Source: Chitinophaga pinensis (GTDB lineage: Bacteria > Bacteroidota > Bacteroidia > UBA4408). From it: a DNA stretch of 64,000 nucleotides. The number at the start of each line of letters is the position of its first letter. Positions within the stretch are counted from its first letter, which is position 1. The position numbers and the translations under genes were made by a program. This document shows, in pieces, positions 1-64,000 of this stretch. The stretch is taken from positions 1 to 64,000 of the forward strand of contig CAMAVS010000009.1 of the NCBI GenBank assembly GCA_945861665.1, in the 5' to 3' direction. The notes under the pieces are model-generated. The model did no database searches. It was not told the origin of the DNA and worked only from the letters and a program-made list of their open reading frames with translations.

Positions 1-10
1 TAGTCATCTC

Positions 11-55
11 ACCGAAAAACGGGGTCGAATATCGACCCCGTTTTTATTTTTCGGT
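11..55. terminator. Strong bidirectional hairpin terminator
   Basis: A perfect 14-bp stem (15-28 pairs with 32-45, core GGGGTCGA/TCGACCCC) with a 3-base loop is flanked by A and T runs. An outer ACCG/CGGT pair at 11-14 and 52-55 extends it. The A-run/T-run symmetry lets it work on either strand. It most likely ends a gene lying left of the window. Confidence 0.85.
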
Positions 56-140
56 AAATTTCAAGTACTTTTATAGCAAAGAAAAACATTTGAACTATTT
101 TTCATCGAAATTGTCAAGATTACCGTTTCGAAAATAGTGA

Positions 141-278
141 GGGAAAGCTAACAATTTTGGCGAACAAATTAAGGAACTTATATTAGGATTGGAACTGTTA
201 AATATGAAACAACAACAGCAAAAAATTGAAGACGCATTTAACAATTGGAAAGTAGCCTTAAGCAGGTTAATAATATAA
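141..278 (+). pseudogene. Remnant of a SpoIIE-type (PP2C) phosphatase C-terminus
   Basis: After an in-frame TGA (138-140), 45 codons stay open to TAA at 276-278. They include FGEQIKELIL and later KIEDAFNNWK, which resemble the C-terminal helices of SpoIIE-family serine phosphatases common in Bacteroidota sensor proteins. The usual following segment with the VDDV-type aspartates is absent: the reading frame runs into unrelated residues and a stop after NNWK. No start codon with a plausible N-terminus exists, so I read it as a decayed 3' fragment. The match is from memory of the family and is modest. Confidence 0.35.
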
Positions 279-309
279 TTAATTATTGGTATAAAATTAT
301 AAGTATTGT

Positions 310-1179
310 ATGCACTTATTGACGCCTAATAACTGGATTGATTATGAATTAATCGATTGTGGGAATTTCGAAAAACTAGAGCGATTCGGTAACACAATTA
401 CTATACGACCTGAACCTCAAGCAATATGGAATTCAACAATGGATGCTAAAGAATGGGGGGGGATAGCGCACCTAAAATTTATATCAAAATCAAGTTCAGC
501 AGGAGAATGGAATAAATTAAAACCTTGTAATGATAGGTGGAATATAGAATACTTACTATTTGACACGAAAATAAACCTACGCTTATCACTCACTTCGTTT
601 AAACACGTAGGGGTATTTCCAGAACAAGCAGTAAATTGGGAATATATTTTTGATAACTTAAAAAATTGTAAAAATCCACAGCCAAAATTTCTAAATTTAT
701 TTGCCTATACAGGAGCCGCTTCCCTAGCCGCAAAAGCTTCTGGTGCTGAAGTAACACACGTTGACAGCATAAAACAAGTTGTAACTTGGGCAAACGAAAA
801 TATGGAATTATCTAACCTCTCAAATATACGTTGGGTGGTTGAAGATGCACTAAAATTTGTAAAAAGAGAAGTAAAAAGAGGAAAAAAATACAACGGTATT
901 ATATTAGACCCTCCGGCATACGGACACGGACCAAATGGAGAAAAATGGAAATTGGAAGATAATATTGCCGAAATGATGGAGAATGTAATGCAACTCCTCC
1001 ATGAAGATGAGCATTTTCTTATTCTTAATGCGTATTCATTAGGTTTTTCATCATTGATTATAGAAAATTTACTAAAAGATAAAGGAGGAAAAAATCTTGA
1101 AACTGGCGAATTGTATTTGCAAGCGACAAAGGGAAACAAACTTCCACTTGGAGTTTTTGGAAGGTTTAAAAATTTTTAA
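310..1179 (+). CDS. SAM-dependent methyltransferase, RlmI-like (COG1092)
   Basis: A 289-residue class I methyltransferase of the group that includes the 23S rRNA m5C methyltransferase RlmI, but without the N-terminal PUA domain, as is usual for this shorter Bacteroidota form. Residues 1-120 form the beta-rich N-terminal part. The SAM-binding motif I is FAYTGAASLA (131-140), followed by an acidic motif (VDSIK, 151-155). The catalytic-site motif DPPAYG lies at 200-205, typical of amino- and rRNA-methylating enzymes. The ATG at 310 is the first start and gives a family-like N-terminus. The gene stands alone after a remnant and 228 bases before the convergent rlmH. The substrate cannot be fixed from sequence; structured RNA is the likely target. 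Confidence 0.85.
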   Translation: MHLLTPNNWIDYELIDCGNFEKLERFGNTITIRPEPQAIWNSTMDAKEWGGIAHLKFISKSSSAGEWNKLKPCNDRWNIEYLLFDTKINLRLSLTSFKHVGVFPEQAVNWEYIFDNLKNCKNPQPKFLNLFAYTGAASLAAKASGAEVTHVDSIKQVVTWANENMELSNLSNIRWVVEDALKFVKREVKRGKKYNGIILDPPAYGHGPNGEKWKLEDNIAEMMENVMQLLHEDEHFLILNAYSLGFSSLIIENLLKDKGGKNLETGELYLQATKGNKLPLGVFGRFKNF

Positions 1180-1407
1180 TCATAACAGAGTAAAAATCAC
1201 ATGGTCGCTTATATTCCTACAAGATGATCTATTTGATGATAAGCATTTAATTCACTTTTCAATTTTGCAAAAAAATTATTTGATCGAATTTTCGTTTGAA
1301 CAGATGATAAACTAATCACTAAACTTACTGTTAAATTGGGAGCCGAAAGTTTCACTGACTATATATACCCGTTCGGGTGTGTATGGGCAACAAAGACTAC
1401 TCAAACC

Positions 1408-1881
1408 TCATTGATGGTGGTATTTTTCTCCTTTAATAATCGTCATCGCTCTATACAGTTGCTCTGTAAAAAACAAACGTATCATTTGATGTGAAAAAGT
1501 AAGTCGAGATAAAGATACTTTTCCATTCGCCCGAGAATACACTTCATCCGAAAAACCAAAAGCCCCACCTACAACAAATACAAGATTGCGTTTGCCTGCA
1601 TTCATTTTCTGTTGAATAAAAATGGAGAAATCAAGCGAAGTAAACTCCTTCCCTCTTTCATCCAACACTATCAATTCGTCCGTTATCTGAACATTTTTCA
1701 GAATAAGTTTACCCTCTTGTTTTTTTATTTCATCCTTACTCATACTGCTTGCAGACTTAAATGCAAGAATTGTTTTTTCTTCGAAGGCGACATAATGCTT
1801 TATCCTCTTAATGTACTGGCTAACTCCCTCTTGAATATATGCATCACTGGTTTTACCCAATTGTATAAAAATTACTTTCAT
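1408..1881 (-). CDS. rlmH: 23S rRNA (pseudouridine1915-N3)-methyltransferase RlmH
   Basis: A 157-residue SPOUT-class methyltransferase, full length for the family. RlmH methylates pseudouridine 1915 in helix 69 of 23S rRNA on assembled 70S ribosomes. The SAM-binding knot motif VFVVGGAFGF (residues 101-110) is present. So are LDERGKE (73-79), the SLSRLTFSHQM stretch (122-132) and the EQLYRA and C-terminal GEKYHH segments that close the active site. It converges with the methyltransferase gene upstream, and a divergent DUF4783 gene starts 91 bases beyond its own start. Confidence 0.97.
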   Translation of the reverse strand: MKVIFIQLGKTSDAYIQEGVSQYIKRIKHYVAFEEKTILAFKSASSMSKDEIKKQEGKLILKNVQITDELIVLDERGKEFTSLDFSIFIQQKMNAGKRNLVFVVGGAFGFSDEVYSRANGKVSLSRLTFSHQMIRLFFTEQLYRAMTIIKGEKYHHQ

Positions 1882-1930
1882 TCAACAAAATAAAGCATTT
1901 GATTTTAGATACCAACATTTCCAAAAACAC

Positions 1931-1938
1931 TATTTTTG
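1931..1938 (+). promoter_or_regulatory. Bacteroidota -7 box for the DUF4783 gene
   Basis: TATTTTTG matches the TAnnTTTG -7 element of Bacteroidota housekeeping promoters and lies 34 bases before the ATG at 1973. A clear -33 TTTG partner is not obvious. Confidence 0.45.
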
Positions 1939-1972
1939 GCTCAATATTTGTTAAGTAAGTTAAAATCATAAT

Positions 1973-2362
1973 ATGAAAAAGAACAGTCCGGCATTTATAC
2001 TATTACTCGTAATTGCTACTTCATTTACTTTTTTAGATACAAATAGTGATATAATTACTGCTATAAAAACTGGAAATTACCGAACAATTGCAAGTTTTTT
2101 CAATGCTAATGTTGAATTGGACCTGCCCGGAAATGAAGGGATATATAGTAAAGTACAAGCAGAATCAATTCTAAAAGATTTTTTTGCAAAAAACACTCCA
2201 AAAAACTATACATCGAAACATGATGGTCAATCTAATGAAGGTTCACAATACAACATTGGTATTTTAGAAACTTCCGGAGGGAAATATCGCACTTATTTCT
2301 TGTTAAAAAAACAAGCTGATGGTCTAAAAATAAAGGAGTTTCGAATTGAAGCCGAAAAGTAA
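1973..2362 (+). CDS. DUF4783 domain secreted protein
   Basis: A 129-residue protein with an N-terminal signal peptide (hydrophobic core at about residues 8-20, ending near FLDTNS). It is followed by a single NTF2-like DUF4783 domain: an alternating helix/strand pattern with DIITAIKTGNY and the late GKYRTYFLLKK strand. DUF4783 proteins occur throughout Bacteroidota, often just upstream of nadC as here, and are exported to the periplasm or outer membrane. Their function is unknown. It lies 73 bases before nadC on the same strand, but nadC has its own -7 box between them. Confidence 0.85.
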   Translation: MKKNSPAFILLLVIATSFTFLDTNSDIITAIKTGNYRTIASFFNANVELDLPGNEGIYSKVQAESILKDFFAKNTPKNYTSKHDGQSNEGSQYNIGILETSGGKYRTYFLLKKQADGLKIKEFRIEAEK

Positions 2363-2406
2363 CCCATAATAACCTTTCTTCCCTTTTCTAAGTCGCTTTT
2401 TTCGTG

Positions 2407-2414
2407 TAGGTTTG
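2407..2414 (+). promoter_or_regulatory. Bacteroidota -7 box for nadC
   Basis: TAGGTTTG matches TAnnTTTG and lies 21 bases before the ATG at 2436. Its position overlaps a possible TTG start at 2412, which argues against that upstream start. Confidence 0.5.
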
Positions 2415-2435
2415 CATAAAATTGTTTCACACCAT

Positions 2436-3272
2436 ATGCAACTGAAAGAATTTATAAAAAAAGCATTAAAAGAAGATATTGGCGATGGAGATCACACTTC
2501 CATAGCCTGCATACCATCTTCGGTAAAATCATCGGCACAACTTTTGGTTAAAGAAAATGGAATAATTGCTGGAGTTAATGCAGCAATAGAGGTATTTCAA
2601 CAAGTAGATGAGACACTAAAAATTAAGGTTCTCTTGGCAGATGGAACTTCAGTTAAAAAAGGAGATATTGTATTTACTGTATCAGGTAAAGCGCAATCGA
2701 TTTTAACAGCAGAAAGATTGGTGCTGAATATTATGCAGCGCATGAGTGGCATTGCAACAGCCACCACCAAAATGAATACATTACTAATAAATACATCCTG
2801 CAAAATATTGGATACCAGAAAAACAACACCTAATATGCGTATGTTGGAGAAAGAAGCTGTACGAATAGGAAAAGGGCATAATCATAGAAAGGGGTTGTAC
2901 GATATGATTTTGATAAAAGACAATCACATAGACTTTGCAGGAGGAATAAAGGAGGCCATTCGTTCAGCAAACGACTATTTAGTGAAACATAAAAAAAAGT
3001 TAAAAATTGAAATAGAGGTGCGTAATCTACTTGAAATAAATGAAGTACTGAAAGTAGGAATGGTGAACCGGATTATGCTTGATAACTTTAACACAAACGA
3101 TTTAAAAAAAGCCATAAAACTTATACCGAAAAAATACGAAACAGAAGCTTCGGGTGGAATTACAGAAAAAAACATACGCAGTTATGCTTTAACTGGTGTA
3201 CAATATATTTCGTGCGGTACACTAACCCATTCTGTTAAAAGTTTAGACCTTAGTTTAAAAGCAACAAAATAA
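2436..3272 (+). CDS. nadC: Nicotinate-nucleotide pyrophosphorylase (quinolinate phosphoribosyltransferase)
   Basis: This enzyme converts quinolinate and PRPP to nicotinate mononucleotide in de novo NAD synthesis. The protein of 278 residues is full length. Hallmarks are EDIGDGDHTS (13-22), DTRKTTP (126-132), the basic KGHNHRKGLYD substrate loop, KDNH (161-164) and a C-terminal EASGGI phosphate-binding strand. I chose the ATG at 2436, because an in-frame TTG at 2412 sits in the predicted promoter box and would add residues not found in the family. The gene is followed one base later by the yihY-type gene, so the two are probably cotranscribed. Confidence 0.96.
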   Translation: MQLKEFIKKALKEDIGDGDHTSIACIPSSVKSSAQLLVKENGIIAGVNAAIEVFQQVDETLKIKVLLADGTSVKKGDIVFTVSGKAQSILTAERLVLNIMQRMSGIATATTKMNTLLINTSCKILDTRKTTPNMRMLEKEAVRIGKGHNHRKGLYDMILIKDNHIDFAGGIKEAIRSANDYLVKHKKKLKIEIEVRNLLEINEVLKVGMVNRIMLDNFNTNDLKKAIKLIPKKYETEASGGITEKNIRSYALTGVQYISCGTLTHSVKSLDLSLKATK

Positions 3273-3273
3273 A

Positions 3274-4221
3274 ATGTTTCGAAAAATAAAAAAAAAAATT
3301 CTTAACACATCTTTTGTAATTAAAAGTATTGCTTTATCCAAAAGACTTGTTTTGCCAGGATTTGAAGGTATACCCTTACACGATGTAGTGCTATTTTTTT
3401 CGAGAGGATTGGTAAAAGGTTCCTTAAACACAAGAGCAACTTCACTTGCTTTTAAGTTTTTCTTGGCAATATTTCCCGGGCTAATATTTTTAATAACCTT
3501 AATTCCATATATCCCCATTGATAACTTTCAAGAAGAAATGCTCGCCTTATTAAAAGATATTTTACCACATGGCGCTTATGAAACTACAGCATCAACATTT
3601 GAAGACTTAATTAAAAATCAACGAGGAGGACTACTCTCTTTTGGTTTCTTCACAGCCCTGTATTTGGCAACAAATGGTATAAATGCAATGATTCAAGCAT
3701 TCAATAAATCGTACCACACCTCCGACATGCGTTCAAGTTTTAAAAAACAACTCATTTCTGTTATGCTTGTAATGATACTTTTTATACTAACATTGGTAGC
3801 AATTTCACTCATTATTTTCAGCGAAACGGCACTCGACTTTTTAGAAAGTAAAAAATTATTGAACGATTCCCTTATATACTATCTACTTATAATTGGTAAA
3901 TGGTTAATCATTGTGGCTTTGTTCTTTTTCGGCATTTCCTTCTTGTACTATTTCGGACCCGATACTAGTGGAACAAAAGTTAAATGGAAATTTATTTCTG
4001 CTGGATCTACGCTGGCGACTATTTTTATTGTACTTGCCTCCGAAGCTTTTGCCTATTATGTAAACAACTTTGGCGCCTACAATAAAATTTACGGCTCCAT
4101 TGGTACACTAATGGTAATCATGCTGTGGCTGGAATTTAATTCAATGATTATACTCTTAGGCTTTGAACTAAACGCTAGCATATACTTTGCTAAGCGCTTT
4201 CACAAAAAACAGATTGTATAA
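3274..4221 (+). CDS. YihY/virulence factor BrkB family inner membrane protein
   Basis: A 315-residue polytopic membrane protein of the YihY (UPF0761) family. It shows the family-typical region around residue 50 (SLNTRATSLAFKFFLAIFPG), then about six membrane segments. Late signatures are FLYYFGPD and the YGSIGTLMVIMLWLEFNS segment near the C-terminus. The role is uncertain; the family was once taken for RNase BN, which is no longer accepted. It starts one base after the nadC stop. A 159-base gap with no clear gene separates it from the convergent TlpA-like gene. Confidence 0.93.
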   Translation: MFRKIKKKILNTSFVIKSIALSKRLVLPGFEGIPLHDVVLFFSRGLVKGSLNTRATSLAFKFFLAIFPGLIFLITLIPYIPIDNFQEEMLALLKDILPHGAYETTASTFEDLIKNQRGGLLSFGFFTALYLATNGINAMIQAFNKSYHTSDMRSSFKKQLISVMLVMILFILTLVAISLIIFSETALDFLESKKLLNDSLIYYLLIIGKWLIIVALFFFGISFLYYFGPDTSGTKVKWKFISAGSTLATIFIVLASEAFAYYVNNFGAYNKIYGSIGTLMVIMLWLEFNSMIILLGFELNASIYFAKRFHKKQIV

Positions 4222-4380
4222 CTAATTATAGTTGTTTATATTGAACTTAAAACCACTATACTCAAACACAATAAAAAGTATGTTCATTCTTTCCCAAACT
4301 ACTTTTATACTTTGCGGATTGACTCTTTATTTTTAAAAGACTAATGATAACATTTTACCAACGAATAAAGTTTACTGAAT

Positions 4381-5490
4381 CTACGGCATCAACTCCGCCA
4401 ACTTAGCAGCCAATTGATCTCCTCGTAAACCTTTCGCAATAATCTTCCCTTCTTTGTCTAACAAAAAGGTTATAGGAATAGATTGAACACTATAAGGTTT
4501 AACAACAGACGAATTCCAAAAAGCTAAATCGCTTACGTGCGTCCAAGTTAGTTTGTCGTCGGCAATTGCTTTTACCCAAGCTTCCTTTTCTTTGTCTAAG
4601 GAAACACTAAACACTTCAAACCCTTTGTCGTGGTACTGATTAAACAACTTCACTACATTCGGATTTTCGGCACGACATGGACGGCACCAAGAAGCCCAAA
4701 AGTCAATTAATACATATTTACCTCTAAAGGAAGAAAGTGAAATAGGTTTCCCTTCAGGGTTATTCAATGTAATTTCAGGTGCTAAAACGCCTGAAACCAA
4801 TTGTGTTTTCATTTGTTCAACACGCGTATGAAATGCCTGTACATAATCCGATTTAGGATACTTGGCGTACAAGTTTTCATCTAATTTTTTGTAATACTCT
4901 ACGTCTTTCTCAGGACTCAACCTTTCTATGGCAGCAAGATTAGCAAAAGATGTAGGGTATTTAGCAATAAAATCTTTTACAAATTTTGCTTCCCCTTCAA
5001 TAATGATATTGTATTGCTTTTCTAAAATACCGCCAATTGAATCACGCTTAGGACTGCTTTGATTTTCTTTAAAAACCTTTTGCAAGGAATCTAACTTTAT
5101 GTAATTTTTTCTCAACTGAATATTCAGTTCACACAACTGTTCAGAATTTTTAGAGCCTTTTACTTTATAAGTATCAGCCATCTTTGTAGCATCACCAGTA
5201 ACTTCAATCTTATCCAAGCTATCTAATATTAAAATAATATAATTGCTATTATCTACCTTAAGGCGATAAAAGCCAACGGTAGGAACATTGTAGTACATTG
5301 TAAACTCTCCCTTTTTATTCACAACAGCTGAATCCTTCATCACTACTGCTCCGGTAGTGAGTTCTTCCAAATAAATTTTATCACTAGTAGAATTTGTTAG
5401 TTTACCTTTAATCTCGGTAGTTTTTGGTTTGCTTGAACAGGATACCAATCCTATAGACACCAATGCAAAAAACAGGAATACTTTTTTCAT
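4381..5490 (-). CDS. DUF4369-TlpA thioredoxin-like lipoprotein
   Basis: A 369-residue lipoprotein: signal peptide with lipobox LVSC (Cys18), a DUF4369 beta domain (about 25-130), a helical linker, then a TlpA/AhpC-TSA thioredoxin fold from about 237. The redox motif is WASWCRPC (265-272), and the cis-proline loop is SIPITF. It is likely anchored in the periplasm and works as a thiol-disulfide oxidoreductase, for example in cytochrome maturation or disulfide reduction. The exact partner is unknown. It lies 24 bases after gatB on the same strand. Confidence 0.92.
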   Translation of the reverse strand: MKKVFLFFALVSIGLVSCSSKPKTTEIKGKLTNSTSDKIYLEELTTGAVVMKDSAVVNKKGEFTMYYNVPTVGFYRLKVDNSNYIILILDSLDKIEVTGDATKMADTYKVKGSKNSEQLCELNIQLRKNYIKLDSLQKVFKENQSSPKRDSIGGILEKQYNIIIEGEAKFVKDFIAKYPTSFANLAAIERLSPEKDVEYYKKLDENLYAKYPKSDYVQAFHTRVEQMKTQLVSGVLAPEITLNNPEGKPISLSSFRGKYVLIDFWASWCRPCRAENPNVVKLFNQYHDKGFEVFSVSLDKEKEAWVKAIADDKLTWTHVSDLAFWNSSVVKPYSVQSIPITFLLDKEGKIIAKGLRGDQLAAKLAELMP

Positions 5491-5514
5491 GTGTTAAATG
5501 TATAATAAATTTAT

Positions 5515-6966
5515 TTATTGTTCTAATGCTTTTTTAACTAATTCAGTGGCAACTTTCGGGTCGGCTTTGCCTTTTGATAATTTCATTACTTCGCCCATAA
5601 ATAAACCCAACAAAGTTACTTTACCATTTTTGTATTCTACCACTTTATCAGGATACTTTGCCAATGCTTGCTTTATATACTCATTTAGGGCATCGTTATC
5701 ACTCTCCTGCAACCAGTTATTTTCCTGCGCAATTTGAGAGGGAGTCTTAGTGTTTTCTTTAATAAGTTTAGGGTATATCTTTTGAGTAGCTATAGTGGTG
5801 TTCACCTTACCCGAATCAATCAAATCAATAAGTTGCGCTATAGTATTGGGTTTAACAGGAAACTTGTCAATTGTGATTGCATTTTCATTTAAATAGGACT
5901 TTACTTGCCCCATTAACCAATTGGCTGCTGCCTTATAATTGGATGTATGGTTTAACATCTCCTCAAAGTACAAGGCAATTTCCTTGGTATCCGTGATCAC
6001 AGCAGCATCGTATTCGCTCAAGTTCAACTTTTCAGTGTATTTCTTAAAAAGCTCATTGGGTAAGGGAGGCAATCCTAATTTTATCGCATTGATGTACTCC
6101 TGTGAAACAATCACAGGCTGAAGATCGGGCTCTGGAAAATAACGGTAATCATTAGCCATTTCCTTGCTTCGCAGGAGAGAAGTTGTACCCGTATTAGCGT
6201 CAAAGCTCCTTGTATCCTGTGATATCTCTCTTCCTGCCTCAATTTCATCTATCTGTCTTTTAATCTCAAAATCAATAGCTCGTTGCACATTTCGAATAGA
6301 GTTCATATTCTTTACCTCGCAACGCCTGCCAAATTTAGTATCTCCTTTTATTCGTACTGAAACGTTCGCATCACAACGCAAACTTCCTTCTTCCATGTTT
6401 CCATCACACACTTCGAGGTAACGAACCAATTTTCTTACTTCGGTTAAATAGGCATAGGCCTCATCTGAACTGCATAACTCCGGCTCACTTACTATTTCAA
6501 CTAAGGGAACACCTGCCCTGTTAAGATCTATTAGCGAATCGAATGGATCCTGATCGTGAATGCTTTTACCGGCATCCTCTTCCATATGAATTCGTGTTAT
6601 GGCAATATTTTTTTCTTTACCCTCACTATTTTTTATGGTAACGTAACCACCTGTACAAATTGGCGTTTTATCTTGGGTAATTTGATAGCCCTTGGGAAGA
6701 TCCGCATAAAAATAATTTTTACGTGCATATTCATTTACCTCACGAATGTCGCATTTACAGGCTAAACCCAGTTTAACGGCAAACTCAATAACTTTTTTAT
6801 TGGCTTTGGGTAAGGTGCCGGGATGGCCCAAAGAAATAACACTTACATTGGTATTGGGCAAAGAACCGTATTCGGCACTATCAGATGAATACGCTTTGCT
6901 TGCAGTACTTAACTGAGCATGCACCTCTAACCCTATAACAGCTTCGTATTTATCGTAAATGCTCAT
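5515..6966 (-). CDS. gatB: Asp-tRNA(Asn)/Glu-tRNA(Gln) amidotransferase subunit B
   Basis: GatB of the GatCAB complex activates Glu-tRNA(Gln) or Asp-tRNA(Asn) by phosphorylation for amidation. The 483-residue protein is full length. It begins with YEAVIGLEVHAQL and continues with PGTLPKAN, the KGYQITQ region, EEDAGKS (ATP/Mg site), DLNRAGVPLVEIVSEP, EVKNMNS, and DYRYFPEPDL near the end of the cradle domain. The helical and YqeY-like tail (about 330-483) binds the tRNA elbow. No gatA or gatC is visible in this window. It is divergent from the sodium symporter gene across 109 bases. Confidence 0.98.
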   Translation of the reverse strand: MSIYDKYEAVIGLEVHAQLSTASKAYSSDSAEYGSLPNTNVSVISLGHPGTLPKANKKVIEFAVKLGLACKCDIREVNEYARKNYFYADLPKGYQITQDKTPICTGGYVTIKNSEGKEKNIAITRIHMEEDAGKSIHDQDPFDSLIDLNRAGVPLVEIVSEPELCSSDEAYAYLTEVRKLVRYLEVCDGNMEEGSLRCDANVSVRIKGDTKFGRRCEVKNMNSIRNVQRAIDFEIKRQIDEIEAGREISQDTRSFDANTGTTSLLRSKEMANDYRYFPEPDLQPVIVSQEYINAIKLGLPPLPNELFKKYTEKLNLSEYDAAVITDTKEIALYFEEMLNHTSNYKAAANWLMGQVKSYLNENAITIDKFPVKPNTIAQLIDLIDSGKVNTTIATQKIYPKLIKENTKTPSQIAQENNWLQESDNDALNEYIKQALAKYPDKVVEYKNGKVTLLGLFMGEVMKLSKGKADPKVATELVKKALEQ

Positions 6967-7075
6967 GGCTTTTCAACAATCAAAGGTTAAAATTACAAAA
7001 AAATAAGCAGAATTTGAAGTGAAAAGCCGAGTACTTTTATCATAAATACTGTTAAATCAATTAAAGACAATCGAT

Positions 7076-8536
7076 ATGTCGGCAAGCTTCATTCTTATTT
7101 CCGTCTTGCTTTATTCCTTGTTACTTTTCGCTATTACTTGGCTTACCAGCAGAAATGCTGACAATGAAAGTTTTTTTGTCGGCAACCGTAATTCGAGGTG
7201 GTATGTAGTAGCTTATGGTATGATTGGCGCTTCTCTCTCCGGGGTAACGTTTATGTCGGTACCGGGCTGGGTTGGGGCTTCTCAATTCTCCTATATGTGG
7301 GTTGTGTTAGGTTATTTACTTGGCTATACTATAATTGCAACAGTATTGTTGCCTTTGTATTACCGGCTTAACCTTACTTCCATTTACACCTATCTAGAAC
7401 AACGCTTCGGATTTTGGTCGTATAAAACAGGTGCTTTCTTTTTTATTTTATCGCGTGTAATAGGCGCATCCTTCCGAATGTTTTTAGTTGTAAATGTTTT
7501 GCAAACATTTGTATTTGACCAATGGGGAATGCCCTTTTGGGTGACAGTAAGTTGCTTTATCATACTCATTATACTCTACACATTCGAAGGAGGAATTAAA
7601 ACCATTGTTTGGACGGACACCTTACAAACTACCTTTATGTTACTTGGCGTAATCCTTTCCTTTTACTTTATCTCTAAGGAAATGAACTTTAGTTTAGGAA
7701 AGTTGACTTCCACAATAATGGACAGCGATTATTCCAAAATGCTGTTTACAGACATCAACGATAAAAAATATTTCCTAAAGCAATTTCTCAGCGGTGCATT
7801 TATATCCATTGTAATGACAGGGCTTGATCAGGAAATGATGCAGAAGAACCTTAGTTGCAAGAACCTTAAAGAGGCACAAAAAAATATGTTCACCTTTAGT
7901 TTTGTGCTCGTTATCGTTAATTTCCTTTTTCTCCTGCTCGGAGCTTCCTTATATCTTTATGCACAATCAAAAGGAATTGGAGTTCCCGAAAAAACGGATG
8001 AATTATTCCCTATGATAGCACTTAAATACCTACCACCAATTGCCGGACTTGTATTTATAATTGGTCTTATATCGGCTGCTTACCCAAGTGCTGATGGTGC
8101 ACTCACTTCACTTACCACTTCCTTTTGTGTAGATTTTTTGGGATTGAATGACAAAAAGGATATGGATGAGAAAAAGAAAAAGAGGCTTCGATATTACGTT
8201 CATTTTTCTTTCGCGTTTGTACTGTTAGTAGTTGTGGTTATTTTCAAGGCTATTAACGATCAAGCTGTTATCGCGAAATTATTTACAGTAGCAGGTTATA
8301 CCTACGGACCGCTCTTAGGATTGTATGCCTTCGGACTCTTTAATAAAAGGATAGTAATGGACAAAGCCGTTCCTTTTATTTGTATTGCCTCGCCAATTGT
8401 TTGTTATGTATTGAGTGAATACTCTGTTCAATTATTCAATGGTTACAAATTCGGTTTTGAATTATTAATACTTAACGGACTCTTAACTTTTATGGGTTTA
8501 TTGCTTTTAAGTACGAAAAAAAGAAATATTGAATAG
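7076..8536 (+). CDS. Sodium:solute symporter (SSS family)
   Basis: A 486-residue secondary transporter with about 13 predicted membrane helices. It shows the SSS signature early (SLSGVTFMSVPGWVGA) and a central SGAFISIVMTGLDQEMMQKN segment. The later helix has the LISAAYPSADGALTSLTTSF pattern that contributes the Na2 sodium site. Members carry sugars, proline, iodide, vitamins or sialic acid; the substrate cannot be told from sequence. The gene is single, divergent from gatB, and followed by a barrel-like fragment and a terminator. Confidence 0.93.
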   Translation: MSASFILISVLLYSLLLFAITWLTSRNADNESFFVGNRNSRWYVVAYGMIGASLSGVTFMSVPGWVGASQFSYMWVVLGYLLGYTIIATVLLPLYYRLNLTSIYTYLEQRFGFWSYKTGAFFFILSRVIGASFRMFLVVNVLQTFVFDQWGMPFWVTVSCFIILIILYTFEGGIKTIVWTDTLQTTFMLLGVILSFYFISKEMNFSLGKLTSTIMDSDYSKMLFTDINDKKYFLKQFLSGAFISIVMTGLDQEMMQKNLSCKNLKEAQKNMFTFSFVLVIVNFLFLLLGASLYLYAQSKGIGVPEKTDELFPMIALKYLPPIAGLVFIIGLISAAYPSADGALTSLTTSFCVDFLGLNDKKDMDEKKKKRLRYYVHFSFAFVLLVVVVIFKAINDQAVIAKLFTVAGYTYGPLLGLYAFGLFNKRIVMDKAVPFICIASPIVCYVLSEYSVQLFNGYKFGFELLILNGLLTFMGLLLLSTKKRNIE

Positions 8537-8750
8537 CAGGTTTCGTTATCTAACCATAATCCCTAAAAACGACCTTATGAAATGCTTTTTAGTATCTAGG
8601 CAAATTACAATGAGTGGCACTGTAGGTTTTGGGGAAACAAGCTTTACTGATAAGTTGACAAATACTACGACAAACTATGGTAAATCAACAAACTATGATT
8701 TTAATGAATATAGTTTTATGAATAATATTAGTTTGTACTATCGATTTTAA
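8529..8750 (+). pseudogene. Possible remnant of an outer-membrane beta-barrel C-terminus
   Basis: This 73-codon frame overlaps the symporter stop by 8 bases. Its last 45 residues have alternating polar/hydrophobic strands rich in T, N, Y and S, and end in SLYYRF. A terminal aromatic F is the usual ending of outer-membrane barrels. The first 25 residues have no signal peptide and look unrelated. I read it as the 3' end of a lost barrel gene rather than an active small gene. A terminator lies directly after it. Confidence 0.3.
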
Positions 8751-8772
8751 AAAGGAGAAAAATAATTTAACG

Positions 8773-8808
8773 ATAAGTCGTGTGAATTATTTCACGCTTA
8801 TTTTTTTT
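8773..8808 (+). terminator. Rho-independent terminator overlapping the convergent gene end
   Basis: ATAAG (773-777 of the 8-kb block) and CGTG (8779-8782) pair with CACG (8793-8796) and CTTAT (8797-8801). There is one bulged T, a 10-base loop, and a T run on the + strand. It lies after the symporter unit and covers the stop codon of the convergent nuclease gene. Confidence 0.6.
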
Positions 8809-10220
8809 ATCTCTAATTGCTCTTCCTTTATTATTTTCAGCAGGTAGATTCCTTTGCTAACTGCAATATTTACTTCTATAACATTGCTGCCATAGTTAAG
8901 AATAAATTGCTTATCAATAATTTTTTTTCCACAAACATCCATCACTTCAATATGGCATTGTTGTGCATAGGATGAAAAAACATTCAACTTGAATGAACCA
9001 TTTGTTGGATTAGGGTAAACAGTAGTTTCGGGATAAGATTGCTTTTCATCCTTTATCGAAACATAATCAAAACAAGGTTGCGGGTTGTTTACTTTTGTCA
9101 TTGTGCTAAAGTCGATATAACAAACCCAATTAACACTGTCTACAAAAGGATTACGATTACCTTGCAAAGAATCCAAAAAATCGTTGCGGGCAATTTCCCA
9201 TCCATCCGGTGGATCTTGCCAATGCCATTGTTTCAATACTTCTTGATCTTGAACAATTGGAAAAGACCAATTGTTTCCAGCTATTCCATTGTAACATACT
9301 GCCATATAAAACAAGGCACGAGCGGCATCTCCTTTTTGTTGATTGCGGGGCTCAAAAACCAAATTGCCCAATGCATCCGTTCCGAATTTACATCCCAAAT
9401 ACGTATAACTTGGATTTACTACAATACCTAAAGGGAAATTACTTCTTGGTTGATTCGCTTTTATTTGATTCGTAGTAAATAAATGATACTGATCGTTGTA
9501 CTCGGATAACTCGGGATTGTTAGCAGGATTCGTTGGCATCCAACTATGGCAATAGGTGTGCTCACGACTATAAGTACCCCATTGAAAAGGAGCAGTATAT
9601 ACAAATTGTTCGCCACTGTAGGCACAAGTTATTACTTTTTGTCCGGCTGTAGTATCTCGGGAAGAAAACAAAGCAATATTTGTTTCATCATATGAATTAT
9701 ATGGAATTGATATGTGTGGATTAATTTTATTGTGTACATCCTGCACAAAAGAGGCATTTACTGCAGAAACCCCATTGTACTCATTTGCCCCCTGCATCGA
9801 AGCAGAACTAATAATATTTCCTTTTAAAGGATTTAATTGTTTATAATCCGTAAGCTGTCCTGCTCCATTGTATGAGAATATGGCAAAATAATACCTTGTT
9901 GAGGCAATTATATTATTTATTGCTGCAGATGTTGCAAAACCGCTGTATACCACTTTACAAATCCCCACGGAATCTCCAATGGTATACATTTTTCCATCCG
10001 TTGGAACATCATTAATAGCCAATCCAGTTTTTCGAATCACCAAATAACCACCATCGGGCAAGGGGTTGGGAGCAGCAAAAGCAATTGTTAATCTATATGA
10101 TTTTACATTCGCAAAAATTAAATTGGTGGGATTAGATACAGGTTCTGAAGCATACAATGCAGCCTCCATAAATAAGAACCGGCAGAGAATACAAACAAAA
10201 ATTACAATTTTATACTTCAT
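8787..10220 (-). CDS. Secreted endonuclease I family nuclease with T9SS type A sorting domain
   Basis: A secreted nuclease of the endonuclease I (EndA/NucM) family, non-specific for DNA and RNA. Order: signal peptide, a fibronectin III-like domain (about 25-130), the nuclease domain, and a C-terminal sorting domain. Catalytic motifs are SREHTYCHSWMP (His of the beta-beta-alpha-metal site), the DQYHLFTTNQ helix with RSNFPLG, and EPRNQQKGDAARALFYM. The tail YPNPTNGSFKLNV...GIYLLKI marks type IX secretion substrates. I chose the ATG at 10220 because the signal peptide starts there (MKYKIVIF); upstream in-frame starts at 10256 and 10229 only add polar residues. Likely role: extracellular nucleic-acid breakdown for nutrients or biofilm turnover. 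Confidence 0.92.
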   Translation of the reverse strand: MKYKIVIFVCILCRFLFMEAALYASEPVSNPTNLIFANVKSYRLTIAFAAPNPLPDGGYLVIRKTGLAINDVPTDGKMYTIGDSVGICKVVYSGFATSAAINNIIASTRYYFAIFSYNGAGQLTDYKQLNPLKGNIISSASMQGANEYNGVSAVNASFVQDVHNKINPHISIPYNSYDETNIALFSSRDTTAGQKVITCAYSGEQFVYTAPFQWGTYSREHTYCHSWMPTNPANNPELSEYNDQYHLFTTNQIKANQPRSNFPLGIVVNPSYTYLGCKFGTDALGNLVFEPRNQQKGDAARALFYMAVCYNGIAGNNWSFPIVQDQEVLKQWHWQDPPDGWEIARNDFLDSLQGNRNPFVDSVNWVCYIDFSTMTKVNNPQPCFDYVSIKDEKQSYPETTVYPNPTNGSFKLNVFSSYAQQCHIEVMDVCGKKIIDKQFILNYGSNVIEVNIAVSKGIYLLKIIKEEQLEIKKISVK

Positions 10221-10276
10221 ACTATACATTCTTGAAAAACTTACCTCATTATCCATTTTAAATTATTCATTATCAA

Positions 10277-11311
10277 TTACCTTACAAGTGTTACATCCCC
10301 CTTCTGTTTAAACTCTTTTCCATCAGTATACTTTCCCTTGCAGTAATAAACAAAAACAGCACCGCTTAATTGGTTGCCTTTATATGTGCCATCCCAAGCA
10401 ATATTTTTATCCATTGTTTCAAATACTTTTTCTCCCCATCTATCGTATATAGCAAAGTATAATTCCTGTATATTGTTGCCTCGCACAAATAACTTATCAT
10501 TATTACCATCACCATTTGGGCTGAATGCATCGGGGATGAATAAATTGTTTTCAATAATAGGAACAATAGTATCCTTACATACATCGCAAATTGTAATTGA
10601 AATATCGTCTATATAATAGTAGGAAAAATACTCTCCTGGATATGTATTTTTATCAACGAAAGTTGTACTATCATTATTAAAATTTCCTATTGCAATATAT
10701 TGTTCATTACCTTTTGCTTTATAAATTCCTTTAATTTCAACCCAATTAATAGTATCTATAAGGTATCCGTTATGGTTATTTATTTGTGCATTCACTGGAA
10801 TATTTAGGAGATTTGCCTGTGAGATGGGCCAATCTGACAAATAAGCGGATACATTATTAATCGGCAATTTGTTATTATTTGAGAGAACAGTATAAAAAGA
10901 TACATTGTAATACCTATCCTTTTCTAATATTGCAGTTAATCGAGATTGAATATATTCCCTATAACTTTCATTCCCTGGATTTGTAGTATAACATCCAATA
11001 CCAAAGTAAGCTCCACCTGTCCTTGGATATTGATATCCCCACCCATTCTTAGGAACATCCATAGTATTGTATGGAATGACAGTATCTACACAAACATTCA
11101 TATAATCAGGAGTACCTTGATTTGGAGAAAACCATTCTTTACAATCATTAAAAGAATTACTAAAATTGTAAGGACAATTATAATATTCTTCAAAACTGGG
11201 ATTTGAAACCAAATTTTGCGCTTTTACAGTAGGATGAAAACCAATACTGATTAACAAAATCAATATTGCTTTACAATTTGTAAATTGAATCACTCTAAAA
11301 TTCAGATACAT
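10277..11311 (-). CDS. Gliding motility-associated (T9SS type B) C-terminal domain protein
   Basis: A 344-residue exported protein. After a signal peptide ending near VKAQ, residues 33-240 form a jelly-roll-like region beginning NLVSNPSFEEY, typical of carbohydrate-binding or adhesive envelope proteins. The last 85 residues are the CHU_C / gliding-motility-associated domain with FSPNGDGNND, YDRWGEKVFE and a WDGTYKG...GVFVYY-like end, which directs type IX secretion and surface attachment. Its start lies 6 bases from the stop of the downstream-transcribed meaB, so it may share its transcript. A role as surface adhesin is inferred. Confidence 0.9.
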   Translation of the reverse strand: MYLNFRVIQFTNCKAILILLISIGFHPTVKAQNLVSNPSFEEYYNCPYNFSNSFNDCKEWFSPNQGTPDYMNVCVDTVIPYNTMDVPKNGWGYQYPRTGGAYFGIGCYTTNPGNESYREYIQSRLTAILEKDRYYNVSFYTVLSNNNKLPINNVSAYLSDWPISQANLLNIPVNAQINNHNGYLIDTINWVEIKGIYKAKGNEQYIAIGNFNNDSTTFVDKNTYPGEYFSYYYIDDISITICDVCKDTIVPIIENNLFIPDAFSPNGDGNNDKLFVRGNNIQELYFAIYDRWGEKVFETMDKNIAWDGTYKGNQLSGAVFVYYCKGKYTDGKEFKQKGDVTLVR

Positions 11312-11317
11312 TATTTA

Positions 11318-12220
11318 TCAATATTTGCTTTTCGCAAAAGCATACAAATTAAAACCCTCAACATTCATTTGCTTTTCTACTTCATCGCGTAATTGTTGAC
11401 GATTAACAGTAGCCATTCTATGTTGTTGAATAAGCTTATATGCCTTTTCTGCCAATAAATAAGGCCGCTTGCTGTTTACTGTTTTCTCTTGGTGTTCTTT
11501 TATTGTTTCCAACAATTCATCTGTTCCTTCATCGCGAATAGCAACCGCTTTCACTACTTTTGGATTCCAATTTTTAAGCGTTTGTGAGTGGATTAATTGC
11601 AAAATATTTTTCAAAAAAGATGCCGCTCCTGCCCTATCCGATTTGTTCACCACAAATATATCCGCAATTTCCATTATGCCCGATTTCATACTCTGTACTT
11701 CATCTCCCCCTTCGGGAACAAGTACCAACACCGTTGTATCTGCCAAACCTACTATTTCAATTTCCGATTGTCCAACACCCACTGTTTCAACGATAATGTA
11801 ATCAAAATTGGAGGCCTTCATCACATCCGTTACTTCAATTATTTTTGCCGACAAACCGCCCAAAGAACCTCGCGTAGCTAGTGAACGTATATATACATTG
11901 GGATTATTAAAATGCTCTGCCATACGAATTCTATCGCCCAATATAGAACCGAAATTAAAAGGGGATGTGGGATCAATGGCTACTACCCCAACAAACAAAC
12001 CTGCATCAGTCATTTTTTTTATGAGTGAATTCACCAAGGTACTTTTTCCTGCACCTGGAGGTCCGGTAATACCAATAATGGGAACCCTTCTTTTGCTATT
12101 CAAGGATAGTAATATATCTTCCGCTCCTTCCATTCCATTCTCGACAATAGTAATACAGCGAGCCAATGCTTTTTTATCGCCCTGCTCTAATTCCAGTATC
12201 AATTTTTTTATATCGCTCAT
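11318..12220 (-). CDS. meaB: Methylmalonyl-CoA mutase-associated GTPase MeaB
   Basis: A G3E-family P-loop GTPase that guards loading of adenosylcobalamin onto methylmalonyl-CoA mutase. With the start at 12220 it has 300 residues. The P-loop GPPGAGKS is at 53-60, the DPTSPF metal-site segment follows, then IVETVGVGQSE and NKSD for guanine recognition. The upstream extension to 12301 would overlap the divergent glycosyltransferase start and lacks family similarity, so MSDIKK at 12220 is preferred. It implies that the cell has a B12-dependent mutase elsewhere. Confidence 0.95.
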   Translation of the reverse strand: MSDIKKLILELEQGDKKALARCITIVENGMEGAEDILLSLNSKRRVPIIGITGPPGAGKSTLVNSLIKKMTDAGLFVGVVAIDPTSPFNFGSILGDRIRMAEHFNNPNVYIRSLATRGSLGGLSAKIIEVTDVMKASNFDYIIVETVGVGQSEIEIVGLADTTVLVLVPEGGDEVQSMKSGIMEIADIFVVNKSDRAGAASFLKNILQLIHSQTLKNWNPKVVKAVAIRDEGTDELLETIKEHQEKTVNSKRPYLLAEKAYKLIQQHRMATVNRQQLRDEVEKQMNVEGFNLYAFAKSKY

Positions 12221-12295
12221 TGCTAAGCAAAGATAATTATTTATTGCTGCACTATTTTGATTCGCATCGTCTTCTTTTTGTTTTACTTTTGTTGT

Positions 12296-13060
12296 ATGCA
12301 AATTCGCCTTTCTGTTGTAATTATTACTTTTAATGAGGAAAAAAATATCGGAAGATGTTTGGACTCTATAGCTGGAATTGCAGACGAAGTGATTGTGCTG
12401 GATTCATTTTCTACCGACAAAACAGAAGAAATTTGCAAACAAAAAGGAGCTCGCTTTTTTCAGCACGCATTTGATGGACACATTGAGCAAAAAAACAGGG
12501 CAATTACCTATACATCTTCTCCCTATGTTCTTTCGCTGGATGCGGACGAAGCCCTTAATGAAGTTTTAAAACAATCCATCTTGTCTGTAAAAAATAATTG
12601 GCAGGCAGATGGTTATTCAATAAACAGACTTACCAATTATTGCGGACAATGGATAAAACATTGCGGTTGGCACCCCGATACAAAGCTTCGTTTATGGGAT
12701 AGCCGTAAAGGTGCTTGGGGGGGAGTAAACCCACACGACCGTTACGAAATGAAGGACGCTGACACAAATGTAAAGCACTTGGAAGGTGATATTTTACATT
12801 TTAGTTATTATTCGATAGAAGGGCACATCAAACAATCGAATTATTTTGCCGAAATTGGAGCAAAAGCATTATTCAAAAAAGGAAAAAAAGCCACTCTGAT
12901 TAAGCGTTTTATAAATCCTCTATTTCGTTTCTTCCGCGATTACATTATAAAGCTTGGGTTTCTGGATGGCTATTATGGTTTTGTTATTTGTAAAATAACG
13001 ATGCAGGGTACTTATCACAAATATGCCACATTAAAAGAATTAGAAAAAAAGGTTTATTAA
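12296..13060 (+). CDS. Family 2 glycosyltransferase, LPS-core type
   Basis: A GT-A fold glycosyltransferase of 254 residues. The N-terminus LSVVIITFNEEKNIGRCLDS is the nucleotide-sugar-binding strand, and LDADEA (81-86) supplies the DXD metal-binding acidic residues. Then comes WWG-like GAWGGVNPHDRYE and a basic C-terminal part (KGKKATLIKRF) that often docks to the membrane. The group is related to WaaE/KdtX-like LPS-core transferases, which fits the lipopolysaccharide gene (O-antigen ligase) just downstream on the other strand. The ATG at 12296 fits the conserved N-terminus; the frame extends to 12257 but adds only hydrophobic residues. Confidence 0.9.
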   Translation: MQIRLSVVIITFNEEKNIGRCLDSIAGIADEVIVLDSFSTDKTEEICKQKGARFFQHAFDGHIEQKNRAITYTSSPYVLSLDADEALNEVLKQSILSVKNNWQADGYSINRLTNYCGQWIKHCGWHPDTKLRLWDSRKGAWGGVNPHDRYEMKDADTNVKHLEGDILHFSYYSIEGHIKQSNYFAEIGAKALFKKGKKATLIKRFINPLFRFFRDYIIKLGFLDGYYGFVICKITMQGTYHKYATLKELEKKVY

Positions 13061-13110
13061 AGCTCATATTTGTACTGAATTTCACTTTAAATTAATCTAG
13101 CTATTTCACT

Positions 13111-13260
13111 GTGAGGCTTTGCCTCACGCTCCAATTACTTTTTTCTTGATAAAAAAGTAATCAAAAAATCAAGAGCAAACGCCATTTTCAGGTCTTCGTT
13201 TTGTCGCACAAGCCCAGGCCATCAATTTCCACGAAACCTGAAATTCGCACCGTTTGCTCA
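13111..13260. repeat. Multi-hairpin intergenic repeat-like element
   Basis: The gap holds nested inverted repeats: GTGAGGC/GCCTCAC (13111-13127), a perfect 11-bp stem ATTACTTTTTT/AAAAAAGTAAT (13134-13161) with a CTTGAT loop that can also pair with ATCAAG at 13168, and a long-range pair GAGCAAACG (13173-13181) / CGTTTGCTC (13251-13259) enclosing TTTCAGGT/ACCTGAAA. The layout resembles dispersed palindromic elements I recall from Bacteroidota intergenic regions. It may also end the two convergent transcripts. Confidence 0.55.
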
Positions 13261-13301
13261 AAAGCTCCCCGCCTTTCTAACAATATCACAATAAACTTCA
13301 A

Positions 13302-14858
13302 TTAGCTCTTCTTATTCAATCCCATAAATAGAAAAAAGGAATTGAAAAAGGCAAAAAAGGTAACTCCTGCCTGGGTCTCCAATGTATCCTCATTCAGCAT
13401 TGAAAAACTTGCTGTAATTAAAAATAAAACAAAAAGAGAATAGTATTCATTTTTGGTAAAACGCAGTGGATAAAACATACTAAACAAAAACCATATCATT
13501 CCCAAAATGCCAAAAGTAATGGCAAAAGTGAGGTATTGGTTGTGAGCTCTCAAGCGGTATTTTTTTTCTAGGGGTGTTTTTATCTCCTCGTATTTTTGCA
13601 AGGTTACATCGTTTACATCACCTGTGCCTACACCCAACATCCAATTTTCTTTTAATACTACTTTTGCAGCCTTCAAAAACTCAAGTCGCATTGTAATGGA
13701 ATGTCCACTAGGGTTTTCACCGGCCTGATAACTTTTAAATTCCCACAAGGTTTGATAAATATGAGCTTCCAAGCCATTAAAATCGGCATACTTATAGTTG
13801 GTTACCCCTCGCTCAATTTTTCTTATATCATCCTCACTCAATGAGGCTATGCTTGCAGAATCTTTTTTCAAGCCTTTTGAAGTAAGGTAACGAAACAGGG
13901 TGGTTTAAATAAATTGTCCTTTTTTATCATGCAAGACATAATCTATCTCACTTCTTTTGTTCCAGGCTTTTTCCACCTCAAGCCAACAAATATTCCAACC
14001 TATATAATAACCATTTTCTGTTATTTTTTGCTCCGAAAAGTGAGTGTATACATTATTATTGGAACTTATTTCCCCCATTTGCTGATCCTTTTTCGGTTCG
14101 AGTTTAAGGTAAATGCTATACACATAAAAACTTCCAATGAACGGAACAAAAAATAGAACTGACAAATAAATCCATCTACGTATACACCTTTTCTCGTTCC
14201 AAACCACATTTAATACATATAATACAAAAGCGCAGGCTACAATAATTATCCCGGTAAACGATTGAAGTATAAACAAGAAAATAGTTAACCAAACAGTTAC
14301 AATTGCAAGTATATATTTTTTATTTTTACTCGTAGCATTTCGAAACAAGTATATATTCGAGAAAATTGCGATACAAATAAGAAGGGCAAAACGTATGTGA
14401 GAAATAAAGATCGACATTCGCCTAAAGTCCTCAACTTTTACTTTATAAATGCCCAATACTACCAACATACTAATAAAGGAAGCGAGCAACACAGAAGCAA
14501 CGAATACTTTCAACAAGACACTAATTTGCTTACTGCTTAAAATTGTTGAAGTGGATAATAATAATGGAAAAACCAAGAGAGGCATCTTAATACGGATGTC
14601 GTTTAAAGCATAATTAAAATTGCTTGTATACAAAAGCCCCAATAAATGCAAAAAGAAAACAGAGCTTAAGATAAGCGCCAACCTGTTTTTGAAAAAGGAA
14701 CGAAATTTTTCGGCTAAACGTCCCTCAATAATCCAGTTTAGAAGTAGAATTATTTGCGAAACACTCATTAAAAACTTAGATAGAGGCAATCCTATCAATA
14801 AAAGCATCAATGAATAAAAGTAAATTTGTTCGTGTAAAACTTCTCTTTTTATAACCAT
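13302..14858 (-). pseudogene. O-antigen ligase (Wzy_C family), interrupted by one in-frame TAA
   Basis: This 518-codon frame encodes a polytopic ligase/polymerase: an N-terminal half with about nine membrane helices (codons 1-317) and a C-terminal half with the Wzy_C signatures GVGTGD and RAHNQYLTFAI. Codon 318 (13905-13907) is TAA, with no shift of frame. The residues on both sides (GQFI before; TTLFRYLTSKGLKKDSA after) join into the sequence usual for Bacteroidota homologues. A sense-to-stop change such as AAA to TAA is the simplest cause. The enzyme would join O-antigen to lipid A-core, so loss would give rough LPS, unless there is readthrough or the base is a sequencing error. Restart at the TTG near 13871 would give only the C-terminal half. 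Confidence 0.88.
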
Positions 14859-14887
14859 AGGTTATAAGTAACGGAAAATTATATACT

Positions 14888-15784
14888 TTATTGTTTGATG
14901 TGCAATTGCTGTTTTTTCCATCTGCTTTTAAGTATTACATTGCCAATAATAACAGCTAATAACAGAATGGTTCCGACATAAAAACCGGGAGTCATTCGCT
15001 CTGTATCGGCAAAAATAAAATAAGCCAGTATTATACCATAAACGGCTTCTAAGTTAACTGTGATGACTAAGGTATAAGGACTTATCTCCTTCATTATTTC
15101 AACACTCACAATAAAAGTGAAAGCAGTACAAAGCAAACCCAAGAGGAAAATGTAGAAAAAGTCGATACCCGAAACAACAAGTAAGGAAAAACTTAATTCT
15201 CCTTTTACCAAAAAGTAAACAAGCATTGCAATAAATCCACCCAAAAGTTCGTAAAAAGAAAGTGTATTCGAGTCGTTTTCACGGACAAGAATTCCGTTAA
15301 TGGTAGAGAATAAAGCCGACAAAAAAGCGGCTGATACACCGAGTACTACACCCCAACGATAACTCGTGTCCAAATTAAAAACAAAGTAAATACCAATAAT
15401 TACTATGAGTCCAAGCACAATCTCATACCATAATATTTTTCGTTTAAAAAGTATGGGTTCAATAAAGGAAACAAAAAGAGTTCCTGTTGAAAAGCAAGCC
15501 AATGTTACCGACACATTGGATACTTTAATTGCCTGATAAAAACATATCCAGTGAACAGCTATTACCGCACCAGTAAGTAGAAATTTTATCAGTGTTTTTC
15601 TATCGATTACCAAAGGCTTTTTACGAAACTTCATGTAGGCATATATGACGACAAGGGCAATAATAATTCTATAGATTACAATAACAGGTGCAGAAGCAGT
15701 AATCAACTTGCCGAGTATCGGAGAAAAGCCCCAGATAAAAACTATGAGGTGTAATAAAAAATAATTTTTATAGCGAGCGAGCAA
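14888..15784 (-). CDS. EamA-family (DMT) transporter
   Basis: A 298-residue inner-membrane protein with ten predicted helices in two EamA repeats. The first repeat begins LIVFIWGFSPILGKL, the second near GVVLGVSAAFLSALFSTING. Such drug/metabolite transporters export amino acids or other small metabolites; the substrate is not predictable. The gene ends with a basic tail (KSRWKKQQLHIKQ). Six bases separate it from tpiA upstream, so they are probably cotranscribed. Confidence 0.9.
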   Translation of the reverse strand: MLARYKNYFLLHLIVFIWGFSPILGKLITASAPVIVIYRIIIALVVIYAYMKFRKKPLVIDRKTLIKFLLTGAVIAVHWICFYQAIKVSNVSVTLACFSTGTLFVSFIEPILFKRKILWYEIVLGLIVIIGIYFVFNLDTSYRWGVVLGVSAAFLSALFSTINGILVRENDSNTLSFYELLGGFIAMLVYFLVKGELSFSLLVVSGIDFFYIFLLGLLCTAFTFIVSVEIMKEISPYTLVITVNLEAVYGIILAYFIFADTERMTPGFYVGTILLLAVIIGNVILKSRWKKQQLHIKQ

Positions 15785-15790
15785 ACTGAT

Positions 15791-16558
15791 TTAATCGATA
15801 AAAGATTCTACAATTTTTACAAAATCATTTGCCGCAAGAGATACACCACCAACAAGCCCACCATCAACGTCTTCGCAAGCAAATAGTTCAGAAGCATTTG
15901 TGCTGTTACAAGAGCCTCCATACAATACAGAGATACTATCTGCAATGCTAGAATTGTATTTTTTTGAAATTACATTACGAATAAACTGATGCATTTCCTG
16001 TGTTTGGTTAACGGTTGCCGTAACACCCGTTCCTATAGCCCAAACAGGCTCATAAGCTATTACCAGTTTTTTCATTAATTCCATTGGCAAATGGAACAGC
16101 GCTTCATTCAACTGATTTTCAACAACTGAAAAATGCTCATCACTATTTCTCTCTTCTAAGCTTTCACCGCAACAATATATTGGTAATAGATGATTTGATA
16201 ATATTAAATCTATCTTTTGTTTAAGCAGTAAATTATTTTCATTTTGATACGCTCTTCTTTCTGAATGTCCAACAATTACATACTTAACTCCAATTGAATG
16301 TAACATAATTGAAGATACCTCACCTGTATAAGCTCCTTTTAAATGTTCGCTACAGTTCTGCGCTGCAACAGTTATGTTTAGATTACCTTTTGTTAATTCT
16401 ATAACATCCTTAATGTATAAATAGGAAGGAGCGATTACCACCTCTACTTCTTTTAATGTTAAATTATTGATTTTTGAAATAATTGCTGTAACAAGATGGA
16501 TTGCTTCATCTTGAGTGTTGTTCATTTTCCAATTGGCTACAACTATCTTTTTACGCAT
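15791..16558 (-). CDS. tpiA: Triose-phosphate isomerase
   Basis: Interconverts dihydroxyacetone phosphate and glyceraldehyde 3-phosphate in glycolysis. The 255-residue TIM barrel has all catalytic residues: NWKMN with the active Lys near the N-terminus, VGHSERR with the catalytic His, AYEPVWAIGTG with the catalytic Glu and hinge loop, YGGS and the phosphate-binding GGLVGGVSL near the end. It lies in a same-strand run with an ABC permease and a DoxX-like gene, an order seen in other Bacteroidota. Confidence 0.98.
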   Translation of the reverse strand: MRKKIVVANWKMNNTQDEAIHLVTAIISKINNLTLKEVEVVIAPSYLYIKDVIELTKGNLNITVAAQNCSEHLKGAYTGEVSSIMLHSIGVKYVIVGHSERRAYQNENNLLLKQKIDLILSNHLLPIYCCGESLEERNSDEHFSVVENQLNEALFHLPMELMKKLVIAYEPVWAIGTGVTATVNQTQEMHQFIRNVISKKYNSSIADSISVLYGGSCNSTNASELFACEDVDGGLVGGVSLAANDFVKIVESFID

Positions 16559-16568
16559 ACATAAATAT

Positions 16569-17651
16569 TTATTGCACCCTTACTCTTGGATCGAGCAGAC
16601 CATAAAGAATATCAACTATTATGTTCACAAGAACAAAAATAATTGCAACTACTAACACCGAACCCATTACTACCGGTAAATCATATTTTTCGAGTGCATC
16701 TACAATTTCTTTACCAATACCTTTCCAACCAAAAATATATTCAACAAATACTGCACCGGCCATTAACCCGGCAAACCAACCTGAAACAGCGGTTACTACT
16801 GGACTTAATGCATTTTTTAATGCGTGCTTAAAAATTACAGTGTAATAATTTAACCCCTTTGCGGATGCCGTTCTAATATAATCCTGTGTAAGAACATCCA
16901 ACAAAGAACTTCGTGTTAACTGTACTATAACTGCCAAAGGACGAATTCCTAATGTTAAGGAAGGTAAAATTAAATTCTTTAAGTCCAAATATTCACCATT
17001 TCCATAATCATCTTGCGTAAACAAACTTCCTGTCATATTTAAACCTGTATAATCGCTTAACACGTAACCGAAAAACCAAGCAATAATAATCCCAATAAAA
17101 AAGGAAGGACCTGACATTCCTAACACTGTTAATACCAATGAAAAATTGTCCAAAAACTTCCCCTTTTTAATAGCAGAAACAATCCCGATTAAAACACCAA
17201 ATATGGTTGCAAAAATGATTGAAACAAGGGCTAAAAGGAAAGTTTCAGGCAAAGCTTCCAAAATAATTTCGGACACTTTCCTTTTGGTTTGATAGGACCT
17301 CCGCAAGTAAGGATACTTTAAAACCAATTGCTTATTTTCAGTTAATGAAAACAGCTTAACTGCAGAAGGATATTTTTCTGATGTTAGGAATAAAATACTG
17401 CTACTGTTAATCGGGTCGTGAATGGAAAATGGTGACAAATCATTTAAATACATTAGAAACTGAATTGTAAGTGGTTTGTCGCGGCCCAAATCTCTGTTAA
17501 TGGTTTCAATGGATGAAACATCTGCACGCTGTCCCAGCATCATACGTGCAGGGTCACCCGGTAACACATTAAACAACAAAAAAACAACTACAACTACTCC
17601 AAAAAGAACCGAAAAACCGTAAAACAATCGCTTTGAGACAAATTTTAACAC
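16569..17651 (-). CDS. ABC transporter permease, OppB/DppB type
   Basis: A 360-residue inner-membrane permease of the peptide/nickel importer class. It opens with the conserved VSKRLFYGFSVLFGVVVVVF helix and NVLPGDPA. The late cytoplasmic EAA-like loop (IRTASAKGLNYYTVIFKHAL) contacts the ATPase, and FVEYIFGWKGIGKE precedes the final helix. A periplasmic insertion of about 60 residues (roughly 75-130) follows the first helix. No partner permease, binding protein or ATPase is adjacent, so it is either an orphan or works with subunits encoded elsewhere. Confidence 0.88.
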   Translation of the reverse strand: MLKFVSKRLFYGFSVLFGVVVVVFLLFNVLPGDPARMMLGQRADVSSIETINRDLGRDKPLTIQFLMYLNDLSPFSIHDPINSSSILFLTSEKYPSAVKLFSLTENKQLVLKYPYLRRSYQTKRKVSEIILEALPETFLLALVSIIFATIFGVLIGIVSAIKKGKFLDNFSLVLTVLGMSGPSFFIGIIIAWFFGYVLSDYTGLNMTGSLFTQDDYGNGEYLDLKNLILPSLTLGIRPLAVIVQLTRSSLLDVLTQDYIRTASAKGLNYYTVIFKHALKNALSPVVTAVSGWFAGLMAGAVFVEYIFGWKGIGKEIVDALEKYDLPVVMGSVLVVAIIFVLVNIIVDILYGLLDPRVRVQ

Positions 17652-17662
17652 AATGCTATCAG

Positions 17663-18802
17663 TTATTTTGTAATATATTTTTCTTTAAATTCTTCGTACG
17701 TTGGTAAATCATTGCTATGCCACATATCAATCACAACTCCATTTTTCAATACCATTAAGCCCGGATTAGACCGAATCATAGTTCTAAGTGTTGTTTCATC
17801 GGTTGTACAATAATCATACATCGCCCCAACATCATGTCTAAAATTATCTACATCTTGAAGTGCCGAACCTGTTAGTCCAAAAAAATCAACACTATCTTTT
17901 CTGCTATGAGCAACAAATTCATTTATAGCAGGCTGTACATCCTTATCTGTTTTATTTACATTATAGCAAACAAGCAAAAATGTATAACCACTATGAGTTA
18001 GTATTTGTTGTGTAATATCTTCCCCATCCGGATTGGTAATAGAAAAATCGTGAATAGCTGCTTTATCACCTTGACGTATTATTTTATCCTTTCTATCGAC
18101 AAATATATATGTACTGTCAACAGTCATAACATCCTTTTCAGATAGTTCTACTTGTTTTCCACCCTTAGCATAAATAAAAACCATTTGCACACTATCGCGT
18201 TTAGCATTTGGTGGCAACAACATTCCTTCAGGTATACTTTTTCCTTTTGCGTAAGGTCGAAAATCAATCCAAGGTAAATGGCGGTAACAATTAACAGTAA
18301 ACCATGTAGTCAATAGGGTTGAGATAACAATCGCTAATATGTCCACGGTTGGTGAAAAAATGGAATGAATACGGTTACGACTAATAAATATAGGAACAAT
18401 GAGAATAAGTAAGACAATGTCTTTAATGAAAGACTCCCAAGGAGTTAAGGACCTACCAAAAATACTTTTGAGTGCATCTCCAAAACAGCCACAATCAGTT
18501 ACTTTATTAAAATAGGCCGAGTAAAATGTGAGAAAAGTAAAGAACATAATCATCAGTAAAATAAGCCAAGAAAAAAGTTTCATTTTTGTACCTGTTAGCA
18601 TTAAAACACCACAAAGCACTTCAAAAACACAAATAGACATTGCCAGCAATAATGCTGCTTCTTTAAGCCAAGGCATTCCGAATACTTCAAAGTATTCTAT
18701 CAGCTTATATGAAAAACCTAATGGGTCATTGGCTTTTACTAAACCCGAAACTATAAAAAGGGCGCCAACTAAAATACGACAAATGGTAGTTAATATTCTC
18801 AT
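17663..18802 (-). CDS. DoxX/MauE-like membrane protein with C-terminal periplasmic domain
   Basis: A 379-residue protein of the type annotated as BT_3928 family. Residues 1-150 form four or five helices of a DoxX/MauE fold: GALFIVSGLVKANDPLGFSYK, then a loop VTDCGCFGDALK with paired cysteines. Residues 180-379 lie outside the membrane and look thioredoxin-like without a CxxC (LVCYNVN..., NPGLMVLKNGVVIDMWHSNDLP). MauE-type proteins help disulfide formation or export, so a redox or envelope-maturation role is plausible but not shown. Synteny with tpiA is common in the phylum. Confidence 0.85.
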   Translation of the reverse strand: MRILTTICRILVGALFIVSGLVKANDPLGFSYKLIEYFEVFGMPWLKEAALLLAMSICVFEVLCGVLMLTGTKMKLFSWLILLMIMFFTFLTFYSAYFNKVTDCGCFGDALKSIFGRSLTPWESFIKDIVLLILIVPIFISRNRIHSIFSPTVDILAIVISTLLTTWFTVNCYRHLPWIDFRPYAKGKSIPEGMLLPPNAKRDSVQMVFIYAKGGKQVELSEKDVMTVDSTYIFVDRKDKIIRQGDKAAIHDFSITNPDGEDITQQILTHSGYTFLLVCYNVNKTDKDVQPAINEFVAHSRKDSVDFFGLTGSALQDVDNFRHDVGAMYDYCTTDETTLRTMIRSNPGLMVLKNGVVIDMWHSNDLPTYEEFKEKYITK

Positions 18803-18904
18803 ATTACAAAACTTGTTAAAGTTATCAAAAATAAAGATATTGATTGAAAATTTCTATCAATACCTTTGGTTTTTTCCACTAACGATTTGTGGCGAATGAC
18901 TAAT

Positions 18905-19555
18905 TTACTCTCTTAGGTCAATTACTTCGTATTTTGGATAACTTTTAGTGTTGCATGTAAAAGTAGCATCCTGAATATCCAAATCAACGACTAATTTTTT
19001 TATAATATAAGTAACATCATTTCCATCTTTCCCTAAAACCTTTATGGAAACAAGTTGCTTCTTCACTTTATCAATTGTTAAAAATACGGTATGGTAATTT
19101 TTTTTGGTATCAATAGGGAACATTTTTATAATGTGTACCATTACACCATTTTTTTGCTTTTCTTCCTTTACATATAGGTATTTAAAACCTTTTTCGTAAA
19201 TGGTAAAAATAGTAGTAGGAGTAATATTTTCATCCTTCTGTACTGAAGTATTGTTTACTTGAATTTCACTTGCGTCCTTTAATATTGTCCATATTACCTT
19301 ACTATCACATATAATTATTTGATTGGCTACTTCTAATTTATACTTATGTCCCTTTACCAATAATTTACCACTATTGGTTTCGGTGATTTTTTTAGCTTTA
19401 TTTTCAAGTGTATAGGCAAATTCCGTATTAGTTGTTTTGTACGTTTTAGTTTTAGCGCTCATTTCGTCCAATATTTTTTTCGCCTTCACATCAACAACTT
19501 CTTGTGCGTATGAAATTGTACTTAATACAAAAATGGCAAAAAATATTTTTTTCAT
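18905..19555 (-). CDS. LolA-like outer-membrane lipoprotein carrier protein
   Basis: A 216-residue periplasmic protein. It has a signal peptide (MKKIFFAIFVLSTISYAQ) and one LolA/LolB-like half-barrel that shields the acyl chains of lipoproteins on their way to the outer membrane. Typical features are the ILDEMSAKTKTYKTTNTEF helix, GKLLVKGHKYKLEV, and the later ITPTTIFTIYEKGFKYLY strand pair. I moved the start to 19555, where the signal peptide begins; the upstream start at 19579 adds eight residues. It follows ftsK by 57 bases, a conserved order in Bacteroidota. Confidence 0.88.
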   Translation of the reverse strand: MKKIFFAIFVLSTISYAQEVVDVKAKKILDEMSAKTKTYKTTNTEFAYTLENKAKKITETNSGKLLVKGHKYKLEVANQIIICDSKVIWTILKDASEIQVNNTSVQKDENITPTTIFTIYEKGFKYLYVKEEKQKNGVMVHIIKMFPIDTKKNYHTVFLTIDKVKKQLVSIKVLGKDGNDVTYIIKKLVVDLDIQDATFTCNTKSYPKYEVIDLRE

Positions 19556-19612
19556 AACGATGTTTTTTATTGACTGCAAATATCAAAAATACTTTTATTG
19601 TACATGCATTAA

Positions 19613-22072
19613 TTATACCTTATTCAAAATCTGTTCCAAACTTGTAGGATCCTTTATTAATACTTCTCTTGCTTTACTTCCTTCAAAAGGACCAATTATT
19701 CCTGCCGCTTCTAATTGGTCTACAATGCGACCTGCCCTATTATATCCCAATTTTAATTTGCGCTGCAACATTGATGCCGATCCCTGTTGTGTCATTACTA
19801 CGATTTTAGCAGCTTCACCGAACAACTTATCTCTTTCTGATGGATCCTCTTCTCCTGCAGCGACTTCGTTGCTTTCGTCTAAATATTCCGGCAATAGGAA
19901 TGCATTGGGATAACCTCTTTGTCCACCAATAAATTCAGTAATTTTTTCTACTTCAGGCGTATCAACAAAAGCACATTGTATACGTATTAGTTCATTCCCT
20001 GTTGAAAGTAACATATCACCTCTTCCTATCAATTGATCGGCCCCTCCTGAATCTAGAATTGTGCGAGAATCTATTTTTGAAGTCACTCTAAAGGCTATAC
20101 GAGCCGGAAAATTTGCTTTTATAGTACCTGTAATAATGTTAACCGAAGGGCGCTGTGTGGCTATAATTAAATGTATACCGATGGCTCTTGCCAATTGAGC
20201 AAGACGAGCAATTGGAGTTTCCACCTCACGGCCTGCAGTCATAATTAAATCTGCAAATTCATCTACCACCAACACAATGTATGGTAAGAACTTATGTCCG
20301 TTATTCGGATTTAATTTTCGGGAAACAAATTTAGTGTTATACTCTTTAATGTTTCTAACGGCTGCCTCCTTTAATAATTCGTATCGTTGATCCATTTCAA
20401 TACACAATGAATTCAATGTGTGTACCACTTTTTTTGTATCCGTTATGATAGGTTCAGCTGAATCGGGCAATTTGGCTAAAAAATGCCTTTCAATAATATT
20501 AAAAAGAGTAAGCTCTACCTTTTTAGGATCTACCAACACAAATTTAACTTGCGAAGGATGCTTTTTATAAAGCAAAGAAACAAGTATGGCATTTAACCCT
20601 ACGGACTTCCCTTGTCCGGTTGCCCCTGCCATCAGTAAATGTGGCATTTTGGTAAGGTCGGTAATGTATATTTCATTCGACACCGTTTTTCCCAAAGCAA
20701 TAGGAAGATCCATTGTACAGTTTTGGAATTTTTCGGAGGCTATAATGGCCCTCATTGGCACCATTTCGGGAGTTTGATTCGGCACTTCAATACCAATAGT
20801 CCCTTTTCCGGGAATAGGTGCAATTATACGGATACCTAGTGCAGAAAGACTCAAAGCAATATCGTCTTCCAGATTTTTTATTTTGGAAATTCTGACACCA
20901 GCTGCAGGAATAATCTCGTATAACGTTACTGTTGGACCAATTGTAGCTTTTATTTTTTCTATCTCAATGCCATAATCCCCTAATGTTTTTAGGATTCTAT
21001 CTTTATTGGCATTTAATTCTTCGCTGTTTACACCTACCGATTTATTACCGTAATCTATTAACAAGTCCAAAGGAGGGTATTGGTATGAGGATAAATCGAG
21101 TGTAGAATCGTACTCACCAAAAGGAAGTTGTTCTTTTTCACTTTCAAAAACTTCTACTGTTGCTTCTTCTATTTTCTCTACTATGAATTCAACATTATCA
21201 ATAGTGTCGTTTTTTTTTATTTCTGGCTGCAACCCTATCTCATTCGTTTTTTCCTCTTTAATCTCAGTAGTTAATTCAATAAAATTGGTTACAAGCTCTA
21301 CATCTTTATAGGTGTTAATCGGTAAATTTTCAATTATTTTTTCTTCCTCTTTTGGCTTTTCAACTTCAGATACAGGTGATAAATCATCGAACTCAACTGC
21401 TGTGTCGGACTTTAGCTTAAAAGTAAAATTATACGCCACAATTAAATAGGCAATTATTAAAAATATAATAAAAAATAAAGTTCCTATTCCACCAAGAGCA
21501 ATACCTAACCAATTATTTAACTGGTAGCCAAATGTACCACCTAAAAAATGTAATCCAGGGCCAATAAAATATCCTAGTGCCAATGATACCCAAAGCAAAA
21601 AAAATAGCGAAGTGCTAAGTGTTTTTCTAAAGGGTAAAATATCTTGTCGAAAAAACAACTTGACACCAACTACTAAAAAAACAAGCACAAATAAATAAGA
21701 TGCAATACCAAAGCCATTGTGAATAAATTGATGTGATACTATGGCACCCAATTTTCCAAGCCAGTTTTCTACTCTAATATCAGTGTTGGAGAACAGTGAG
21801 AATAAACCCTCCTTTACCTTATCACTGTCGTTTTGCCAAGTAAAAAGAAAAGAAGTAAAGGCAACGGCAAAGTAAGCCGAAAGGAATATAAAAAAGACAC
21901 CTGAAATTCTTTGTGTTTTTTCATCGCTTACAAAATCTTTAACTTTTTGAAAGGTTCTTACAGAAGTAGGATTCTTTTTTTTAGGCTTTTTAATTTCAAT
22001 CCTCTCCTCCGTATTTTCTTCAAGCTCGTCTTTAAAAGAATTTTTTAGCGTACTGCCCTTTTTATCGATCAT
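19613..22072 (-). CDS. ftsK: DNA translocase FtsK
   Basis: FtsK couples cell division to chromosome segregation by pumping DNA at the septum. The 819-residue protein has four or five N-terminal membrane helices (about 55-215), an acidic linker rich in E, K and I (about 220-330), and the RecA-like motor. Walker A is GATGQGKS. Walker B is the IVLVVDEFADL strand, followed by ARAIGIHLIIATQRPSV. The C-terminal gamma winged helix (KLKLGYNRAGRIVDQLEAAG) reads oriented KOPS-type sites. The linker is short, as usual in Bacteroidota. Confidence 0.97.
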   Translation of the reverse strand: MIDKKGSTLKNSFKDELEENTEERIEIKKPKKKNPTSVRTFQKVKDFVSDEKTQRISGVFFIFLSAYFAVAFTSFLFTWQNDSDKVKEGLFSLFSNTDIRVENWLGKLGAIVSHQFIHNGFGIASYLFVLVFLVVGVKLFFRQDILPFRKTLSTSLFFLLWVSLALGYFIGPGLHFLGGTFGYQLNNWLGIALGGIGTLFFIIFLIIAYLIVAYNFTFKLKSDTAVEFDDLSPVSEVEKPKEEEKIIENLPINTYKDVELVTNFIELTTEIKEEKTNEIGLQPEIKKNDTIDNVEFIVEKIEEATVEVFESEKEQLPFGEYDSTLDLSSYQYPPLDLLIDYGNKSVGVNSEELNANKDRILKTLGDYGIEIEKIKATIGPTVTLYEIIPAAGVRISKIKNLEDDIALSLSALGIRIIAPIPGKGTIGIEVPNQTPEMVPMRAIIASEKFQNCTMDLPIALGKTVSNEIYITDLTKMPHLLMAGATGQGKSVGLNAILVSLLYKKHPSQVKFVLVDPKKVELTLFNIIERHFLAKLPDSAEPIITDTKKVVHTLNSLCIEMDQRYELLKEAAVRNIKEYNTKFVSRKLNPNNGHKFLPYIVLVVDEFADLIMTAGREVETPIARLAQLARAIGIHLIIATQRPSVNIITGTIKANFPARIAFRVTSKIDSRTILDSGGADQLIGRGDMLLSTGNELIRIQCAFVDTPEVEKITEFIGGQRGYPNAFLLPEYLDESNEVAAGEEDPSERDKLFGEAAKIVVMTQQGSASMLQRKLKLGYNRAGRIVDQLEAAGIIGPFEGSKAREVLIKDPTSLEQILNKV

Positions 22073-22241
22073 TATAAATAAGTCTACAAATGGTGTTAAT
22101 TACAAAATTATATTGTTTAACGCCCTACTAATAGTATAAACGAAAATAGTTGTTAAGAATAAATTGTTTAGAACTCGAATTGCTTAAACGCACAATTGAT
22201 TACACTTTCATTACTTAAACAGAGAAAGAAACGACTACAAA

Positions 22242-22916
22242 TTATTTGCTGGCACCACCACTCATTGCCTTCATTATTTGCTCCTGATTCATTTCGGTAT
22301 AACCAGCAGAAATAGTGAATTTCGAATCATCTACGCCCTCCTTTGAAACACTTTTTACTAACATTCTCATCTTTATCCCTTGCATTGCAATTTCATACTC
22401 CATTAAAAAGCCATCAATTCCTTTATACTGAGGACTACTCCAATTGTTTGGGCCATTTGTTATTTCATTAGTATAATAAACATATATCTTTAGTTTTTCA
22501 TTATTCACTTCCGTTTCAATTTCTGCCTTTTTGCACTTATACCCTGCTATTAATTTTGTTTCATCTAATTGAGTAACCCTAGGTTCACTTGTGCTCTTTT
22601 TTTGAATTCCCTCTACATCCTCAGCATTCGCTTTAAAGGCTATTTTTTGTCCCATCAAATCCATTAAAGTAGTAGCTGTTTTCGTTTTGTTATCAACGAT
22701 AGATACAGATGTACCCATTCCACCTATTGAAATTTCACTGCGCACTTTTTCGCTTTTAATATAAATTACAGTTTCCTTGGGCATCATTGCTATTGTATTT
22801 GCATCAAATTCAGTACCCGAGTATATCATTTCAAATACTACTTTTCCTTGGAACGAATTTTGAGCAAAAATGCTCGTGCTAGCTGCAAAAGCAAGCAATG
22901 AGAAGATTTTTTTCAT
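22242..22916 (-). CDS. DUF4412-type secreted protein
   Basis: A 224-residue protein with a signal peptide (MKKIFSLLAFAASTSIFAQ). It is followed by one beta-rich domain resembling DUF4412: FQGKVVFEMIYSG, a central IAGYKCKKAEIE strand and the YYTNEI...FLMEYEI stretch. The function is unknown; the fold class is often LolA-like. It is a clear paralogue of the next gene (same order of IANYKCKRA/IAGYKCKKA and LMEY motifs) and is transcribed after it, 18 bases apart. Confidence 0.8.
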   Translation of the reverse strand: MKKIFSLLAFAASTSIFAQNSFQGKVVFEMIYSGTEFDANTIAMMPKETVIYIKSEKVRSEISIGGMGTSVSIVDNKTKTATTLMDLMGQKIAFKANAEDVEGIQKKSTSEPRVTQLDETKLIAGYKCKKAEIETEVNNEKLKIYVYYTNEITNGPNNWSSPQYKGIDGFLMEYEIAMQGIKMRMLVKSVSKEGVDDSKFTISAGYTEMNQEQIMKAMSGGASK

Positions 22917-22934
22917 TTTATAAAATTTTAAATT

Positions 22935-23618
22935 TTAATTGAAATTCTCGAACATCTCATCCATTTCTTTTCTGGATATTTTTTTAAAATCATCTCCCAG
23001 CTCAAATATCTCGTCATCTACCTTCACCTCACTTACCGACTTAGCGGTGAAATGCATTTCGATATTATAACGTTTTAAATTATACTCCATCAGTACTCCA
23101 TCCAATACTCTAAAAGGATTGCACCAATTAGAAGATTTAATCCCAATATCACTTGTGTAATATACTTCAAACGGAGTCAATGTTGTATCCTCGAATTTCA
23201 CCATTGCCCTTTTGCATTTATAATTGGCTATCATTTTCTCACCTGCTACTTTTTCAATAATCATCTTTGGTTCTTCATCCAATATTTTTTTTATTTCGCT
23301 AGTATCAGAAAAGTATGCAAACTTTTTACCCATCAGTTTTAGCGTTTGTAAAAGTGTTTTTTTTTCGGAATCGGCAATAAAAGAAATAACAAATATGCCC
23401 ATACCTGCTGAAATTTCACCGTAGGTTTTATCATCCTTAAATTTAAAGCTCATACTTGTTGGCCCCATTCCGTCCATCGGACTTTTAACAGGATAGGTAA
23501 TAGCATACTCAATAACACCTTCCGATATTTTGCTTGTTGAAAAATTACTACAGCCATTACAGATAAAAACAGAACCAATAACGAGAATTGCAAAAGTACG
23601 CTGTAAAAAAAACTTCAT
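22935..23618 (-). CDS. DUF4412-type lipoprotein, paralogue of neighbour
   Basis: A 227-residue lipoprotein with a signal peptide ending in an ICNGC lipobox (Cys23). The rest matches the neighbouring gene in layout: GVIEYAITYP strand, MIANYKCKRAMVKF, VYYTSDIG, then GVLMEYNLKRYN. The tandem pair probably arose by duplication; one is lipid-anchored and the other free in the periplasm. The role is unknown. Confidence 0.8.
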   Translation of the reverse strand: MKFFLQRTFAILVIGSVFICNGCSNFSTSKISEGVIEYAITYPVKSPMDGMGPTSMSFKFKDDKTYGEISAGMGIFVISFIADSEKKTLLQTLKLMGKKFAYFSDTSEIKKILDEEPKMIIEKVAGEKMIANYKCKRAMVKFEDTTLTPFEVYYTSDIGIKSSNWCNPFRVLDGVLMEYNLKRYNIEMHFTAKSVSEVKVDDEIFELGDDFKKISRKEMDEMFENFN

Positions 23619-23697
23619 TTAATGTAATTGTGTTTTAAAATGTAGGGATACAAATATATCATTTTAAAAGACAAACACCATTTTTTGATTGATAAAG

Positions 23698-25092
23698 CTA
23701 ATAGCCGAGTATTTTCATCATCGATTTATAACTTTGCTCTTTAGCAAAGAGCTTAGTACTTATCTCTCCATTCTCATCCCTGTCTATAATTACGTGCTTG
23801 GGGGCCGGAATTAAACAATGCTGAATACCACCATAACCGCCAATGGATTCTTGATAAGCACCTGTATGGAAAAAACCAATATATTGAGGCTTACCCTTTT
23901 CAATTTTAGGTAAAAAAACCTGATTTTTATGCGATTCAGCGTTATAATAATCATCGCTGTCACATGTAAGTCCACCCAAATTTACGCGTTCGTACTCTTT
24001 GTCCCATTGGTTTATTGCCAACAAAATAAAGCGCTGCTTTATTCCCCAAGTATCGGGCAAAGTGGTAATAAATGAACTGTCAATCATATTCCATACTTCA
24101 TTATCATTTTGTTGCTTTTGCTCGAGTGCCGAAAACAAAACGGCCCCGCTCTCCCCTACAGTAAAACTACCAAATTCAGTGAAAATATTTGGCTCTTTTA
24201 CTTTATTCTGTTTGCATATTTTTTTAATATGTACAATAATTTGTTCGGCCATATATTCGTAATCATATTCGAAACTCAAAGATGTTTTTATAGGAAAACC
24301 TCCTCCAATATCAATTGAATCCAATTCTGGACATACTTTTTTAAGTTCACAGTAAACATCTACACTTTTTGTTAATTCACTCCAATAATAAGCCGTATCC
24401 TTAATTCCTGTGTTTATAAAAAAATGAAGCATTTTTAATTCAAATTTTTTATTGCCCTTTATCCTTTCGTGGTAAAAACTCAGAATGTCCTTATAGCGCA
24501 CACCCAATCGTGAGGTGTAAAACTCAAATTTAGGTTCTTCCTCAGCAGCTACACGAATACCTATTTTACATTTAGGGATTTTTAACATTTTTTCAAAGTG
24601 CTTCAGCTCATTTTTATTATCCAAAATAGGTATAACATTGTGAAAACCATCATTAATTAATTCCGAAATATACTGAGCGTAAATGGCACGTTTGTAGCCA
24701 TTACAGATAATATATGTATCTTTGTTTACCTTTCCACTTTGGTACAAACTTTTTATAATCGGTATATCGAATGCCGAAGAAGTTTCTAAGTGGATATCGT
24801 TCTTTAAAGCTTCGTCTAATATAAATGAAAAGTGCGAACTCTTTGTGCAATAACAGTATGTGTATTTCCCTTTATAATCAGCCTTTGCCATTGCTACATT
24901 GAACATGCGTTTCGCTTTTTGTATTTGAGCACTTATTTTAGGAAGATACGAAATCTTCAATGGAGTTCCATATTGCTTAATAATTTCCATTAAAGGAATA
25001 TCATAAAAATAGAGTTCATTATCCTCGACCTTAAACCCTTCCTGCGGAAATTCGAATGTTTGATGAATAAGATCGGAATACTTGTTCTCCAT
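23698..25092 (-). CDS. Arginine decarboxylase, fold III PLP enzyme
   Basis: A 464-residue PLP enzyme of the alanine-racemase-fold decarboxylases, close to Bacteroidota arginine decarboxylases that make agmatine for polyamine synthesis. The PLP lysine is probably in YCYCTKSSHF. The phosphate loop is SIDIGGGFP, and the barrel-sheet domain has the GGLTCDSDDYY motif that supplies the catalytic Cys/Asp pair, and the FFHTGAYQESIGG tyrosine region. It lacks the long insertion of E. coli SpeA. A divergent ureohydrolase gene starts 94 bases away, suggesting joint control of arginine use. Confidence 0.88.
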   Translation of the reverse strand: MENKYSDLIHQTFEFPQEGFKVEDNELYFYDIPLMEIIKQYGTPLKISYLPKISAQIQKAKRMFNVAMAKADYKGKYTYCYCTKSSHFSFILDEALKNDIHLETSSAFDIPIIKSLYQSGKVNKDTYIICNGYKRAIYAQYISELINDGFHNVIPILDNKNELKHFEKMLKIPKCKIGIRVAAEEEPKFEFYTSRLGVRYKDILSFYHERIKGNKKFELKMLHFFINTGIKDTAYYWSELTKSVDVYCELKKVCPELDSIDIGGGFPIKTSLSFEYDYEYMAEQIIVHIKKICKQNKVKEPNIFTEFGSFTVGESGAVLFSALEQKQQNDNEVWNMIDSSFITTLPDTWGIKQRFILLAINQWDKEYERVNLGGLTCDSDDYYNAESHKNQVFLPKIEKGKPQYIGFFHTGAYQESIGGYGGIQHCLIPAPKHVIIDRDENGEISTKLFAKEQSYKSMMKILGY

Positions 25093-25148
25093 TTCTTTAA
25101 TGCAAGTTAGTTAGTTTAATAATAATGGGTAAATGTAAGTAAGTTAAA

Positions 25149-25173
25149 TAAGAACTATACTGAATAGTTCTTA
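25149..25173. promoter_or_regulatory. Perfect palindrome between divergent arginine genes
   Basis: TAAGAACTAT and ATAGTTCTTA (10 bp each) are exact inverted repeats around a 5-base ACTGA centre. The site lies 14 bases before the ureohydrolase ATG and 57 bases from the decarboxylase start. There is no T run, so an operator for a dimeric regulator is more likely than a terminator. Confidence 0.5.
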
Positions 25174-25186
25174 AAAATAAATAACA

Positions 25187-26131
25187 ATGAAAAAATTAAA
25201 ATTTATTGAAGTAAAATCGGAAATCGGTGCCGGCACAAGAGGAGCCAGTTTGGGTATAGATGCCATAAAAATTGCTGCCTTGGACTATGGAAGTAGTCTT
25301 TTTAAAAAGGTAGAATCGGTAGAAATACCCACACAAAATCACTTATTGTTTGAAAATCCCGGCAGCCCTTATGCTAAAAGAATTAAAGGATTAATAACCT
25401 TGTGTGAGAAAATTGCCGCGGAAGTATCCAGCACCATTAAGAAAAATGGATTCCCTATTGTGTTAGCTGGCGACCACAGCAGTGCCGGTGGAACCATTGC
25501 AGGATTACGTATGGCATACCCAAAACAAAAACTGGGCGTTATATGGATTGATGCTCACGCTGACCTTCATTCGCCTTATACTTCGCCCTCAGGCAATATG
25601 CACGGTATGCCAGTAGCGGCTTCATTAGGTGAAGATAATGCTGCTAATAAAATGAACAAACCCGATAAGGAAACCTTGGATTTGTGGAACAAGTTAAAAA
25701 GAATTGGAAATATTTACCCTAAAATAAACTACAGAGACCTAGTTTACATTGGTGTACGTGATGTAGAACCCGAAGAAACCTATTTACTTAAAAAAAACAA
25801 AGTAAAAACATTTACAACCAATGAGGTAAAAAGAAACGGTGTAGAAAAGATAGCTCGCGAAACACTATCGCACCTAACACACTGCAATCTTATATACATT
25901 TCCTTTGATGTAGACAGTATGGATTCATCTATTTCGAAGGGAACAGGAACTCCGGTAAGGAATGGTATTACCGAAAAAGAAGCAGGAAGTTTGCTCGTGA
26001 GGCTAATACAACATGAAAAAGTATGCTGTTTTGAAATTTGTGAGGTGAATCCTACACTTGATAAAGAAAACCTAATGGCCGAGAATACATTTGAAATTTT
26101 ACAGAAAGTTGTAAGTCAACTAATTAACTAA
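25187..26131 (+). CDS. Arginase-type ureohydrolase
   Basis: A 314-residue binuclear manganese hydrolase. Metal ligands are in AGDHSSAGG, DAHADLH and SFDVDSMD. The loop after the DAHAD motif reads TSPSGNMHGMP, the SPSGN..HG form characteristic of arginases (agmatinases have a YSHGTPF-type loop). Arginase splits arginine to ornithine and urea. Its partner across the divergent promoter is arginine decarboxylase, so agmatine cannot be excluded as a substrate. A palindrome just upstream may control it. Confidence 0.9.
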   Translation: MKKLKFIEVKSEIGAGTRGASLGIDAIKIAALDYGSSLFKKVESVEIPTQNHLLFENPGSPYAKRIKGLITLCEKIAAEVSSTIKKNGFPIVLAGDHSSAGGTIAGLRMAYPKQKLGVIWIDAHADLHSPYTSPSGNMHGMPVAASLGEDNAANKMNKPDKETLDLWNKLKRIGNIYPKINYRDLVYIGVRDVEPEETYLLKKNKVKTFTTNEVKRNGVEKIARETLSHLTHCNLIYISFDVDSMDSSISKGTGTPVRNGITEKEAGSLLVRLIQHEKVCCFEICEVNPTLDKENLMAENTFEILQKVVSQLIN

Positions 26132-26261
26132 TAATGTAAAATGGATAATTAATATTTATATATAAAATGGGTGTCTAATACAGGTTAATACCATAGCAAT
26201 GCTGACCTTTATGGTGTAGTTAGTCCATTAATTAAGAATTATTATAAGCGAATAACATTGT

Positions 26262-28025
26262 ATGAATAAGAATATTGAAGATATTTTAGAAGAGAAAGTT
26301 AAAGAAGCACTGAAAAGCTTATATGGATTAAGTGTTGAGAAAGTAGCTTTTGAAAAAACAAAAAAGGAATTTGAAGGCGATTACACCCTTGTAGTATTCC
26401 CTTATGTGAAAGATTCGCAAAAGAAACCAGAGGATACAGCAAATGAAATTGGCACATCCTTAAGCATCACTCCTGAAGTAAAAGGATTTAATGTTGTAAA
26501 AGGATTTCTAAATCTAGTAATATCCGATTCGTATTGGCTCGAATACTTTATATCCAATCCTAAAACAATTATAAAAAAATCTACCAAAACCATTATGGTG
26601 GAGTACTCATCACCCAATACCAATAAACCTCTTCATTTAGGTCACGTTCGAAATAACTTGTTAGGTTACTCAGTAGCTGAGATATTAAAAGCAGATGGGA
26701 ATACTGTTATAAAAGCCAATTTAGTAAATGATCGGGGTATACATATTTGCAAAAGCATGTTGGCTTGGAAAAAACTTGGAAATGGTGACACACCTGCATC
26801 ATTGGGAATAAAAGGTGATCATTTGGTTGGAAAATATTACGTAGCATTTGACAAAAACTATAAAAATGAAATTGAACAACTTATTTTAACAGGTAGCACA
26901 AAAGAAGAAGCAGAAAAAAATGCTCCTTCTATGAAAGAAATACAAGCAATGTTGTTGAAATGGGAAGCAGGTGACGAAGAAACTCGTCAACTGTGGAAAA
27001 TGATGAACGGGTGGGTATACGAAGGGTTTGCCGAAACCTATAAAAAAATGAATGTAGATTTTGATAAAACCTATTATGAATCGAATACTTATTTGCTAGG
27101 CAAAGATGTTATTAATGAAGGATTAGAAAAAAAAGTATTTCAATCAAGGCTTGACAATTCGGCTTTTATTGATTTAACAAAAGATGGCTTAGATGAAAAA
27201 ACTTTGTTGCGTGCGGATGGAACATCCGTATATATGACACAAGACCTTGGAACAGCCATTGAGCGTTTCAAGGAATACCCCAACTTGGATAATTTAATTT
27301 ATATTGTTGGTAACGAACAAGATTATCATTTCAAAGTTCTCTTTCTTACACTAAAAAAATTGGGATACAAATGGGCCGATGGACTTTTTCACCTATCATA
27401 CGGAATGGTAGAATTGCCAGATGGTAAAATGAAATCGCGTGAAGGAACTGTGGTAGATGCCGATGAATTAATTGATGAGATGATAAATACCGCACGAGAA
27501 ACCACAAAAGAATTGGGGAAAATTGATGGATTTAGTGATGCGGAAGCTGAAAAACTATACTATACAATCGGTATGGGTGCACTTAAGTATTTTATGCTGA
27601 AGGTTGACCCAAAAAAGAAAATGCTATTTAATCCAAAAGAGTCCATTGATTTTAATGGTAATACCGGTCCGTTTATACAATATACGTACGCAAGAATACA
27701 ATCCATAAAAAGAAAAGCGGGAGAAAATAAAGGAAAGATTGACCAAGGTGTTACTCCAAATGAAAAGGAAAAAAACTTAATACGTTACCTTCACGATTAT
27801 ACTAAAGCCGTAGCTGAAGCTGCAAGTAATTATAGTCCGGCTGTTATTGCCAACTACGTATACGAATTGGTAAAAGAGTACAACCAATTTTACCACGACT
27901 GCCCAATTTTAAAGGAAGAAGATGAAATGAAAAGAACATTCCGATTGCAACTTTCATCGCAAGTGGGTGAAACCATTAAACGAATTATGAAATTGCTGGG
28001 AATAGAAGTTCCTGATAAAATGTAA
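26262..28025 (+). CDS. argS: Arginyl-tRNA synthetase
   Basis: Class I synthetase that charges tRNA-Arg. The 587-residue protein has the N-terminal tRNA D-loop domain, then [17 protein letters not shown] with the HIGH motif (HLGH) and a MKSREGTVV segment in place of the canonical KMSKS lysine, as in many ArgRS. The DALR anticodon-binding domain ends with the PDKM-type terminus ([10 protein letters not shown]). pyrD follows 5 bases later. Confidence 0.98.
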
Positions 28026-28030
28026 GTGAT

Positions 28031-29086
28031 ATGTACAAGCTCATTATAAAACCCATTTTCTTTCTTTTTAAACCGGAGCGGATACACCACATTGTTTTTA
28101 GTTTGCTAAAAACACTATTCTCCATTCCTGGTATAAAAGGATTGGTGAAGAGTTTTTCGGCAGTAAATAACCAAAAATTAGAACGCACCTTGTTTGGCAT
28201 TACCTTCCCAAATCCGGTAGGATTAGCAGCAGGTTTCGACAAGGATGCAAAATTATATGAAGAATTATCCTGCTTGGGGTTTGGTTTTATTGAAATAGGT
28301 ACACTTACACCTAATGCTCAGCCGGGAAATGAACGGCAACGAATGTTTCGTTTACCTAAAGACGAAGCACTCATTAACCGAATGGGTTTTAATAATGCCG
28401 GTGTGGATGCTGCCGTTGAAAGACTAAAAGGAAGAAATCCGAACATTATTGTAGGGGGCAATATTGGAAAAAACAAGGTTACTCCAAACGAAGATGCGAT
28501 TCAAGATTATGAAATATGTTTCGAAAAGTTGTTCGACTGTGTTGATTATTTTGTGGTTAACGTAAGTTCACCAAACACACCAAATTTGCGTGCCTTACAA
28601 GAAAAAGAACCCTTGAAAAAATTATTGTTGCGTGTTCAGGAATTAAATTTGCAGCATAAAAAAAGGAAACCGATACTCTTAAAAATTGCACCCGATTTAA
28701 CGGATCATCAATTGAACGACATAATTGAAATTGTAAAAGAAACCTGCATTGATGGAATAATTGCGACAAATACAACAATCTCAAGAGAACATCTTCAAAC
28801 TACAAAAACAAAACTTGAAGCAATGGGTGCTGGTGGATTGAGCGGAAAACCCCTTACAAAAAGAGCATTGGAAGTAGTAAAATATTTGTCGAAAAAATCA
28901 AATAAAGCATTCCCGATAATTGGTGTGGGCGGAATACACAGTGCCGAAGATGCACTAGATATGTTACAAGCAGGAGCATCGTTAGTACAACTTTATACAG
29001 GATTTATATATGAAGGAGCAGGCTTGATAAAAAAAATAAACAAAGCAATAATCAACAACAATGAAACTGATAGAATGTCCTCGTGA
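28031..29086 (+). CDS. pyrD: Dihydroorotate dehydrogenase (quinone), class 2
   Basis: Membrane-linked FMN enzyme that oxidises dihydroorotate to orotate in pyrimidine synthesis and passes electrons to quinone. The 351-residue protein has the N-terminal amphipathic hydrophobic segment of class 2 ([20 protein letters not shown]). It also has [20 protein letters not shown], the catalytic-base segment [14 protein letters not shown] (Ser), NTTISRE and the FMN phosphate loop [13 protein letters not shown]. Its end overlaps the next gene by 26 bases. Confidence 0.97.
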
Positions 29087-29915
29087 TGCAATGCAAGGCA
29101 TTGAAACATTTATACCCACCGAAGAAAAAATAAAGTACATCAATTCTATTTTGGAATGCGGTTTTGACACGATTGATTTTGGTAGTTTTGTTTCGCAAAA
29201 AAATATACCACAATTAAGGGATACAGCAGAAGTGTTGAGTAAATTAAATCTCTCTGCATCGTCTTCAAAATTATTAGCCATTGTTGCCAATCAACGAGGA
29301 GCTGAAGATGCTTGCAATTTTGAAGAGATACAGTATTTGGGTTTTCCTTTCTCTATTTCAGAAACATTTCAGCAACGCAATACCAATTCAAGCATACAAG
29401 AATCTTTACTGCGCGTAGAAGAAATACAAAAGCTGTGTGTAAAACATAAGAAGCAATTGGTGGTGTATATATCAATGGCATTCGGGAATCCTTATGGCGA
29501 TGATTGGGGAAGCGAAATTGCCATACAATGGAGCAATAAAATAAATCAATTAGGAGTAAACATCATTGCCCTAGCAGACACAACAGGTGTTTCTTCCCCA
29601 AAGAGCATACATTATCTTTTTAGCAATTTGATACCAGAATTAAAAAAAGTAGAGTTTGGAGCACACCTCCACTCTACCAAAGAAACCGCCACTGAAAAAA
29701 TAAATGCCGCCATTGAAAGTGGCTGCAAAAGATTCGATTCGGCCATACAAGGTTTTGGAGGTTGCCCAATGGCAACAGATAATTTAACGGGAAACATTGC
29801 TACCGAACAATTACTGGAAACGTTGTCGTTTAAAAATATCAATACGCATTTGAATAAAACAAATTTCGATGCAGCCTATACCAATGCTACAAGCTTGTTT
29901 AACAAATATCATTAA
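29061..29915 (+). CDS. Hydroxymethylglutaryl-CoA lyase
   Basis: A 284-residue TIM-barrel enzyme of the HMGL-like family, which cleaves HMG-CoA to acetoacetate and acetyl-CoA at the end of leucine breakdown. It begins with [20 protein letters not shown], an RDGxQ-like motif with Arg/Asp. It has GAHLHST with the metal-binding His pair and ends with the lyase-specific loop FGGCPMA containing the catalytic Cys. It starts inside the last codons of pyrD, which suggests translational coupling. Confidence 0.92.
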
Positions 29916-29921
29916 GCTATT

Positions 29922-30647
29922 TTAGCACAATAGATAGGAAAAAAACATTCCTAATACTATAGACAAAAACTTCACCCTGTTAAACTTGTGATTTTCGGTT
30001 GTTTCAAATAATATGGTGGTTGAAATGTGCAAAAATATACCCACCACTACTGCCATAATATAGTTGTGATAGTGAGCTATATTGCTCACATCGGAAGCAA
30101 TAAAATAATTCAGCAACGAACCAAGCGGAGCCATTAAAGTAAACACAAGCAATAGTAGTAAAATAACTTTTTTACTAATTCCCAACTCCATTAATAAAGT
30201 TGTTAAAGCAATAGAAATAGGAATGTTATGTATAATTATTCCTATAATAAGCGATCGAGAAGTATCGGTAAGGATGTTTGTTGTAAGTTCAGAAACAATG
30301 GGCATTCCTTCCAAAAAGGAGTGAATACACAAACTGATTAGCATCACAAAAGGAACAGTAGATTTTGCTTCCTTGTGTACGTGAACGTGACCATGTTCCA
30401 AACCTTCCGAAAAAAATTCAAGCAACAACTGAAACAAAAAACCAATCAGAATAAACAATCCTGTTTGCACTTTTGCTTCTTGGTATATTTCGGGAATTAA
30501 ACTCAACACCGCTACTCCAAATAAATAGGCGCCACTAAAAGCAAGCAATAATTTAAGTTGATGCTTTCCGGGTTTTATAAAAAAGATAACCGAACCACTT
30601 ATAAAAGCAGTTAATACGATATATATGTAGGCACTATAACTTGTCAT
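29922..30647 (-). CDS. ZIP family divalent metal transporter
   Basis: A 241-residue membrane protein with eight predicted helices. The cytoplasmic loop has a histidine stretch (HGHVHVHKE). Helix IV carries HSFLEGMPI and helix V HNIPISIALTTLLME, the two metal-site motifs of ZIP proteins. It probably imports zinc or iron. The gene is convergent with the HMG-CoA lyase gene (6 bases apart) and its start overlaps the preceding methyltransferase gene by 14 bases. Confidence 0.92.
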   Translation of the reverse strand: MTSYSAYIYIVLTAFISGSVIFFIKPGKHQLKLLLAFSGAYLFGVAVLSLIPEIYQEAKVQTGLFILIGFLFQLLLEFFSEGLEHGHVHVHKEAKSTVPFVMLISLCIHSFLEGMPIVSELTTNILTDTSRSLIIGIIIHNIPISIALTTLLMELGISKKVILLLLLVFTLMAPLGSLLNYFIASDVSNIAHYHNYIMAVVVGIFLHISTTILFETTENHKFNRVKFLSIVLGMFFSYLLC

Positions 30648-31380
30648 AATTTTGCTTTTTACTTGCTACCAATATTAATCTATCCGATTGATCAAGATTA
30701 AAATCTTCCAACAAATAACTTCCATAAACTTGCTCCAATTGAAAACCGCAAACAGCGAAATATTCTTCAAAATCTTTTAAAGTAAGTGCCTGAACTTTTT
30801 CTTCGTACTCAATAACCTTGTCTTTATCTGTTATACAAATATACTTTTTAATAATATTAGCTTCTACTTTTTTACTAATAGAAAAAACAACGCCTTCTAT
30901 AGCTTTTGTTTCCTCTAATACGATGTTTGCAATTACTTTACTTGCATTAAAAAAATCGACAACCAATATTCCATTTGTTTTTAATGCATTGCTTGCTGCT
31001 TTTAACACCTTTACATTATCTTTCGCATCATCAAAATAACCAATGCTGGTATATAAATTAAAAACCGCATCGTAATAATTTATTCTAAAATCATTACGCA
31101 TATCATGCACGTAAAAATGCAAGTTTGCTTTCTCATAAGGTAAAGCACAGGAAATACTCTCTTCTGAGAGATCAATACCCGTTACATCAAAACCTTTTTC
31201 ATTTAAGTGTTTTGAATGGCGACCTTTTCCGCAGGCAAGATCAAGTATATAGGAGTGTTCTTTAAGGCTTAATTTACACAACAAAGTATCCATAAAAAAA
31301 CGAGCCTCCTTTTCATCTCTGTTCTTATAAAGCAAATGATAATAAGGGGAATTAAACCAATCTTTAAACCAATCGTTCAT
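30634..31380 (-). CDS. Class I SAM-dependent methyltransferase
   Basis: A 248-residue small-molecule-type methyltransferase. It has the SAM motif I LDLACGKGRHSKHL, acidic loop GIDLSEESI, motif II around VFNLYTSIGYF and a later ILVVDFFNASKV strand. The N-terminal WFKDWFNSPYYHLLYKNRDE is shared by a common Bacteroidota group. The substrate is unknown. It sits in a tight same-strand run pdxH - methyltransferase - ZIP with overlaps or gaps under 10 bases. Confidence 0.88.
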   Translation of the reverse strand: MNDWFKDWFNSPYYHLLYKNRDEKEARFFMDTLLCKLSLKEHSYILDLACGKGRHSKHLNEKGFDVTGIDLSEESISCALPYEKANLHFYVHDMRNDFRINYYDAVFNLYTSIGYFDDAKDNVKVLKAASNALKTNGILVVDFFNASKVIANIVLEETKAIEGVVFSISKKVEANIIKKYICITDKDKVIEYEEKVQALTLKDFEEYFAVCGFQLEQVYGSYLLEDFNLDQSDRLILVASKKQNYDKL

Positions 31381-31387
31381 CTGTATA

Positions 31388-32038
31388 TTAAGGAGACAGT
31401 CGTGTTATTATCCAATTCCTATCTGGTAATAATTTATATGCAATCCGATCGTGCAATCTATTCGGTCGTCCTTGCCAAAATTCAAGTATGTAAGGACTGA
31501 CACTATATCCTCCCCAATGAGATGGACGTGGAATATCATTATTTTCAAATTTCTTCTCAAATTGCGTTACTTTAATTTCCAATTCTTCACGACTAATTAC
31601 TTCACTCTGCTCAGATGCCCAAGCACTTATTTGACTTTCGCGCGGACGTGAATTAAAATAATCGTCAGATAATTTTGCAGATAATTTTTGTACTTCGCCT
31701 TCTATTCTAACTTGTCGTTCCAGTTGAGGCCAAAAAAAAGTAAGTGCTATTTTGTTATTAGCATTCATTTCCTTTCCTTTTTTACTATTGTAATTGGAAT
31801 AGAAAAAAATCCCTTCTGCCGAAATATTTCGCACCAATACAATACGGGATGAAGGCTGTCCACCAGATGAAACAGTTGAGAGCATTACGGCATTAGGCTC
31901 GTGCACTTCTGCCAGTATAGCTTCATTCATCCAATATTCCAATTGAGTTATGCCATTTTCTTTTACATCCTTTTCGCTCAACAATTCGAGCGTATATTGT
32001 TTGCGAAGATTGTAAATATGTTGCTGGTTATTTTCCAT
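31388..32038 (-). CDS. pdxH: Pyridoxamine/pyridoxine 5'-phosphate oxidase
   Basis: FMN-dependent oxidase that makes pyridoxal 5'-phosphate, the cofactor used by the decarboxylase in this window among many others. The 216-residue protein is full length. Signatures are PNAVMLSTVSSGGQPSSRIV, the FYSNYNSKKGKEM FMN-phosphate stretch, FFWPQLERQVRIEG, SRPRESQISAWASEQS and the C-terminal WQGRPNRLHDRI with the Arg/His substrate pair. It begins a small operon and follows the ABC permease gene by 9 bases. Confidence 0.97.
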   Translation of the reverse strand: MENNQQHIYNLRKQYTLELLSEKDVKENGITQLEYWMNEAILAEVHEPNAVMLSTVSSGGQPSSRIVLVRNISAEGIFFYSNYNSKKGKEMNANNKIALTFFWPQLERQVRIEGEVQKLSAKLSDDYFNSRPRESQISAWASEQSEVISREELEIKVTQFEKKFENNDIPRPSHWGGYSVSPYILEFWQGRPNRLHDRIAYKLLPDRNWIITRLSP

Positions 32039-32047
32039 GGGAGCAAA

Positions 32048-33361
32048 TTATTTTTTTTGCCGAGGGTCCAATGCATCTGTTAATCCCTCACCGACCAAAT
32101 TATACACAGTAACGGTAACAAATATAGCTAGACCAGGAAATACAGCTAGCCACCAAGCACCTGTATTTTGTCGGGATGCAGATAGTAATGAGCCCCAAGT
32201 AAGTGATTCAGCAGGAACGCCAATACCTAAAAAGGATAGTGTTGCTTCAGTAAGTATAGCTGATGCAATTCCAAAAGCAATAGCAATGAGAACAGGAGAT
32301 AAGGCATTTGGAATAGCATGCTTGAACACAATTCTTTTCTCAGAATAACCCAATGCGTTTGCTGCTTCAATAAATTCTAAATTTCTAACTTTTAATAACT
32401 CTGCCCTAATGAAACGAGCAATACCCGTCCAACCTGTTAAGCCAATAATAATCATTACAATAAAAATAGAAGGCTTGGCGATTGCAACAACTGAAATAAT
32501 AAGGAAAAGTGTAGGTATAGATACCATTATTTCGATTAAACGAGAGATAACAATATCGATGGGGATTTTAATTTTTACAGCAAGGAAAGGAACAAGCTTT
32601 GTTATACGCGCTAAGAAATTAGCAGTAAACATCGTTGCAATAATGATTATCATACTTATTAAAAACTCCCAGAAAAATTTACCGAACGAAATGGCAATGG
32701 CATCCGATAAAATGTAAGAACGAGAACCAAATCCGTAAAACAAGGCTGCCATAAAAAACACGACATTTAAAATAAGTCTTCCCCTTGATATTCTCAATCT
32801 ATCATCACCAAAATAACCGGCAATAGAACCAAGTAAAATTCCAATTAAAGAAGCAATGCTCATTGACACCAATCCAACAAACAAGGCAATGCGTGTACCG
32901 TGAATCATACCTGATAGTACATCGTGACCAAGTTCATCAGTACCCAACCAATGCCTCCAACGAGTAGATTTAATAGACTGTTCACCAAAAGGACTTACCG
33001 ACTGTGCATTGTCGGAATCGATATTTTTGGGAACATAAGGAATGAGTGGGAAAACTACCCAGTCGTACTCCAAATTTTTCCATTCTACATTTTGAAGATC
33101 GTATTGCCATTCGGCTAAACCTAAATCAACCGCATAACTTCTCAATAATGGGAAATAGGTATTGCCCTTGTATTTTGCAATCAAGGGTTTATCGTTGGCA
33201 AAAAAATCGGCAAAAATGGCAATGGCAACTAGCAGAACAATGAACTTCAGAGCAAAAACTGCTACCCTGTTTTTCTTGAATTGCTTTTTTACATTCGCCC
33301 AAAAACTTTGGTCGGATGCAGCCAATTGTTGCTTTTTCTCTATATCTGTTACCTCACTCAT
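32048..33361 (-). CDS. Peptide-type ABC transporter permease, OppC/DppC
   Basis: A 437-residue permease, longer than typical OppC (about 300). After the first helix (residues 33-52) comes a long external segment up to the HWLGTDELGHDVLSGMIHG motif, which is diagnostic for OppC. A further insertion of about 80 residues with extra hydrophobic segments lies between SIAGYFGDDRLR and the transport core. The EAA loop is FIEAANALGYSEKRIVFKHA. It pairs with the next gene to form the membrane channel; the ATPases are not encoded nearby. Confidence 0.92.
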   Translation of the reverse strand: MSEVTDIEKKQQLAASDQSFWANVKKQFKKNRVAVFALKFIVLLVAIAIFADFFANDKPLIAKYKGNTYFPLLRSYAVDLGLAEWQYDLQNVEWKNLEYDWVVFPLIPYVPKNIDSDNAQSVSPFGEQSIKSTRWRHWLGTDELGHDVLSGMIHGTRIALFVGLVSMSIASLIGILLGSIAGYFGDDRLRISRGRLILNVVFFMAALFYGFGSRSYILSDAIAISFGKFFWEFLISMIIIIATMFTANFLARITKLVPFLAVKIKIPIDIVISRLIEIMVSIPTLFLIISVVAIAKPSIFIVMIIIGLTGWTGIARFIRAELLKVRNLEFIEAANALGYSEKRIVFKHAIPNALSPVLIAIAFGIASAILTEATLSFLGIGVPAESLTWGSLLSASRQNTGAWWLAVFPGLAIFVTVTVYNLVGEGLTDALDPRQKK

Positions 33362-33363
33362 AT

Positions 33364-34788
33364 CTATTTTTTACTGGAGAATGAAATACGTGGATCAATT
33401 GCAGCATATAATATATCAGCAACTAAATTTCCTACCAAGGTAAGGATGGCGGTAAACATCATAACCGTAAATACTATGGGATAGTTACGAGAGATAAGTG
33501 CTTCTAAACTTATTTTACCCATTCCCGGAATTGAAAATATTTGTTCGATGGCAAAAGAACCCGATATAGCCAAAGGAAAAATACTTGCAAACAAGGTGAT
33601 AATAGGAAGCAATGAATTTCTCAATGCGTGTTTCCACACTACATCCTTTTCATCCAAGCCTTTTGCTCTTGCTGTACGAATATAATCTTGTCCGATTACA
33701 TTTAACATAGCCCCTCTCATTTGCCTTGAAATAAAAGCCAAAGAAGCATATGTTAAACAAAATAAAGGTAATACTAAGTGGAATGAAGTTTCCCAGAAAC
33801 GATCAAAGAAAGGTGCATCATCAGGCAAATTCCCCAATCCGAATGCAGGAAAAACATCATAATAATCACCGCCACAAAAGAAAACGATGAGCATAGTGGC
33901 TATCCAAAAATTGGGTAAAGAATACAACATAAACAAGAAAGTGGTGATAACTCTTTCCGACCTTTTACCTTTTTTTACAGCAGACAATACACCTAAAGGA
34001 ATAGCTAAAATATATGCCAATATCATCGACATTAAACTCAGCAACAAGGTCCATCTAACTGCATCCCAAATAACCGATGAAACAGGGCGTTTATCCTGAT
34101 AAGAAATACCAAAATCGCCCACCAAAAAATGAGATATCCAACGGTGGTATTGATTCTCAAAACCGTACCAATGTACCGTTGGAACATATCGTGTATATGG
34201 AGAACTGTTTACCCACATATTATTGTATGCCTCCTTTGTTGCAATATAAAATCCAATGTTGGTTCTAATTTCAGGATTTTCATTGAATACAAAATCAAGG
34301 TTGGAGAATATTGTTTTTATTCTTGCATTATCGTAGGTATCGTACAATGAGCTTACGTAATCACGCACTTTGATCAGTGCAGTTGCATTCGTTTCTGTTT
34401 TTGGCAAGGCATAAATTGTATTCTCGAAACTTTTTGTTTGCATATAGTAATTTGCAACATCACTCCAGTTACCGTATTGAAAAGCCAAGCGCTGCAATAC
34501 ATCGCGGTGATTTTTTTTTGGGACCCTGTGTAAGGTATCTGTACAAGATGCATTTGTAAACGAAAAATAGAATACAGGTAGGTCGAAACCCAATTGATGA
34601 CGAATATCATTGTATGCTTTTTCGGTTGCCAGTTTTTGAGATGCCTGCCCTTCTCCACCTGCATTCTTGTTCAGCATCGTATCAACAGGGTCACCAGGAG
34701 CATTTAAACTTATAACAAAGGTAAGCAAGGATATTGCAAACAATGTGGGAATAAAAATAAGTAACCTTTTAAATATGTATTTAAACAT
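33364..34788 (-). CDS. Peptide-type ABC transporter permease, OppB/DppB
   Basis: A 474-residue permease. The start FKRLLIFIPTLFAISLLTFV followed by APGDPVD is diagnostic of OppB. It carries an extra periplasmic domain of about 170 residues (75-240) before the core, unusual compared with enterobacterial OppB but common in Bacteroidota. The core ends with YIRTARAKGLDEKDVVWKHAL and AIEQIFSIPGMGK. It lies 2 bases before the OppC gene and 19 bases after the binding protein. Confidence 0.92.
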   Translation of the reverse strand: MFKYIFKRLLIFIPTLFAISLLTFVISLNAPGDPVDTMLNKNAGGEGQASQKLATEKAYNDIRHQLGFDLPVFYFSFTNASCTDTLHRVPKKNHRDVLQRLAFQYGNWSDVANYYMQTKSFENTIYALPKTETNATALIKVRDYVSSLYDTYDNARIKTIFSNLDFVFNENPEIRTNIGFYIATKEAYNNMWVNSSPYTRYVPTVHWYGFENQYHRWISHFLVGDFGISYQDKRPVSSVIWDAVRWTLLLSLMSMILAYILAIPLGVLSAVKKGKRSERVITTFLFMLYSLPNFWIATMLIVFFCGGDYYDVFPAFGLGNLPDDAPFFDRFWETSFHLVLPLFCLTYASLAFISRQMRGAMLNVIGQDYIRTARAKGLDEKDVVWKHALRNSLLPIITLFASIFPLAISGSFAIEQIFSIPGMGKISLEALISRNYPIVFTVMMFTAILTLVGNLVADILYAAIDPRISFSSKK

Positions 34789-34807
34789 TTAGCTTTATGA
34801 TGGCTGT

Positions 34808-36580
34808 TTATTTAGCTACTTTAAATCCTGCTTCCCAAAAGCCCGGACGTGTTACAGATGTTTCCGCATTTTCAAATCGTTTATGAATGGCTATCCTTTC
34901 AGTAGGAGCCCATAAATAAATGTAAGAAACCTCATCGTGTAATACTTGCTGTAATTGCTTTTCTAACATACCTCTTTTTACTTCATCAATTTGAATACGA
35001 ATAGAATCAATCAAAGCATCCGACTCTTTATTTCCAAATCCCGTGTAGTTTGAGCCACCGTTATATGATTCGGTATGGTAAATTTGTTTCGGATCATTTG
35101 GGATAGGGGTTCCTATCCAAGCACCAAAAAACATTTCTATTTTATGTGCTTTACAATTGTCGAGATACACCGACCACTCCTGAGCCACCACATTTACTTT
35201 TATTCCAATTTTAGCTGCCTCTTCTTGGAACAATAATGCCACCGATTTTCTTTCATCGTTACCGGAGTTAACGGCAAAATCAAAGGACAAATCTACACGC
35301 TCGTTGTTAATCATTTTATCCAAGGTGCCATCACCGTTACTGTCTTTCCAACCAGCTTGAGCCAATAAAGTTTTTGCTTTTTGAGGATTAAAATCATATG
35401 GAGTAATAGATGAGTTGTATACATCCTTTTTTGAAGGATGAACATAACCAACCACACGCTGAGCTTGACCATACTTAATGGTTTTTATCATCTTATCAAC
35501 ATCCACCAAATGTGCAAATGCTTGGCGGGTAAGTTTATCTTGAAACTTAGGTAAACGTGTATTAATACCAATGTATGTGTAAGCTAACTGCATTGGAGTG
35601 TAGGCATTAAAATTCTCTGTAAATTTTGCCGAATTCGGTAAATCCTTAAAATCTTTTGATTTAATGGAATACATCACATCTAAATTGCCTGCTTTTAATG
35701 CAACCAAAGCAGTTGTTTGGTCATTAATAGTTTGGTAAATAATTTTAGGAGGGAAGGCTTCAAAGAAACAGTTTTTCTCTTTTACCATATCGCCCCACCA
35801 TTTATCCTTACGCACCAATACGATGCGTTGTCCTGTTGCCCACTCTTCTAATTTGTAAGCACCGCTACCACCAATATATTCTTTTTCACGTTGTCTTTTC
35901 TCGGAATTAAAATCAGTTGCAAATTCATTTATTTTAGGGTCGTTGGAAAGCTTATCCTTATCCTCGTTTAACTGCTTAATAGTAAAACCGTTCATTAAAC
36001 CTTTTGTATCGTATAAGTATGCAGGCATAATAGGGTAATCACCGCTGGAAGCTTCTGCCAATATATATACACGGTCACTTATGAGGGTAAACTTCTTAGG
36101 GTTTTCGGGGTAAAACTTTATGTCGCGAATAAACTCATAATAGGGCTTATTGTTTTCATTTTTTACTTTCGGATTTTTAATAACTTTTAGCGTAAACTCA
36201 ACATCTTTAGCAGTAATGGGTGTTCCATTATCCCAAGTAGCTTCGGTTCTTATTTCATAGGTAATCATTAAGCCCTTTCCATCCTCTGTTTTTTCAATAA
36301 GTGGACGACCAAGAGCAAGAACTGGAATCAATTCCAACGTTTTAAAATCAATATTCAACAATTGCGAGTACATATTGGTTAAAATATAGCCTGAACTAGC
36401 ATCTGAATAAATTATAGGATTAAGCATATCGGCATCGGAAAGCTCCCAAATAATTACTTCTGGCTTACCACCTTTCACTTCCTTTTTATCTGAACCACCT
36501 GATGAACAACCCGTAAACAGAGTGGGAACAATACAAACAGATATTACAAATGTGATTTTAAATAATTTGTACAAACACAT
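34808..36580 (-). CDS. Peptide ABC transporter substrate-binding lipoprotein
   Basis: A 590-residue cluster C binding protein (SBP_bac_5, OppA/DppA type). The signal peptide ends with a lipobox FTGC (about Cys25) followed by SSGGS. Family marks are TWDNGTPITAKDVEFTLK, the GSGAYKLEEW strand, LARQAFAHLVD-like LTRQAFAHLVDVDKM and GWKDSNGDGTLDK. It delivers peptides or similar solutes to the two permeases that follow. It is the first gene of the transporter operon. Confidence 0.93.
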   Translation of the reverse strand: MCLYKLFKITFVISVCIVPTLFTGCSSGGSDKKEVKGGKPEVIIWELSDADMLNPIIYSDASSGYILTNMYSQLLNIDFKTLELIPVLALGRPLIEKTEDGKGLMITYEIRTEATWDNGTPITAKDVEFTLKVIKNPKVKNENNKPYYEFIRDIKFYPENPKKFTLISDRVYILAEASSGDYPIMPAYLYDTKGLMNGFTIKQLNEDKDKLSNDPKINEFATDFNSEKRQREKEYIGGSGAYKLEEWATGQRIVLVRKDKWWGDMVKEKNCFFEAFPPKIIYQTINDQTTALVALKAGNLDVMYSIKSKDFKDLPNSAKFTENFNAYTPMQLAYTYIGINTRLPKFQDKLTRQAFAHLVDVDKMIKTIKYGQAQRVVGYVHPSKKDVYNSSITPYDFNPQKAKTLLAQAGWKDSNGDGTLDKMINNERVDLSFDFAVNSGNDERKSVALLFQEEAAKIGIKVNVVAQEWSVYLDNCKAHKIEMFFGAWIGTPIPNDPKQIYHTESYNGGSNYTGFGNKESDALIDSIRIQIDEVKRGMLEKQLQQVLHDEVSYIYLWAPTERIAIHKRFENAETSVTRPGFWEAGFKVAK

Positions 36581-36698
36581 AGAATTTTAATTTAAACACT
36601 TGTTTTTAATGGAATGCAAATATAGTATTCCAAAATTATAAACTTTATTATTTTAGATTAATATTGTGTTTTTGAAGACAAGAAAAATGAAATCTTTT

Positions 36699-36728
36699 TT
36701 TGAATAGTAAAAACTATTTATACCTTTG
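36699..36728 (+). promoter_or_regulatory. tRNA cluster promoter (TTTG-N18-TACCTTTG)
   Basis: TTTG at 36699-36702 and TACCTTTG at 36721-36728 match the Bacteroidota -33/-7 elements with an 18-base spacer, 23 bases before the first tRNA. Confidence 0.8.
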
Positions 36729-36751
36729 CAAACCCTTTTTGGGAGGTGAGA

Positions 36752-36841
<90 letters not shown>

Positions 36842-36905
36842 GTTAAAAGATTAGATTAAATTTAGTTCATTATTTATTGATTATTGTAGCAATCATTTGC
36901 TAATT

Positions 36906-36980
36906 CGGGATGTAGCGTAGTCCGGTCATCGCGCCTGGTTTGGGACCAGGAGGTCGCAAGTTCGAATCTTGCCATCCCGA
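36906..36980 (+). tRNA. tRNA-Pro(TGG)
   Basis: Acceptor CGGGATG pairs with CATCCCG. The anticodon stem CCTGG/CCAGG encloses TTTGGGA, giving TGG for proline. The T loop is GTTCGAATC. CCA is not encoded. Confidence 0.97.
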
Positions 36981-37033
36981 CTTTTTTCTCCTATGCAATT
37001 TGCATTATTGAATGTATTTTTTCGTTTCTTATT

Positions 37034-37107
37034 GGTTCCGTAGCTCAGCTGGATAGAGCAACTGCCTTCTAAGCAGTAGGCCATTGGTTCGAATCCAATC
37101 GGAATCA
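37034..37107 (+). tRNA. tRNA-Arg(TCT), likely island insertion point
   Basis: Acceptor GGTTCCG pairs with CGGAATC (one G-T pair). The anticodon stem ACTGC/GCAGT encloses CTTCTAA, giving TCT for AGA/AGG arginine codons. CCA is not encoded. Accessory genes and gene fragments begin right after its 3' end. Confidence 0.96.
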
Positions 37108-37152
37108 CTTACTACCAGAGGGTTTTAACGAAATCAAAAAGCCCCAAAAAAT

Positions 37153-37174
37153 AATTTGCAATTAATTTGCAATT
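37153..37174. repeat. Tandem 11-bp repeat beside tRNA-Arg
   Basis: AATTTGCAATT occurs twice back to back (37153-37163 and 37164-37174), 46 bases after the tRNA-Arg end. Short repeats in this place can be recombinase arm sites of a tRNA-targeted element; no integrase gene is seen, so this is only suggestive. Confidence 0.5.
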
Positions 37175-37199
37175 ATTTTTTTGTCTTATCCCGAATCTT

Positions 37200-37331
37200 T
37201 TAGTTTTTCGCAACAGAATTTTTTGCCTTTTCCTCCTCCTCTTTTGAATTTAAATACAGCACATAAACAACCACACCAGTAACCAAAATAATTCCTAAGA
37301 TTGGTAACAATAAATCGGAGGAAGGGCTATT
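37200..37331 (-). pseudogene. Clipped small membrane protein gene
   Basis: On the minus strand the frame runs from an upstream TGA (37332-37334) to TAA (37200-37202), and encodes a single membrane helix (LLLPILGIILVTGVVVYVLY) with an acidic/basic tail (NSKEEEEKAKN). There is no start codon before the helix. It loses homologous context exactly where the viperin remnant begins on the other strand, so both were probably cut by the same deletion. Confidence 0.45.
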
Positions 37332-37976
37332 TCAGGAAAAACAGCTCTTCTACTCGATTACTATAAATCTCTTGTCGACCGTATTAAACAATATGGTTAT
37401 GGTCTAAAAATAAATACAGTGGTCAGCAGCAAAAACTACAGTGAGGATATGTCAGAGTTTATTCGCTATGCTAAGCCCAAACGATGGAAACTCTTCTAAG
37501 TACTAACTATAACAGGACAAAATGATAAAAACATTGAAGAATTCAAAATTTCAGATGAACAGTTTCAAACCTTTTTAAAAAATCACAACAACTTGGAAAA
37601 CATAACTGATATAATACCAGAATCAAATAGCTAAATGAAAGGCTCTTATGCAATGGTTGACCCAGCAGGCAGATTTTATGATAACGCAAAAGGTAAACAT
37701 AATTATAGCAGACCCATATTAGAAATTGGAGCTCGTCTTGCCATTCAACAAGTAAACTATGACTTTTCAAAATTTGTTGATAGAGGTGGTATTTATCAAT
37801 GGCAAAAAAATAAAACAAAAAATTACAAAAGAATAACTCTTTCAGGAGAAGTTGCATCTGGAAAAAGTTCGGTTGGAAAAGTATTGGCCGAACAACTGAA
37901 TTTCTCTTTTGTTTCTATAGGAAATAAAACAAGGTCGTATGCTAGCTCACAAAATTTAAGTATAGTTGAATTTTAA
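37326..37976 (+). pseudogene. Prokaryotic viperin (pVip) remnant continuing in frame into a nucleotide kinase
   Basis: One frame from 37326 to 37976 holds the C-terminal half of a viperin-like radical SAM protein. KINTVVSSKNYSEDMSEFI and KPKRWKLF match the viperin KINSVI...EDM and VRWKVF region. They are followed by ISDEQFQTFLKNH, PESN, MKGSYAMVDPAGRF, ILEIGA and RGGIYQW, the latter matching RGGKYIW near the viperin end. Two in-frame TAA codons (37497-37499, in place of the Gln after WKLF; 37632-37634, before MKGSY) and loss of the N-terminal CxxxCxxC half make it inactive. The frame runs on into RITLSGEVASGKSSVGK, a P-loop of the cytidylate kinase type, cut short after about 45 residues. Viperins make antiviral ddh-nucleotides and prokaryotic ones are often encoded beside nucleotide kinases. 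A restart at 37635 is unlikely to be functional. Confidence 0.85.
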
Positions 37977-38156
37977 AGAAATATTATCTGAAAGATTGCC
38001 ACATTCAAATAAATCATTTTCCTTTCAATAATCCATAGATTAGTTAGTTAAGTTTGCTAAACAATCAAAGATGAATTAAACTCCAATCCGAAAGGTTTAA
38101 TGCAAATTAAAGTAGCCGAATCTTTTAATATTTAAAATTTATAATTTCCTTTTTTG

Positions 38157-38164
38157 TAGATTTG
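38157..38164 (+). promoter_or_regulatory. -7 box of the umuDC-SRAP operon
   Basis: TAGATTTG matches TAnnTTTG and lies 7 bases before the umuD ATG, so the leader would be very short. No LexA-like operator could be identified with confidence. Confidence 0.4.
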
Positions 38165-38171
38165 AGATGAA

Positions 38172-38621
38172 ATGACCGCCCTTAAATTACATAGTGGAAA
38201 AGAATTAGATATTTATTCTTCATCAACCGATACAGAGTTAAAACTACCAATGATGCCAACAGGCATCAGCGCAGGGTTTCCATCGCCTGCTATGGATTTT
38301 ATAGATTTAAGTATTGACTTAAACAAACATTTAGTAAAGCATCCATCAAGCACTTTTTATGGCAGAGTAAACGGAAACTCCATGAAAGACTTAGGCATAC
38401 ACGATAATGATTTGTTGGTTATTGATAGAAGTCTTGAACCTCAAAACGGTAAAATTGCAGTGTGCAGTATAGATGGAGATTTTACATTAAAAAAAATTCA
38501 GGTAGAAAAAGATTGTGTGATGCTGATGCCTGCAAATGAAAAATACAAACCCATAAAAGTTACTGCCGATAATGAACTTATCATTTGGGGCATTGTAACC
38601 CATGTTATCAAATCGTTTTAA
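38172..38621 (+). CDS. umuD: UmuD-like S24 self-cleaving peptidase
   Basis: A 149-residue LexA/UmuD-type protein that cleaves itself when RecA filaments form; the trimmed form then works with UmuC in error-prone synthesis. The cleavage site is Ala34-Gly35 (ISAGFPSPA). The catalytic Ser70 lies in NGNSM and Lys94 in NGKIAV. There is no DNA-binding domain, which favours UmuD over LexA. It is the first gene of a tight three-gene SOS operon. Confidence 0.93.
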   Translation: MTALKLHSGKELDIYSSSTDTELKLPMMPTGISAGFPSPAMDFIDLSIDLNKHLVKHPSSTFYGRVNGNSMKDLGIHDNDLLVIDRSLEPQNGKIAVCSIDGDFTLKKIQVEKDCVMLMPANEKYKPIKVTADNELIIWGIVTHVIKSF

Positions 38622-38624
38622 AAA

Positions 38625-39884
38625 ATGTTTGCCCTTATTGATTGTAATAATTTTTACGCTTCCTGCGAAAGGGCTTTCAATCCAAAGCTTATGGGCAAGC
38701 CCATTGTGGTATTATCAAACAATGATGGTTGCGTAATTGCCCGAAGCAATGAAGCCAAAGCATTGGGAATACCTATGGGCGCAGTAGCATTTGAATACGA
38801 AAATTTATTTGTAGATAATGGAGTGTTTGTGTTCTCAGCCAACTTTGCTTTGTATGGAGATATGAGCCAACGAGTAATGAGCATACTTGCTGATTACAGC
38901 CCCGAAATGGAGATATACAGTATTGATGAAGCATTTTTAAAATTAGAAGGATTTGAGAATTTTGATTTGCAAAAGCATGGAGAAAAAATGCGTAAACAAA
39001 TTTTAAAATGGACTGGAATACCCACAAGCGTTGGCATTGCACCTACCAAAGCATTGGCTAAAGTTGCCAACCGAATAGCAAAAAAATATACAGACAAAAC
39101 AGGTGGAGTATATATTATTGATAGCGAAGAAAAAAGAATAAAAGCCCTCAAATGGCTTCCTGTTGAAGATGTGTGGGGGATAGGCAGACAACATAGCAAA
39201 CGATTAAAAGCCATAAATGTAAACACTGCTTACGATTTTACTTTGCTCAACGATGACTTGGTGCGTAAGCAAATGGCTGTGGTGGGGCTTCGCCTCAAGC
39301 ACGATTTGCAAGGCATACCAACTCTCGACTTGGATGAAATACCTATTAAAAAAAATATTGCTACCACTCGTTCGTTCGAGAAAAACTATACGGAGTTAAG
39401 CGATTTGCAGGAACGTGTTTCAACCTTTGCTGTTTCTTGTGCAGAAAAATTGCGGAAACAACAATCGAGTTGCAACTCGTTTATGCTTTTTGTGCATACT
39501 AACGGAAATCGAAAATATTTGCCACAATACAGTCGCAACATTGTGGTTAAACTTCCTTTTGCTACCAACTCAAGCATTGAGTTATCAAAGTTTGCTTTGC
39601 AGGCATTGAATAAAATATTTCGTAAAGGTTATCATTACAAAAAAGCTGGAATCATTGTCATGGATTTTATTCATGAAGATAAAGCGCAGCTCACACTTTT
39701 TGAAAACAGCCATGCAAAGCACAAGCAATTAATGAAAGTGCTTGATAAAATAAATAATGCTTTTGGTCAACAGAAAATAAAATTGGCTTCGCAAGATTTA
39801 AAACGAGTTTGGAAAATGAAACAGGAAAAACTTTCACCAAGATATACCACCAAGCTAAGTGATATAATTTCAATTAATGCGTAA
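38625..39884 (+). CDS. umuC: Y-family DNA polymerase V subunit UmuC
   Basis: A 419-residue translesion polymerase. Its catalytic site starts at [17 protein letters not shown]. The second acidic motif is YSIDEAFL, and the helix-hairpin-helix region is [18 protein letters not shown] and [11 protein letters not shown]. The little finger follows, then a C-terminal UmuC-type tail. It starts 3 bases after umuD and overlaps the SRAP gene by one base. Such umuDC pairs are common on mobile DNA. Confidence 0.96.
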
Positions 39885-40486
39885 TGTGTTTTCATTCCAA
39901 GCAAAGCAAATCGGCACAGGAACTTGAAAATAGATTTCAAGCAAAGTTTGATGCGAATGTAAATTACATCCCAACTATTTACAATGGTTTTACATTTCCA
40001 AAAACTCCAATCATAACAAATAAGGAAACAAATAAAATACAATTGTTCAATTGGGGGTTAATTCCTTCTTGGGCTAAAGACACTACCATTAGAGCCAATA
40101 CACTCAATGCAAGGAATGAAACCATAAATGAAAAACCAAGTTTTAGAAATTCAGTTAAAAACAGATGTATGATTTTAGCTGATGGATTTTATGAATGGCA
40201 ATGGCTAGATGATAAAGGAAAAAAGAAACAAAAATATTTAATTACAAAACCCAATCAAGAACCATTTTCCTTTGCAGGGCTTTGGAATGAATGGGTAGAT
40301 AAAGCAACAGGAGAAATAATTCCAACCTACACTATACTCACCACAGCAGCCAACGAAATGATGAGTGAGATACACAATACCAAAAAAAGAATGCCTGTAA
40401 TTTTAAAACAAGAAGAAGAACAGGATTGGCTGAATGGCAATATTAACAATACTTCTGAAGTGGAGTTGATTGCAGAAAGAACGTAA
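39884..40486 (+). CDS. SOS response-associated peptidase (SRAP/YedK)
   Basis: A 200-residue SRAP domain protein, slightly short for the family. The catalytic Cys2 (MCFHS) forms a thiazolidine link with abasic sites in single-stranded DNA and so shields them from breakage. Other family marks are LFNWGLIPSWAKD, NARNETINEKPSFR, the GFYEWQW strand with the active-site Glu, and the His in the IHNTKKRMPVIL segment. Its ATG overlaps the umuC stop, so it is coupled to the polymerase genes: one protects abasic sites, the other copies past lesions. Confidence 0.94.
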   Translation: MCFHSKQSKSAQELENRFQAKFDANVNYIPTIYNGFTFPKTPIITNKETNKIQLFNWGLIPSWAKDTTIRANTLNARNETINEKPSFRNSVKNRCMILADGFYEWQWLDDKGKKKQKYLITKPNQEPFSFAGLWNEWVDKATGEIIPTYTILTTAANEMMSEIHNTKKRMPVILKQEEEQDWLNGNINNTSEVELIAERT

Positions 40487-40546
40487 TTGATTTTCTTTGA
40501 AAATCAAAACTCCAAACGTGTGTCATAAATTGCTCTCGTCTGTCGT

Positions 40547-40795
40547 CTATATTTTCAACTTTGTCCGCAAGTCAAGATGTTCGTGTTTTGTGACAACTCT
40601 GTCCTTTCCGTTTTGAACATCTTTTTTAATCCAAGAATTCATCCATCTCTTGTGTCTTTTATAATGATCTTTTTCGTCTGTGAGAATTGGAGCACTTTCG
40701 CTTAATTTCAGATTTGTCTGTTCATAAAAAGTTTTGGGCGGAAAAATTCTAATTCTATCCAAACTATCCTTGAAATAATTTCTTTTTTTGTCCAC
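40547..40795 (-). CDS. Uncharacterised small ORF, possibly a gene fragment
   Basis: An 82-codon frame from a GTG at 40795. The product is hydrophilic and basic (ends KHEHLDLRTKLKI) with a mid-part FPPKTFYEQTNLKL and DEKDHYKRHKRWMNSW. Its composition looks protein-like and the frame stays open upstream for about 30 more codons without a better start. I do not recognise a family. It may be the 3' end of a lost gene, given the decayed surroundings. Confidence 0.3.
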   Translation of the reverse strand: MDKKRNYFKDSLDRIRIFPPKTFYEQTNLKLSESAPILTDEKDHYKRHKRWMNSWIKKDVQNGKDRVVTKHEHLDLRTKLKI

Positions 40796-40889
40796 TGTGT
40801 CTAACAGTTGCAGTTGATTTGTATTTGCTTGCTTGTTAAATAAGCAAACAACTCTACTATGTTTTCAAGAGAAGTCAGCCAACCATTAA

Positions 40890-41089
40890 TTTTATACTTG
40901 TCATAAAGTTTTTGCAACTGCAAGAGACCAAAAAGGTTGGTTTCATATTGACATGAAGGGGAATGAACTTTATAAAGAAAGGTTTGCTCAAATTGAACCA
41001 TTTTATAATGGAATTTCTTTAGTTCACGATCTGAATTGGAATGCCCACTTAGTTGACGAAAAAGGACAAATTTTCGAACTACAGAAATA
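40890..41089 (+). pseudogene. Remnant of a WG-repeat-like domain protein
   Basis: Open from 40890 (after TAA at 40887) to TAG at 41087-41089. The residues ARDQKGWFHIDMKGNELY, KERFAQIEPFYNG and VDEKGQIFEL follow the pattern of WG-like repeats in Bacteroidota (GWFHI...G..LY..RF...PFYNG...IDE.G). There is no signal peptide or start. It is likely the last repeat of a lost gene. An intact WG-repeat gene lies at 48494. Confidence 0.5.
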
Positions 41090-41546
41090 GAGTCCGGACC
41101 TTCCCAAACCAATCCGAACCTACCCCAATTTTTATGCGGGCCAATCAGTTCTAATTCAAACCTACTCGAACAGGTCCGGGAAAGTTCTGACAGGTCCGGA
41201 ATAATGAAGGGAAATGCGGGCCAAAATCATGTTAAATCAATGTTTATAAGCTAGGCATGGCATCCTATTCTGTTGTATGTTTGTGCACCAAATAACTATT
41301 TTAAGGCTTCATTATCGTCTACATTTATAGAACAAATAGCATTTCATGATACACATTGCCTGTATACTTTTGTATCTCCAAATGGCATTTAGACACCTAT
41401 TCATTGTCCATTTTTTGTGTCCTTTTTTGACCAGTGAATTGAAGTTGTCCCCATTCCAACATGCAATGGCAAACAATTGAGGATGCCAAAAGGAAAGATA
41501 AGTGGGAGTAGGTAGTTAACAATTTCAATAAATTAGCTAAACCAAT
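41090..41546. other. Gene-less stretch with scattered GC-rich repeats
   Basis: No convincing gene was found. AGGTCCGG occurs at 41172-41179 and 41192-41199 and inverted at 41094-41101. ATGCGGGCCAA occurs at 41134-41144 and 41214-41224, 80 bases apart. These stand out in AT-rich DNA and may be protein-binding sites or debris. Confidence 0.4.
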
Positions 41547-41580
41547 GGTTACCTTTTTATTCTTCGGATATAAATAGGTG
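41547..41580 (+). promoter_or_regulatory. Putative self-controlled promoter of the ECF-like sigma gene
   Basis: GGTTACC (41547-41553), 15 bases, then TATAAATAGGTG (41569-41580). This is a looser member of the shared GGTTACC / TATTAATAGT motif found before other genes to 55.5 kb. It lies 121 bases before the sigma gene start, suggesting autoregulation. Confidence 0.55.
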
Positions 41581-41700
41581 AACAAGGTTTAATTTTGAGT
41601 ATTTGGTCAGGATTGTTGTTTCTCCTACCCTACCCAAAAGAGCAGATGCAATAAATTATTGTTTAAATGGTTATCTAGGAATAGTTAGTATATTTAATCT

Positions 41701-42255
41701 ATGACAGATAAAGAAATATTAGAATTAATAAAGGAAAGCAGTAGCAACCTTGATCTACTTTATGGAGAGCATAAAGAGTATTGTATAAACTTTATGAATA
41801 AAATGAATTACAATCCTGGCTTGAACGAAGATATTTTTCACGATACATTGATATTGCTGTATGAGAAGTTATGCAAAGGAACTTTTGAGTTGACAAATAA
41901 AAGCACCATACAAACTTACCTGAATGCAGTATGTAGGAACCAAGTTTTAGTAAGGCTAAAAAAGGAAAATAAACACGCTGACTACTCCGAACAATTTGAT
42001 GAACGAATGGACGACTGGTTTGAAAATGAAGATCGTTACTCAGAAAAAAGCAAAGCTGTTGCTTTGGCATTAGACAAATTAAAGGAGTTTGGTGGTAAAT
42101 GTTACGAAATATTGACTCGCTATTTCTATCAAAACAAATCAATGGAGCAAATTGCTTATGAATTTGATTACACAAATCAAGACAATGCAAAAAACCAGAA
42201 ATCGCGCTGTCAGAAAAGATTGAAAGAGCTTTCATTTGAATTTTATAAAAAATAA
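41701..42255 (+). CDS. ECF-like RNA polymerase sigma factor
   Basis: A 184-residue sigma-70 family protein of ECF layout. The N-terminal sigma2 region (about 20-95) includes LNEDIFHDTLILLYEKL and TIQTYLNAVCRNQVLVRLKKE, which bind the core enzyme and the -10 element. An acidic linker (SEQFDERMDDWFENEDRYSE) follows, then a sigma4 helix-turn-helix (about 125-175, CYEILTRYFYQNKSMEQIAYEF). The end overlaps or abuts a single-TM protein gene, the usual position of an anti-sigma factor. Copies of one promoter-like motif before it and before the downstream units suggest a local regulon. Confidence 0.82.
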   Translation: MTDKEILELIKESSSNLDLLYGEHKEYCINFMNKMNYNPGLNEDIFHDTLILLYEKLCKGTFELTNKSTIQTYLNAVCRNQVLVRLKKENKHADYSEQFDERMDDWFENEDRYSEKSKAVALALDKLKEFGGKCYEILTRYFYQNKSMEQIAYEFDYTNQDNAKNQKSRCQKRLKELSFEFYKK

Positions 42256-42256
42256 G

Positions 42257-43567
42257 GTGAGAACGAAAGAAAACGATATTATTGGTTTGGTCATTCTGGA
42301 TATTCTTACAGAAAGGGAACACAGGGCATTAAAATTAATGCTTGAAACGGAAGAAAATTATCAGCTCTTCTTATTAAAATTATTAAATATCCTTATAGGT
42401 AAGGATAGTACAATACTCCTAAGTGGCTTTCTTGACCTGCATAATATGTCCGGGAAGGAAATTAATCTTAATAACCATACCAATGATATAATTGAAGACA
42501 TTGCAGAACTTGCCTTCAAAGGATATTCTTCGGAAATTACACTATGGTTAAATGAAAATCAAAACAAAGTTTATCTGGAACACCTTAGCTTTTTAGAGGA
42601 TGTGAGAAGTGAAATTGAAAAAAAGGAACGAATAACTATCAAGAATCGTTTGAAGCTTTTGTCAGAAATGAAGGACTTCGACCTCACTGAAGATGAAATA
42701 AGAGAAGGTATCATACTTTATGAAAGAAACAGACTAAGAAAACATTTTGCTCAGCTTTCGGCACAAGAAAAATCAGTAACGAAGGTAAATACTAGCAATT
42801 CTCCTAATCGTTTAAAATATGCCTCCATTTTACTATTAATTGGTGTGAGCAGCATTATCCTAGCTTATTCAATTCCTCAAGTTCGCAATTTCATTAAAAA
42901 GGAATTTAAGGAATTGTTCCAAAAAGAAGAGCCCCCTGCTAAAAAAGAAAGCGATACTGTGATTGCCCATAAGGAAGTTGCATCCGATACTTTGGTTAAT
43001 AATATTGACACTACTATAAACAATGCAACCAACGCGCAAACTGAGGATGCCCCAGTTATTGAAGAGAAAAAGGAAAAGAAAGCAGTTGTTGCTCCAACAA
43101 AAACAGCTATATTATTAGAAGGGTTTGTAAGTAATAATGATGCAAACAGTTCAGACTATTGGAATTATTTTAGAAAACATAAATTAGATAATATTGAAGG
43201 TTTATGGAAGTGGACTTGTACTAAGAGAACACATATAAATTTAGTACTTGCCGATACTTTACCGCTTTTTTGTGCAATTAGAGAAATTGAAGATAAAAAA
43301 TATGAAATAGCCTTTTTTCAAGAAAATGGTAATAGGGTTCATCCATCTTATGTTTCAATAATTACTAAGAAAATAAATAATAATAAGTATGAATTAACAC
43401 AATATAAAAACGAAAAACACCCCATAATAAAAAATATTTATTTGTCGGATGAGGGGGAATTGAAATTCAATGCCTACTTTATTTTAAGTGATTTCCAAAA
43501 TTTTGCCGGTAAAGTAAAAAAAGGAGAATGGAGTGAATACACTGTTATTGGAAAGAAAAATAAGTAA
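42257..43567 (+). CDS. Single-TM protein, probable anti-sigma factor
   Basis: About 436 residues. The first 190 are cytoplasm-like, helical and charged. One membrane helix (YASILLLIGVSSIILAYSI) follows, then a linker rich in K, E, T and N with ATN and EEKKEKKA stretches, then a globular C-terminal domain (about 300-436) with paired aromatic residues (LWKWTCTKRTHIN). No zinc-binding anti-sigma motif is seen. The start is uncertain: I chose the GTG directly after the sigma stop; a TTG at 42236 inside the sigma gene is also possible. Gene order and topology suggest that it holds the sigma factor and senses an envelope signal. Confidence 0.65.
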   Translation: MRTKENDIIGLVILDILTEREHRALKLMLETEENYQLFLLKLLNILIGKDSTILLSGFLDLHNMSGKEINLNNHTNDIIEDIAELAFKGYSSEITLWLNENQNKVYLEHLSFLEDVRSEIEKKERITIKNRLKLLSEMKDFDLTEDEIREGIILYERNRLRKHFAQLSAQEKSVTKVNTSNSPNRLKYASILLLIGVSSIILAYSIPQVRNFIKKEFKELFQKEEPPAKKESDTVIAHKEVASDTLVNNIDTTINNATNAQTEDAPVIEEKKEKKAVVAPTKTAILLEGFVSNNDANSSDYWNYFRKHKLDNIEGLWKWTCTKRTHINLVLADTLPLFCAIREIEDKKYEIAFFQENGNRVHPSYVSIITKKINNNKYELTQYKNEKHPIIKNIYLSDEGELKFNAYFILSDFQNFAGKVKKGEWSEYTVIGKKNK

Positions 43568-43570
43568 AAG

Positions 43571-43981
43571 ATGGACATAGCAGTAGATTTTGATGGAACA
43601 GTGGTAATGCACGAATACCCAGAACTGGGAGAAAATGTTGTTGGTGCCGTTGAGGTATTGAAAAAATTGGTAGCCAATAATCATAACCTGATACTCTGGA
43701 CCATGCGAAATGAGAAAGAATTACAAGACGCTGTTGACTGGTATGCGAAACACGAAATACCGCTCTATGGAATAAATTGCAATCCCTCACAAGCGGAATG
43801 GACCAAGAGCCCTAAGGCTTATGCAAAAATTTACATTGATGATGCAGCATTAGGTTGCCCATTACTTACAAATGTTGTACAAGAAGGCGAAGAGTTAAAG
43901 CAAATTGGACGACCTTTCGTTGATTGGAAAAAGGTTGAAGAAATGTTAATAGCAAAGGGTCTAATTGCAAATCAAGATTAA
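43571..43981 (+). CDS. Small HAD-superfamily hydrolase (BT_0820-like)
   Basis: A 136-residue HAD-like protein. It starts with MDIAVDFDGTVV, carrying the nucleophile Asp of motif I (DFDGT). It continues with ILWTMRNEKEL (a motif II-like strand) and YIDDAALG (acidic motif IV), but has no cap domain. Related proteins are often annotated as hypothetical HAD or BT_0820 family; the substrate is unknown. It begins 3 bases after the probable anti-sigma gene and may be cotranscribed with it. Confidence 0.85.
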   Translation: MDIAVDFDGTVVMHEYPELGENVVGAVEVLKKLVANNHNLILWTMRNEKELQDAVDWYAKHEIPLYGINCNPSQAEWTKSPKAYAKIYIDDAALGCPLLTNVVQEGEELKQIGRPFVDWKKVEEMLIAKGLIANQD

Positions 43982-44104
43982 GATTAAAGGTTAAATTAAT
44001 ATTATTACACCTGCTTTTTCAATAATAAATCCGAGTAAATTCGCTAGTTTCCCTTATCATTTCTAAATAAGGCGATTTAAAATTCCATTTTTTTCATAAA
44101 CAAC

Positions 44105-44139
44105 GGTTACCTTTTTATAGTTGAAGCTATTAATTAGTA
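44105..44139 (+). promoter_or_regulatory. Shared sigma-motif promoter
   Basis: GGTTACC (44105-44111), 16 bases, TATTAATTAGTA (44128-44139), about 30 bases before the ATG at 44169. Confidence 0.7.
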
Positions 44140-44168
44140 AATAAACAAACTAATTAATACTCTTGGCT

Positions 44169-45704
44169 ATGAAAAAGGTAAAAATCAAATCAGACGATTC
44201 CGAGCTTAACGCTAAGGAAGTTAAAACTGGGGAAAGCTTTATTGAAATATCAAACAAATCAGGCAAAGCGAAAACCCCATTTATTAGACCATTACAGATT
44301 ATAGGCTTAGTGTCAATAATTGGTATCGGAGTAGCATACCAAACTTTATTTAACGATAGCAAAAACAATCCCATTGTAAAACCATTGCTTGCAAGCAATG
44401 CCAACAAGGCTAGAGTTTTTGTTGTAAACAATGAACAAGATACTACCCTTGTTAATTCAAATGGATCAAAAATAAATATCCCAAAAGAAACTTTTGTTGA
44501 TAAAGAAGGTAAACCCATCAATGGCGCAGTTGAGATAGCCTACAGAGAGTTTCACAATGTAGGAGAAATTATTTTGTCAGGTATTCCTATGACTTACGAT
44601 TCTGCAAATACACAATTTAATTTTGAATCGGCAGGAATGTTTGAAATAACAGGGACTAAAAATGGAGAGGCTGTTTTTATCAAAGAAGGGAAAACTCTTG
44701 AAGTTACAATGATTTCTGACAACCCAGATAGTGTAAAGTTTAACCAATATTACCTAGATACAATTGCAGGTAACTGGAAATACATTGGTGAAGATGTGCC
44801 TACAATATCCAAATTAGTTTCAATAAAAACAATTTCAAAAAAAGACACAGCTGAAATAAAATCAGAAATGGCAAAACCGCATTTGTTTAATGATGATCGA
44901 TTTCATTTCCAGATTAGCGTTGATAAAAGCTATTTTCCTGAATTGGCACTTTATGAAGATGCCCTATTTGAAGTATTGCCTGAAACTAAAAATTTTAATC
45001 CAAGGTGGGCTAATGTGGATTGGGAAGATGCAAAATTAGAAAGGATTACAGGGTCAGAAAAATACAAAATAACTTTTATGAATGGCGACACTTCGGTAAC
45101 AATTTTAAGCCAGGTTGTTGTAGGCCGCGACAATTCAACAGCAGCTTTAAAAGCTTATGAAAAACTGTATGCCATTTATACATTTAAACAGCAAGAAAGA
45201 GCGAAACAGAAATTGGAAAAAGAGGCAAAAGTGGCAGCTGAAATAAAAAGCAACCAAAAATACATTGAAACTATTAGAATGGAAGCACAAAATAAAGCCC
45301 AAAAGTCAATTAGTACTGCTCAAATGGAAGTAATTGTATCTCGAACTTTTGCTATCGTTCAGTTCGGGATATGGAATTCAGATTGTCCTGCTAATATGCC
45401 AAAAGGTCAATTATTGGTTGCAGAATTTAAAAACAAAAATGGTGAAGCCATTGCAGTATCAAAGGTATACCTGGTTGAGAAAAACAAAAATGCATTGTAT
45501 GATTTATATGAAGGTAAAAAGATTTCATTCAATCCGGCATCATCAAATACCTTGATTGTAATTTCAAATAATGCAGAAATTGGAGTGTTTTCTACCGAAG
45601 ATTTTACATCAATTGACATAGGAGAAAAAAAACACGTCTTCAAGTTGGAAATGAATAAAAAACTAGTAAGTCCGAGTGAAATAATGCAAATGATAAATTC
45701 TTAG
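44169..45704 (+). CDS. Envelope protein with a conserved beta domain, paralogue of the gene at 47131
   Basis: A 511-residue protein: a short cytoplasmic head, one membrane helix at about residues 41-58 (PLQIIGLVSIIGIGVAYQT), then a large outer part. Residues about 95-200 share with the 47131 protein the pattern I.IP...FVD..GK...G.V...YREFH, GIPM.YDS and FESAGMFEI. A long region with a charged coiled-coil-like part (KQQERAKQKLEKEAKVAAE) and a final IVISNNAEIGVFSTEDF domain follow. The shared part looks like a ZU5-like beta domain, but I am not certain. I start at the ATG 44169, not an upstream TTG. Confidence 0.75.
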   Translation: MKKVKIKSDDSELNAKEVKTGESFIEISNKSGKAKTPFIRPLQIIGLVSIIGIGVAYQTLFNDSKNNPIVKPLLASNANKARVFVVNNEQDTTLVNSNGSKINIPKETFVDKEGKPINGAVEIAYREFHNVGEIILSGIPMTYDSANTQFNFESAGMFEITGTKNGEAVFIKEGKTLEVTMISDNPDSVKFNQYYLDTIAGNWKYIGEDVPTISKLVSIKTISKKDTAEIKSEMAKPHLFNDDRFHFQISVDKSYFPELALYEDALFEVLPETKNFNPRWANVDWEDAKLERITGSEKYKITFMNGDTSVTILSQVVVGRDNSTAALKAYEKLYAIYTFKQQERAKQKLEKEAKVAAEIKSNQKYIETIRMEAQNKAQKSISTAQMEVIVSRTFAIVQFGIWNSDCPANMPKGQLLVAEFKNKNGEAIAVSKVYLVEKNKNALYDLYEGKKISFNPASSNTLIVISNNAEIGVFSTEDFTSIDIGEKKHVFKLEMNKKLVSPSEIMQMINS

Positions 45705-45706
45705 TT

Positions 45707-46456
45707 ATGAAAACCTATCACTTATATAGTATTTTGTTGGTGCTAACCATCATAATAAACAGCAAATGCGTATTTGCTCAAAAAGACACTGCAAAAGTAT
45801 TGAAGTTTAATGTGAAAGGAACTAAAAGTAAGTTTACCATTTTACCACGCGATAATTATTTTTTTGCCGATTGCAAGAATAAAATAAAGGTTGTTCCTAT
45901 TGGTAAAATTAAAAAATATGAAGTTGTATGTAACAATGGTAAACTTACCAAAAGTAACGATAGCATTTATTTCATTGATGAATTGATTGGAGAAAGGGCG
46001 CTACTAAGCATTTTCGAAATATTACCCAATGGCATAAAGAAACCGGCAATGAACAAGGAATATATTGTAGTAAAATACCCTACGGTTGTATTTAACGGTT
46101 CGCAATGCGATTCAGCAATAAGTAAACTTATGTTATGTGGAGGAAGAATGTATGTAAAATATAAAGGTTATAGAGTTAAGGCAGACATTATTTCCTTCAA
46201 AATGGAAATGTACAATGGTGGAAAGTATGTTGATGGGCAAACCATAAATATAGATGATTTCATAACTACTGACAGTTCTTTTACTGAAAAACTAAACCCG
46301 AAAATGCGAGAATATGCAAGAAATGTGAAGGGAGGAGAGTTGATTTATTTTAAGGATATCAAATACAAAAATTCAGAGGGAGAAATAGTCACGGAACCAA
46401 TATTGAGACTTTATTTGTTTGAACAAAATTTAGATCCCCGATACTTTGATTTTTAG
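45707..46456 (+). CDS. Secreted protein with GldM C-terminal-like domains
   Basis: A 249-residue protein with a signal peptide ending near VFAQ. The mature part looks like the C-terminal Ig-like domains of the gliding/T9SS protein GldM: IKVVPIGK...VVCNNGKL, then KYKGYRVKADIISFKMEM and LIYFKDIKYKNSEGEIV close to the end. It lacks the GldM membrane and coiled parts, so it is a stand-alone relative, not GldM itself. It begins 2 bases after the preceding gene and is probably on its transcript. Confidence 0.6.
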   Translation: MKTYHLYSILLVLTIIINSKCVFAQKDTAKVLKFNVKGTKSKFTILPRDNYFFADCKNKIKVVPIGKIKKYEVVCNNGKLTKSNDSIYFIDELIGERALLSIFEILPNGIKKPAMNKEYIVVKYPTVVFNGSQCDSAISKLMLCGGRMYVKYKGYRVKADIISFKMEMYNGGKYVDGQTINIDDFITTDSSFTEKLNPKMREYARNVKGGELIYFKDIKYKNSEGEIVTEPILRLYLFEQNLDPRYFDF

Positions 46457-46623
46457 GTTTAGGTGATTATTAAACTGAACAATTAATTTATCCTGTTAGT
46501 ACAATGTAAGGCCATACTATTAGTAAAAATGGGCTGCATACCAATAGTATTATTGAACTAATTCAATTTAAGGAACCTAAATTATTTGCTGGAAATAAAA
46601 ATCGAAAATTCTGCAAAAATGAT

Positions 46624-46657
46624 GGTTACCTATTATAGGACTGGTTATTAATTAGTA
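46624..46657 (+). promoter_or_regulatory. Shared sigma-motif promoter
   Basis: GGTTACC (46624-46630), 15 bases, TATTAATTAGTA (46646-46657), with the A-rich leader ending AAAAGCTATG. Confidence 0.7.
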
Positions 46658-46685
46658 AATAAACACACAATTAAAACTAAAAGCT

Positions 46686-47045
46686 ATGAAAAAACTAATT
46701 GTATTCGCAGTGTTGCTTACCAATGTAGGCTTTGCGCAGATTGTAAATGAAGGACCGGGACATTTTGTTGATACGGCTAATTACAAATGGGAATTTGATA
46801 AAGATTTTAACCCACTAGCATTTTCAAAAGGTGAAAACCAATTTAAATTGAACCTTTCTGAATTAGCTTATTTTAATATTCCGATGAAGATGGATGAAAA
46901 GGTGTTCAATCATTACACTGCCTTGTTTAAAGAAAAATACCAGGACTTAGGAAATGGCGAAAGTTATTTCGATGCCAAAGATGGCTTGCATATAAACCTA
47001 ATAAAACACAATGAGTGTATGTGGGTGCAAGTAATGGATAGATAG
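46686..47045 (+). CDS. Small secreted protein of unknown function
   Basis: A 119-residue protein with a clear signal peptide (MKKLIVFAVLLTNVGFAQ). The mature part is acidic and mixed alpha/beta, ending CMWVQVMDR. I do not recognise a family. It stands alone between two copies of the shared promoter motif, so it is a one-gene unit of the proposed regulon. Confidence 0.7.
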   Translation: MKKLIVFAVLLTNVGFAQIVNEGPGHFVDTANYKWEFDKDFNPLAFSKGENQFKLNLSELAYFNIPMKMDEKVFNHYTALFKEKYQDLGNGESYFDAKDGLHINLIKHNECMWVQVMDR

Positions 47046-47069
47046 TTTGCCATTATTTTTATTCTGTAT

Positions 47070-47100
47070 GGTTACCTTTTTAAGCCTCGGCTATTAATAG
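47070..47100 (+). promoter_or_regulatory. Shared sigma-motif promoter
   Basis: GGTTACC (47070-47076), 15 bases, TATTAATAG (47092-47100), 30 bases before the ATG at 47131. Confidence 0.7.
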
Positions 47101-47130
47101 TAGAAATCAAAAAATCTAAAACACAAAAAA

Positions 47131-48483
47131 ATGAAAACAAAATCTGGCCTCCTTTACATCATACCAATGTCCTTAGGACTAAGTATGATCACTATGTGTT
47201 CTGTCGACAAGTCAAATATGGCCTGTATAAAGCAGCCCTTTAAAAATGTGAATGTTCCGTTTCACGATTTTGTTCTCAATGCCAGCGAAGAAAAAACAAT
47301 TGACCTTGAAAATGGAACAAGCATTTCTATTCCAGCAAATTCATTTGTGGATGCAAATGGTAAAATGGTAAGCGGAGAAGTCAATTTCCAGTACCGTGAG
47401 TTTCACACAGCTGCAGATATTATTGCCAGTGGAATACCTATGGTGTACGATAGTGCTGGAATAAAAATCCAGTTTGAATCGGCAGGGATGTTTGAAATAA
47501 ATGCCAAACAAGGAGATAAACAGGTTTACATTGCTAATGGTAAAAACCTTCAAGTAAGCATGGCTTCTTTCAAAGCTGGCAACAACTTCAATTTTTATGC
47601 ATTGGATACCCTTGAAAAAAATTGGGAAAATATAGGTAGCCTGTCCCCTACTATTAATCAGAAAAAAAAGAAGGAAATAGAAGCCTTGGGTGCCTGTCCA
47701 ACAAAACCGATTGAGCCAAAAGAGTACGATGGTAAGACCCCTGTATTTGATATTGACGCAGACTACACTGGACTTACTGAACTCCAAGAATTTAGCGGTG
47801 TTGTATGGCAATATGCCGGTACAAATGGGGAAAGCGACCTTACAAAAAACAACTGGGTGTATAAACATTCATGGACAAGTGCCAACATTAAACCTTTTGA
47901 TAAGGATAATGGACTTTATTCACTGAGCTTAAAAGGAAACAAAAGAGATTTCACCACCATTGTTTCACCTGTACTAAAAGGTAAAAATTTCGCGGAACAA
48001 ATGAGTCGTTTCCAAGAAAAAATGGAAAGCTATGGTCTGGTGAAAGAAGGAAGGGAAAAAGAAGAGTCACGGTTACAAGCCGAAGGGGATTTGATTCGAA
48101 GCTTTGCCGTGAGCAACTTTGGAATTTACAACTGGGACAGACAATACAAAGAAGAAGATGTGATTCGCTTGGCTGCCGACTTCGATTTTGGTGATAAATA
48201 CAAGGCAAATGAAATTACAGTATTTCTTGTAATAAATGATGGAACAGTAATCAAATATCCAAAATATGCATGGGGAGAGTTCAGCTTTAAGCCTTCAGAC
48301 AAAAATCGTATGATAGCAGTACTGCCCGGCAACAATGTGGCAACTTTCTCAGTTGGTGAATTCAAAAAAATTAACACCGATGAATTAAAAGGACAAGACA
48401 AGCCACACTTTACTTTTAAAATGCAAAAGGAAAATAGCAAGGTTGCTTCAGTTGAGCAATTACATAAAATATTAAGCATTTAA
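47131..48483 (+). CDS. Envelope protein, paralogue of the 44169 protein
   Basis: A 450-residue exported protein. The N-terminal hydrophobic stretch ends at LSMITMCSVD; the Cys may be lipid-modified, though Met before Cys is atypical. Residues about 45-170 carry the same domain as the 44169 product: ISIPANSFVDANGKMVSG, YREFH, GIPMVYDSAG, FESAGMFEI, DTLEKNW. A second half has NFGIYNWDR and a last strand NNVATFSVGEF, also matching its relative. It heads a unit with the long WG-repeat gene 10 bases later. Confidence 0.75.
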   Translation: MKTKSGLLYIIPMSLGLSMITMCSVDKSNMACIKQPFKNVNVPFHDFVLNASEEKTIDLENGTSISIPANSFVDANGKMVSGEVNFQYREFHTAADIIASGIPMVYDSAGIKIQFESAGMFEINAKQGDKQVYIANGKNLQVSMASFKAGNNFNFYALDTLEKNWENIGSLSPTINQKKKKEIEALGACPTKPIEPKEYDGKTPVFDIDADYTGLTELQEFSGVVWQYAGTNGESDLTKNNWVYKHSWTSANIKPFDKDNGLYSLSLKGNKRDFTTIVSPVLKGKNFAEQMSRFQEKMESYGLVKEGREKEESRLQAEGDLIRSFAVSNFGIYNWDRQYKEEDVIRLAADFDFGDKYKANEITVFLVINDGTVIKYPKYAWGEFSFKPSDKNRMIAVLPGNNVATFSVGEFKKINTDELKGQDKPHFTFKMQKENSKVASVEQLHKILSI

Positions 48484-48493
48484 AATTTGAATT

Positions 48494-51400
48494 ATGAAAC
48501 GTATACTAACCTCCGCCCTACTCCTAGCTTATACCTGTTTATTTGGGCAAAACGACCTTTTACTACCTGTAAAAGTTGATGGTAAATGGGGTTTCATAAA
48601 CGACAAGGCAGAAGTTGTTATACAACCCGTATACAATCACGCAGTTGATTTCAAAGGCTCCTATGCCGTAATCAAAAAAGGAAATTTATTTGGAGTAATT
48701 AATAAGTCAGGCAATGAAATAATTCCACCCATTTGGAATGCCATTCAAGTACTCAGCGATACATTGCTAGGCGTTCGTAAAGATAGCTTGTGGGCGGTTA
48801 TTGATTATACAGGAAAACAATACTTACCTCCTGTTTGCGAACTTCTTCAACCTGCATTTGGAGGGTGCGTACTCTATAAAGTTGAAAGAAGAACTGGATT
48901 GTTGGATAAAAATGGAGCGAAGTTAATCCCACCCATTTTTGATACCATTTATCAATACAGAAACAATTATTTTAAAACAATTTTAAACATTCACAAGGGA
49001 CTATACTCCCCTATCGGAAAAAAAATTCTTCCTGCCAACAACGAAGCCATTTATCAATATTATGCGGGCTACATTGTTTTTAAAACAGATGGAAAATGGG
49101 GTGCTGTTGATATGGAAGGAACAGAATTAATACATCCTGAATGGTCAGAAATGGATGTTATTTCTAAAAAATTCATTAAAGTACGTAACAATAAGTTATG
49201 GGAGTGCTATTCCATTGCTTCTAAATCATTGAGTAATGGGGCTTTTGATGAAATAGCAGCCCTTACTGAAAACCTTGTTCTGATTCAAAAATATGGAGCT
49301 TGGGGAATCATGGATGCTAAAGTGGAAATAAAATTAAAGCCTGAATACAATGATATTGAGCTAATACACCCTGATGTATATCTGTTGACTAGAGGAAATA
49401 AATACGGTTTAGCGAGCAGCTCAACTGGCAAATTAGTGATGCCTGCCTATGCGGATGAGATCAACAGTTTATACGATGTAAATGTATTTGTGTACAAAAA
49501 AATAGGTAAATATGGTTTGGTAAATACTTCAGGAAAACAAATAACCAATCCTGAATATGAATTAATTCATTTACACCGGAACTTTGCTAAAGGGTATAAA
49601 ATTTCAGGTGGTCCCGTTACGCTGTTAAATTTCGACTCCCAAGGAAACTTGTTTGAAGCTCAGGAGTATGCTAACCTGAGTACGATTAAAATTGGTTATG
49701 GTGCGTATAATTATGCTGCAAATACAACAATACCTTCCGATTTGAAATTGGAGAAATTCATTTGGTTCTATTCTGCAAAAGCAAAAAAATGGGGATTGAA
49801 AACCATCGAGGGAGACTCGATAGTGATACCCCCAACTTTTAAATCCATTACCGTAAAACCGCTACTCAACGTTACAGTTGTTGAGGTTAAAAGCCCTAGC
49901 CATTCCATTAATGTTGGTCTAATGACTTATTCATCTAATTCCTATTTCGGATTGATTAATAACCTAACAGGAAAGTACTTGGTTGGTCCCTATTATTATG
50001 CTTTTAGGCTCCCTGATATGGACAACGACTCTATTGGAAATTCATTTGCTGCTCTTGTAGAAGGTGGTATGGTCCTTATTAATCCTCGCACTGGCAAAAC
50101 AAGCAAGCCTTGCTTTTTCATAGACAAAACAAATACAGATCAAGCAAGAATAATTAAAAGTGCTCATTTTAAAGTTGTTAAAAAAAGTGGTGAGCAAACC
50201 TTGTGTTCTGCTTTCGACTATTTAACTTCCTTCAATGTAAACTGGTTTGATGCCAATGGGTACACAATTTCAAGAATGAATATATCAGAAAATTATCTCA
50301 CCTCAAGCAAAGCAATATGGGGTTATATAACAAAAGATTTAGAACAACACCTATGCGATAAACCGATAGATTATTTAGAAAATTTTAAAGGAGATTATGC
50401 CCAATTTAAAAGAGGAAAATTTTGGGGTGTTTATGACAAATCCTTTGCTGAAATAATTTCACCGATTTACGATGACGTAACTTTAATGGACCTTTCCGAA
50501 GGACTCTTTAAAATTAAAAAAGAAAGTACGCGCTTTGGATTTGTAAACAACAAAGGAAACATTGTAGTAGATGTTAGCTATTCCAACGTAAAATCTTGGT
50601 CGGAAAACAGGTTTTTGGTGCAAGGAAAAAACGGGAAATGGGGCTTCGTAAATGAATTAGGCAAGTTTGTCATTCAACCAATATTCGATGATGCAAAAAG
50701 TTTCAGTGAAGGCTTTGCTGCCGTAAAACGAAAAGGGAAATGGGGTTATATTAATACAGAAGGGACCTACACAATAAAAGCGGCATTTGAAGCAGCAGAA
50801 TTCTTTAGTGAAGGAAAAGCTGCTGTGAAAACAAAAGGTAGGTATGGTTATGTTGATACTGATGGAAAGCGGATAATTGCGCCAATATATTCACAAGCTT
50901 TGCCTTTCAATGAAGGAGTAGCAGTAGTAATGCAGAATTCTAAATACGGACTCATTAATGAGACAGGTGTATGGATAAAAAAACCATTCTGTAAAGTGAT
51001 CAGACGCGATAACGCAACAGGGAACTACATTGCAAAAAAAAGAAGAAAAGAAAACCTTTATAACAGTGACGGTATATTGGTTTGCAAGGGAAAGTACAAT
51101 TACATAGGAACATTTAATGAAGGTCTTGCCGTAGTAAAATGTAAAAATAAATTTGGCTATATCGATGAAACAGGAAAATTAATTATCCCTGCAACTTTCA
51201 ACTTTGCATCGCCTTTTAAAAATGGTCTTGCAAAAGTTAAAACCAACAATTTATATGGTTATATTGACCCAAGCGGTGACATTGCTATCAAGGATTCCTA
51301 TAATCACTGCAGCGATTTTAATAACTCAACTGCACTTGTATGGGAAGGTGATAAAGCCGGCTTAATTGACAATAACGGTAAGTGGCTTGTAAAACCAAGG

Positions 51401-51817
51401 TTTAATGTTCAAAGTGGATACTCTGAAGGAAAGGCAATAGTGCGGAATGCAAATGGAAAACTTTGTTACATCGATGAAAATGGCAATGCCTTGTTTATGA
51501 AAGAGTATAATAATGCAAAACCATTTAACGATGGTGTAGCTTGGATAATGACCGACAAAAAGTGGGAATTAATTGATAACAGTGGTGAAATTATTTCTCT
51601 TTTCCAATACGATAGGGTGAGCAATTTTAAAGATGGCATTTCCACTGTGAGCGCAAATTCATTTTTTGGTTTAAGCAAACCAGGAGATAAGTTTATGTTG
51701 GAAGCACAATGCGAAGACATACAATTGGTAAAAAAAGGCTTGTATCGTGTTATTATAGGCGACAAACTAGGCTACTTTAAAAGCGATAAAAATTGGTTGT
51801 GGGAGGCAAGGAAGTAG
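48494..51817 (+). CDS. Large WG-repeat secreted protein
   Basis: A 1,107-residue exported protein with a signal peptide (MKRILTSALLLAYTCLFGQ). It is built almost wholly of WG (KWG) repeats of about 30-45 residues, with units such as GKWGFINDKAEVVIQPVYNH, KNGKWGFVNELGKFVIQPIF and GKWGYINTEGTYTIKAAF. At least fifteen can be counted; those at the C-terminal half are the most regular. WG repeats are beta-rich and act in binding; no enzyme domain is seen. It sits downstream of the 47131 gene within the sigma-motif locus, so surface or periplasmic binding is the likely role. Confidence 0.88.
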   Translation: MKRILTSALLLAYTCLFGQNDLLLPVKVDGKWGFINDKAEVVIQPVYNHAVDFKGSYAVIKKGNLFGVINKSGNEIIPPIWNAIQVLSDTLLGVRKDSLWAVIDYTGKQYLPPVCELLQPAFGGCVLYKVERRTGLLDKNGAKLIPPIFDTIYQYRNNYFKTILNIHKGLYSPIGKKILPANNEAIYQYYAGYIVFKTDGKWGAVDMEGTELIHPEWSEMDVISKKFIKVRNNKLWECYSIASKSLSNGAFDEIAALTENLVLIQKYGAWGIMDAKVEIKLKPEYNDIELIHPDVYLLTRGNKYGLASSSTGKLVMPAYADEINSLYDVNVFVYKKIGKYGLVNTSGKQITNPEYELIHLHRNFAKGYKISGGPVTLLNFDSQGNLFEAQEYANLSTIKIGYGAYNYAANTTIPSDLKLEKFIWFYSAKAKKWGLKTIEGDSIVIPPTFKSITVKPLLNVTVVEVKSPSHSINVGLMTYSSNSYFGLINNLTGKYLVGPYYYAFRLPDMDNDSIGNSFAALVEGGMVLINPRTGKTSKPCFFIDKTNTDQARIIKSAHFKVVKKSGEQTLCSAFDYLTSFNVNWFDANGYTISRMNISENYLTSSKAIWGYITKDLEQHLCDKPIDYLENFKGDYAQFKRGKFWGVYDKSFAEIISPIYDDVTLMDLSEGLFKIKKESTRFGFVNNKGNIVVDVSYSNVKSWSENRFLVQGKNGKWGFVNELGKFVIQPIFDDAKSFSEGFAAVKRKGKWGYINTEGTYTIKAAFEAAEFFSEGKAAVKTKGRYGYVDTDGKRIIAPIYSQALPFNEGVAVVMQNSKYGLINETGVWIKKPFCKVIRRDNATGNYIAKKRRKENLYNSDGILVCKGKYNYIGTFNEGLAVVKCKNKFGYIDETGKLIIPATFNFASPFKNGLAKVKTNNLYGYIDPSGDIAIKDSYNHCSDFNNSTALVWEGDKAGLIDNNGKWLVKPRFNVQSGYSEGKAIVRNANGKLCYIDENGNALFMKEYNNAKPFNDGVAWIMTDKKWELIDNSGEIISLFQYDRVSNFKDGISTVSANSFFGLSKPGDKFMLEAQCEDIQLVKKGLYRVIIGDKLGYFKSDKNWLWEARK

Positions 51818-51834
51818 ATTCTTTAAAATTAAAT

Positions 51835-51868
51835 GGTTACCTTTTTATAGTTCATTTATTAATAAGTG
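51835..51868 (+). promoter_or_regulatory. Shared sigma-motif promoter
   Basis: GGTTACC (51835-51841), 15 bases, TATTAATAAGTG (51857-51868), followed by the conserved AACCAATTAAAAC leader and the ATG at 51890. Confidence 0.7.
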
Positions 51869-51889
51869 AAACCAATTAAAACTAATGCT

Positions 51890-52039
51890 ATGAAAAACAC
51901 AAGCAAAAAGGCAAAAGGGAAACCAGGTTACTCTCAGCCACAAGGACACACACTTTCAAACTTTGAATGGTTTACAGAACTTATTCTTAAGGGTTTAAAA
52001 GTGCAGAGAACGAAGAAAGGATTATTCATTTACAAGTAA
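51890..52039 (+). CDS. 49-residue basic small protein
   Basis: A short open frame (MKNTSKKAKGKPGYSQPQG and ending GLFIYK), rich in Lys, with a central NFEWFTELILKGLK amphipathic helix. It is directly placed 22 bases after a copy of the shared promoter motif with the conserved leader, which is the main reason to call it real. It is followed 12 bases later by the first of two small acidic genes. No family is recognised. Confidence 0.55.
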   Translation: MKNTSKKAKGKPGYSQPQGHTLSNFEWFTELILKGLKVQRTKKGLFIYK

Positions 52040-52051
52040 TACATAAAGGTT

Positions 52052-52300
52052 ATGAAAACAGAAGAAAATGAATCTGAAAATTTAGATAATGCAAAGGAGA
52101 ATCAGCCTTTGACATCAACGAGAACTCCTATTTCGGAATTATTGAAAAGGCGAGGAGTTCCAACAGAGGACAAAACAAAGGAGAAGTTGGGGACAACCTC
52201 GCTGATGTTCTTTCCCTCGCAGAAGAACGAGCAGGACGACTCGGTAGAAACTATGGTGCACAATCTGAACAGGCGCAAGGGACAGCAAGAGCTGGAGTAA
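52052..52300 (+). CDS. Small acidic protein, copy 1 of a tandem pair
   Basis: An 82-residue hydrophilic protein. It matches the next gene almost throughout the first 60 residues: EENESENLDNAKENQPL, STRTP, ELLKRRG, EKLGTTSLMFFP and a C-terminal NLNRRK. There are no signal peptide or membrane segments, so it is likely cytoplasmic and partly disordered. The LGTTSLMFFP segment is the only hydrophobic patch and could be a partner-binding motif. The role is unknown. Confidence 0.7.
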   Translation: MKTEENESENLDNAKENQPLTSTRTPISELLKRRGVPTEDKTKEKLGTTSLMFFPSQKNEQDDSVETMVHNLNRRKGQQELE

Positions 52301-52301
52301 T

Positions 52302-52333
52302 AGTTCCCTTATAAATTTAGATATTAATTAGTA
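52302..52333 (+). promoter_or_regulatory. Decayed copy of the shared promoter motif
   Basis: AGTTCCC at 52302-52308 stands where GGTTACC is expected. It is followed after only 13 bases by a perfect TATTAATTAGTA (52322-52333) and the usual leader CCATTAAAACTAA. The upstream half looks damaged, so this gene may depend on the promoter at 51835. Confidence 0.4.
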
Positions 52334-52354
52334 AAACCCATTAAAACTAAAATT

Positions 52355-52657
52355 ATGAAACCAGAAGAAAATGAACCTGAAAATTTAGATAATGTAAAGG
52401 AGAATCAGCCTTTGAAATCAACGAGAACACCTATGAGGGAATTATTGGCAAGGCGAGGAATAACATTAGTAGATACAACAGAGGAGAAGTTGGGGACAAC
52501 CACGCTAATGTTCTTTCCAAAGGAAGAAAAAACAAAAGACGACTCTGTTGAAGCAAGCATCAGATACTTGAATAGAAAAAAGAGTGCTCAAGACAATAGT
52601 ATTGAAAATAAGCAGGAACAAAACAACGAAAAAACCAACCAAGATGAAAACAAGTAA
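52355..52657 (+). CDS. Small acidic protein, copy 2 of a tandem pair
   Basis: A 100-residue paralogue of the preceding gene, with EENEPENLDNVKENQPL, STRTPMRELLARRG and EKLGTTTLMFFP conserved. It has a longer, polar N/Q/K-rich tail (KKSAQDNSIENKQEQNNEK). The tandem pair arose by duplication that included the promoter leader. Its stop overlaps the next small gene by 14 bases. Confidence 0.7.
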   Translation: MKPEENEPENLDNVKENQPLKSTRTPMRELLARRGITLVDTTEEKLGTTTLMFFPKEEKTKDDSVEASIRYLNRKKSAQDNSIENKQEQNNEKTNQDENK

Positions 52658-52784
52658 AGAATACCATCATTTAATTCGATTCAATAAGGATTGCTTTGAT
52701 CCTTATATGATTGGAGATCAAGAATATGGTTCTATTGATTTATATTATGCAATAGAAAATACTAGCTTGTTGAAGAATTTATAA
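52644..52784 (+). CDS. 46-residue small protein overlapping the previous gene
   Basis: Starts at an ATG inside the end of the acidic protein gene (overlap 14 bases), giving MKTSKEYHHLIRFNKDCFDP and ending TSLLKNL. The overlap suggests translational coupling. The frame also opens 20 codons upstream at 52584, but that part is the other gene in another frame. No family is recognised. Confidence 0.5.
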   Translation: MKTSKEYHHLIRFNKDCFDPYMIGDQEYGSIDLYYAIENTSLLKNL

Positions 52785-52802
52785 ATTAAATACTAAAAGA
52801 AA

Positions 52803-53414
52803 ATGAAGATAGAATCAAAGAAAACAAAATTGCTGAAACTACTATTAAAAGCACAAGCGAAGATGAATAAAGTAAAGTCGCAACAAAAGGAACTAACAAT
52901 GAAACCATCTGCAAAAGAATTAGAATGTATAAGGGCATCTTGGAAGCTAAGAAAAGAGCTTATGAAATTGCACATATCTAATTTAGAAATAACTGACGAA
53001 ACAAAAATGTTTTTAAAACTGAAGATTTCGAGACTCAATATTGACGATTCAACCGAAGAGCAGCACGAGATAATTAAAGAGCTGCTTCATATTTATAGGT
53101 TAGATCATGAGGTGCCACCAGTGAAATCCTTTTATCTTTTGTGGCGATGTATATTGCTTCGGGACATGAAAGATGAATATTACTTCAATGATTACTTTTC
53201 ACAAGAAAAAATGGACTGCATGTATGACTGCGTTAAAATATTGTACAAGGATACCAAACCATTGATTGAAATTTATAATAAACATAATGATGCGATACAA
53301 TTAGCCAAAAATGAATTTTACGAAAAAAACCCATTGGGTTGGATAAGTATAGTACCAAAAGCTGCCATTTTACCCCGCAAAATTAATGAACTGTATGGGC
53401 CTTATATTCCATAA
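52803..53414 (+). CDS. Helical protein of unknown function
   Basis: A 203-residue, almost wholly helical and charged protein. The first 40 residues are very Lys-rich (KKTKLLKLLLKAQAKMNKVK), the middle has HEIIKELLHIYRLDHEVPP, and the C-terminal part has KNPLGWISIVPKAAILPRK. It has no signal peptide or membrane helix. I do not recognise a domain. It closes the unit that begins with the promoter at 51835. Confidence 0.65.
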   Translation: MKIESKKTKLLKLLLKAQAKMNKVKSQQKELTMKPSAKELECIRASWKLRKELMKLHISNLEITDETKMFLKLKISRLNIDDSTEEQHEIIKELLHIYRLDHEVPPVKSFYLLWRCILLRDMKDEYYFNDYFSQEKMDCMYDCVKILYKDTKPLIEIYNKHNDAIQLAKNEFYEKNPLGWISIVPKAAILPRKINELYGPYIP

Positions 53415-53439
53415 GAGTTAAGAAAAAACAATTATGAAT

Positions 53440-53470
53440 GGTTACCTTTTCAAATCCCAGTTATTAATAG
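53440..53470 (+). promoter_or_regulatory. Shared sigma-motif promoter (repeat copy 1)
   Basis: GGTTACC (53440-53446), 15 bases, TATTAATAG (53462-53470), with the AACCAATTAAAAAC leader before the ATG at 53496. Confidence 0.7.
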
Positions 53471-53495
53471 TTGAAACCAATTAAAAACAAAAGCC

Positions 53496-53714
53496 ATGGA
53501 AAATCTACTAAGCCTTATATGGATAATAAGCGGACTTATTAACCTGAGTATTGAAGCAAAAAAACGAAATTTTTCTGAAAATTCTATTTTGGATATTTTT
53601 ATGCTTACCCTAACATTTGTATTTGTATTCGGCTTCATAGGACTAATGTATACTATAGATAACAATTTGAATACAGAAAAAATAACAGATGCAAAGCCTG
53701 TAACTATTGAATAA
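53496..53714 (+). CDS. 72-residue membrane protein, copy 1
   Basis: Two hydrophobic segments: SLIWIISGLINLSI near the N-terminus and LDIFMLTLTFVFVFGFIGLM (about 32-52), separated by a polar KKRNFSEN turn, with a polar C-terminus. It differs from copy 2 (55540) by only three residues (Ile-Ile to Leu-Leu at 10-11, Met to Leu at 51). A small inner-membrane protein of unknown role. Confidence 0.75.
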   Translation: MENLLSLIWIISGLINLSIEAKKRNFSENSILDIFMLTLTFVFVFGFIGLMYTIDNNLNTEKITDAKPVTIE

Positions 53715-53906
53715 ACAGAACAACGCAAATAGAATGCGTTACGATTCAATATTATTACAACGTTTTAGATTTAGGATTACAAAATAGAAATTACAATTGT
53801 TTACAAATTTTAATCCTTAGAATATCAGTCGAAAGCAATTTATGAACAGGGGAAATTTCAATCACTATTATCACTCACTTTGTAAATGAATTTAATTTTA
53901 AAAGAT

Positions 53907-54077
53907 ATGAAACAGCAAGAAGACTTGAAAATAAAGAAGCCATTAACGATAGAGCAGAGAAAGGAAATAATGAGCTATCCTCAGCATTGGAGACCAACTC
54001 TAATAGAAGCAGCAGAACGAGGGGAGTCGATAAAAGAGACGTACGAAGAACTGAAATACTTCGAGGCAATGATGTAA
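53907..54077 (+). CDS. Small charged protein of unknown function
   Basis: About 56 residues from the ATG at 53907 (MKQQEDLKIKKPLTIEQRK); an in-frame ATG at 53886 would add seven. The body is helical with HWRPTLIEAAERGESIKETY and ends YFEAMM. It sits directly after the tail of repeat copy 1, in the place that the DnaB-like gene holds after copy 2. No family is recognised. Confidence 0.45.
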   Translation: MKQQEDLKIKKPLTIEQRKEIMSYPQHWRPTLIEAAERGESIKETYEELKYFEAMM

Positions 54078-54116
54078 ATGTAATTGCTGAATACACCTTT
54101 GATACCGAAGTAAACA

Positions 54117-54240
54117 ATGGAATCAAAGAAGCGTTTCCCATACCAAACGGAAAAAGCGTTTTGATACATTGATGTTATTTTCTGCTGATGAAGAAATTGA
54201 TTGGGCTATAAGCAATGAACTGGAAACTAGAGAAAAATAA
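54117..54240 (+). pseudogene. Possible frameshifted tiny gene
   Basis: From the ATG at 54117 the frame reads MESKKRFPYQTEKAF and stops at TGA. Dropping one T from the run at 54160 lets it continue DTLMLFSADEEIDWAISNE to TAA at 54238. The second part alone could start at the ATG 54172 (22 residues). The evidence is thin. Confidence 0.25.
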
Positions 54241-54318
54241 GGGTTAAGCAAAAATTAAGCCCTGAGAGAAAATTACAAATTATTCAAAACTTAACAAAAC
54301 TAACCTGATTAAATTGAA

Positions 54319-55404
54319 ATGAAAAAAACAATAAAAAAAAGAAAATCCACATTCTCAGAATTAGATCTCAATAAAATGTTCAGTGCAAGCAGAAGTATTC
54401 AACCTTATCAAATGTTCTATGAAGTTAACAAAGAAGTTTGCAATAGAATAATGTATTATAATACAAACCCTGAAAAATTATTTCATGCAATATTGGAACA
54501 ATATAAAATTAACGAAATTGATGTCGTTTCTACTCAGGAATACAGTCGCAGGATAGGAGAATATTGTTATTCAAGTTATTTGATTGCTCTAACAGATGAT
54601 CTCTGGGTTTTTCATGGTGCCGGAGAACATGAGCAAGAAGGTACAAGCATCCTTTATTCCAACGAAACTCCAAAAGAAAAAGTAAAATACTTACAAACCT
54701 TTGTGAAAGGTTTTGAGGATGTACCATTAAATGATGGTAAAATTTATTTGCTTCATAAGTACGATTATGGTTTTGATTTAAAAGGATATGATGTAGTTGA
54801 GCCAAATTGCGATATAAAACAACATTACAATGATGACTTTGAGGATATAAACACAAAAATTATAAATAGGTTAAATACGACAAATGACAAAGGCCTAGTG
54901 TTATTGCATGGAAAACCAGGGACTGGAAAAACATTTTACATCAGATATTTAACCAAGAAAGTAAATAAAAAAATGATCTTCCTTTCTCCAGAAGTCTCTC
55001 AGCATATTTCGTCCCCTGAATTTATTACCATTTTAAGTGAATTCCCCAATTCAATTATTATTATTGAAGATGCCGAAAATGTCATAAAAACAAGAAAGTC
55101 AGGTGGTTCTTCAGCTATCTCAAATTTATTGAACCTAACGGATGGTCTTTTAGCAGATTGCTTAAAAATACAATTAATCTGTTCCTTCAATACCGATGTT
55201 TCTCAGATAGATAAAGCACTATTAAGAAAAGGGCGTTTAATTGCTATGTATGAGTTTAAAGAACTAAAGCATCAAAAGGCAAATAATCTTGCAGTGTCAT
55301 TGGGTAAAAAACTTCCAATAATTAACGATGCAACATTAGCAGAAATATTTAATGATGAGGAAACAGGAGCTCAACTAGAGGTCTTTGCAAAAATTGGATA
55401 CTAA
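54319..55404 (+). CDS. AAA-family ATPase with unknown N-terminal domain
   Basis: A 361-residue protein. Residues 1-170 are an unrecognised alpha/beta domain. The AAA module has Walker A HGKPGTGKT (to residue 205), Walker B IIIIEDAE (246-253), a sensor 1 strand LICSFNTD, and an arginine-finger-like stretch RKGRLIAMYEF. It resembles Bacteroidota AAA proteins that often sit in variable islands, with a proteasome-ATPase/BCS1-like core; the target is unknown. The module lies between the two copies of the 447-bp repeat and could be lost or amplified as a unit. Confidence 0.8.
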   Translation: MKKTIKKRKSTFSELDLNKMFSASRSIQPYQMFYEVNKEVCNRIMYYNTNPEKLFHAILEQYKINEIDVVSTQEYSRRIGEYCYSSYLIALTDDLWVFHGAGEHEQEGTSILYSNETPKEKVKYLQTFVKGFEDVPLNDGKIYLLHKYDYGFDLKGYDVVEPNCDIKQHYNDDFEDINTKIINRLNTTNDKGLVLLHGKPGTGKTFYIRYLTKKVNKKMIFLSPEVSQHISSPEFITILSEFPNSIIIIEDAENVIKTRKSGGSSAISNLLNLTDGLLADCLKIQLICSFNTDVSQIDKALLRKGRLIAMYEFKELKHQKANNLAVSLGKKLPIINDATLAEIFNDEETGAQLEVFAKIGY

Positions 55405-55483
55405 TAATTTAAAATGATTAAGCATGAAAACTAATATAAAAACTGAAAATAATTTATTTTTTTCCTTGCACAAGAAAAATGAT

Positions 55484-55514
55484 GGTTACCTTTTCAAATC
55501 CCAGTTATTAATAG
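55484..55514 (+). promoter_or_regulatory. Shared sigma-motif promoter (repeat copy 2)
   Basis: GGTTACC (55484-55490), 15 bases, TATTAATAG (55506-55514), with a leader identical to copy 1. Confidence 0.7.
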
Positions 55515-55539
55515 TTGAAACCAATTAAAAACAAAAGCC

Positions 55540-55758
55540 ATGGAAAATCTACTAAGCCTTATATGGTTATTAAGCGGACTTATTAACCTGAGTATTGAAG
55601 CAAAAAAACGAAATTTTTCTGAAAACTCTATTTTGGACATTTTTATGCTTACCCTAACATTTGTATTTGTATTCGGCTTCATTGGACTACTGTATACTAT
55701 AGATAACAATTTGAATACAGAAAAAATAACTGATGCAAAGCCTGTAACTATTGAATAA
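55540..55758 (+). CDS. 72-residue membrane protein, copy 2
   Basis: Near-identical to the 53496 product (three conservative changes), with the same two hydrophobic segments. Most base changes between the copies are silent or conservative. That suggests that both are still under selection, or that the duplication is recent. Confidence 0.75.
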   Translation: MENLLSLIWLLSGLINLSIEAKKRNFSENSILDIFMLTLTFVFVFGFIGLLYTIDNNLNTEKITDAKPVTIE

Positions 55759-55943
55759 ACAGAACAACGCAAATAGAATGCGTTACGATTCAATATTATT
55801 ACAATTTTTTAGGATTAGGAATAGAAAATAGAAATTACAATTGTTTACAAATTTTAATCCTTAGAATATCAGTCGAAAGCAATTTATGAACAGGACAAAT
55901 TTCAATCGCTATTATCACTCACTTTGTATCAAATAAAATTACT

Positions 55944-57050
55944 ATGGAACAAAACATTAAAGAAACACTCTGCGAATTTTCTCGGCAAATTGAAAAGGAT
56001 GCCCAATTAGAGGGACTTTCAGAGCAAGAGCTGCTGAACAAATGGACAAGCAAATTACTATCACTGAGTAATGAATTCAGAAAAGAAAATAGCAAGCAAA
56101 CTTTCGCTGAACTATACAATGAAACAATTTTATCTTTTGCTACTAAAAACGGGAAAAGCAATTTGTACGAATTTGTTCCTACCGGTTTTACTGATTTGGA
56201 TAAATTAATTGGCGGCTTGCCCTTGGGTGAATTAATAATTTTGGGAGCACGACCTGGAATGGGAAAGACAGCTTTTTTAGTGTCCTTGATGGCAAATTTA
56301 GCTCCTTTAAATATACCTATAGCGTACATTTCTGTTGAAAATTCGGCACAGCAAATTATGCTACGACTATTGAGCAATTTCACTGAACTTTCATTTCAGG
56401 ATATTGTATCAAAAGAATTAAACTCCTTTCAAATAAATGAGATCATCAATAAAACAAAACTCCTTGAGAAGGCAAACATTATCATTGAAGACAATTGTTT
56501 TTCATTGGATGACATCATTGCTCAGGTAGATTATTTAGCAAAAGAAAAAGGAGTAAAGCTGGTAATGATTGATTATTTACAATTAATAAAAGTACGAAGC
56601 CGAAAAGAGAATAACCGTGAAGCAGATATCGCAAAAATTAGTCGAGAACTAAAAGGCCTGGCACGCAAATACAATATTGCATTGTTTGTAAATTCACAAT
56701 TGAGCCGTGCTGTTGAGAACCGCCCCGGTGGAAGCAAAAGGCCACAGCTATCCGACTTGCGTGAATCGGGAGCCATTGAACAGGATGCCGATAAAGTGCT
56801 TTTTTTATATCGCCCTGAATACTATGGAATAACAGAAGACGAATTTGGAAATAATTTACACGGAATAGCTCAACTGCTCCTTTCAAAAAACAGAGCCGGA
56901 GGTTTAAGCGATGTGTCTTTAACTTTTAACCCATATTGCTCTTCTTTCAAAAACATTGAACCTACTTGGATTACAGACGATTTACCAACCATTCATTTTA
57001 ATAACATACGAAAAGGGGAGTTTGATGAAACCAATACTAATCCATTTTAA
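55944..57050 (+). CDS. DnaB-like helicase, C-terminal domain form
   Basis: A 368-residue RecA-fold helicase. Residues 1-75 are a short helical region, not the full DnaB N-terminal (primase-binding) domain. Then FVPTGFTDLDKLIGGLPLGE, Walker A GARPGMGKT (101-109), Walker B MIDYLQLI (208-215), an ISRELKGLARKYNIALFVNS strand, and the DLRESGAIEQDADKVLFLYR loop with the DnaB arginine finger region. Total length is well below chromosomal DnaB (about 450-500 plus), which favours a phage- or element-derived helicase. The retron RNA gene begins 13 bases after its stop. Confidence 0.9.
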   Translation: MEQNIKETLCEFSRQIEKDAQLEGLSEQELLNKWTSKLLSLSNEFRKENSKQTFAELYNETILSFATKNGKSNLYEFVPTGFTDLDKLIGGLPLGELIILGARPGMGKTAFLVSLMANLAPLNIPIAYISVENSAQQIMLRLLSNFTELSFQDIVSKELNSFQINEIINKTKLLEKANIIIEDNCFSLDDIIAQVDYLAKEKGVKLVMIDYLQLIKVRSRKENNREADIAKISRELKGLARKYNIALFVNSQLSRAVENRPGGSKRPQLSDLRESGAIEQDADKVLFLYRPEYYGITEDEFGNNLHGIAQLLLSKNRAGGLSDVSLTFNPYCSSFKNIEPTWITDDLPTIHFNNIRKGEFDETNTNPF

Positions 57051-57062
57051 TAATAACAAAAC

Positions 57063-57230
57063 AAGGGGAATGAACTGTTCAAAAAAGATTATGAGCGAAT
57101 TTACCGCTAACGGGTTGTGTACCTGCAACCGGAAGTCACAATGTTGACTGGAGATCCCGGTAAATAATTTTGAAGAAAAATCATTTACCGGACAGTTTTA
57201 ATTAGATAATCCTAAACGGTTCATCCCCTT
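57063..57230 (+). ncRNA. Retron msr-msd RNA
   Basis: The ends form the a1/a2 duplex: 57063-57079 (AAGGGGAATGAACTGTT) pairs with 57215-57230 (AACGGTTCATCCCCTT), 16 pairs with one bulged A and one G-T pair. A likely branching G is at 57095 in an AGC motif. The msr has a short stem-loop GGTTG/CAACC (57113-57129 region) and an AGTCA/TGACT hairpin. The msd hairpin is CCGGTAAAT (157-165 of the 57-kb block) pairing with ATTTACCGG (183-191), then one mismatch and five more pairs with a GAAGA loop. The RT gene follows 8 bases later, the standard retron layout. Confidence 0.85.
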
Positions 57231-57238
57231 TACTACAA

Positions 57239-58258
57239 ATGAGCAATAAAAAAACCATAGATACCATTTATTCTGATGCAGCCCAATTTTTGAGGATGAG
57301 GAATGTATTTGACCTATCTCGACTTTTTCCGAATCTTGAATTTTCGCGTTTGGTGTATGAAATTGAAAATGCGAGCTATAAAGAATTCACCATTCCTAAG
57401 GCAACAGGAGGTAAAAGAACCATTGAAGCTCCCAATGAAAAATTGCTATACATACAACGCAGGTTAAACAGGTTTTTGCAAGCTGTTTACTATACCATAA
57501 AACCCAATGAGGTATATGGCTTTGTTCAAGCAGCTATGCACGAAGCTAATCCACGAACAATAATAAGCAATGCACAAAACCATATATACAAGGAGTATGT
57601 TCTTAACATTGATTTAAAGGATTTCTTTCATTCCATTTCTGCTGTTAAAGTGCGCGCATTATTTACAGCTTACCCTTTTAACTTTTCAAACGATTTGGCT
57701 ACCGGACTAGCCCTTATTTGTTGTTGGAAAAAACGCTTGCCGATGGGTGCCCCTACTTCACCCGTTATTTCAAATTTAATTTGCCTTCAATTGGATAAAC
57801 AATTACTGGAAGTAGCCAATGAGCATTGTCTTGTATATAGCCGTTATGCCGATGACCTTAGCTTTTCAACTAATAATTTTGTTTCGGAAGGAGCAGTTGA
57901 TGACATTAAAAAAGTAATTGAAGAAAATGGCTTTAAAGTGAACGAGCGTAAACTTCGATTGCAAAGCAAGTACAGGACACAAACCGTTACAGGCATCAAG
58001 GTAAACCAAAAAACAAATGTTGGTAGGCCTTATATACGTAACATACGCGCTATTTTAAATGACATTAACTGGAATGGAATTGAAAAGGCTGCCTGTAAAC
58101 ATTATAAAGTAAAGGCTGCCGATGAAAAACTGGTGAATACTTTTTTATTAAGTGTAAAAGGGAAAATTAATTTTATTGGGGAGGTTAGAGGGAATGGGGA
58201 TATGATTTATATTGGATTGCGCCAGGGGTTTAATAAATTTCAAGAAGTAAATATTTAG
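57239..58258 (+). CDS. Retron-type reverse transcriptase
   Basis: A 339-residue RT with no extra domain. RT0/1 has IPKATGGKRTIEAP (52-65). The retron-specific NAxxH motif is NAQNH (111-115). RT3 is NIDLKDFF (123-130), RT4 LPMGAPTSPVISNL (167-180), the catalytic YADD is at 203-206 in YSRYADDLSFS, and the retron VTG motif is VTGIKVN (250-256). It reverse-transcribes the msd part of its own RNA to a branched RNA-DNA hybrid. Retrons serve as phage-defence sensors with a toxic effector; no recognised effector gene is adjacent here. Confidence 0.95.
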   Translation: MSNKKTIDTIYSDAAQFLRMRNVFDLSRLFPNLEFSRLVYEIENASYKEFTIPKATGGKRTIEAPNEKLLYIQRRLNRFLQAVYYTIKPNEVYGFVQAAMHEANPRTIISNAQNHIYKEYVLNIDLKDFFHSISAVKVRALFTAYPFNFSNDLATGLALICCWKKRLPMGAPTSPVISNLICLQLDKQLLEVANEHCLVYSRYADDLSFSTNNFVSEGAVDDIKKVIEENGFKVNERKLRLQSKYRTQTVTGIKVNQKTNVGRPYIRNIRAILNDINWNGIEKAACKHYKVKAADEKLVNTFLLSVKGKINFIGEVRGNGDMIYIGLRQGFNKFQEVNI

Positions 58259-58262
58259 TCGG

Positions 58263-58292
58263 TTACAAACGATCACAAACGATTATAAACGG
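58263..58292. repeat. Three tandem 10-bp phased repeats after the RT gene
   Basis: TTACAAACGA, TCACAAACGA and TTATAAACGG follow each other without gaps, 4 bases after the RT stop. One-turn phasing suggests a binding site for a protein that lies along one DNA face, such as a repressor or recombinase arm site. Confidence 0.6.
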
Positions 58293-58317
58293 CTTTTAAC
58301 TAACTGAATATTAATTG

Positions 58318-58437
58318 TATATTTGTTTAGTAGCGCAAAGCCACAAGTAACGTTAGCACCAATTTTAAAAATAGACTATGGAATTAGATTTTCTTTTAAC
58401 CATTAACAAAAAAGGTTTATTGGAAACAATCTCTTAA
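58318..58437 (+). other. Promoter-like box and 19-codon frame
   Basis: TATATTTG (58318-58325) matches TAnnTTTG and precedes an ATG at 58378 with 18 further codons (MELDFLLTINKKGLLETIS). It may be a leader peptide, a truncated gene or chance. Confidence 0.25.
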
Positions 58438-58476
58438 ATTTGATTAAATTTAGTACACATTATACTGACGATTTAC

Positions 58477-58878
58477 ATGAAAAAAACTTTTATTCTGCTT
58501 CTTATTTCAGGTTTTTCGAAGTGTTGTATGGCACAAAATGTTGATTTTTATAATCTGTATTTTGAAGGCAATGCTTTAGTTGTAAAAGGCCAATACGATA
58601 AAGCGATTGATAAGTATAATCAGGCACTCAAATTATTTCCAGCCGCTTATGTTTTCTACAATCGAGGTAATGCCCACTATGGAAAGAAAGATTACCCGAA
58701 TGCACTGCTCGATTATACCATAACATTAAAGATGAACAGTGGCTATGCCGAAGCTTATTACCAGCGAGGATTAATAAAAAGCACTACCGGTGATAAAACT
58801 TGTTGCGATGATTTTAAAAAAGCTGTTAAACTCGAATTGGCTGATGCAACTGATACATTCAAGAAAAATTGCAAATAA
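58477..58878 (+). CDS. Secreted tetratricopeptide-repeat protein
   Basis: A 133-residue protein with a signal peptide (MKKTFILLLISGFSKCCMAQ), then about two and a half TPR units: GQYDKAIDKYNQALKLFP, YNRGNAHYGKKDYPNALLDY and AEAYYQRGLIKSTTGD. The C-terminus CCDDFKKAVKLE completes a helix pair. TPRs bind other proteins; a periplasmic scaffolding role is likely but unspecific. It lies after the retron, and I see no feature linking it to the retron function. Confidence 0.8.
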   Translation: MKKTFILLLISGFSKCCMAQNVDFYNLYFEGNALVVKGQYDKAIDKYNQALKLFPAAYVFYNRGNAHYGKKDYPNALLDYTITLKMNSGYAEAYYQRGLIKSTTGDKTCCDDFKKAVKLELADATDTFKKNCK

Positions 58879-59092
58879 AATTCTTTTATTTTACTATTAA
58901 AACAGTATAGTATCTGGTATGGGAGTAATTCTATATGAATTGTATTATTCTTGTTTGTCATTTTACCCAACCATTTTACTCTGACGATTTACACATGTAA
59001 ATGCTCCAGTATACTTAGCTTTAGCAATCATTTTAAACGATAGCATAACATGACATGACAAACAAAACTAATGGTTATTAATGTACAAGTGT

Positions 59093-59920
59093 TCAATTAC
59101 TCACTTCTGCCCCACTTTTGGCAAGGTGTCTGTTAACTGTTGTAGTTGTTCTATTCATTATTTGTCTATATGCACCATCCCAAAGGTCAATGCGCTTTTG
59201 TAAAGATTCAATACTTGCTTGTTCAGCTTCTTTCCAAAATTGTTCATCTGTCCCGCATAGGTTTGATGTCATTTGTAATGCAAGATGACTATGGTGGTCT
59301 CCGTCAACTTCTATATGTCTTTCAAGATAATATTTAAAAATTGAAATACTGTCGGGGAAGTTTTTATGTATGTCATTTACAATTGAAACAAACATTCCGG
59401 GAATTAGGTCTTCTCTGCCAAAGGTGAAGATTGCTGATTGTAAATAGTCCTTATTGCTTCCAATAATTTTAAATGTAAAGTCAACAAAGTCACGAGCTTC
59501 TTTAGGTATATCGGAAGCTATAAACGCAGAATGAAAATCTCCGGCCTTTTTTAATACTTCAATAAATTTTTTAATTTGAGAAGTATCTGCCCCGCACTGG
59601 TGCATTGCGTCTAGATACAGTTCAAAATGACTTTTCCTGTTGCCGAAGCTATCAACATCAGATTCTTCGCCAACAACTATTTCATTAATAAGGTGTCTTG
59701 TATCTGCCGAGCCTTTTGGAAACCAAGGCACATTAGTACAGGTTAAACTATTTTGTAATGATTTTAATAATGACATAAAGTCCCAAACAGCAAAAATGTG
59801 ATATTGCATAAAAACTTTCAGGTCGTCTATGTCATTTATTGCTGAATAAACTTTATGATTAACAATTTGATGTCTTAAAGGCTCAATCGCATTTTTAATT
59901 TTATCTAAATGGTCGTTCAT
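59093..59920 (-). CDS. DUF3050 protein, heme-oxygenase-like fold
   Basis: A 275-residue, all-helical protein of the DUF3050 family. It shows MQYHIFAVWDFMSLLKSLQ, the NEIVVGEESDVD acidic stretch, HFELYLDAMHQCGAD, FTFGREDLIPGMF and the YYLERHIEVDGDHHSHLA metal-binding-like His/Glu cluster. This fold class includes iron-dependent oxidases and heme oxygenase-like enzymes, but the reaction here is unknown. It is transcribed away from the tRNA-Leu/Gly pair. Confidence 0.85.
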   Translation of the reverse strand: MNDHLDKIKNAIEPLRHQIVNHKVYSAINDIDDLKVFMQYHIFAVWDFMSLLKSLQNSLTCTNVPWFPKGSADTRHLINEIVVGEESDVDSFGNRKSHFELYLDAMHQCGADTSQIKKFIEVLKKAGDFHSAFIASDIPKEARDFVDFTFKIIGSNKDYLQSAIFTFGREDLIPGMFVSIVNDIHKNFPDSISIFKYYLERHIEVDGDHHSHLALQMTSNLCGTDEQFWKEAEQASIESLQKRIDLWDGAYRQIMNRTTTTVNRHLAKSGAEVSN

Positions 59921-60061
59921 TTTTTCTCTGTGTTGGTCGGTGTTTTTATTTTCTAGCCCCTCATAAATCGGATATAGCAGAGGAATTTATAGCTGCAAAT
60001 CTACTGAATTTACAGTCTTTGCAGAAGCAAAAAAGACGAAAAGTTGAAAATTCCGCACTTA

Positions 60062-60101
60062 ACCAAAAAAGCCTCCCGAAAATCGGAAGGCTTTTTTTGG
60101 T
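60062..60101. terminator. Hairpin terminator after the tRNA-Gly/Leu unit
   Basis: ACCAAAAAAGCCT (60062-60074) pairs with AGGCTTTTTTTGGT (60088-60101) with inner CCGA/TCGG. Flanking A and T runs make it active for the minus-strand tRNA transcript and possibly the other strand. Confidence 0.8.
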
Positions 60102-60144
60102 ACCTTTGCCACAAACGCCCCTGTTTCCAGTGGTTTTCGGCTAG

Positions 60145-60229
60145 TACCCGGGATCGGAATCGAACCGATACGGACGCAATGTCCACAGGATTTTAAGTCC
60201 TGCGTGTCTACCAGTTCCACCACCTGGGC
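60145..60229 (-). tRNA. tRNA-Leu(TAA)
   Basis: An 85-base type II tRNA. The anticodon stem CAGGA/TCCTG encloses CTTAAAA, giving TAA for UUA/UUG leucine. It has a long variable arm and T loop GTTCGATTC. The acceptor GCCCAGG against CCCGGGT has an A-C mismatch at the fifth pair, plus a G-T closing pair. CCA is not encoded. Confidence 0.93.
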
Positions 60230-60256
60230 AATCGTACTAAAAAAACTCTCTAAAAG

Positions 60257-60329
60257 AGCGAAAGACGAGGCTCGAACTCGCGACCTCCACCTTGGCAAGG
60301 TGGCGCTCTACCAACTGAGCTACTTTCGC
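60257..60329 (-). tRNA. tRNA-Gly(GCC)
   Basis: Acceptor GCGAAAG pairs with CTTTCGC. The anticodon stem CCACC/GGTGG encloses TTGCCAA, giving GCC for GGC/GGU glycine. The T loop is GTTCGAGCC. CCA is not encoded. It lies 27 bases upstream of tRNA-Leu on the same transcript. Confidence 0.96.
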
Positions 60330-60343
60330 TTATTTAAGGACTG

Positions 60344-60373
60344 CAAAAGTAATGAAAAATTTAAAAATGCAAA
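60344..60373 (-). promoter_or_regulatory. Promoter of the tRNA-Gly/Leu unit
   Basis: On the minus strand, TTTG (60373-60370), 18 bases, TACTTTTG (60351-60344): both Bacteroidota elements, with the -7 box 14 bases before tRNA-Gly. Confidence 0.75.
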
Positions 60374-60510
60374 ATTTTAATGCATTTGGTATTGTATAAA
60401 TACCTATTTGAGTGACACTAAGCGTTTCTTGCAACTAAATTTTATTATAGCCTTATAGCACGATGCAATAGAAATTGAAAACAAACCTTAAATGCAAAAC
60501 TAGTAGAGAG

Positions 60511-61017
60511 CTATTGTTTTACTCGTTCGTATTTCATAAATGAATGTACATATTTGTTTTTTTCGTTTACTATCCCTTTAACAGTTTCGGTTAAGGTCCA
60601 TTTTGAAGATTCAATTTTAGGAAAAAAAACATCTCCTTCAAACGATGCGTCAATGTATGTCACATACATAGTACTAACACTGTCTATGGTTTGATTAAAT
60701 ATTTCAGCCCCACCAATAATAAACACCTCATCATCTTTTGTTAACTCAGCCTCCTTTAGTGCGTCAGTAACTGTATTTACTACAATTGTTCCTGGAGCAG
60801 AATAGTTTTTTTGATGTGTAACAATAATGTTTGTTCTATTGGTTAGTGGTCTGTATTTTTCGGGAATGGACTCATAATTTTTCCTTCCGGTAATAATACA
60901 ATGTCCACTTGTTTTTTCTTTAAAAAAATTCATATCGGCAGGTAAGTTCCAAACTAGCGTATTATTTTTGCCGATTACATTGTTGTGAGCTACCGCCACT
61001 ATAATAGATAATTTCAT
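60511..61017 (-). CDS. folA: Dihydrofolate reductase
   Basis: Reduces dihydrofolate to tetrahydrofolate with NADPH. The 168-residue protein is full length: LSIIVAVAHNNVIGKNNTLVWNLPADMNFFKEKT contains the VIG.....W.LP.D substrate-site pattern with the catalytic acidic residue. GRKNYESIP and IIGGAEIF are the NADPH-binding segments. It starts one base into the end of the glutamate synthase-like gene. With thyA upstream it completes the thymidylate cycle. Confidence 0.97.
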   Translation of the reverse strand: MKLSIIVAVAHNNVIGKNNTLVWNLPADMNFFKEKTSGHCIITGRKNYESIPEKYRPLTNRTNIIVTHQKNYSAPGTIVVNTVTDALKEAELTKDDEVFIIGGAEIFNQTIDSVSTMYVTYIDASFEGDVFFPKIESSKWTLTETVKGIVNEKNKYVHSFMKYERVKQ

Positions 61018-62618
61018 TAAGCGTATGAAATAGAATTTTCAAATGTTTCGGCACTGCTGTTTGCCATATCCAATTCGTAAGCGATTGGATATGGTGGCTC
61101 AAGCAAACTTCCTCTTAACATATACGGATAGGTTTCAGCATACGTCTGAATATTTGAGGCGCTTACTCTTCTATAAATATAGGAACGGTGTAATTTACTT
61201 GGATGATTAATGCCTGCTGCTGCAAGCAATTCAACTGTACTTTTCACAGTCTCACTATGAAAATTAGCTACTCTTACCTTTTTATCATTTACATCTAAGC
61301 CTTTTGCCAAATTATTATCTTGTGTAGCAACTCCTGTTGGGCATTTGTTAGTATTACATACTAAGGCTTGTATACAACCCAAGGAAATCATCATTGCACG
61401 AGCAGCATTACACATATCTGCTCCCAACGAAAGATTTTTAACTAAATCGAAACCGCTTGCCACTTTTCCCGATGCAATTATTTTAATGTGTCGCTTTAAA
61501 GCAAACCCGTTCAAAGTATCGTATACAAAAGCTAATCCATCACGCAAGGGCATTCCAACCGAATTAGAGAACTCGAGCGGAGCAGCACCTGTCCCACCCT
61601 CTCCTCCATCAACGGTTATAAAATCGGGCATAATATTGATTTTTACCATTGCTTTACAAATGGCAATAAACTGGCTTTTTCTTCCTACACACAATTTAAA
61701 CCCTACAGGTTTTCCACCCGATAAGTTACGCAACTTTTCAATAAATTGAAGCATTTCAACTGGATTTGAAAAAGCATTGTGAGAGGGAGGAGAAAGTACA
61801 TCCTTGCCTTTTTCAACCAAACGGATTTTTGCAATTTCTTCGGTTACTTTTTTAGCCGGCAATATTCCTCCGTGACCGGGTTTTGCACCTTGAGAAAGTT
61901 TTATCTCAATCATTTTAACATTGGGCAATACAGCACGATTCGCAAATTCTTCATAATTAAATGTCCCGTCAGTGTGACGGCAACCAAAATAACCTGTTCC
62001 TATTTGCCAAATTACATCTCCACCCGGTTCCAAGTGATAAGGGCTCAATCCACCTTCGCCTGTATTGTGTGCAAATCCTCCAATTTTTGCTCCACCATTC
62101 AAAGCCATAATCGCATTTTTACTTAATGAGCCAAAACTCATAGCCGATACATTAAAAATACTTGCAGAATAAGGTTGTTTACAATGAGGACCACCAACTG
62201 TTACTCTTGGATTATTATCTACCTTATCGTGATGAAGTGGTGATATGCTGTGATTTAACCACTCATAACCTACTTCATATACATTTAACTGAGTACCAAA
62301 AGGGGTAGTGTCGTTTACTTTTTTAGCACGTTGATAAATTACGTTTCTATTTAATCTATTAAAAGGTGCACCATCTGTATCCGATTCAATAAAGTATTGG
62401 TAAATTTTTGGACGCATCCACTCTGCCCAATAACGCATCCTTCCTATTACTGGATAATTTCTACGAATAGTTTGGCTGGGTTGAATAATATCGTTTATAC
62501 CCACTAAAATTAATGGCATACTGATACACAATGACCATAAAAAATTATGATAGTAGTAACTAATTATTGCTGTTAAAAGCAATACAACTATCGAAAAATA
62601 AAAAAATGTAACACGCAT
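61017..62618 (-). CDS. FMN-binding glutamate synthase family protein
   Basis: A 533-residue protein with two N-terminal membrane helices (about 4-43), followed by the FMN barrel of the GltS central/FMN domain. Marks are FNVSAMSFGSLSKNAIMALNGGA, GEGGLSPYH, the SQGAKPGHGGILPAKKV loop, ITVDGGEGGTGAAP and CNTNKCPTGVATQD with an iron-sulfur-like Cys pair. It lacks the glutaminase and C-terminal domains of full glutamate synthase, so it is a stand-alone membrane-linked member whose substrate is not established. Confidence 0.92.
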   Translation of the reverse strand: MRVTFFYFSIVVLLLTAIISYYYHNFLWSLCISMPLILVGINDIIQPSQTIRRNYPVIGRMRYWAEWMRPKIYQYFIESDTDGAPFNRLNRNVIYQRAKKVNDTTPFGTQLNVYEVGYEWLNHSISPLHHDKVDNNPRVTVGGPHCKQPYSASIFNVSAMSFGSLSKNAIMALNGGAKIGGFAHNTGEGGLSPYHLEPGGDVIWQIGTGYFGCRHTDGTFNYEEFANRAVLPNVKMIEIKLSQGAKPGHGGILPAKKVTEEIAKIRLVEKGKDVLSPPSHNAFSNPVEMLQFIEKLRNLSGGKPVGFKLCVGRKSQFIAICKAMVKINIMPDFITVDGGEGGTGAAPLEFSNSVGMPLRDGLAFVYDTLNGFALKRHIKIIASGKVASGFDLVKNLSLGADMCNAARAMMISLGCIQALVCNTNKCPTGVATQDNNLAKGLDVNDKKVRVANFHSETVKSTVELLAAAGINHPSKLHRSYIYRRVSASNIQTYAETYPYMLRGSLLEPPYPIAYELDMANSSAETFENSISYA

Positions 62619-62650
62619 AGAAATATATTTTGTACTAAAATAGTAAAAAA

Positions 62651-63445
62651 TTAGACAGCCACCGCAGCTTTAATATGTGGATGAGGGCTATAATTTTCAA
62701 TGGTAAAATCTTCAAATTTAAAATCGAAAATACTTGATACACTCGGATTTATTTTTAACGTAGGTAAAGGCCTTAGCTCTCTTGACAATTGAAGATTAGC
62801 TTGTTCAATATGATTTGAATAAATATGAGCATCTCCTAGGGTATGAATAAAATCACCTACTTTTAAATTACATACTTGAGCCATCATCATGGTTAGCATA
62901 GCGTATGAAGCAATGTTAAATGGTACGCCTAAAAAAATATCGGCACTGCGTTGGTATAACTGACAACTTAATTTTCCATCGGCTACATAAAATTGAAAAA
63001 AGGCGTGACAAGGCGGCAGTTTCATGTTTTCTATTTCAGCTACATTCCAGGCACTCACTATTATTCTTCGGCTATCGGGATTATTTTTTAATTGATTTAC
63101 TACCTGTGCTATTTGGTCGATGCGCTTCCCGTTCGCCGCCGGCCAACTTCGCCATTGATAACCATAAACAGGACCTAAATTTCCGTTTTCATCTGCCCAT
63201 TCATCCCAAATACTTACACTATTATCTTTCAAATATTTTATGTTGGTATCGCCTGTTAAAAACCAAAGCAACTCGTGAAGGATGGATTTAATATGCAACT
63301 TTTTAGTAGTAAGCAAAGGGAAACCTTCTTGAAGATTAAAACGCATTTGATAACCAAAAACACTTTTGGTCCCGGTACCTGTTCGGTCTGTTTTGAACAC
63401 ACCCTGCTCCAAAACATGACTCATTAAATCGTGAAATTGTTTCAT
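62651..63445 (-). CDS. thyA: Thymidylate synthase
   Basis: Converts dUMP to dTMP with methylene-tetrahydrofolate. With the start at 63445 the protein has 264 residues, the E. coli length. DRTGTGT (20-26), HELLWFL (57-63), GPVYGYQWR, the catalytic Cys146 in [16 protein letters not shown] (165-169) and [11 protein letters not shown] are present. The frame extends upstream to 63496, but that part has no family match. FolA, encoded two genes downstream, recycles the dihydrofolate formed. Confidence 0.97.
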
Positions 63446-63646
63446 ATCAGCTAAATTACTATGCAAAAATAGGGAATTTACCGATGTGGTACCCAAGTAT
63501 AATCCCCTATGTTTTCAACACATTATACATATTTTTCATATATAAATTCAAAAATAGAGGGTTCTTACTATTAGCTTTTGCATTACTTTATTGGAAGTAA
63601 CACGTTTACTTAGTAACTAGTTTCTCTTTTACACAATATAATTTTA

Positions 63647-63654
63647 TACTTTTG
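63647..63654 (+). promoter_or_regulatory. -7 box of ndk
   Basis: TACTTTTG matches TAnnTTTG and lies 25 bases before the ndk ATG; no clear -33 TTTG is seen. Confidence 0.5.
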
Positions 63655-63679
63655 CTAGCAAAATACTAAACCAAACAAA

Positions 63680-64000
63680 ATGGCAACTAATAGAACATTT
63701 ACAATGATAAAACCAGATGCTGTAGCAAAGAACTACATCGGAGGAATTTTAAAGATGATAAACGATGCAGGTTTTAGAGTAGTGGCAATGAAATATACTA
63801 AACTAACTGTTGATGCAGCAGGCAAATTTTATGAAGTTCACAAAGATCGTCCTTTTTATGGCGAGTTGGTACAGTATATGTCATCAGGCCCAGTAGTAGC
63901 TGCTATTTTAGAAAAAGAAAATGCAGTAGCCGATTTTAGAACCTTAATTGGAGCAACAAATCCAACGGAGGCTGCTGAAGGCACTATACGCAAAATATAT
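63680..64000 (+). CDS. ndk: Nucleoside diphosphate kinase (3' end beyond the window)
   Basis: The first 107 codons of Ndk, cut by the window end. It moves phosphate from ATP to other NDPs. It shows [10 protein letters not shown] at the N-terminus, [31 protein letters not shown], and [15 protein letters not shown] just before the missing catalytic-His part (GSD segment). Confidence 0.96.

Follow-up and report, generated by a model that had tools for sequence, protein, structure and literature searches.

The systems described closest to the locus considered here are the ligase WaaL, two surface glycan genes of Bacteroidota and the oligosaccharyltransferase PglL. In WaaL (PMC10920833), Arg265 binds the lipid diphosphate, Arg191 is likewise a diphosphate-binding residue and His313 is proposed to activate the acceptor. 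Deletion of the waaL homologue Ccan_15430 of Capnocytophaga canimorsus is described in PMC5156936 as removing the O-chain from the LOS and as being tolerated, so that a viable loss of O-chain is possible. A nonsense mutation in wbpB of Porphyromonas gingivalis HG66 is reported together with a demonstrated absence of A-LPS (PMC4031482). For the protein O-oligosaccharyltransferase PglL, PMC3643930 states that simple sequence searches cannot separate PglL from WaaL.

The window, that is the whole stretch of DNA that was analysed, covers positions 1 to 64,000 of contig 9 in a genome of 2.49 Mb (13 contigs, estimated 99.8% complete). A ligase-type gene was delimited on its minus strand by frame and homology at 13302-14858, running from an ATG at 14858 to a terminal TAA at 13302-13304, and its complete frame of 518 codons plus the final TAA was confirmed to be interrupted by one mid-gene stop, an in-frame TAA at codon 318 (13905-13907, minus strand). 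Codons 318 and 519 are the only stops in the frame, and a search over the 1,557 bases for a second lesion found no further stop or frame change. The description given in the earlier note, of a 518-codon frame with a single in-frame TAA at codon 318 and no frame change, proved exact. Base-shuffled copies of 13302-14858 held on average 39.3 in-frame stops with a minimum of 19 (2000 shuffles) and the other two frames of the stretch hold 42 and 35, so the stop-free frame on either side of codon 318 is beyond chance. In this genome adjacent ORFs often share a frame by chance: ~323 kb yielded 26 same-frame pairs flagged as possible breaks, counting the ligase, and 2 frame-shifted ones. The case for a broken gene is therefore made by homologues and not by ORF layout. 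In both tblastn and MAFFT alignments homologues continue through the break, bearing out the further statement that the sequence flanking codon 318 fits them. An NCBIfam search gave no match.

The state of the gene was compared in 59 relatives (60 genomes with the window's own), a set that holds no genome of the same genus. In 38 of the 59 there was one match over almost the full length of the ligase, at 30-47% identity, and 37 of these 38 contained no stop. The single TAG in the remaining one (G051), considered as an internal stop, proved to be that gene's own terminal stop. Within the same family a match over almost the full length was found in six of seven genomes, the seventh (G002) being cut by a contig end. 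A break at codon 318 as a family trait, raised by partial matches in G002, G030 and G043, was rejected when the fetched pieces were seen to hit a contig end; this check covered the first pieces of the G030 and G043 matches. Loci in named genomes were found with an alignment as query, a single-protein query having given none, and were almost all from Bacteroidota. More than 450 query residues were spanned without an internal stop in 80/80 of these named orthologues, which are the best 80 of at least 575 relatives, a selection that favours intact copies. A residue is present at the stop column in all 22 other rows of alignment A1 and in all 74 of alignment A2, which was built from 74 of the 80 named loci with six left out; in A2 column 318 is a sense residue throughout, and a variable one with 13 kinds of residue.

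At E 1e-60 the ligase was matched by 166 of 295 genomes, the window's own included. Among the 150 match rows listed for these 166 genomes, an internal stop occurred in the window's gene and in one other copy (G063, locus L121), where it is a TGA near residue 31 of the matched stretch; a further copy, that of G089 (loci L129/L133), is not among the matches listed and carries a frame break. Given one internal stop besides the window's among the matches listed, and a frame break outside them, loss of the ligase-type gene looks rare, scattered and not tied to one place. Judged by these alignments, the gene is whole in nearly all of the relatives' copies examined.

The assignment of the gene draws on family searches, a structural model and an orthologue profile. 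The part after the stop (codons 319-518; 13305-13904, minus strand) is still conserved and holds the Pfam Wzy_C match, with a score of 35.1 bits where the cut-off is 31.7. The whole read-through protein scored 31.0 bits, slightly below the cut-off, with the match confined to its C-terminal part, and in a six-frame Wzy_C search of the genome the broken gene scored 32.5 bits, above the cut-off. All 74 A2 orthologues matched Wzy_C at E 0.01, and PglL_A (PF15864) was absent from the seven families that they matched at this threshold. The WaaL fold was established on an AlphaFold2 model of the intact orthologue L039 (pLDDT 90.6, pTM 0.86) and not on the broken protein. This model aligned with WaaL 7TPG, a structure from Cupriavidus metallidurans, over 376 residues with a Z of 29.8 and an rmsd of 4.1 (Foldseek E 1.4e-6). 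The next structural matches were the SEDS-type proteins FtsW and RodA at Z 12.7-13.6 (FtsW 13.6), and archaeal oligosaccharyltransferases reached only Z 5.1-5.2, a value that excludes nothing. Searched against the Protein Data Bank at E 0.01, the orthologue profile retrieved 7TPG and 7TPJ alone, which are one sequence, at E 6.4e-8.

In the profile alignment Arg265 and His313 of 7TPG correspond to Arg391 (codon at 13686-13688, minus strand) and His439 (codon at 13542-13544, minus strand), neither of which varies in A1 or A2. The position of Arg191 pairs with Thr202, in a stretch whose score of -1.1 bits is too weak to trust; Arg156 is invariant in A1 and may stand in place of Arg191. Taken together, the broken gene is probably a member of the WaaL/Wzy_C ligase superfamily (GT121-like). 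Of the name O-antigen ligase used in the earlier note, the ligase-type part is supported by the Wzy_C match and the predicted WaaL fold, but strict O-antigen ligation is not readable from sequence. The orthologues (L039-L118) form a long ligase subfamily of ~520 residues that is common in the class, carries a long additional segment ahead of the conserved Arg and may lack an Arg at the WaaL Arg191 position. Searches of open-licence papers yielded no report of this gene or its stop, and no substrate test for the long-loop subfamily was found in them.

Intact orthologues are predicted multi-helix inner-membrane proteins in which a long periplasmic loop bears the Arg and the His, and they would be expected to move glycan from a lipid carrier to an acceptor at the periplasmic face. 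In the interrupted gene translation would end inside this loop, before Arg391, His439 and the last membrane helices. The translated part of 317 residues (13905-14858, minus strand) contains hydrophobic spans, which extend to about residue 251, as well as the initial portion of the loop. On the L039 model the stop falls at residue 313, where a helix of the periplasmic loop begins. As both conserved residues and the last membrane helices all lie beyond the stop, the 317-residue product should be inactive. A single nonsense mutation would in this way have inactivated, very recently, a chromosomal ligase-type enzyme of the WaaL/Wzy_C superfamily.

The age of the lesion was evaluated from conserved columns on both sides of the stop, each intact orthologue being scored for deviations in the same way as the broken gene to serve as a control. 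Among the A2 columns that are at least 95% identical the broken gene keeps 22/22 upstream and 31/31 downstream of the stop. In downstream columns conserved at 90% it deviates at 0/41 (intact-row median 2.4%), at 80% it deviates at 5/56 (8.9%; intact median 5.4%), with 24 of the 74 intact rows deviating as much or more, and at 70% it deviates at 10/76 (13.2%; intact median 12.3%), a level reached or exceeded by 32 of the 74. In A1, with the two most divergent rows left out, deviations at 90% columns numbered 6/53 downstream and 3/37 upstream; the downstream value is near the top of the range of the intact rows (0 to 13%), which is not repeated in A2. Overall these counts suggest no clear excess of changes in the broken gene. 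None of the 31 near-invariant downstream sites has changed, which sets a 95% upper limit of ~9% on the change accumulated per such site since the origin of the stop. At all thresholds applied, the sequence past the stop matches intact orthologues in its conservation, so no onset of decay is visible, and with both flanks conserved as in intact copies the lesion is either young or absent from the organism. The wording very recent in the earlier note is therefore upheld, there being no second lesion and no excess change at conserved positions on either side of the stop. A real and very recent nonsense mutation of the ligase-type gene is the probable explanation, and normal conservation past the stop is also what is expected from an error or from a gene that still functions.

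A base-calling, assembly or consensus error, including a minority strain variant in a metagenome consensus, would leave the gene whole in the organism, and this is a possible though rather unlikely account of the stop. It predicts exactly the normal conservation seen on both sides. It is further favoured by the division of the genome into 13 contigs, by the named relatives being almost all metagenome assemblies, and by the two further broken copies, each found in one assembly (the TGA of G063 and the frame break of G089). Against it, no family was found split across the break in any of 11 flagged ORF pairs scanned with Pfam, out of 27 other than the ligase. These pairs come from a sample of ~323 kb including the window, with 251 ORFs of at least 100 aa by a greedy call. 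In four of the 11, one side or both went unmatched in Pfam; one of these was settled, its homologues ending at the end of the first ORF, and the other three stay undecided. Long-read errors gather in homopolymers and the stop lies outside any homopolymer, which also counts against an error. The lack of a split family in the scanned pairs disfavours a very error-rich assembly, but a single base is not cleared thereby.

Returning to a real nonsense mutation, its effect on the enzyme could be avoided if the stop were read through, or if two halves were made separately and assembled into a working enzyme, which we consider very unlikely. Both halves are normally conserved, and in-frame TTG codons occur from codon 330 onward, as such an arrangement would allow. 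However, none of the 33 tRNA genes found in the genome reads a stop codon (150 of 184 first-look candidates were scored for typing), and the RNA surrounding the stop shows no more stable folding than shuffled sequence (z -0.62). The first in-frame ATG past the stop is codon 390, adjoining the conserved Arg391, and judging from the model a second chain would begin in the periplasmic loop with no preceding membrane signal. An interruption at codon 318 is seen in none of the 80 named orthologues, the best 80 of at least 575. A genome that reads TAA as sense was rejected as well, there being no TAA-reading tRNA among the 33 and TAA serving as an ordinary stop in the window. In a greedy call that counts the two ligase pieces, it terminates 40 of the 56 window ORFs of at least 100 aa.

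Phase variation is frequent among surface-glycan genes, and the earlier note had offered phase-like variation as an explanation; reversible switching is nonetheless highly improbable here and the suggestion was dropped, as no short-unit tract or invertible element explains the stop. The repeats within 13300-14860, one imperfect direct and four imperfect inverted repeats of 14-20 bases, all lie away from the stop, and the nearest base run, six T on the plus strand at 13920-13925, would shift the frame. The frame past codon 318 is already correct, and slippage would not produce a stop of this kind. An old pseudogene has a negligible probability: bacterial genomes do accumulate nonsense-broken genes and the A1 downstream deviations (6/53) are on the high side, but the 1,557 bases hold no other stop or frame change and 0/53 near-invariant sites have changed.

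Upstream of the ligase on the same strand are genes for an EamA transporter and triosephosphate isomerase, and downstream lie a convergent family-2 glycosyltransferase (12257-13060, plus strand), whose listed TTG start is probably too far upstream, and then MeaB. Two neighbouring proteins carry type IX secretion signals, and from these and the nearly all-Bacteroidota origin of the named orthologues the genome is taken to belong to that phylum. Of the 60 named loci whose flank reaches 3 kb or more, 26 have a glycosyltransferase homologue 3' of the ligase, 24 of them in convergent orientation; MeaB is present in 18 of the 54 whose flank reaches 4 kb or more. The recurrence of these two genes beside the ligase suggests that the gene sits at an inherited chromosomal locus. 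The neighbouring glycosyltransferase was also tried as a baseline for the frequency of stops and rejected, as many rows had stops and many matches fell in the over-extended N-terminus of the query.

A 211-base intergenic repeat was observed between the convergent glycosyltransferase and ligase genes (13085-13295). It has 13 matches in the genome including itself, three of the others being ~89% identical over nearly the full length, and it folds far better than shuffled copies (z -5.26). Of the 39 relatives searched for it, 11 share a core of ~40 bases. Rfam on the window returned tRNAs only and no family for this repeat.

The genome contains four other Wzy_C genes, in all of which the match region is stop-free. 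Contig 1 carries three of them, and two of these are located within or next to a cluster containing a flippase and several glycosyltransferases. The inference of the earlier note that O-antigen has been lost consequently goes too far, since four stop-free Wzy_C genes remain, two of them with a flippase and glycosyltransferases. A glycan-assembly group of the same genome (L167, 9782-18802) encodes two Wzy_C proteins, 414 and 440 residues long, together with a flippase and several glycosyltransferases. Shorter Wzy_C-like proteins accompany the long ligase in many relatives' genomes.

The finding is an ordinary one: a conserved ligase-type gene in a copy that is either freshly broken or misread. 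Surface-glycan genes are commonly lost by nonsense mutation and a broken ligase alone matters little, although it has some use as a marker of recent change at the cell surface and could alter phage sensitivity. A phenotype should not be deduced from one codon in a single assembly. Of more interest is the conserved ligase subfamily, common in the class, to which the broken gene points. A further and bolder reading, that the cut gene belongs to a widespread long-loop Bacteroidota subfamily which is not an ordinary O-antigen ligase, making this genome a natural null of an unknown glycan-anchoring step, is tentative and on balance doubtful. Such a distinct subfamily is suggested by the extra periplasmic structure, the perhaps missing Arg191, the adjoining glycosyltransferase and the accompanying shorter Wzy_C-like proteins.

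Compared with the known systems, the gene resembles WaaL (PDB 7TPG; CAZy GT121; Pfam PF04932, Wzy_C) in its predicted fold over 376 residues (Z 29.8), in its Wzy_C match and in having a conserved Arg and His at the Arg265 and His313 positions. It differs in being ~100 residues longer (518 against 413), in having ~115 profile positions between the two aligned stretches that are without counterpart in 7TPG, in the Thr at the Arg191 position, where the alignment is very weak, and in being cut. With Ccan_15430 of C. canimorsus it shares being a Bacteroidota ligase gene, though the subfamily may differ, whereas the loss there is an engineered deletion. The wbpB lesion of P. gingivalis HG66 is like the present one a natural nonsense mutation, there in a Bacteroidota LPS pathway, but affects a different gene. 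PglL belongs to the same Wzy_C superfamily and is set apart by PglL_A, which the 74 orthologues do not match.

What the first reader, a model, noticed from the sequence alone, without database searches (positions are those of the whole stretch)
37326..37976. Degraded prokaryotic viperin, in frame with a nucleotide kinase
The C-terminal half of a pVip is recognisable (KINTVV...EDM, KPKRWKLF, MKGSYAMVDPAGRF, RGGIYQW). It is truncated at its 5' end and has two in-frame TAA codons, yet stays in one frame into a GEVASGKSSVGK kinase P-loop. Vertebrate viperin is encoded beside CMPK2, and prokaryotic viperins often sit by nucleotide kinases; here the two seem to be one polypeptide. It records a past antiviral gene in this hotspot.
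Basis: partly seen in the sequence, partly recalled or inferred. Interest (0 to 1): 0.78.

Follow-up and report, generated by a model that had tools for sequence, protein, structure and literature searches.

The report
Dead bacterial viperin fused to kinase
The window holds the broken remains of a bacterial antiviral gene, a viperin that was truly one protein with a nucleotide kinase; intact copies exist in related bacteria, so this is a decayed member of a known kind, with the two parts in the reverse order of the only curated model found.

Summary
Window 37320-37973 (+), read through two TAA codons, matches prokaryotic viperin (NCBIfam NF038283, 2e-46) and PADLOC's viperin-kinase fusion (1e-81). 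The same frame continues into a (d)CMP-kinase-like P-loop segment. The gene is dead: it lacks the first 123 residues, including the radical-SAM cysteines, has two internal TAA codons, and keeps about 49 of 170 kinase residues. The fusion is not a product of decay. A 461-aa intact orthologue, one open frame, lies in a genome of the same family (68% identity), and nine more Bacteroidota loci carry the same viperin-then-kinase fusion. Differences from these relatives sit mostly at third codon positions, in both domains, so the loss is recent. Viperin-kinase fusions are already in PADLOC (2023), but that model has the kinase first. Both orders exist in Bacteroidota, and trees reject a single fused clade. 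The "hotspot" is not shown: the adjoining tRNA trio is conserved and its neighbours vary, but on both sides. In passing: 27 of 80 related viperin genes sit just behind a LytTR response regulator, most with 21-bp-spaced direct repeats between, and one viperin is fused to a TauD-type oxygenase. Those leads are newer than the finding.

The parts
37320..37811 (+). viperin remnant, corresponding to residues 124 to about 287 of the intact orthologue; the N-terminal 123 residues with the CxxxCxxC cluster motif are missing
37497..37499 (+). in-frame TAA, first internal stop
37632..37634 (+). in-frame TAA, second internal stop
37812..37823 (+). short linker between the domains, in the same frame, corresponding to the linker of intact fusions
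37824..37973 (+). remnant of (d)CMP-kinase-like domain with P-loop GEVASGKSS, about 49 of 170 residues, closed by a TAA at 37974-37976
37974..38015 (+). further decayed kinase tail, weakly recognisable across more stops; nothing beyond it
36752..37108 (+). tRNA-Ser(GCT), tRNA-Pro(TGG), tRNA-Arg(TCT) trio; tRNA-Arg ends 211 bp before the remnant
37203..37316 (-). short minus-strand frame (38 aa, hydrophobic) that runs into the left edge of the viperin remnant; no intact relative found
38172..40486 (+). intact neighbours: Peptidase_S24 (UmuD-like), IMS polymerase (UmuC-like), SRAP; not part of the viperin system

Best explanation
This is a recently inactivated pVip-kinase gene. The intact protein was a two-domain enzyme of about 460 residues. 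An N-terminal radical-SAM viperin would convert a nucleoside triphosphate, probably CTP or UTP, into its 3'-deoxy-3',4'-didehydro form, a chain terminator that blocks phage RNA synthesis. A C-terminal CMPK-like kinase would phosphorylate the nucleoside monophosphate and so feed the triphosphate substrate to the viperin. In this genome the gene lost its 5' part, most of the kinase, and its frame, and makes no such enzyme now. Shown here: homology, fusion in intact relatives, domain folds, the lesions, and the third-position bias. Inferred from the families: the chemistry, the substrate, and the antiphage role.
For: Viperin, pVip-kinase and VakA models. Intact orthologue P0001, 461 aa, one open frame, with residues 4-279 on NF038283 at 1e-95 (cut-off met) and 294-456 on the archaeal-type CMP kinase model at 2.7e-21 (below that model's equivalog cut-off). 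Ten viperin-then-kinase fusions among 80 genome loci. Radical-SAM cysteines C13, C17 and C20 are invariant in 20 relatives. AlphaFold model of P0001: mean pLDDT 89.9; residues 1-288 match mouse viperin with CTP (6q2p, Z 37.1, rmsd 1.7) and 289-461 match kinases, including a CMP-bound cytidylate kinase (4die, Z 16.2). Codon-position differences from intact fusions are third-position biased in the viperin part (49/31/103 against L039) and in the kinase part (15/8/23). Literature: about 15% of bacterial viperins lie next to a CMPK2-like kinase gene (PMC11249213).
Against: The kinase remnant alone is below curated cut-offs. The closest viperin domains (L048-L050) have no kinase. No assay was possible; substrate choice is not tested.
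Confidence: 0.9

Rival explanations
1. Two separate genes that appear fused only because the stop between them was lost during decay.
For: Split viperin-then-kinase operons with overlapping or abutting genes exist, for example L078, L087, L095.
Against: The orthologue in the same family and nine further loci are single open frames with a matching linker. The remnant keeps frame across the junction with 67% identity, and its kinase groups with the fused ones, though weakly and on 50 columns only.
Confidence: 0.05
2. The 113-aa frame 37635-37976 is still a working small protein (viperin C-terminus plus P-loop).
For: It has an ATG start and is open for 113 codons.
Against: It lacks the radical-SAM core and most of the kinase, and no relative of that short form was met among the loci examined; it is simply what is left between two of the stops.
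Confidence: 0.03
3. The stops are sequencing or assembly errors and the gene is intact.
For: Only one assembly was seen; reads are not available.
Against: The lesions are of several kinds: missing 5' part, two internal stops, and a 3' tail with more stops and no recognisable end. Flanking genes are intact.
Confidence: 0.02

Closest known systems
PADLOC PDLC02905 pVip-kinase (viperin-kinase fusion, PADLOC-DB 2.0.0, 2023)
   Same: Same two domains in one polypeptide; read-through remnant 1.3e-81, intact orthologue 3e-198.
   Different: The model's order is kinase (about 3-168) then viperin (about 180-468): L058 aligns in one piece 1-473. The family found here is viperin then kinase and aligns in two swapped pieces.
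Prokaryotic viperins with separate VakA-type kinase gene (PDLC02904 + PDLC02911)
   Same: Homologous viperin and kinase; most such pairs seen here also have viperin first.
   Different: Two genes rather than one.
Vertebrate viperin (RSAD2) beside CMPK2
   Same: Same pairing of viperin with a pyrimidine-nucleotide kinase; mouse viperin is a close structural match.
   Different: Two genes in vertebrates; [quoted passage not shown]

Membership tests
prokaryotic viperin (NF038283) | curated model score at or above 180 bits | tested here: not met
   The remnant scores 158 bits because its N-terminal part is gone; the intact orthologue scores 320 bits.
prokaryotic viperin (NF038283) | CxxxCxxC radical-SAM cluster motif | tested here: not met
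   Missing in the remnant, which starts at residue 124; invariant in intact relatives as C13, C17, C20.
prokaryotic viperin (NF038283) | ddh-nucleotide synthesis and antiphage activity | not testable with these tools
   Needs an assay; would apply to the intact relatives only.
pVip-kinase fusion (PDLC02905) | both domains in one reading frame in intact copies | tested here: met
   P0001 and nine other loci.
pVip-kinase fusion (PDLC02905) | kinase-first domain order of the curated model | tested here: not met
   Order is viperin-first in the remnant and its fused relatives.
cytidylate-kinase-like domain | P-loop and whole kinase fold | tested here: inconclusive
   P-loop GEVASGKSS present in the remnant; about 120 kinase residues are missing. 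The intact orthologue passes Cytidylate_kin2 (3e-16, 60 bits, cut-off 28) and folds as a kinase.

The most novel reading that the evidence does not exclude
Bacteroidota viperins form a modular, signal-controlled antiviral family. A viperin and a CMPK-like kinase were fused at least twice in opposite orders, and many of these genes are switched on by a dedicated LytS/LytTR two-component system that binds 21-bp-spaced direct repeats just upstream. One branch replaces the kinase with a TauD-type oxygenase, which might modify the nucleotide further.
Probability: 0.45. Interest if true: 0.62.

Novelty: new member of a known kind. Interest (0 to 1): 0.36.

Why it matters
The remnant shows that an antiviral nucleotide-making enzyme in one protein existed in this lineage and was lost recently, a small example of fast turnover of defence genes. 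Fusion in both orders is evolutionary evidence that viperin and its kinase work as one pathway, as RSAD2 and CMPK2 do in vertebrates. The LytTR association, if real, would make a question testable that, as far as I know, is open for most bacterial viperins: what signal turns them on.

Tried and rejected
A genome-contig scan with the remnant alone found nothing; an alignment of intact relatives was needed. Phage and plasmid collections hold no viperin-kinase fusion covering 80% of P0001; viral contigs gave two close viperins without kinase. The UmuC-like neighbour is not next to viperin in the sister genome, so the two are not a unit. The ABC-transporter gene to the left has no match in seven family genomes at the limit used. 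The tRNA-Arg 3' end has no second copy in the window; an 18-bp imperfect repeat at 37191 and 38116 flanks the remnant but is weak. No orthologue of the LytTR regulator is left in this genome, only a 29% paralogue. My first regular expression for the upstream repeats was mis-specified and found nothing; the corrected one was written after looking at the alignment, so its counts are descriptive. The Bernheim 2021 and Shomar 2024 papers are not held, so I could not check whether they describe viperin-first fusions or two-component neighbours.

Full report
What is there. On the plus strand, 212 bp after a tRNA-Arg gene, one frame from 37320 to 37973 carries viperin sequence and then a kinase P-loop, interrupted by TAA at 37497 and 37632 and closed by TAA at 37974. 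Read through with X at the stops, it matches prokaryotic viperin (NF038283, 2e-46), vertebrate-type viperin (TIGR04278, 5.5e-32) and, best of all, PADLOC's pVip-kinase fusion (1.3e-81), with VakA kinase at 2.6e-9. It is the only such sequence in this 2.49-Mb genome.

Intact relatives. Of 60 related genomes, one of the same family (G004, the public record CAUJCU010000010.1) holds an orthologue at 68% identity: 461 residues, one frame, no stop. The remnant corresponds to its residues 124-340, across the domain junction. A scan of 84,980 genomes gave 80 viperin loci. I sorted them by mechanical search of stop-to-stop frames with the two domains of P0001: 10 viperin-kinase fusions, 7 kinase-viperin fusions, 9 split pairs with viperin first, 1 split pair with kinase first, and 53 genome loci without a detected kinase; the 55 in the output include two viral contigs. 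The sample is biased towards the query, so these are not frequencies. Other relatives do have split genes, and the nearest viperin domains (L048-L050) have no kinase; in L048 the small gene that follows the kinase in the orthologue follows the viperin directly.

How dead, how recently. The remnant lacks the radical-SAM cysteines and most of the kinase. Differences from intact relatives are concentrated at third codon positions, as between two working genes, both in the viperin part (49/31/103 against L039) and in the kinase part (15/8/23). So the two-domain protein was under selection for most of the divergence. Synonymous sites are saturated in most pairs, so no date can be given.

How it worked. 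The AlphaFold model of P0001 has mean pLDDT 89.9. Residues 1-288 superpose on mouse viperin with CTP (Z 37.1, rmsd 1.7) and 291-461 on nucleotide kinases, including CMP-bound cytidylate kinase (Z 16.2, rmsd 2.7). pTM is 0.66, and I draw nothing from the relative placement of the domains. The likely scheme is that the kinase helps build the triphosphate and the viperin turns it into a ddh-nucleotide that terminates phage transcripts. This rests on the families, not on anything tested here.

Two orders of fusion. PADLOC's fusion model is kinase-first: L058 matches it in one piece, while the viperin-first proteins match in two swapped pieces. In a tree of the kinases the kinase-first and viperin-first groups lie on opposite sides of a branch with 100/98 support, and holding all fusions together is rejected (AU p 1e-5 for the kinase, 0.017 for the viperin; the grouping was chosen after seeing the architectures). 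At least two fusion events is the simplest reading; the viperin tree leaves room for more.

Context. The tRNA-Ser/Pro/Arg trio is conserved in G004, G005 and G006 with different genes around it, on both sides. A variable spot is possible; a defence hotspot is not shown. The genes to the right are an intact SOS-type set (Peptidase_S24, IMS polymerase, SRAP).

Beyond the finding. In 27 of 80 genome loci a LytTR response regulator ends 87 to 155 bp before the viperin start, often behind a LytS-like histidine kinase. In 22 of these 27 gaps there are two or more copies of a YYTYRTTNCT-like site; 17 pairs are exactly 21 bp apart, the two-turn spacing usual for LytTR sites (from general knowledge). 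There are 72 sites against 3.6 expected from the rest of the loci and a maximum of 26 in 500 shuffles; T-runs inflate the 72, the loci are related, and the pattern was chosen after viewing the sequences. A search of the held papers for viperin with two-component regulators found none, which is weak evidence because the main viperin papers are not held. L052 fuses viperin to a TauD-family oxygenase (9e-21), and L013 has a homologous oxygenase as a separate gene downstream.

Noticed in passing
L039-L042, L046-L049, L052, L054, L055, L061, L064, L071, L078, L079, L081, L083, L084, L086-L088, L105, L114 and others; 87-155 bp upstream of viperin: A LytTR response regulator directly upstream of viperin in 27 of 80 loci, often with a LytS-like histidine kinase, and direct repeats about 21 bp apart between regulator and viperin.
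   Followed up: partly
L052:4001-5473; L013:2751-3458: Viperin fused at its C-terminus to a TauD-type 2-oxoglutarate oxygenase domain; a homologous oxygenase as a separate gene downstream of viperin in L013, both followed by a GRDP-like gene.
   Followed up: partly
L056, L058, L060, L062, L063, L066, L080: Kinase-first viperin fusions in Flavobacteriaceae and one Saprospiraceae MAG, opposite in order to the window's gene.
   Followed up: yes
L002:2530-2829, L003:2525-2812, L048:4879-5181: A small protein of 95-100 residues without a firm family match follows viperin or viperin-kinase; in L048 it follows viperin directly although the kinase domain is absent.
   Followed up: partly
window 37203-37316 (-): Short hydrophobic minus-strand frame that meets the left end of the viperin remnant, possibly a second gene cut at the same deletion junction; no relative found.
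   Followed up: partly
window 38172-40486: UmuD-like, UmuC-like and SRAP genes in a row, an SOS-type set; in the sister genome G004 the UmuC-like gene lies on another contig than the viperin.
   Followed up: no

Follow-up and report, generated by a model that had tools for sequence, protein, structure and literature searches.

We propose that the ECF sigma factor encoded at 41701 and its single-TM partner very probably run a local regulon through repeated GGTTACC/TATTAAT sites in a gene cluster of Chitinophaga pinensis, which we analysed within a 64,000-nt stretch of contig CAMAVS010000009.1 (hereafter the window). In this model, the sigma factor would read GGTTACC-N15/16-TATTAAT as -35/-10 elements, and its co-transcribed partner most likely sequesters it at the membrane in an inactive form, from which an extracytoplasmic signal, most likely acting on the C-domain of the partner, would release it. 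The freed sigma factor would then amplify its own operon and, over roughly 17 kb, turn on another six or seven transcription units. The products of this regulon would mostly be exported lipoproteins and membrane proteins, together with a WG-repeat protein, small proteins and an AAA ATPase, and a DnaB-like helicase and a retron would be switched on behind a leading 72-aa gene.

Promoter-like sites in the cluster

A pattern search for GGTTACC-N13..18-TATTAAT returned six exact matches in the window, at 44105, 46624, 47070, 51835, 53440 and 55484, compared with none in 100 dinucleotide-preserving shuffles of the window, and the whole 2.49-Mb genome yielded the identical six sites and no further ones. 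All six have an N15 or N16 spacer, fall between 44105 and 55512 and stand on the + strand, as do all features of the cluster described below. A site ahead of the sigma gene (41547-41575, GGTTACC-N15-TATAAAT) has one mismatch in the second box, and another (52302-52328, AGTTCCC-N13-TATTAAT), which precedes a duplicated gene, is decayed. A preliminary description of this DNA had listed exactly these coordinates on a single strand, with six exact copies, a looser one and a decayed one, and all of this held. Its count of eight, however, does not amount to eight independent sites: those at 53440 and 55484 are copies inside one 300-nt duplication, and those at 51835 and 52302 each stand ahead of duplicated genes, which leaves about six. 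The description also overlooked an additional, weaker proximal site (41669-41696, GGTTATC-N15-TATTTA), 32 nt ahead of the sigma ATG; the family-wide motif, the probable horizontal spread and the retron among the targets, all reported below, were likewise absent from it.

That some sites are duplicates counts against our model and could be taken to mean that the repeats are mere by-products of gene duplication, with the leader copied along and no common regulator. We consider this very improbable, since sites ahead of unrelated genes have nothing in common beyond the motif and a short leader, the same signature occurs ahead of different genes in two other genomes, and across the class the motif pattern tracks a sigma gene.

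Relaxing the second box to TATNAAT across the whole genome gained the 41547 site and a single match on a different contig (C2:141224), which lacks the T-run. When up to two mismatches were allowed, the genome gave 14 motif matches, seven of them in the cluster, against 26 for a reversed-pattern control, and we therefore regard the matches outside the cluster as background. The genome-wide scan thus revealed no even scatter, and exact sites are confined to the cluster. Two candidates were discarded: the sole other site with one mismatch, at 8441, lies within a 486-aa ORF and was set aside as coding, and GGTTACA-N16-TATAAAC at 58261, downstream of the reverse transcriptase gene, was too weak.

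The sites are placed like promoters upstream of ORFs, as had been described. Counted from the first base past the heptamer, the start codon lies 26-34 nt away at seven sites and 125 nt away at the sigma gene, with the starts at 44169 and 51890 assigned by direct reading. The N16 site (44105-44134) precedes a membrane-anchored protein (44169-45704), which belongs to the family of the lipoprotein at 47131 (28% identity, E 9e-38), and an exported protein with a signal-peptide-like start by direct reading (45707-46456) that is probably part of the same unit. The other exact sites have N15 spacers. The first (46624-46652) is followed by a small exported protein of 119 aa (46686-47045) and the second (47070-47098) by a lipoprotein of an undescribed beta-rich family (47131-48483) and a WG-repeat protein of 1107 aa (48494-51817; PF14903, 4e-113). 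Behind the site at 51835-51863, with its leader TGAAACCAATTAA, lie two small ORFs (51890-52039 and 52052-52300), and behind the decayed site lie ORFs 52355-52657, a paralog of 52052 by sequence comparison, 52584-52784 and 52803-53414. Finally, the site at 53440-53468 leads a 72-aa membrane protein (53496-53714), a 63-aa ORF and an AAA ATPase (54319-55404), and its copy at 55484-55512 leads a near-copy of the 72-aa protein (55540-55758). The GC content of the cluster bears no island mark.

The published housekeeping box of Bacteroidota is TAnnTTTG (PMC9723704). A scan of intergenic stretches ahead of the target genes found no such box, and these genes therefore look dependent on an alternative sigma factor; one copy occurs near the sigma gene, at 41590, so that this gene looks primable by the housekeeping sigma factor. 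The motif is distinct from the housekeeping signal, as the preliminary description had stated. The TPR gene at 58477 is without a clear promoter site and has a TAnnTTTG box ahead of it.

The sigma factor, its partner and the class-wide family

The 184-aa sigma factor (41701-42255) matches the NCBIfam superfamily model TIGR02937 over residues 18-176 with 45.6 bits (cut-off 42.9), which places it among the ECF factors, a class with sigma2 and sigma4 regions and no sigma3. It had no match in Pfam or in a PDB profile search and so appears divergent. It is the only family sigma that we found in the genome. Two predicted sites of the same type, the distal one at 41547 and the weaker one at 41669, precede its gene; the latter is likely autoregulatory, as sites in the family lie at about -31. 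The 125 nt between the distal site and the sigma start and the weakness of the proximal site do count against our model. The operon ends with a HAD-like hydrolase (43571-43981; weak Pfam match, phrog_1238 2e-34).

Between these two genes lies the single-TM partner (42257-43567), whose start is most likely the GTG at 42257, one base past the sigma stop codon, and whose orthologs hold the same position in genomes G323 and G256, both of another family. Its AlphaFold model is of low overall confidence and comprises a helical N-domain predicted with confidence (residues 1-110, pLDDT 82-94), a TM helix (residues about 185-221), a disordered linker and, at low confidence, a beta-rich C-domain that weakly resembles lipocalin-like barrels. 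Searches of the PDB gave no convincing match and no anti-sigma fold among the best matches, and neither Pfam nor NCBIfam recognised an anti-sigma domain; this want of homology to known anti-sigma factors also counts against our model. The partner is presumed to be an anti-sigma factor on its topology and gene coupling alone. Of the regulator pair named in the preliminary description, the sigma factor has gained support from comparative genomics, and the role of the partner is one that we infer.

This support comes from several observations. The two orthologs of the 41701 sigma factor, in G323 (JAFDYI010000013) and G256 (JAAFIQ010000009), share 60-61% identity with it, and their clusters contain GGTTACC-N15-TATCAAT sites within about 15 kb of the sigma gene. 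Downstream of the sites, all three genomes have the leader TGAAACCAAT or a near variant, and G323 has three more sites elsewhere in its genome, ahead of genes for near-identical exported proteins, where the leader is similar. Moreover, 34 loci with homologous sigma genes contain 75 GGTTACC-N14..17-TATTAA sites with at most one mismatch, where 0.33 would be expected; typically one site lies about 31 nt upstream of the sigma start, and most sites precede the sigma gene or a neighbour. The more distant class homologs have G-GGTTAC-N16-G-TATTAA right ahead of their sigma start codons. Among 385 class genomes, the pattern GGTTACCTTTN{11,13}TATTAA gave 61 sites outside this genome, compared with about 22 matches for its reversed control. 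When the sigma list was limited to the stronger homology matches, from 71 genomes, a family sigma gene lay within 2.5 kb of 43 of the 61 sites, and 39 of the 42 genomes having a site carried one.

Taken together, these results make the 41701 sigma factor a well-supported candidate for the regulator of the motif. It is improbable that the motif instead serves as an operator for some other activator or repressor, with the sigma gene just one of its targets. Operators, too, repeat within clusters, and the promoter activity of the sites is a prediction; yet a promoter is what the sites resemble, with two boxes at a fixed N15 spacing, a second box like a -10 element and fitting distances to the start codons. 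Moreover, the three accessory clusters have no other regulator gene in common, and across the family it is the sigma gene with which the motif co-occurs. The leader GAAACCAATTAA was rejected as a general translation signal, with only four copies in the genome, three of them in the cluster, and the full signature with leader was absent from the other genomes of a 326-genome phylum sample.

The family falls into separate clades. In our tree, the 41701 sigma factor groups with those of G323 and G256 (98/94), with the Runella, BWOrg and G268 sequences as more distant accessory members on long branches, and a separate core clade has members that group by taxonomic family, which indicates vertical inheritance. 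G323 and G256 hold both kinds, four relatives of the window genome (G001-G004) have a core sigma, and the window genome has the accessory kind alone. The promoter letters differ as well. Core sites read G-GGTTAC...G-TATTAA, the two discriminating positions being G in 91% and 98% of 54 sites. In accessory sites, GGTTACC mostly follows a T, and TAT a T, C or A; these letters have drifted away from the core ones. All nine core partners checked are membrane proteins that carry a trypsin-like domain (Trypsin_2). The 42257 protein is not a trypsin-like TM partner of this kind and shows no homology to the core partners (hhalign probability 0.9%), which likewise counts against our model.

Of the 87 genomes in the G256 family, two have the accessory sigma factor. 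A search of genome contigs with the single sigma sequence found nothing, and one with a three-sequence alignment recovered the same two orthologs, a Runella MAG and one more; viral contigs yielded no homolog and plasmids only homologs at about 30-33% identity. Horizontal transfer best accounts for the patchy presence and for a tree at odds with taxonomy, and the 41701 clade is probably an accessory ECF switch that has spread in this way. In G256, a serine recombinase lies 2-3 kb from the sigma cluster.

Cargo and the retron

Behind the second copy of the 72-aa gene lie a DnaB-like helicase (55944-57050; DnaB_C 4e-75), a putative retron msr-msd RNA (57062-57232) and a retron-type reverse transcriptase (57239-58258; PF00078), in what is apparently one operon, into which transcription from the 55484 site may read through. 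The 171-nt RNA between the helicase and the reverse transcriptase is structured (z -6.1) and conserved in G105 with four double-sided pair changes, and it had no Rfam match. Direct reading of the reverse transcriptase revealed NAxxH and VTG motifs, and its closest PADLOC retron types are XI, I-C and XII. With these motifs and the adjacent structured RNA, the helicase, RNA and reverse transcriptase at 55944-58258 together read as a retron, an assignment made from sequence. The pairing of the DnaB-like helicase with the reverse transcriptase is conserved in 14 of 15 genomes and was found beside the sigma gene only in the window genome and G323. The cargo of the G256 cluster consists of CHAT-TPR, papain-like, M48-like and FRG proteins.

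These genes raise the possibility that the cluster serves mainly as an inducible island against phages, in which an infection-responsive sigma factor activates the retron and cargo of a similar kind, much as the CASP sigma factor acts at type III-E CRISPR loci. A retron is present in the window cluster and lies directly beside the sigma gene in G323, the Runella homolog adjoins AbiLi/AbiLii-like genes, CHAT and FRG genes occur in G256, and an ECF regulon that is confined to its own locus and controlled by a CHAT protease has been published (PMC10028731). We nevertheless think this doubtful. The helicase-retron pair of 12 other class genomes had no motif site in the stretches scanned, the G323 retron is upstream of the promoter, and defence genes gather in islands anyway. 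In addition, exported and membrane proteins make up most of the direct targets in the window. This points to a role at the envelope, with the defence genes carried along or forming one arm of the regulon. The family of 44169 and 47131 has homologs in 135 of the 385 class genomes, one of which, in G175, has the same promoter; the model of the 47131 lipoprotein (pLDDT 87) found no PDB match. It is conceivable, if less than likely, that a portable, horizontally moving sigma factor with its own promoter dialect recruits cargo to its promoter and has here placed a retron of an apparently undescribed type, as a defence, under the control of an extracytoplasmic signal.

Comparison with known systems

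The AAC/CGT promoter is the type usual for ECF sigma factors. Group IV ECF systems with a membrane anti-sigma factor, such as RpoE/RseA, resemble the pair described here in the coupling of the sigma gene to a single-TM gene, in predicted autoregulation and in a two-box promoter with about 15-16 nt spacing, but the promoter here is GGTTACC/TATTAA and the partner is without a recognised anti-sigma domain. Among Bacteroidota, SM6 of Flavobacterium psychrophilum and SigP of Porphyromonas gingivalis likewise have ECF promoters unlike TAnnTTTG; SM6 differs in its CGT -10 box, and SigP in its proposed motif and T9SS targets.

The core Bacteroidia ECF family (loci L008-L041) is the homologous counterpart, with about 30-38% sigma identity and the same basic motif, but differs in having G at both discriminating positions, a trypsin-like partner, a small regulon by the sigma gene and vertical inheritance. 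Our results provide a promoter signature for this class-wide family, and searches of the open-licence literature found no relevant paper that connects GGTTACC with ECF or other sigma factors. They also reveal a naturally occurring divergence of promoters: G323 and G256 each contain both core and accessory sigma factors, with letters differing at two positions, so that specificity becomes testable by a two-base swap.

The published system closest in logic is that of the CASP sigma factor and Csx30 of type III-E CRISPR, in which the sigma factor has three sites in its own CRISPR locus and its inhibitor is cut by a CHAT protease (PMC10028731). The cluster described here is similar in that a locus-local ECF regulon has several sites in one accessory locus, and CHAT proteins lie beside the sigma gene in G256. 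It differs in containing no CRISPR genes: Cas7-11, Csx29 and Csx30 are missing among the annotated cluster ORFs, and the locus is not of type III-E. Furthermore, the inhibitor here would be the presumed TM protein, and the CHAT proteins of G256 look exported; by direct reading, the CHAT-TPR, papain-like and M48-like proteins have signal-peptide-like starts.

Finally, the locus has in common with known retrons a reverse transcriptase with retron motifs and a structured RNA ahead of it, and differs from them in its DnaB-like helicase partner, a pairing that was not found in the literature searched. As the retron is tied to a dedicated sigma factor, whether such a defence is induced or constitutive becomes a testable question.

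Promoter copies and islands of the accessory sigma factor

In G323, one of the two class genomes with an ortholog of the accessory ECF sigma factor, a gene for an exported protein occurs in three near-identical copies, which are spread over two contigs apart from the sigma gene (L126, positions 7459 and 8524; L127, position 7035), and each copy is preceded by the same predicted GGTTACC promoter and leader. Their placement indicates that the predicted regulon in this genome reaches in trans beyond the sigma locus. In the other genome, G256, an island on contig C46 (L044:4840 to L045:3636) carries a serine recombinase, the accessory sigma, two CHAT-TPR proteins, M48-like and papain-like proteins and one FRG protein, with an inward-facing sigma motif at each end.

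Genes behind the promoter-like sites of the window

The lipoprotein/membrane proteins encoded at 47131-48483 and 44169-45704 (both + strand) belong to a family frequent in Bacteroidia (135 of 385 genomes), whose fold is predicted confidently (pLDDT 87), with no PDB match to the predicted fold and no Pfam family. At 55944-58258 (+ strand) lies a retron with a DnaB-like helicase as partner and a putative structured RNA at 57062-57232. A close RT was found in 15 class genomes, 14 of which conserve the helicase-RT pair, and our search of open-licence papers found no description of this pairing.

Related sigma loci

At a sigma-homolog locus in a Runella MAG (L063:1518-4880), genes for a short TM partner and for AbiLi/AbiLii-like proteins lie downstream of the homolog. 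Here GGTTACC-N15-TATCAAT ends 2-3 nt upstream of the homolog's likely start codon, a spacing at which its transcript would be nearly leaderless. In the vertically inherited core clade (sigma loci L048, L049, L051, L052, L054, L055 and L058), sigma is paired with small repeated lipoprotein genes, which carry the predicted promoter, and with a membrane protein bearing a trypsin-like domain, which may represent a fused anti-sigma factor and protease.
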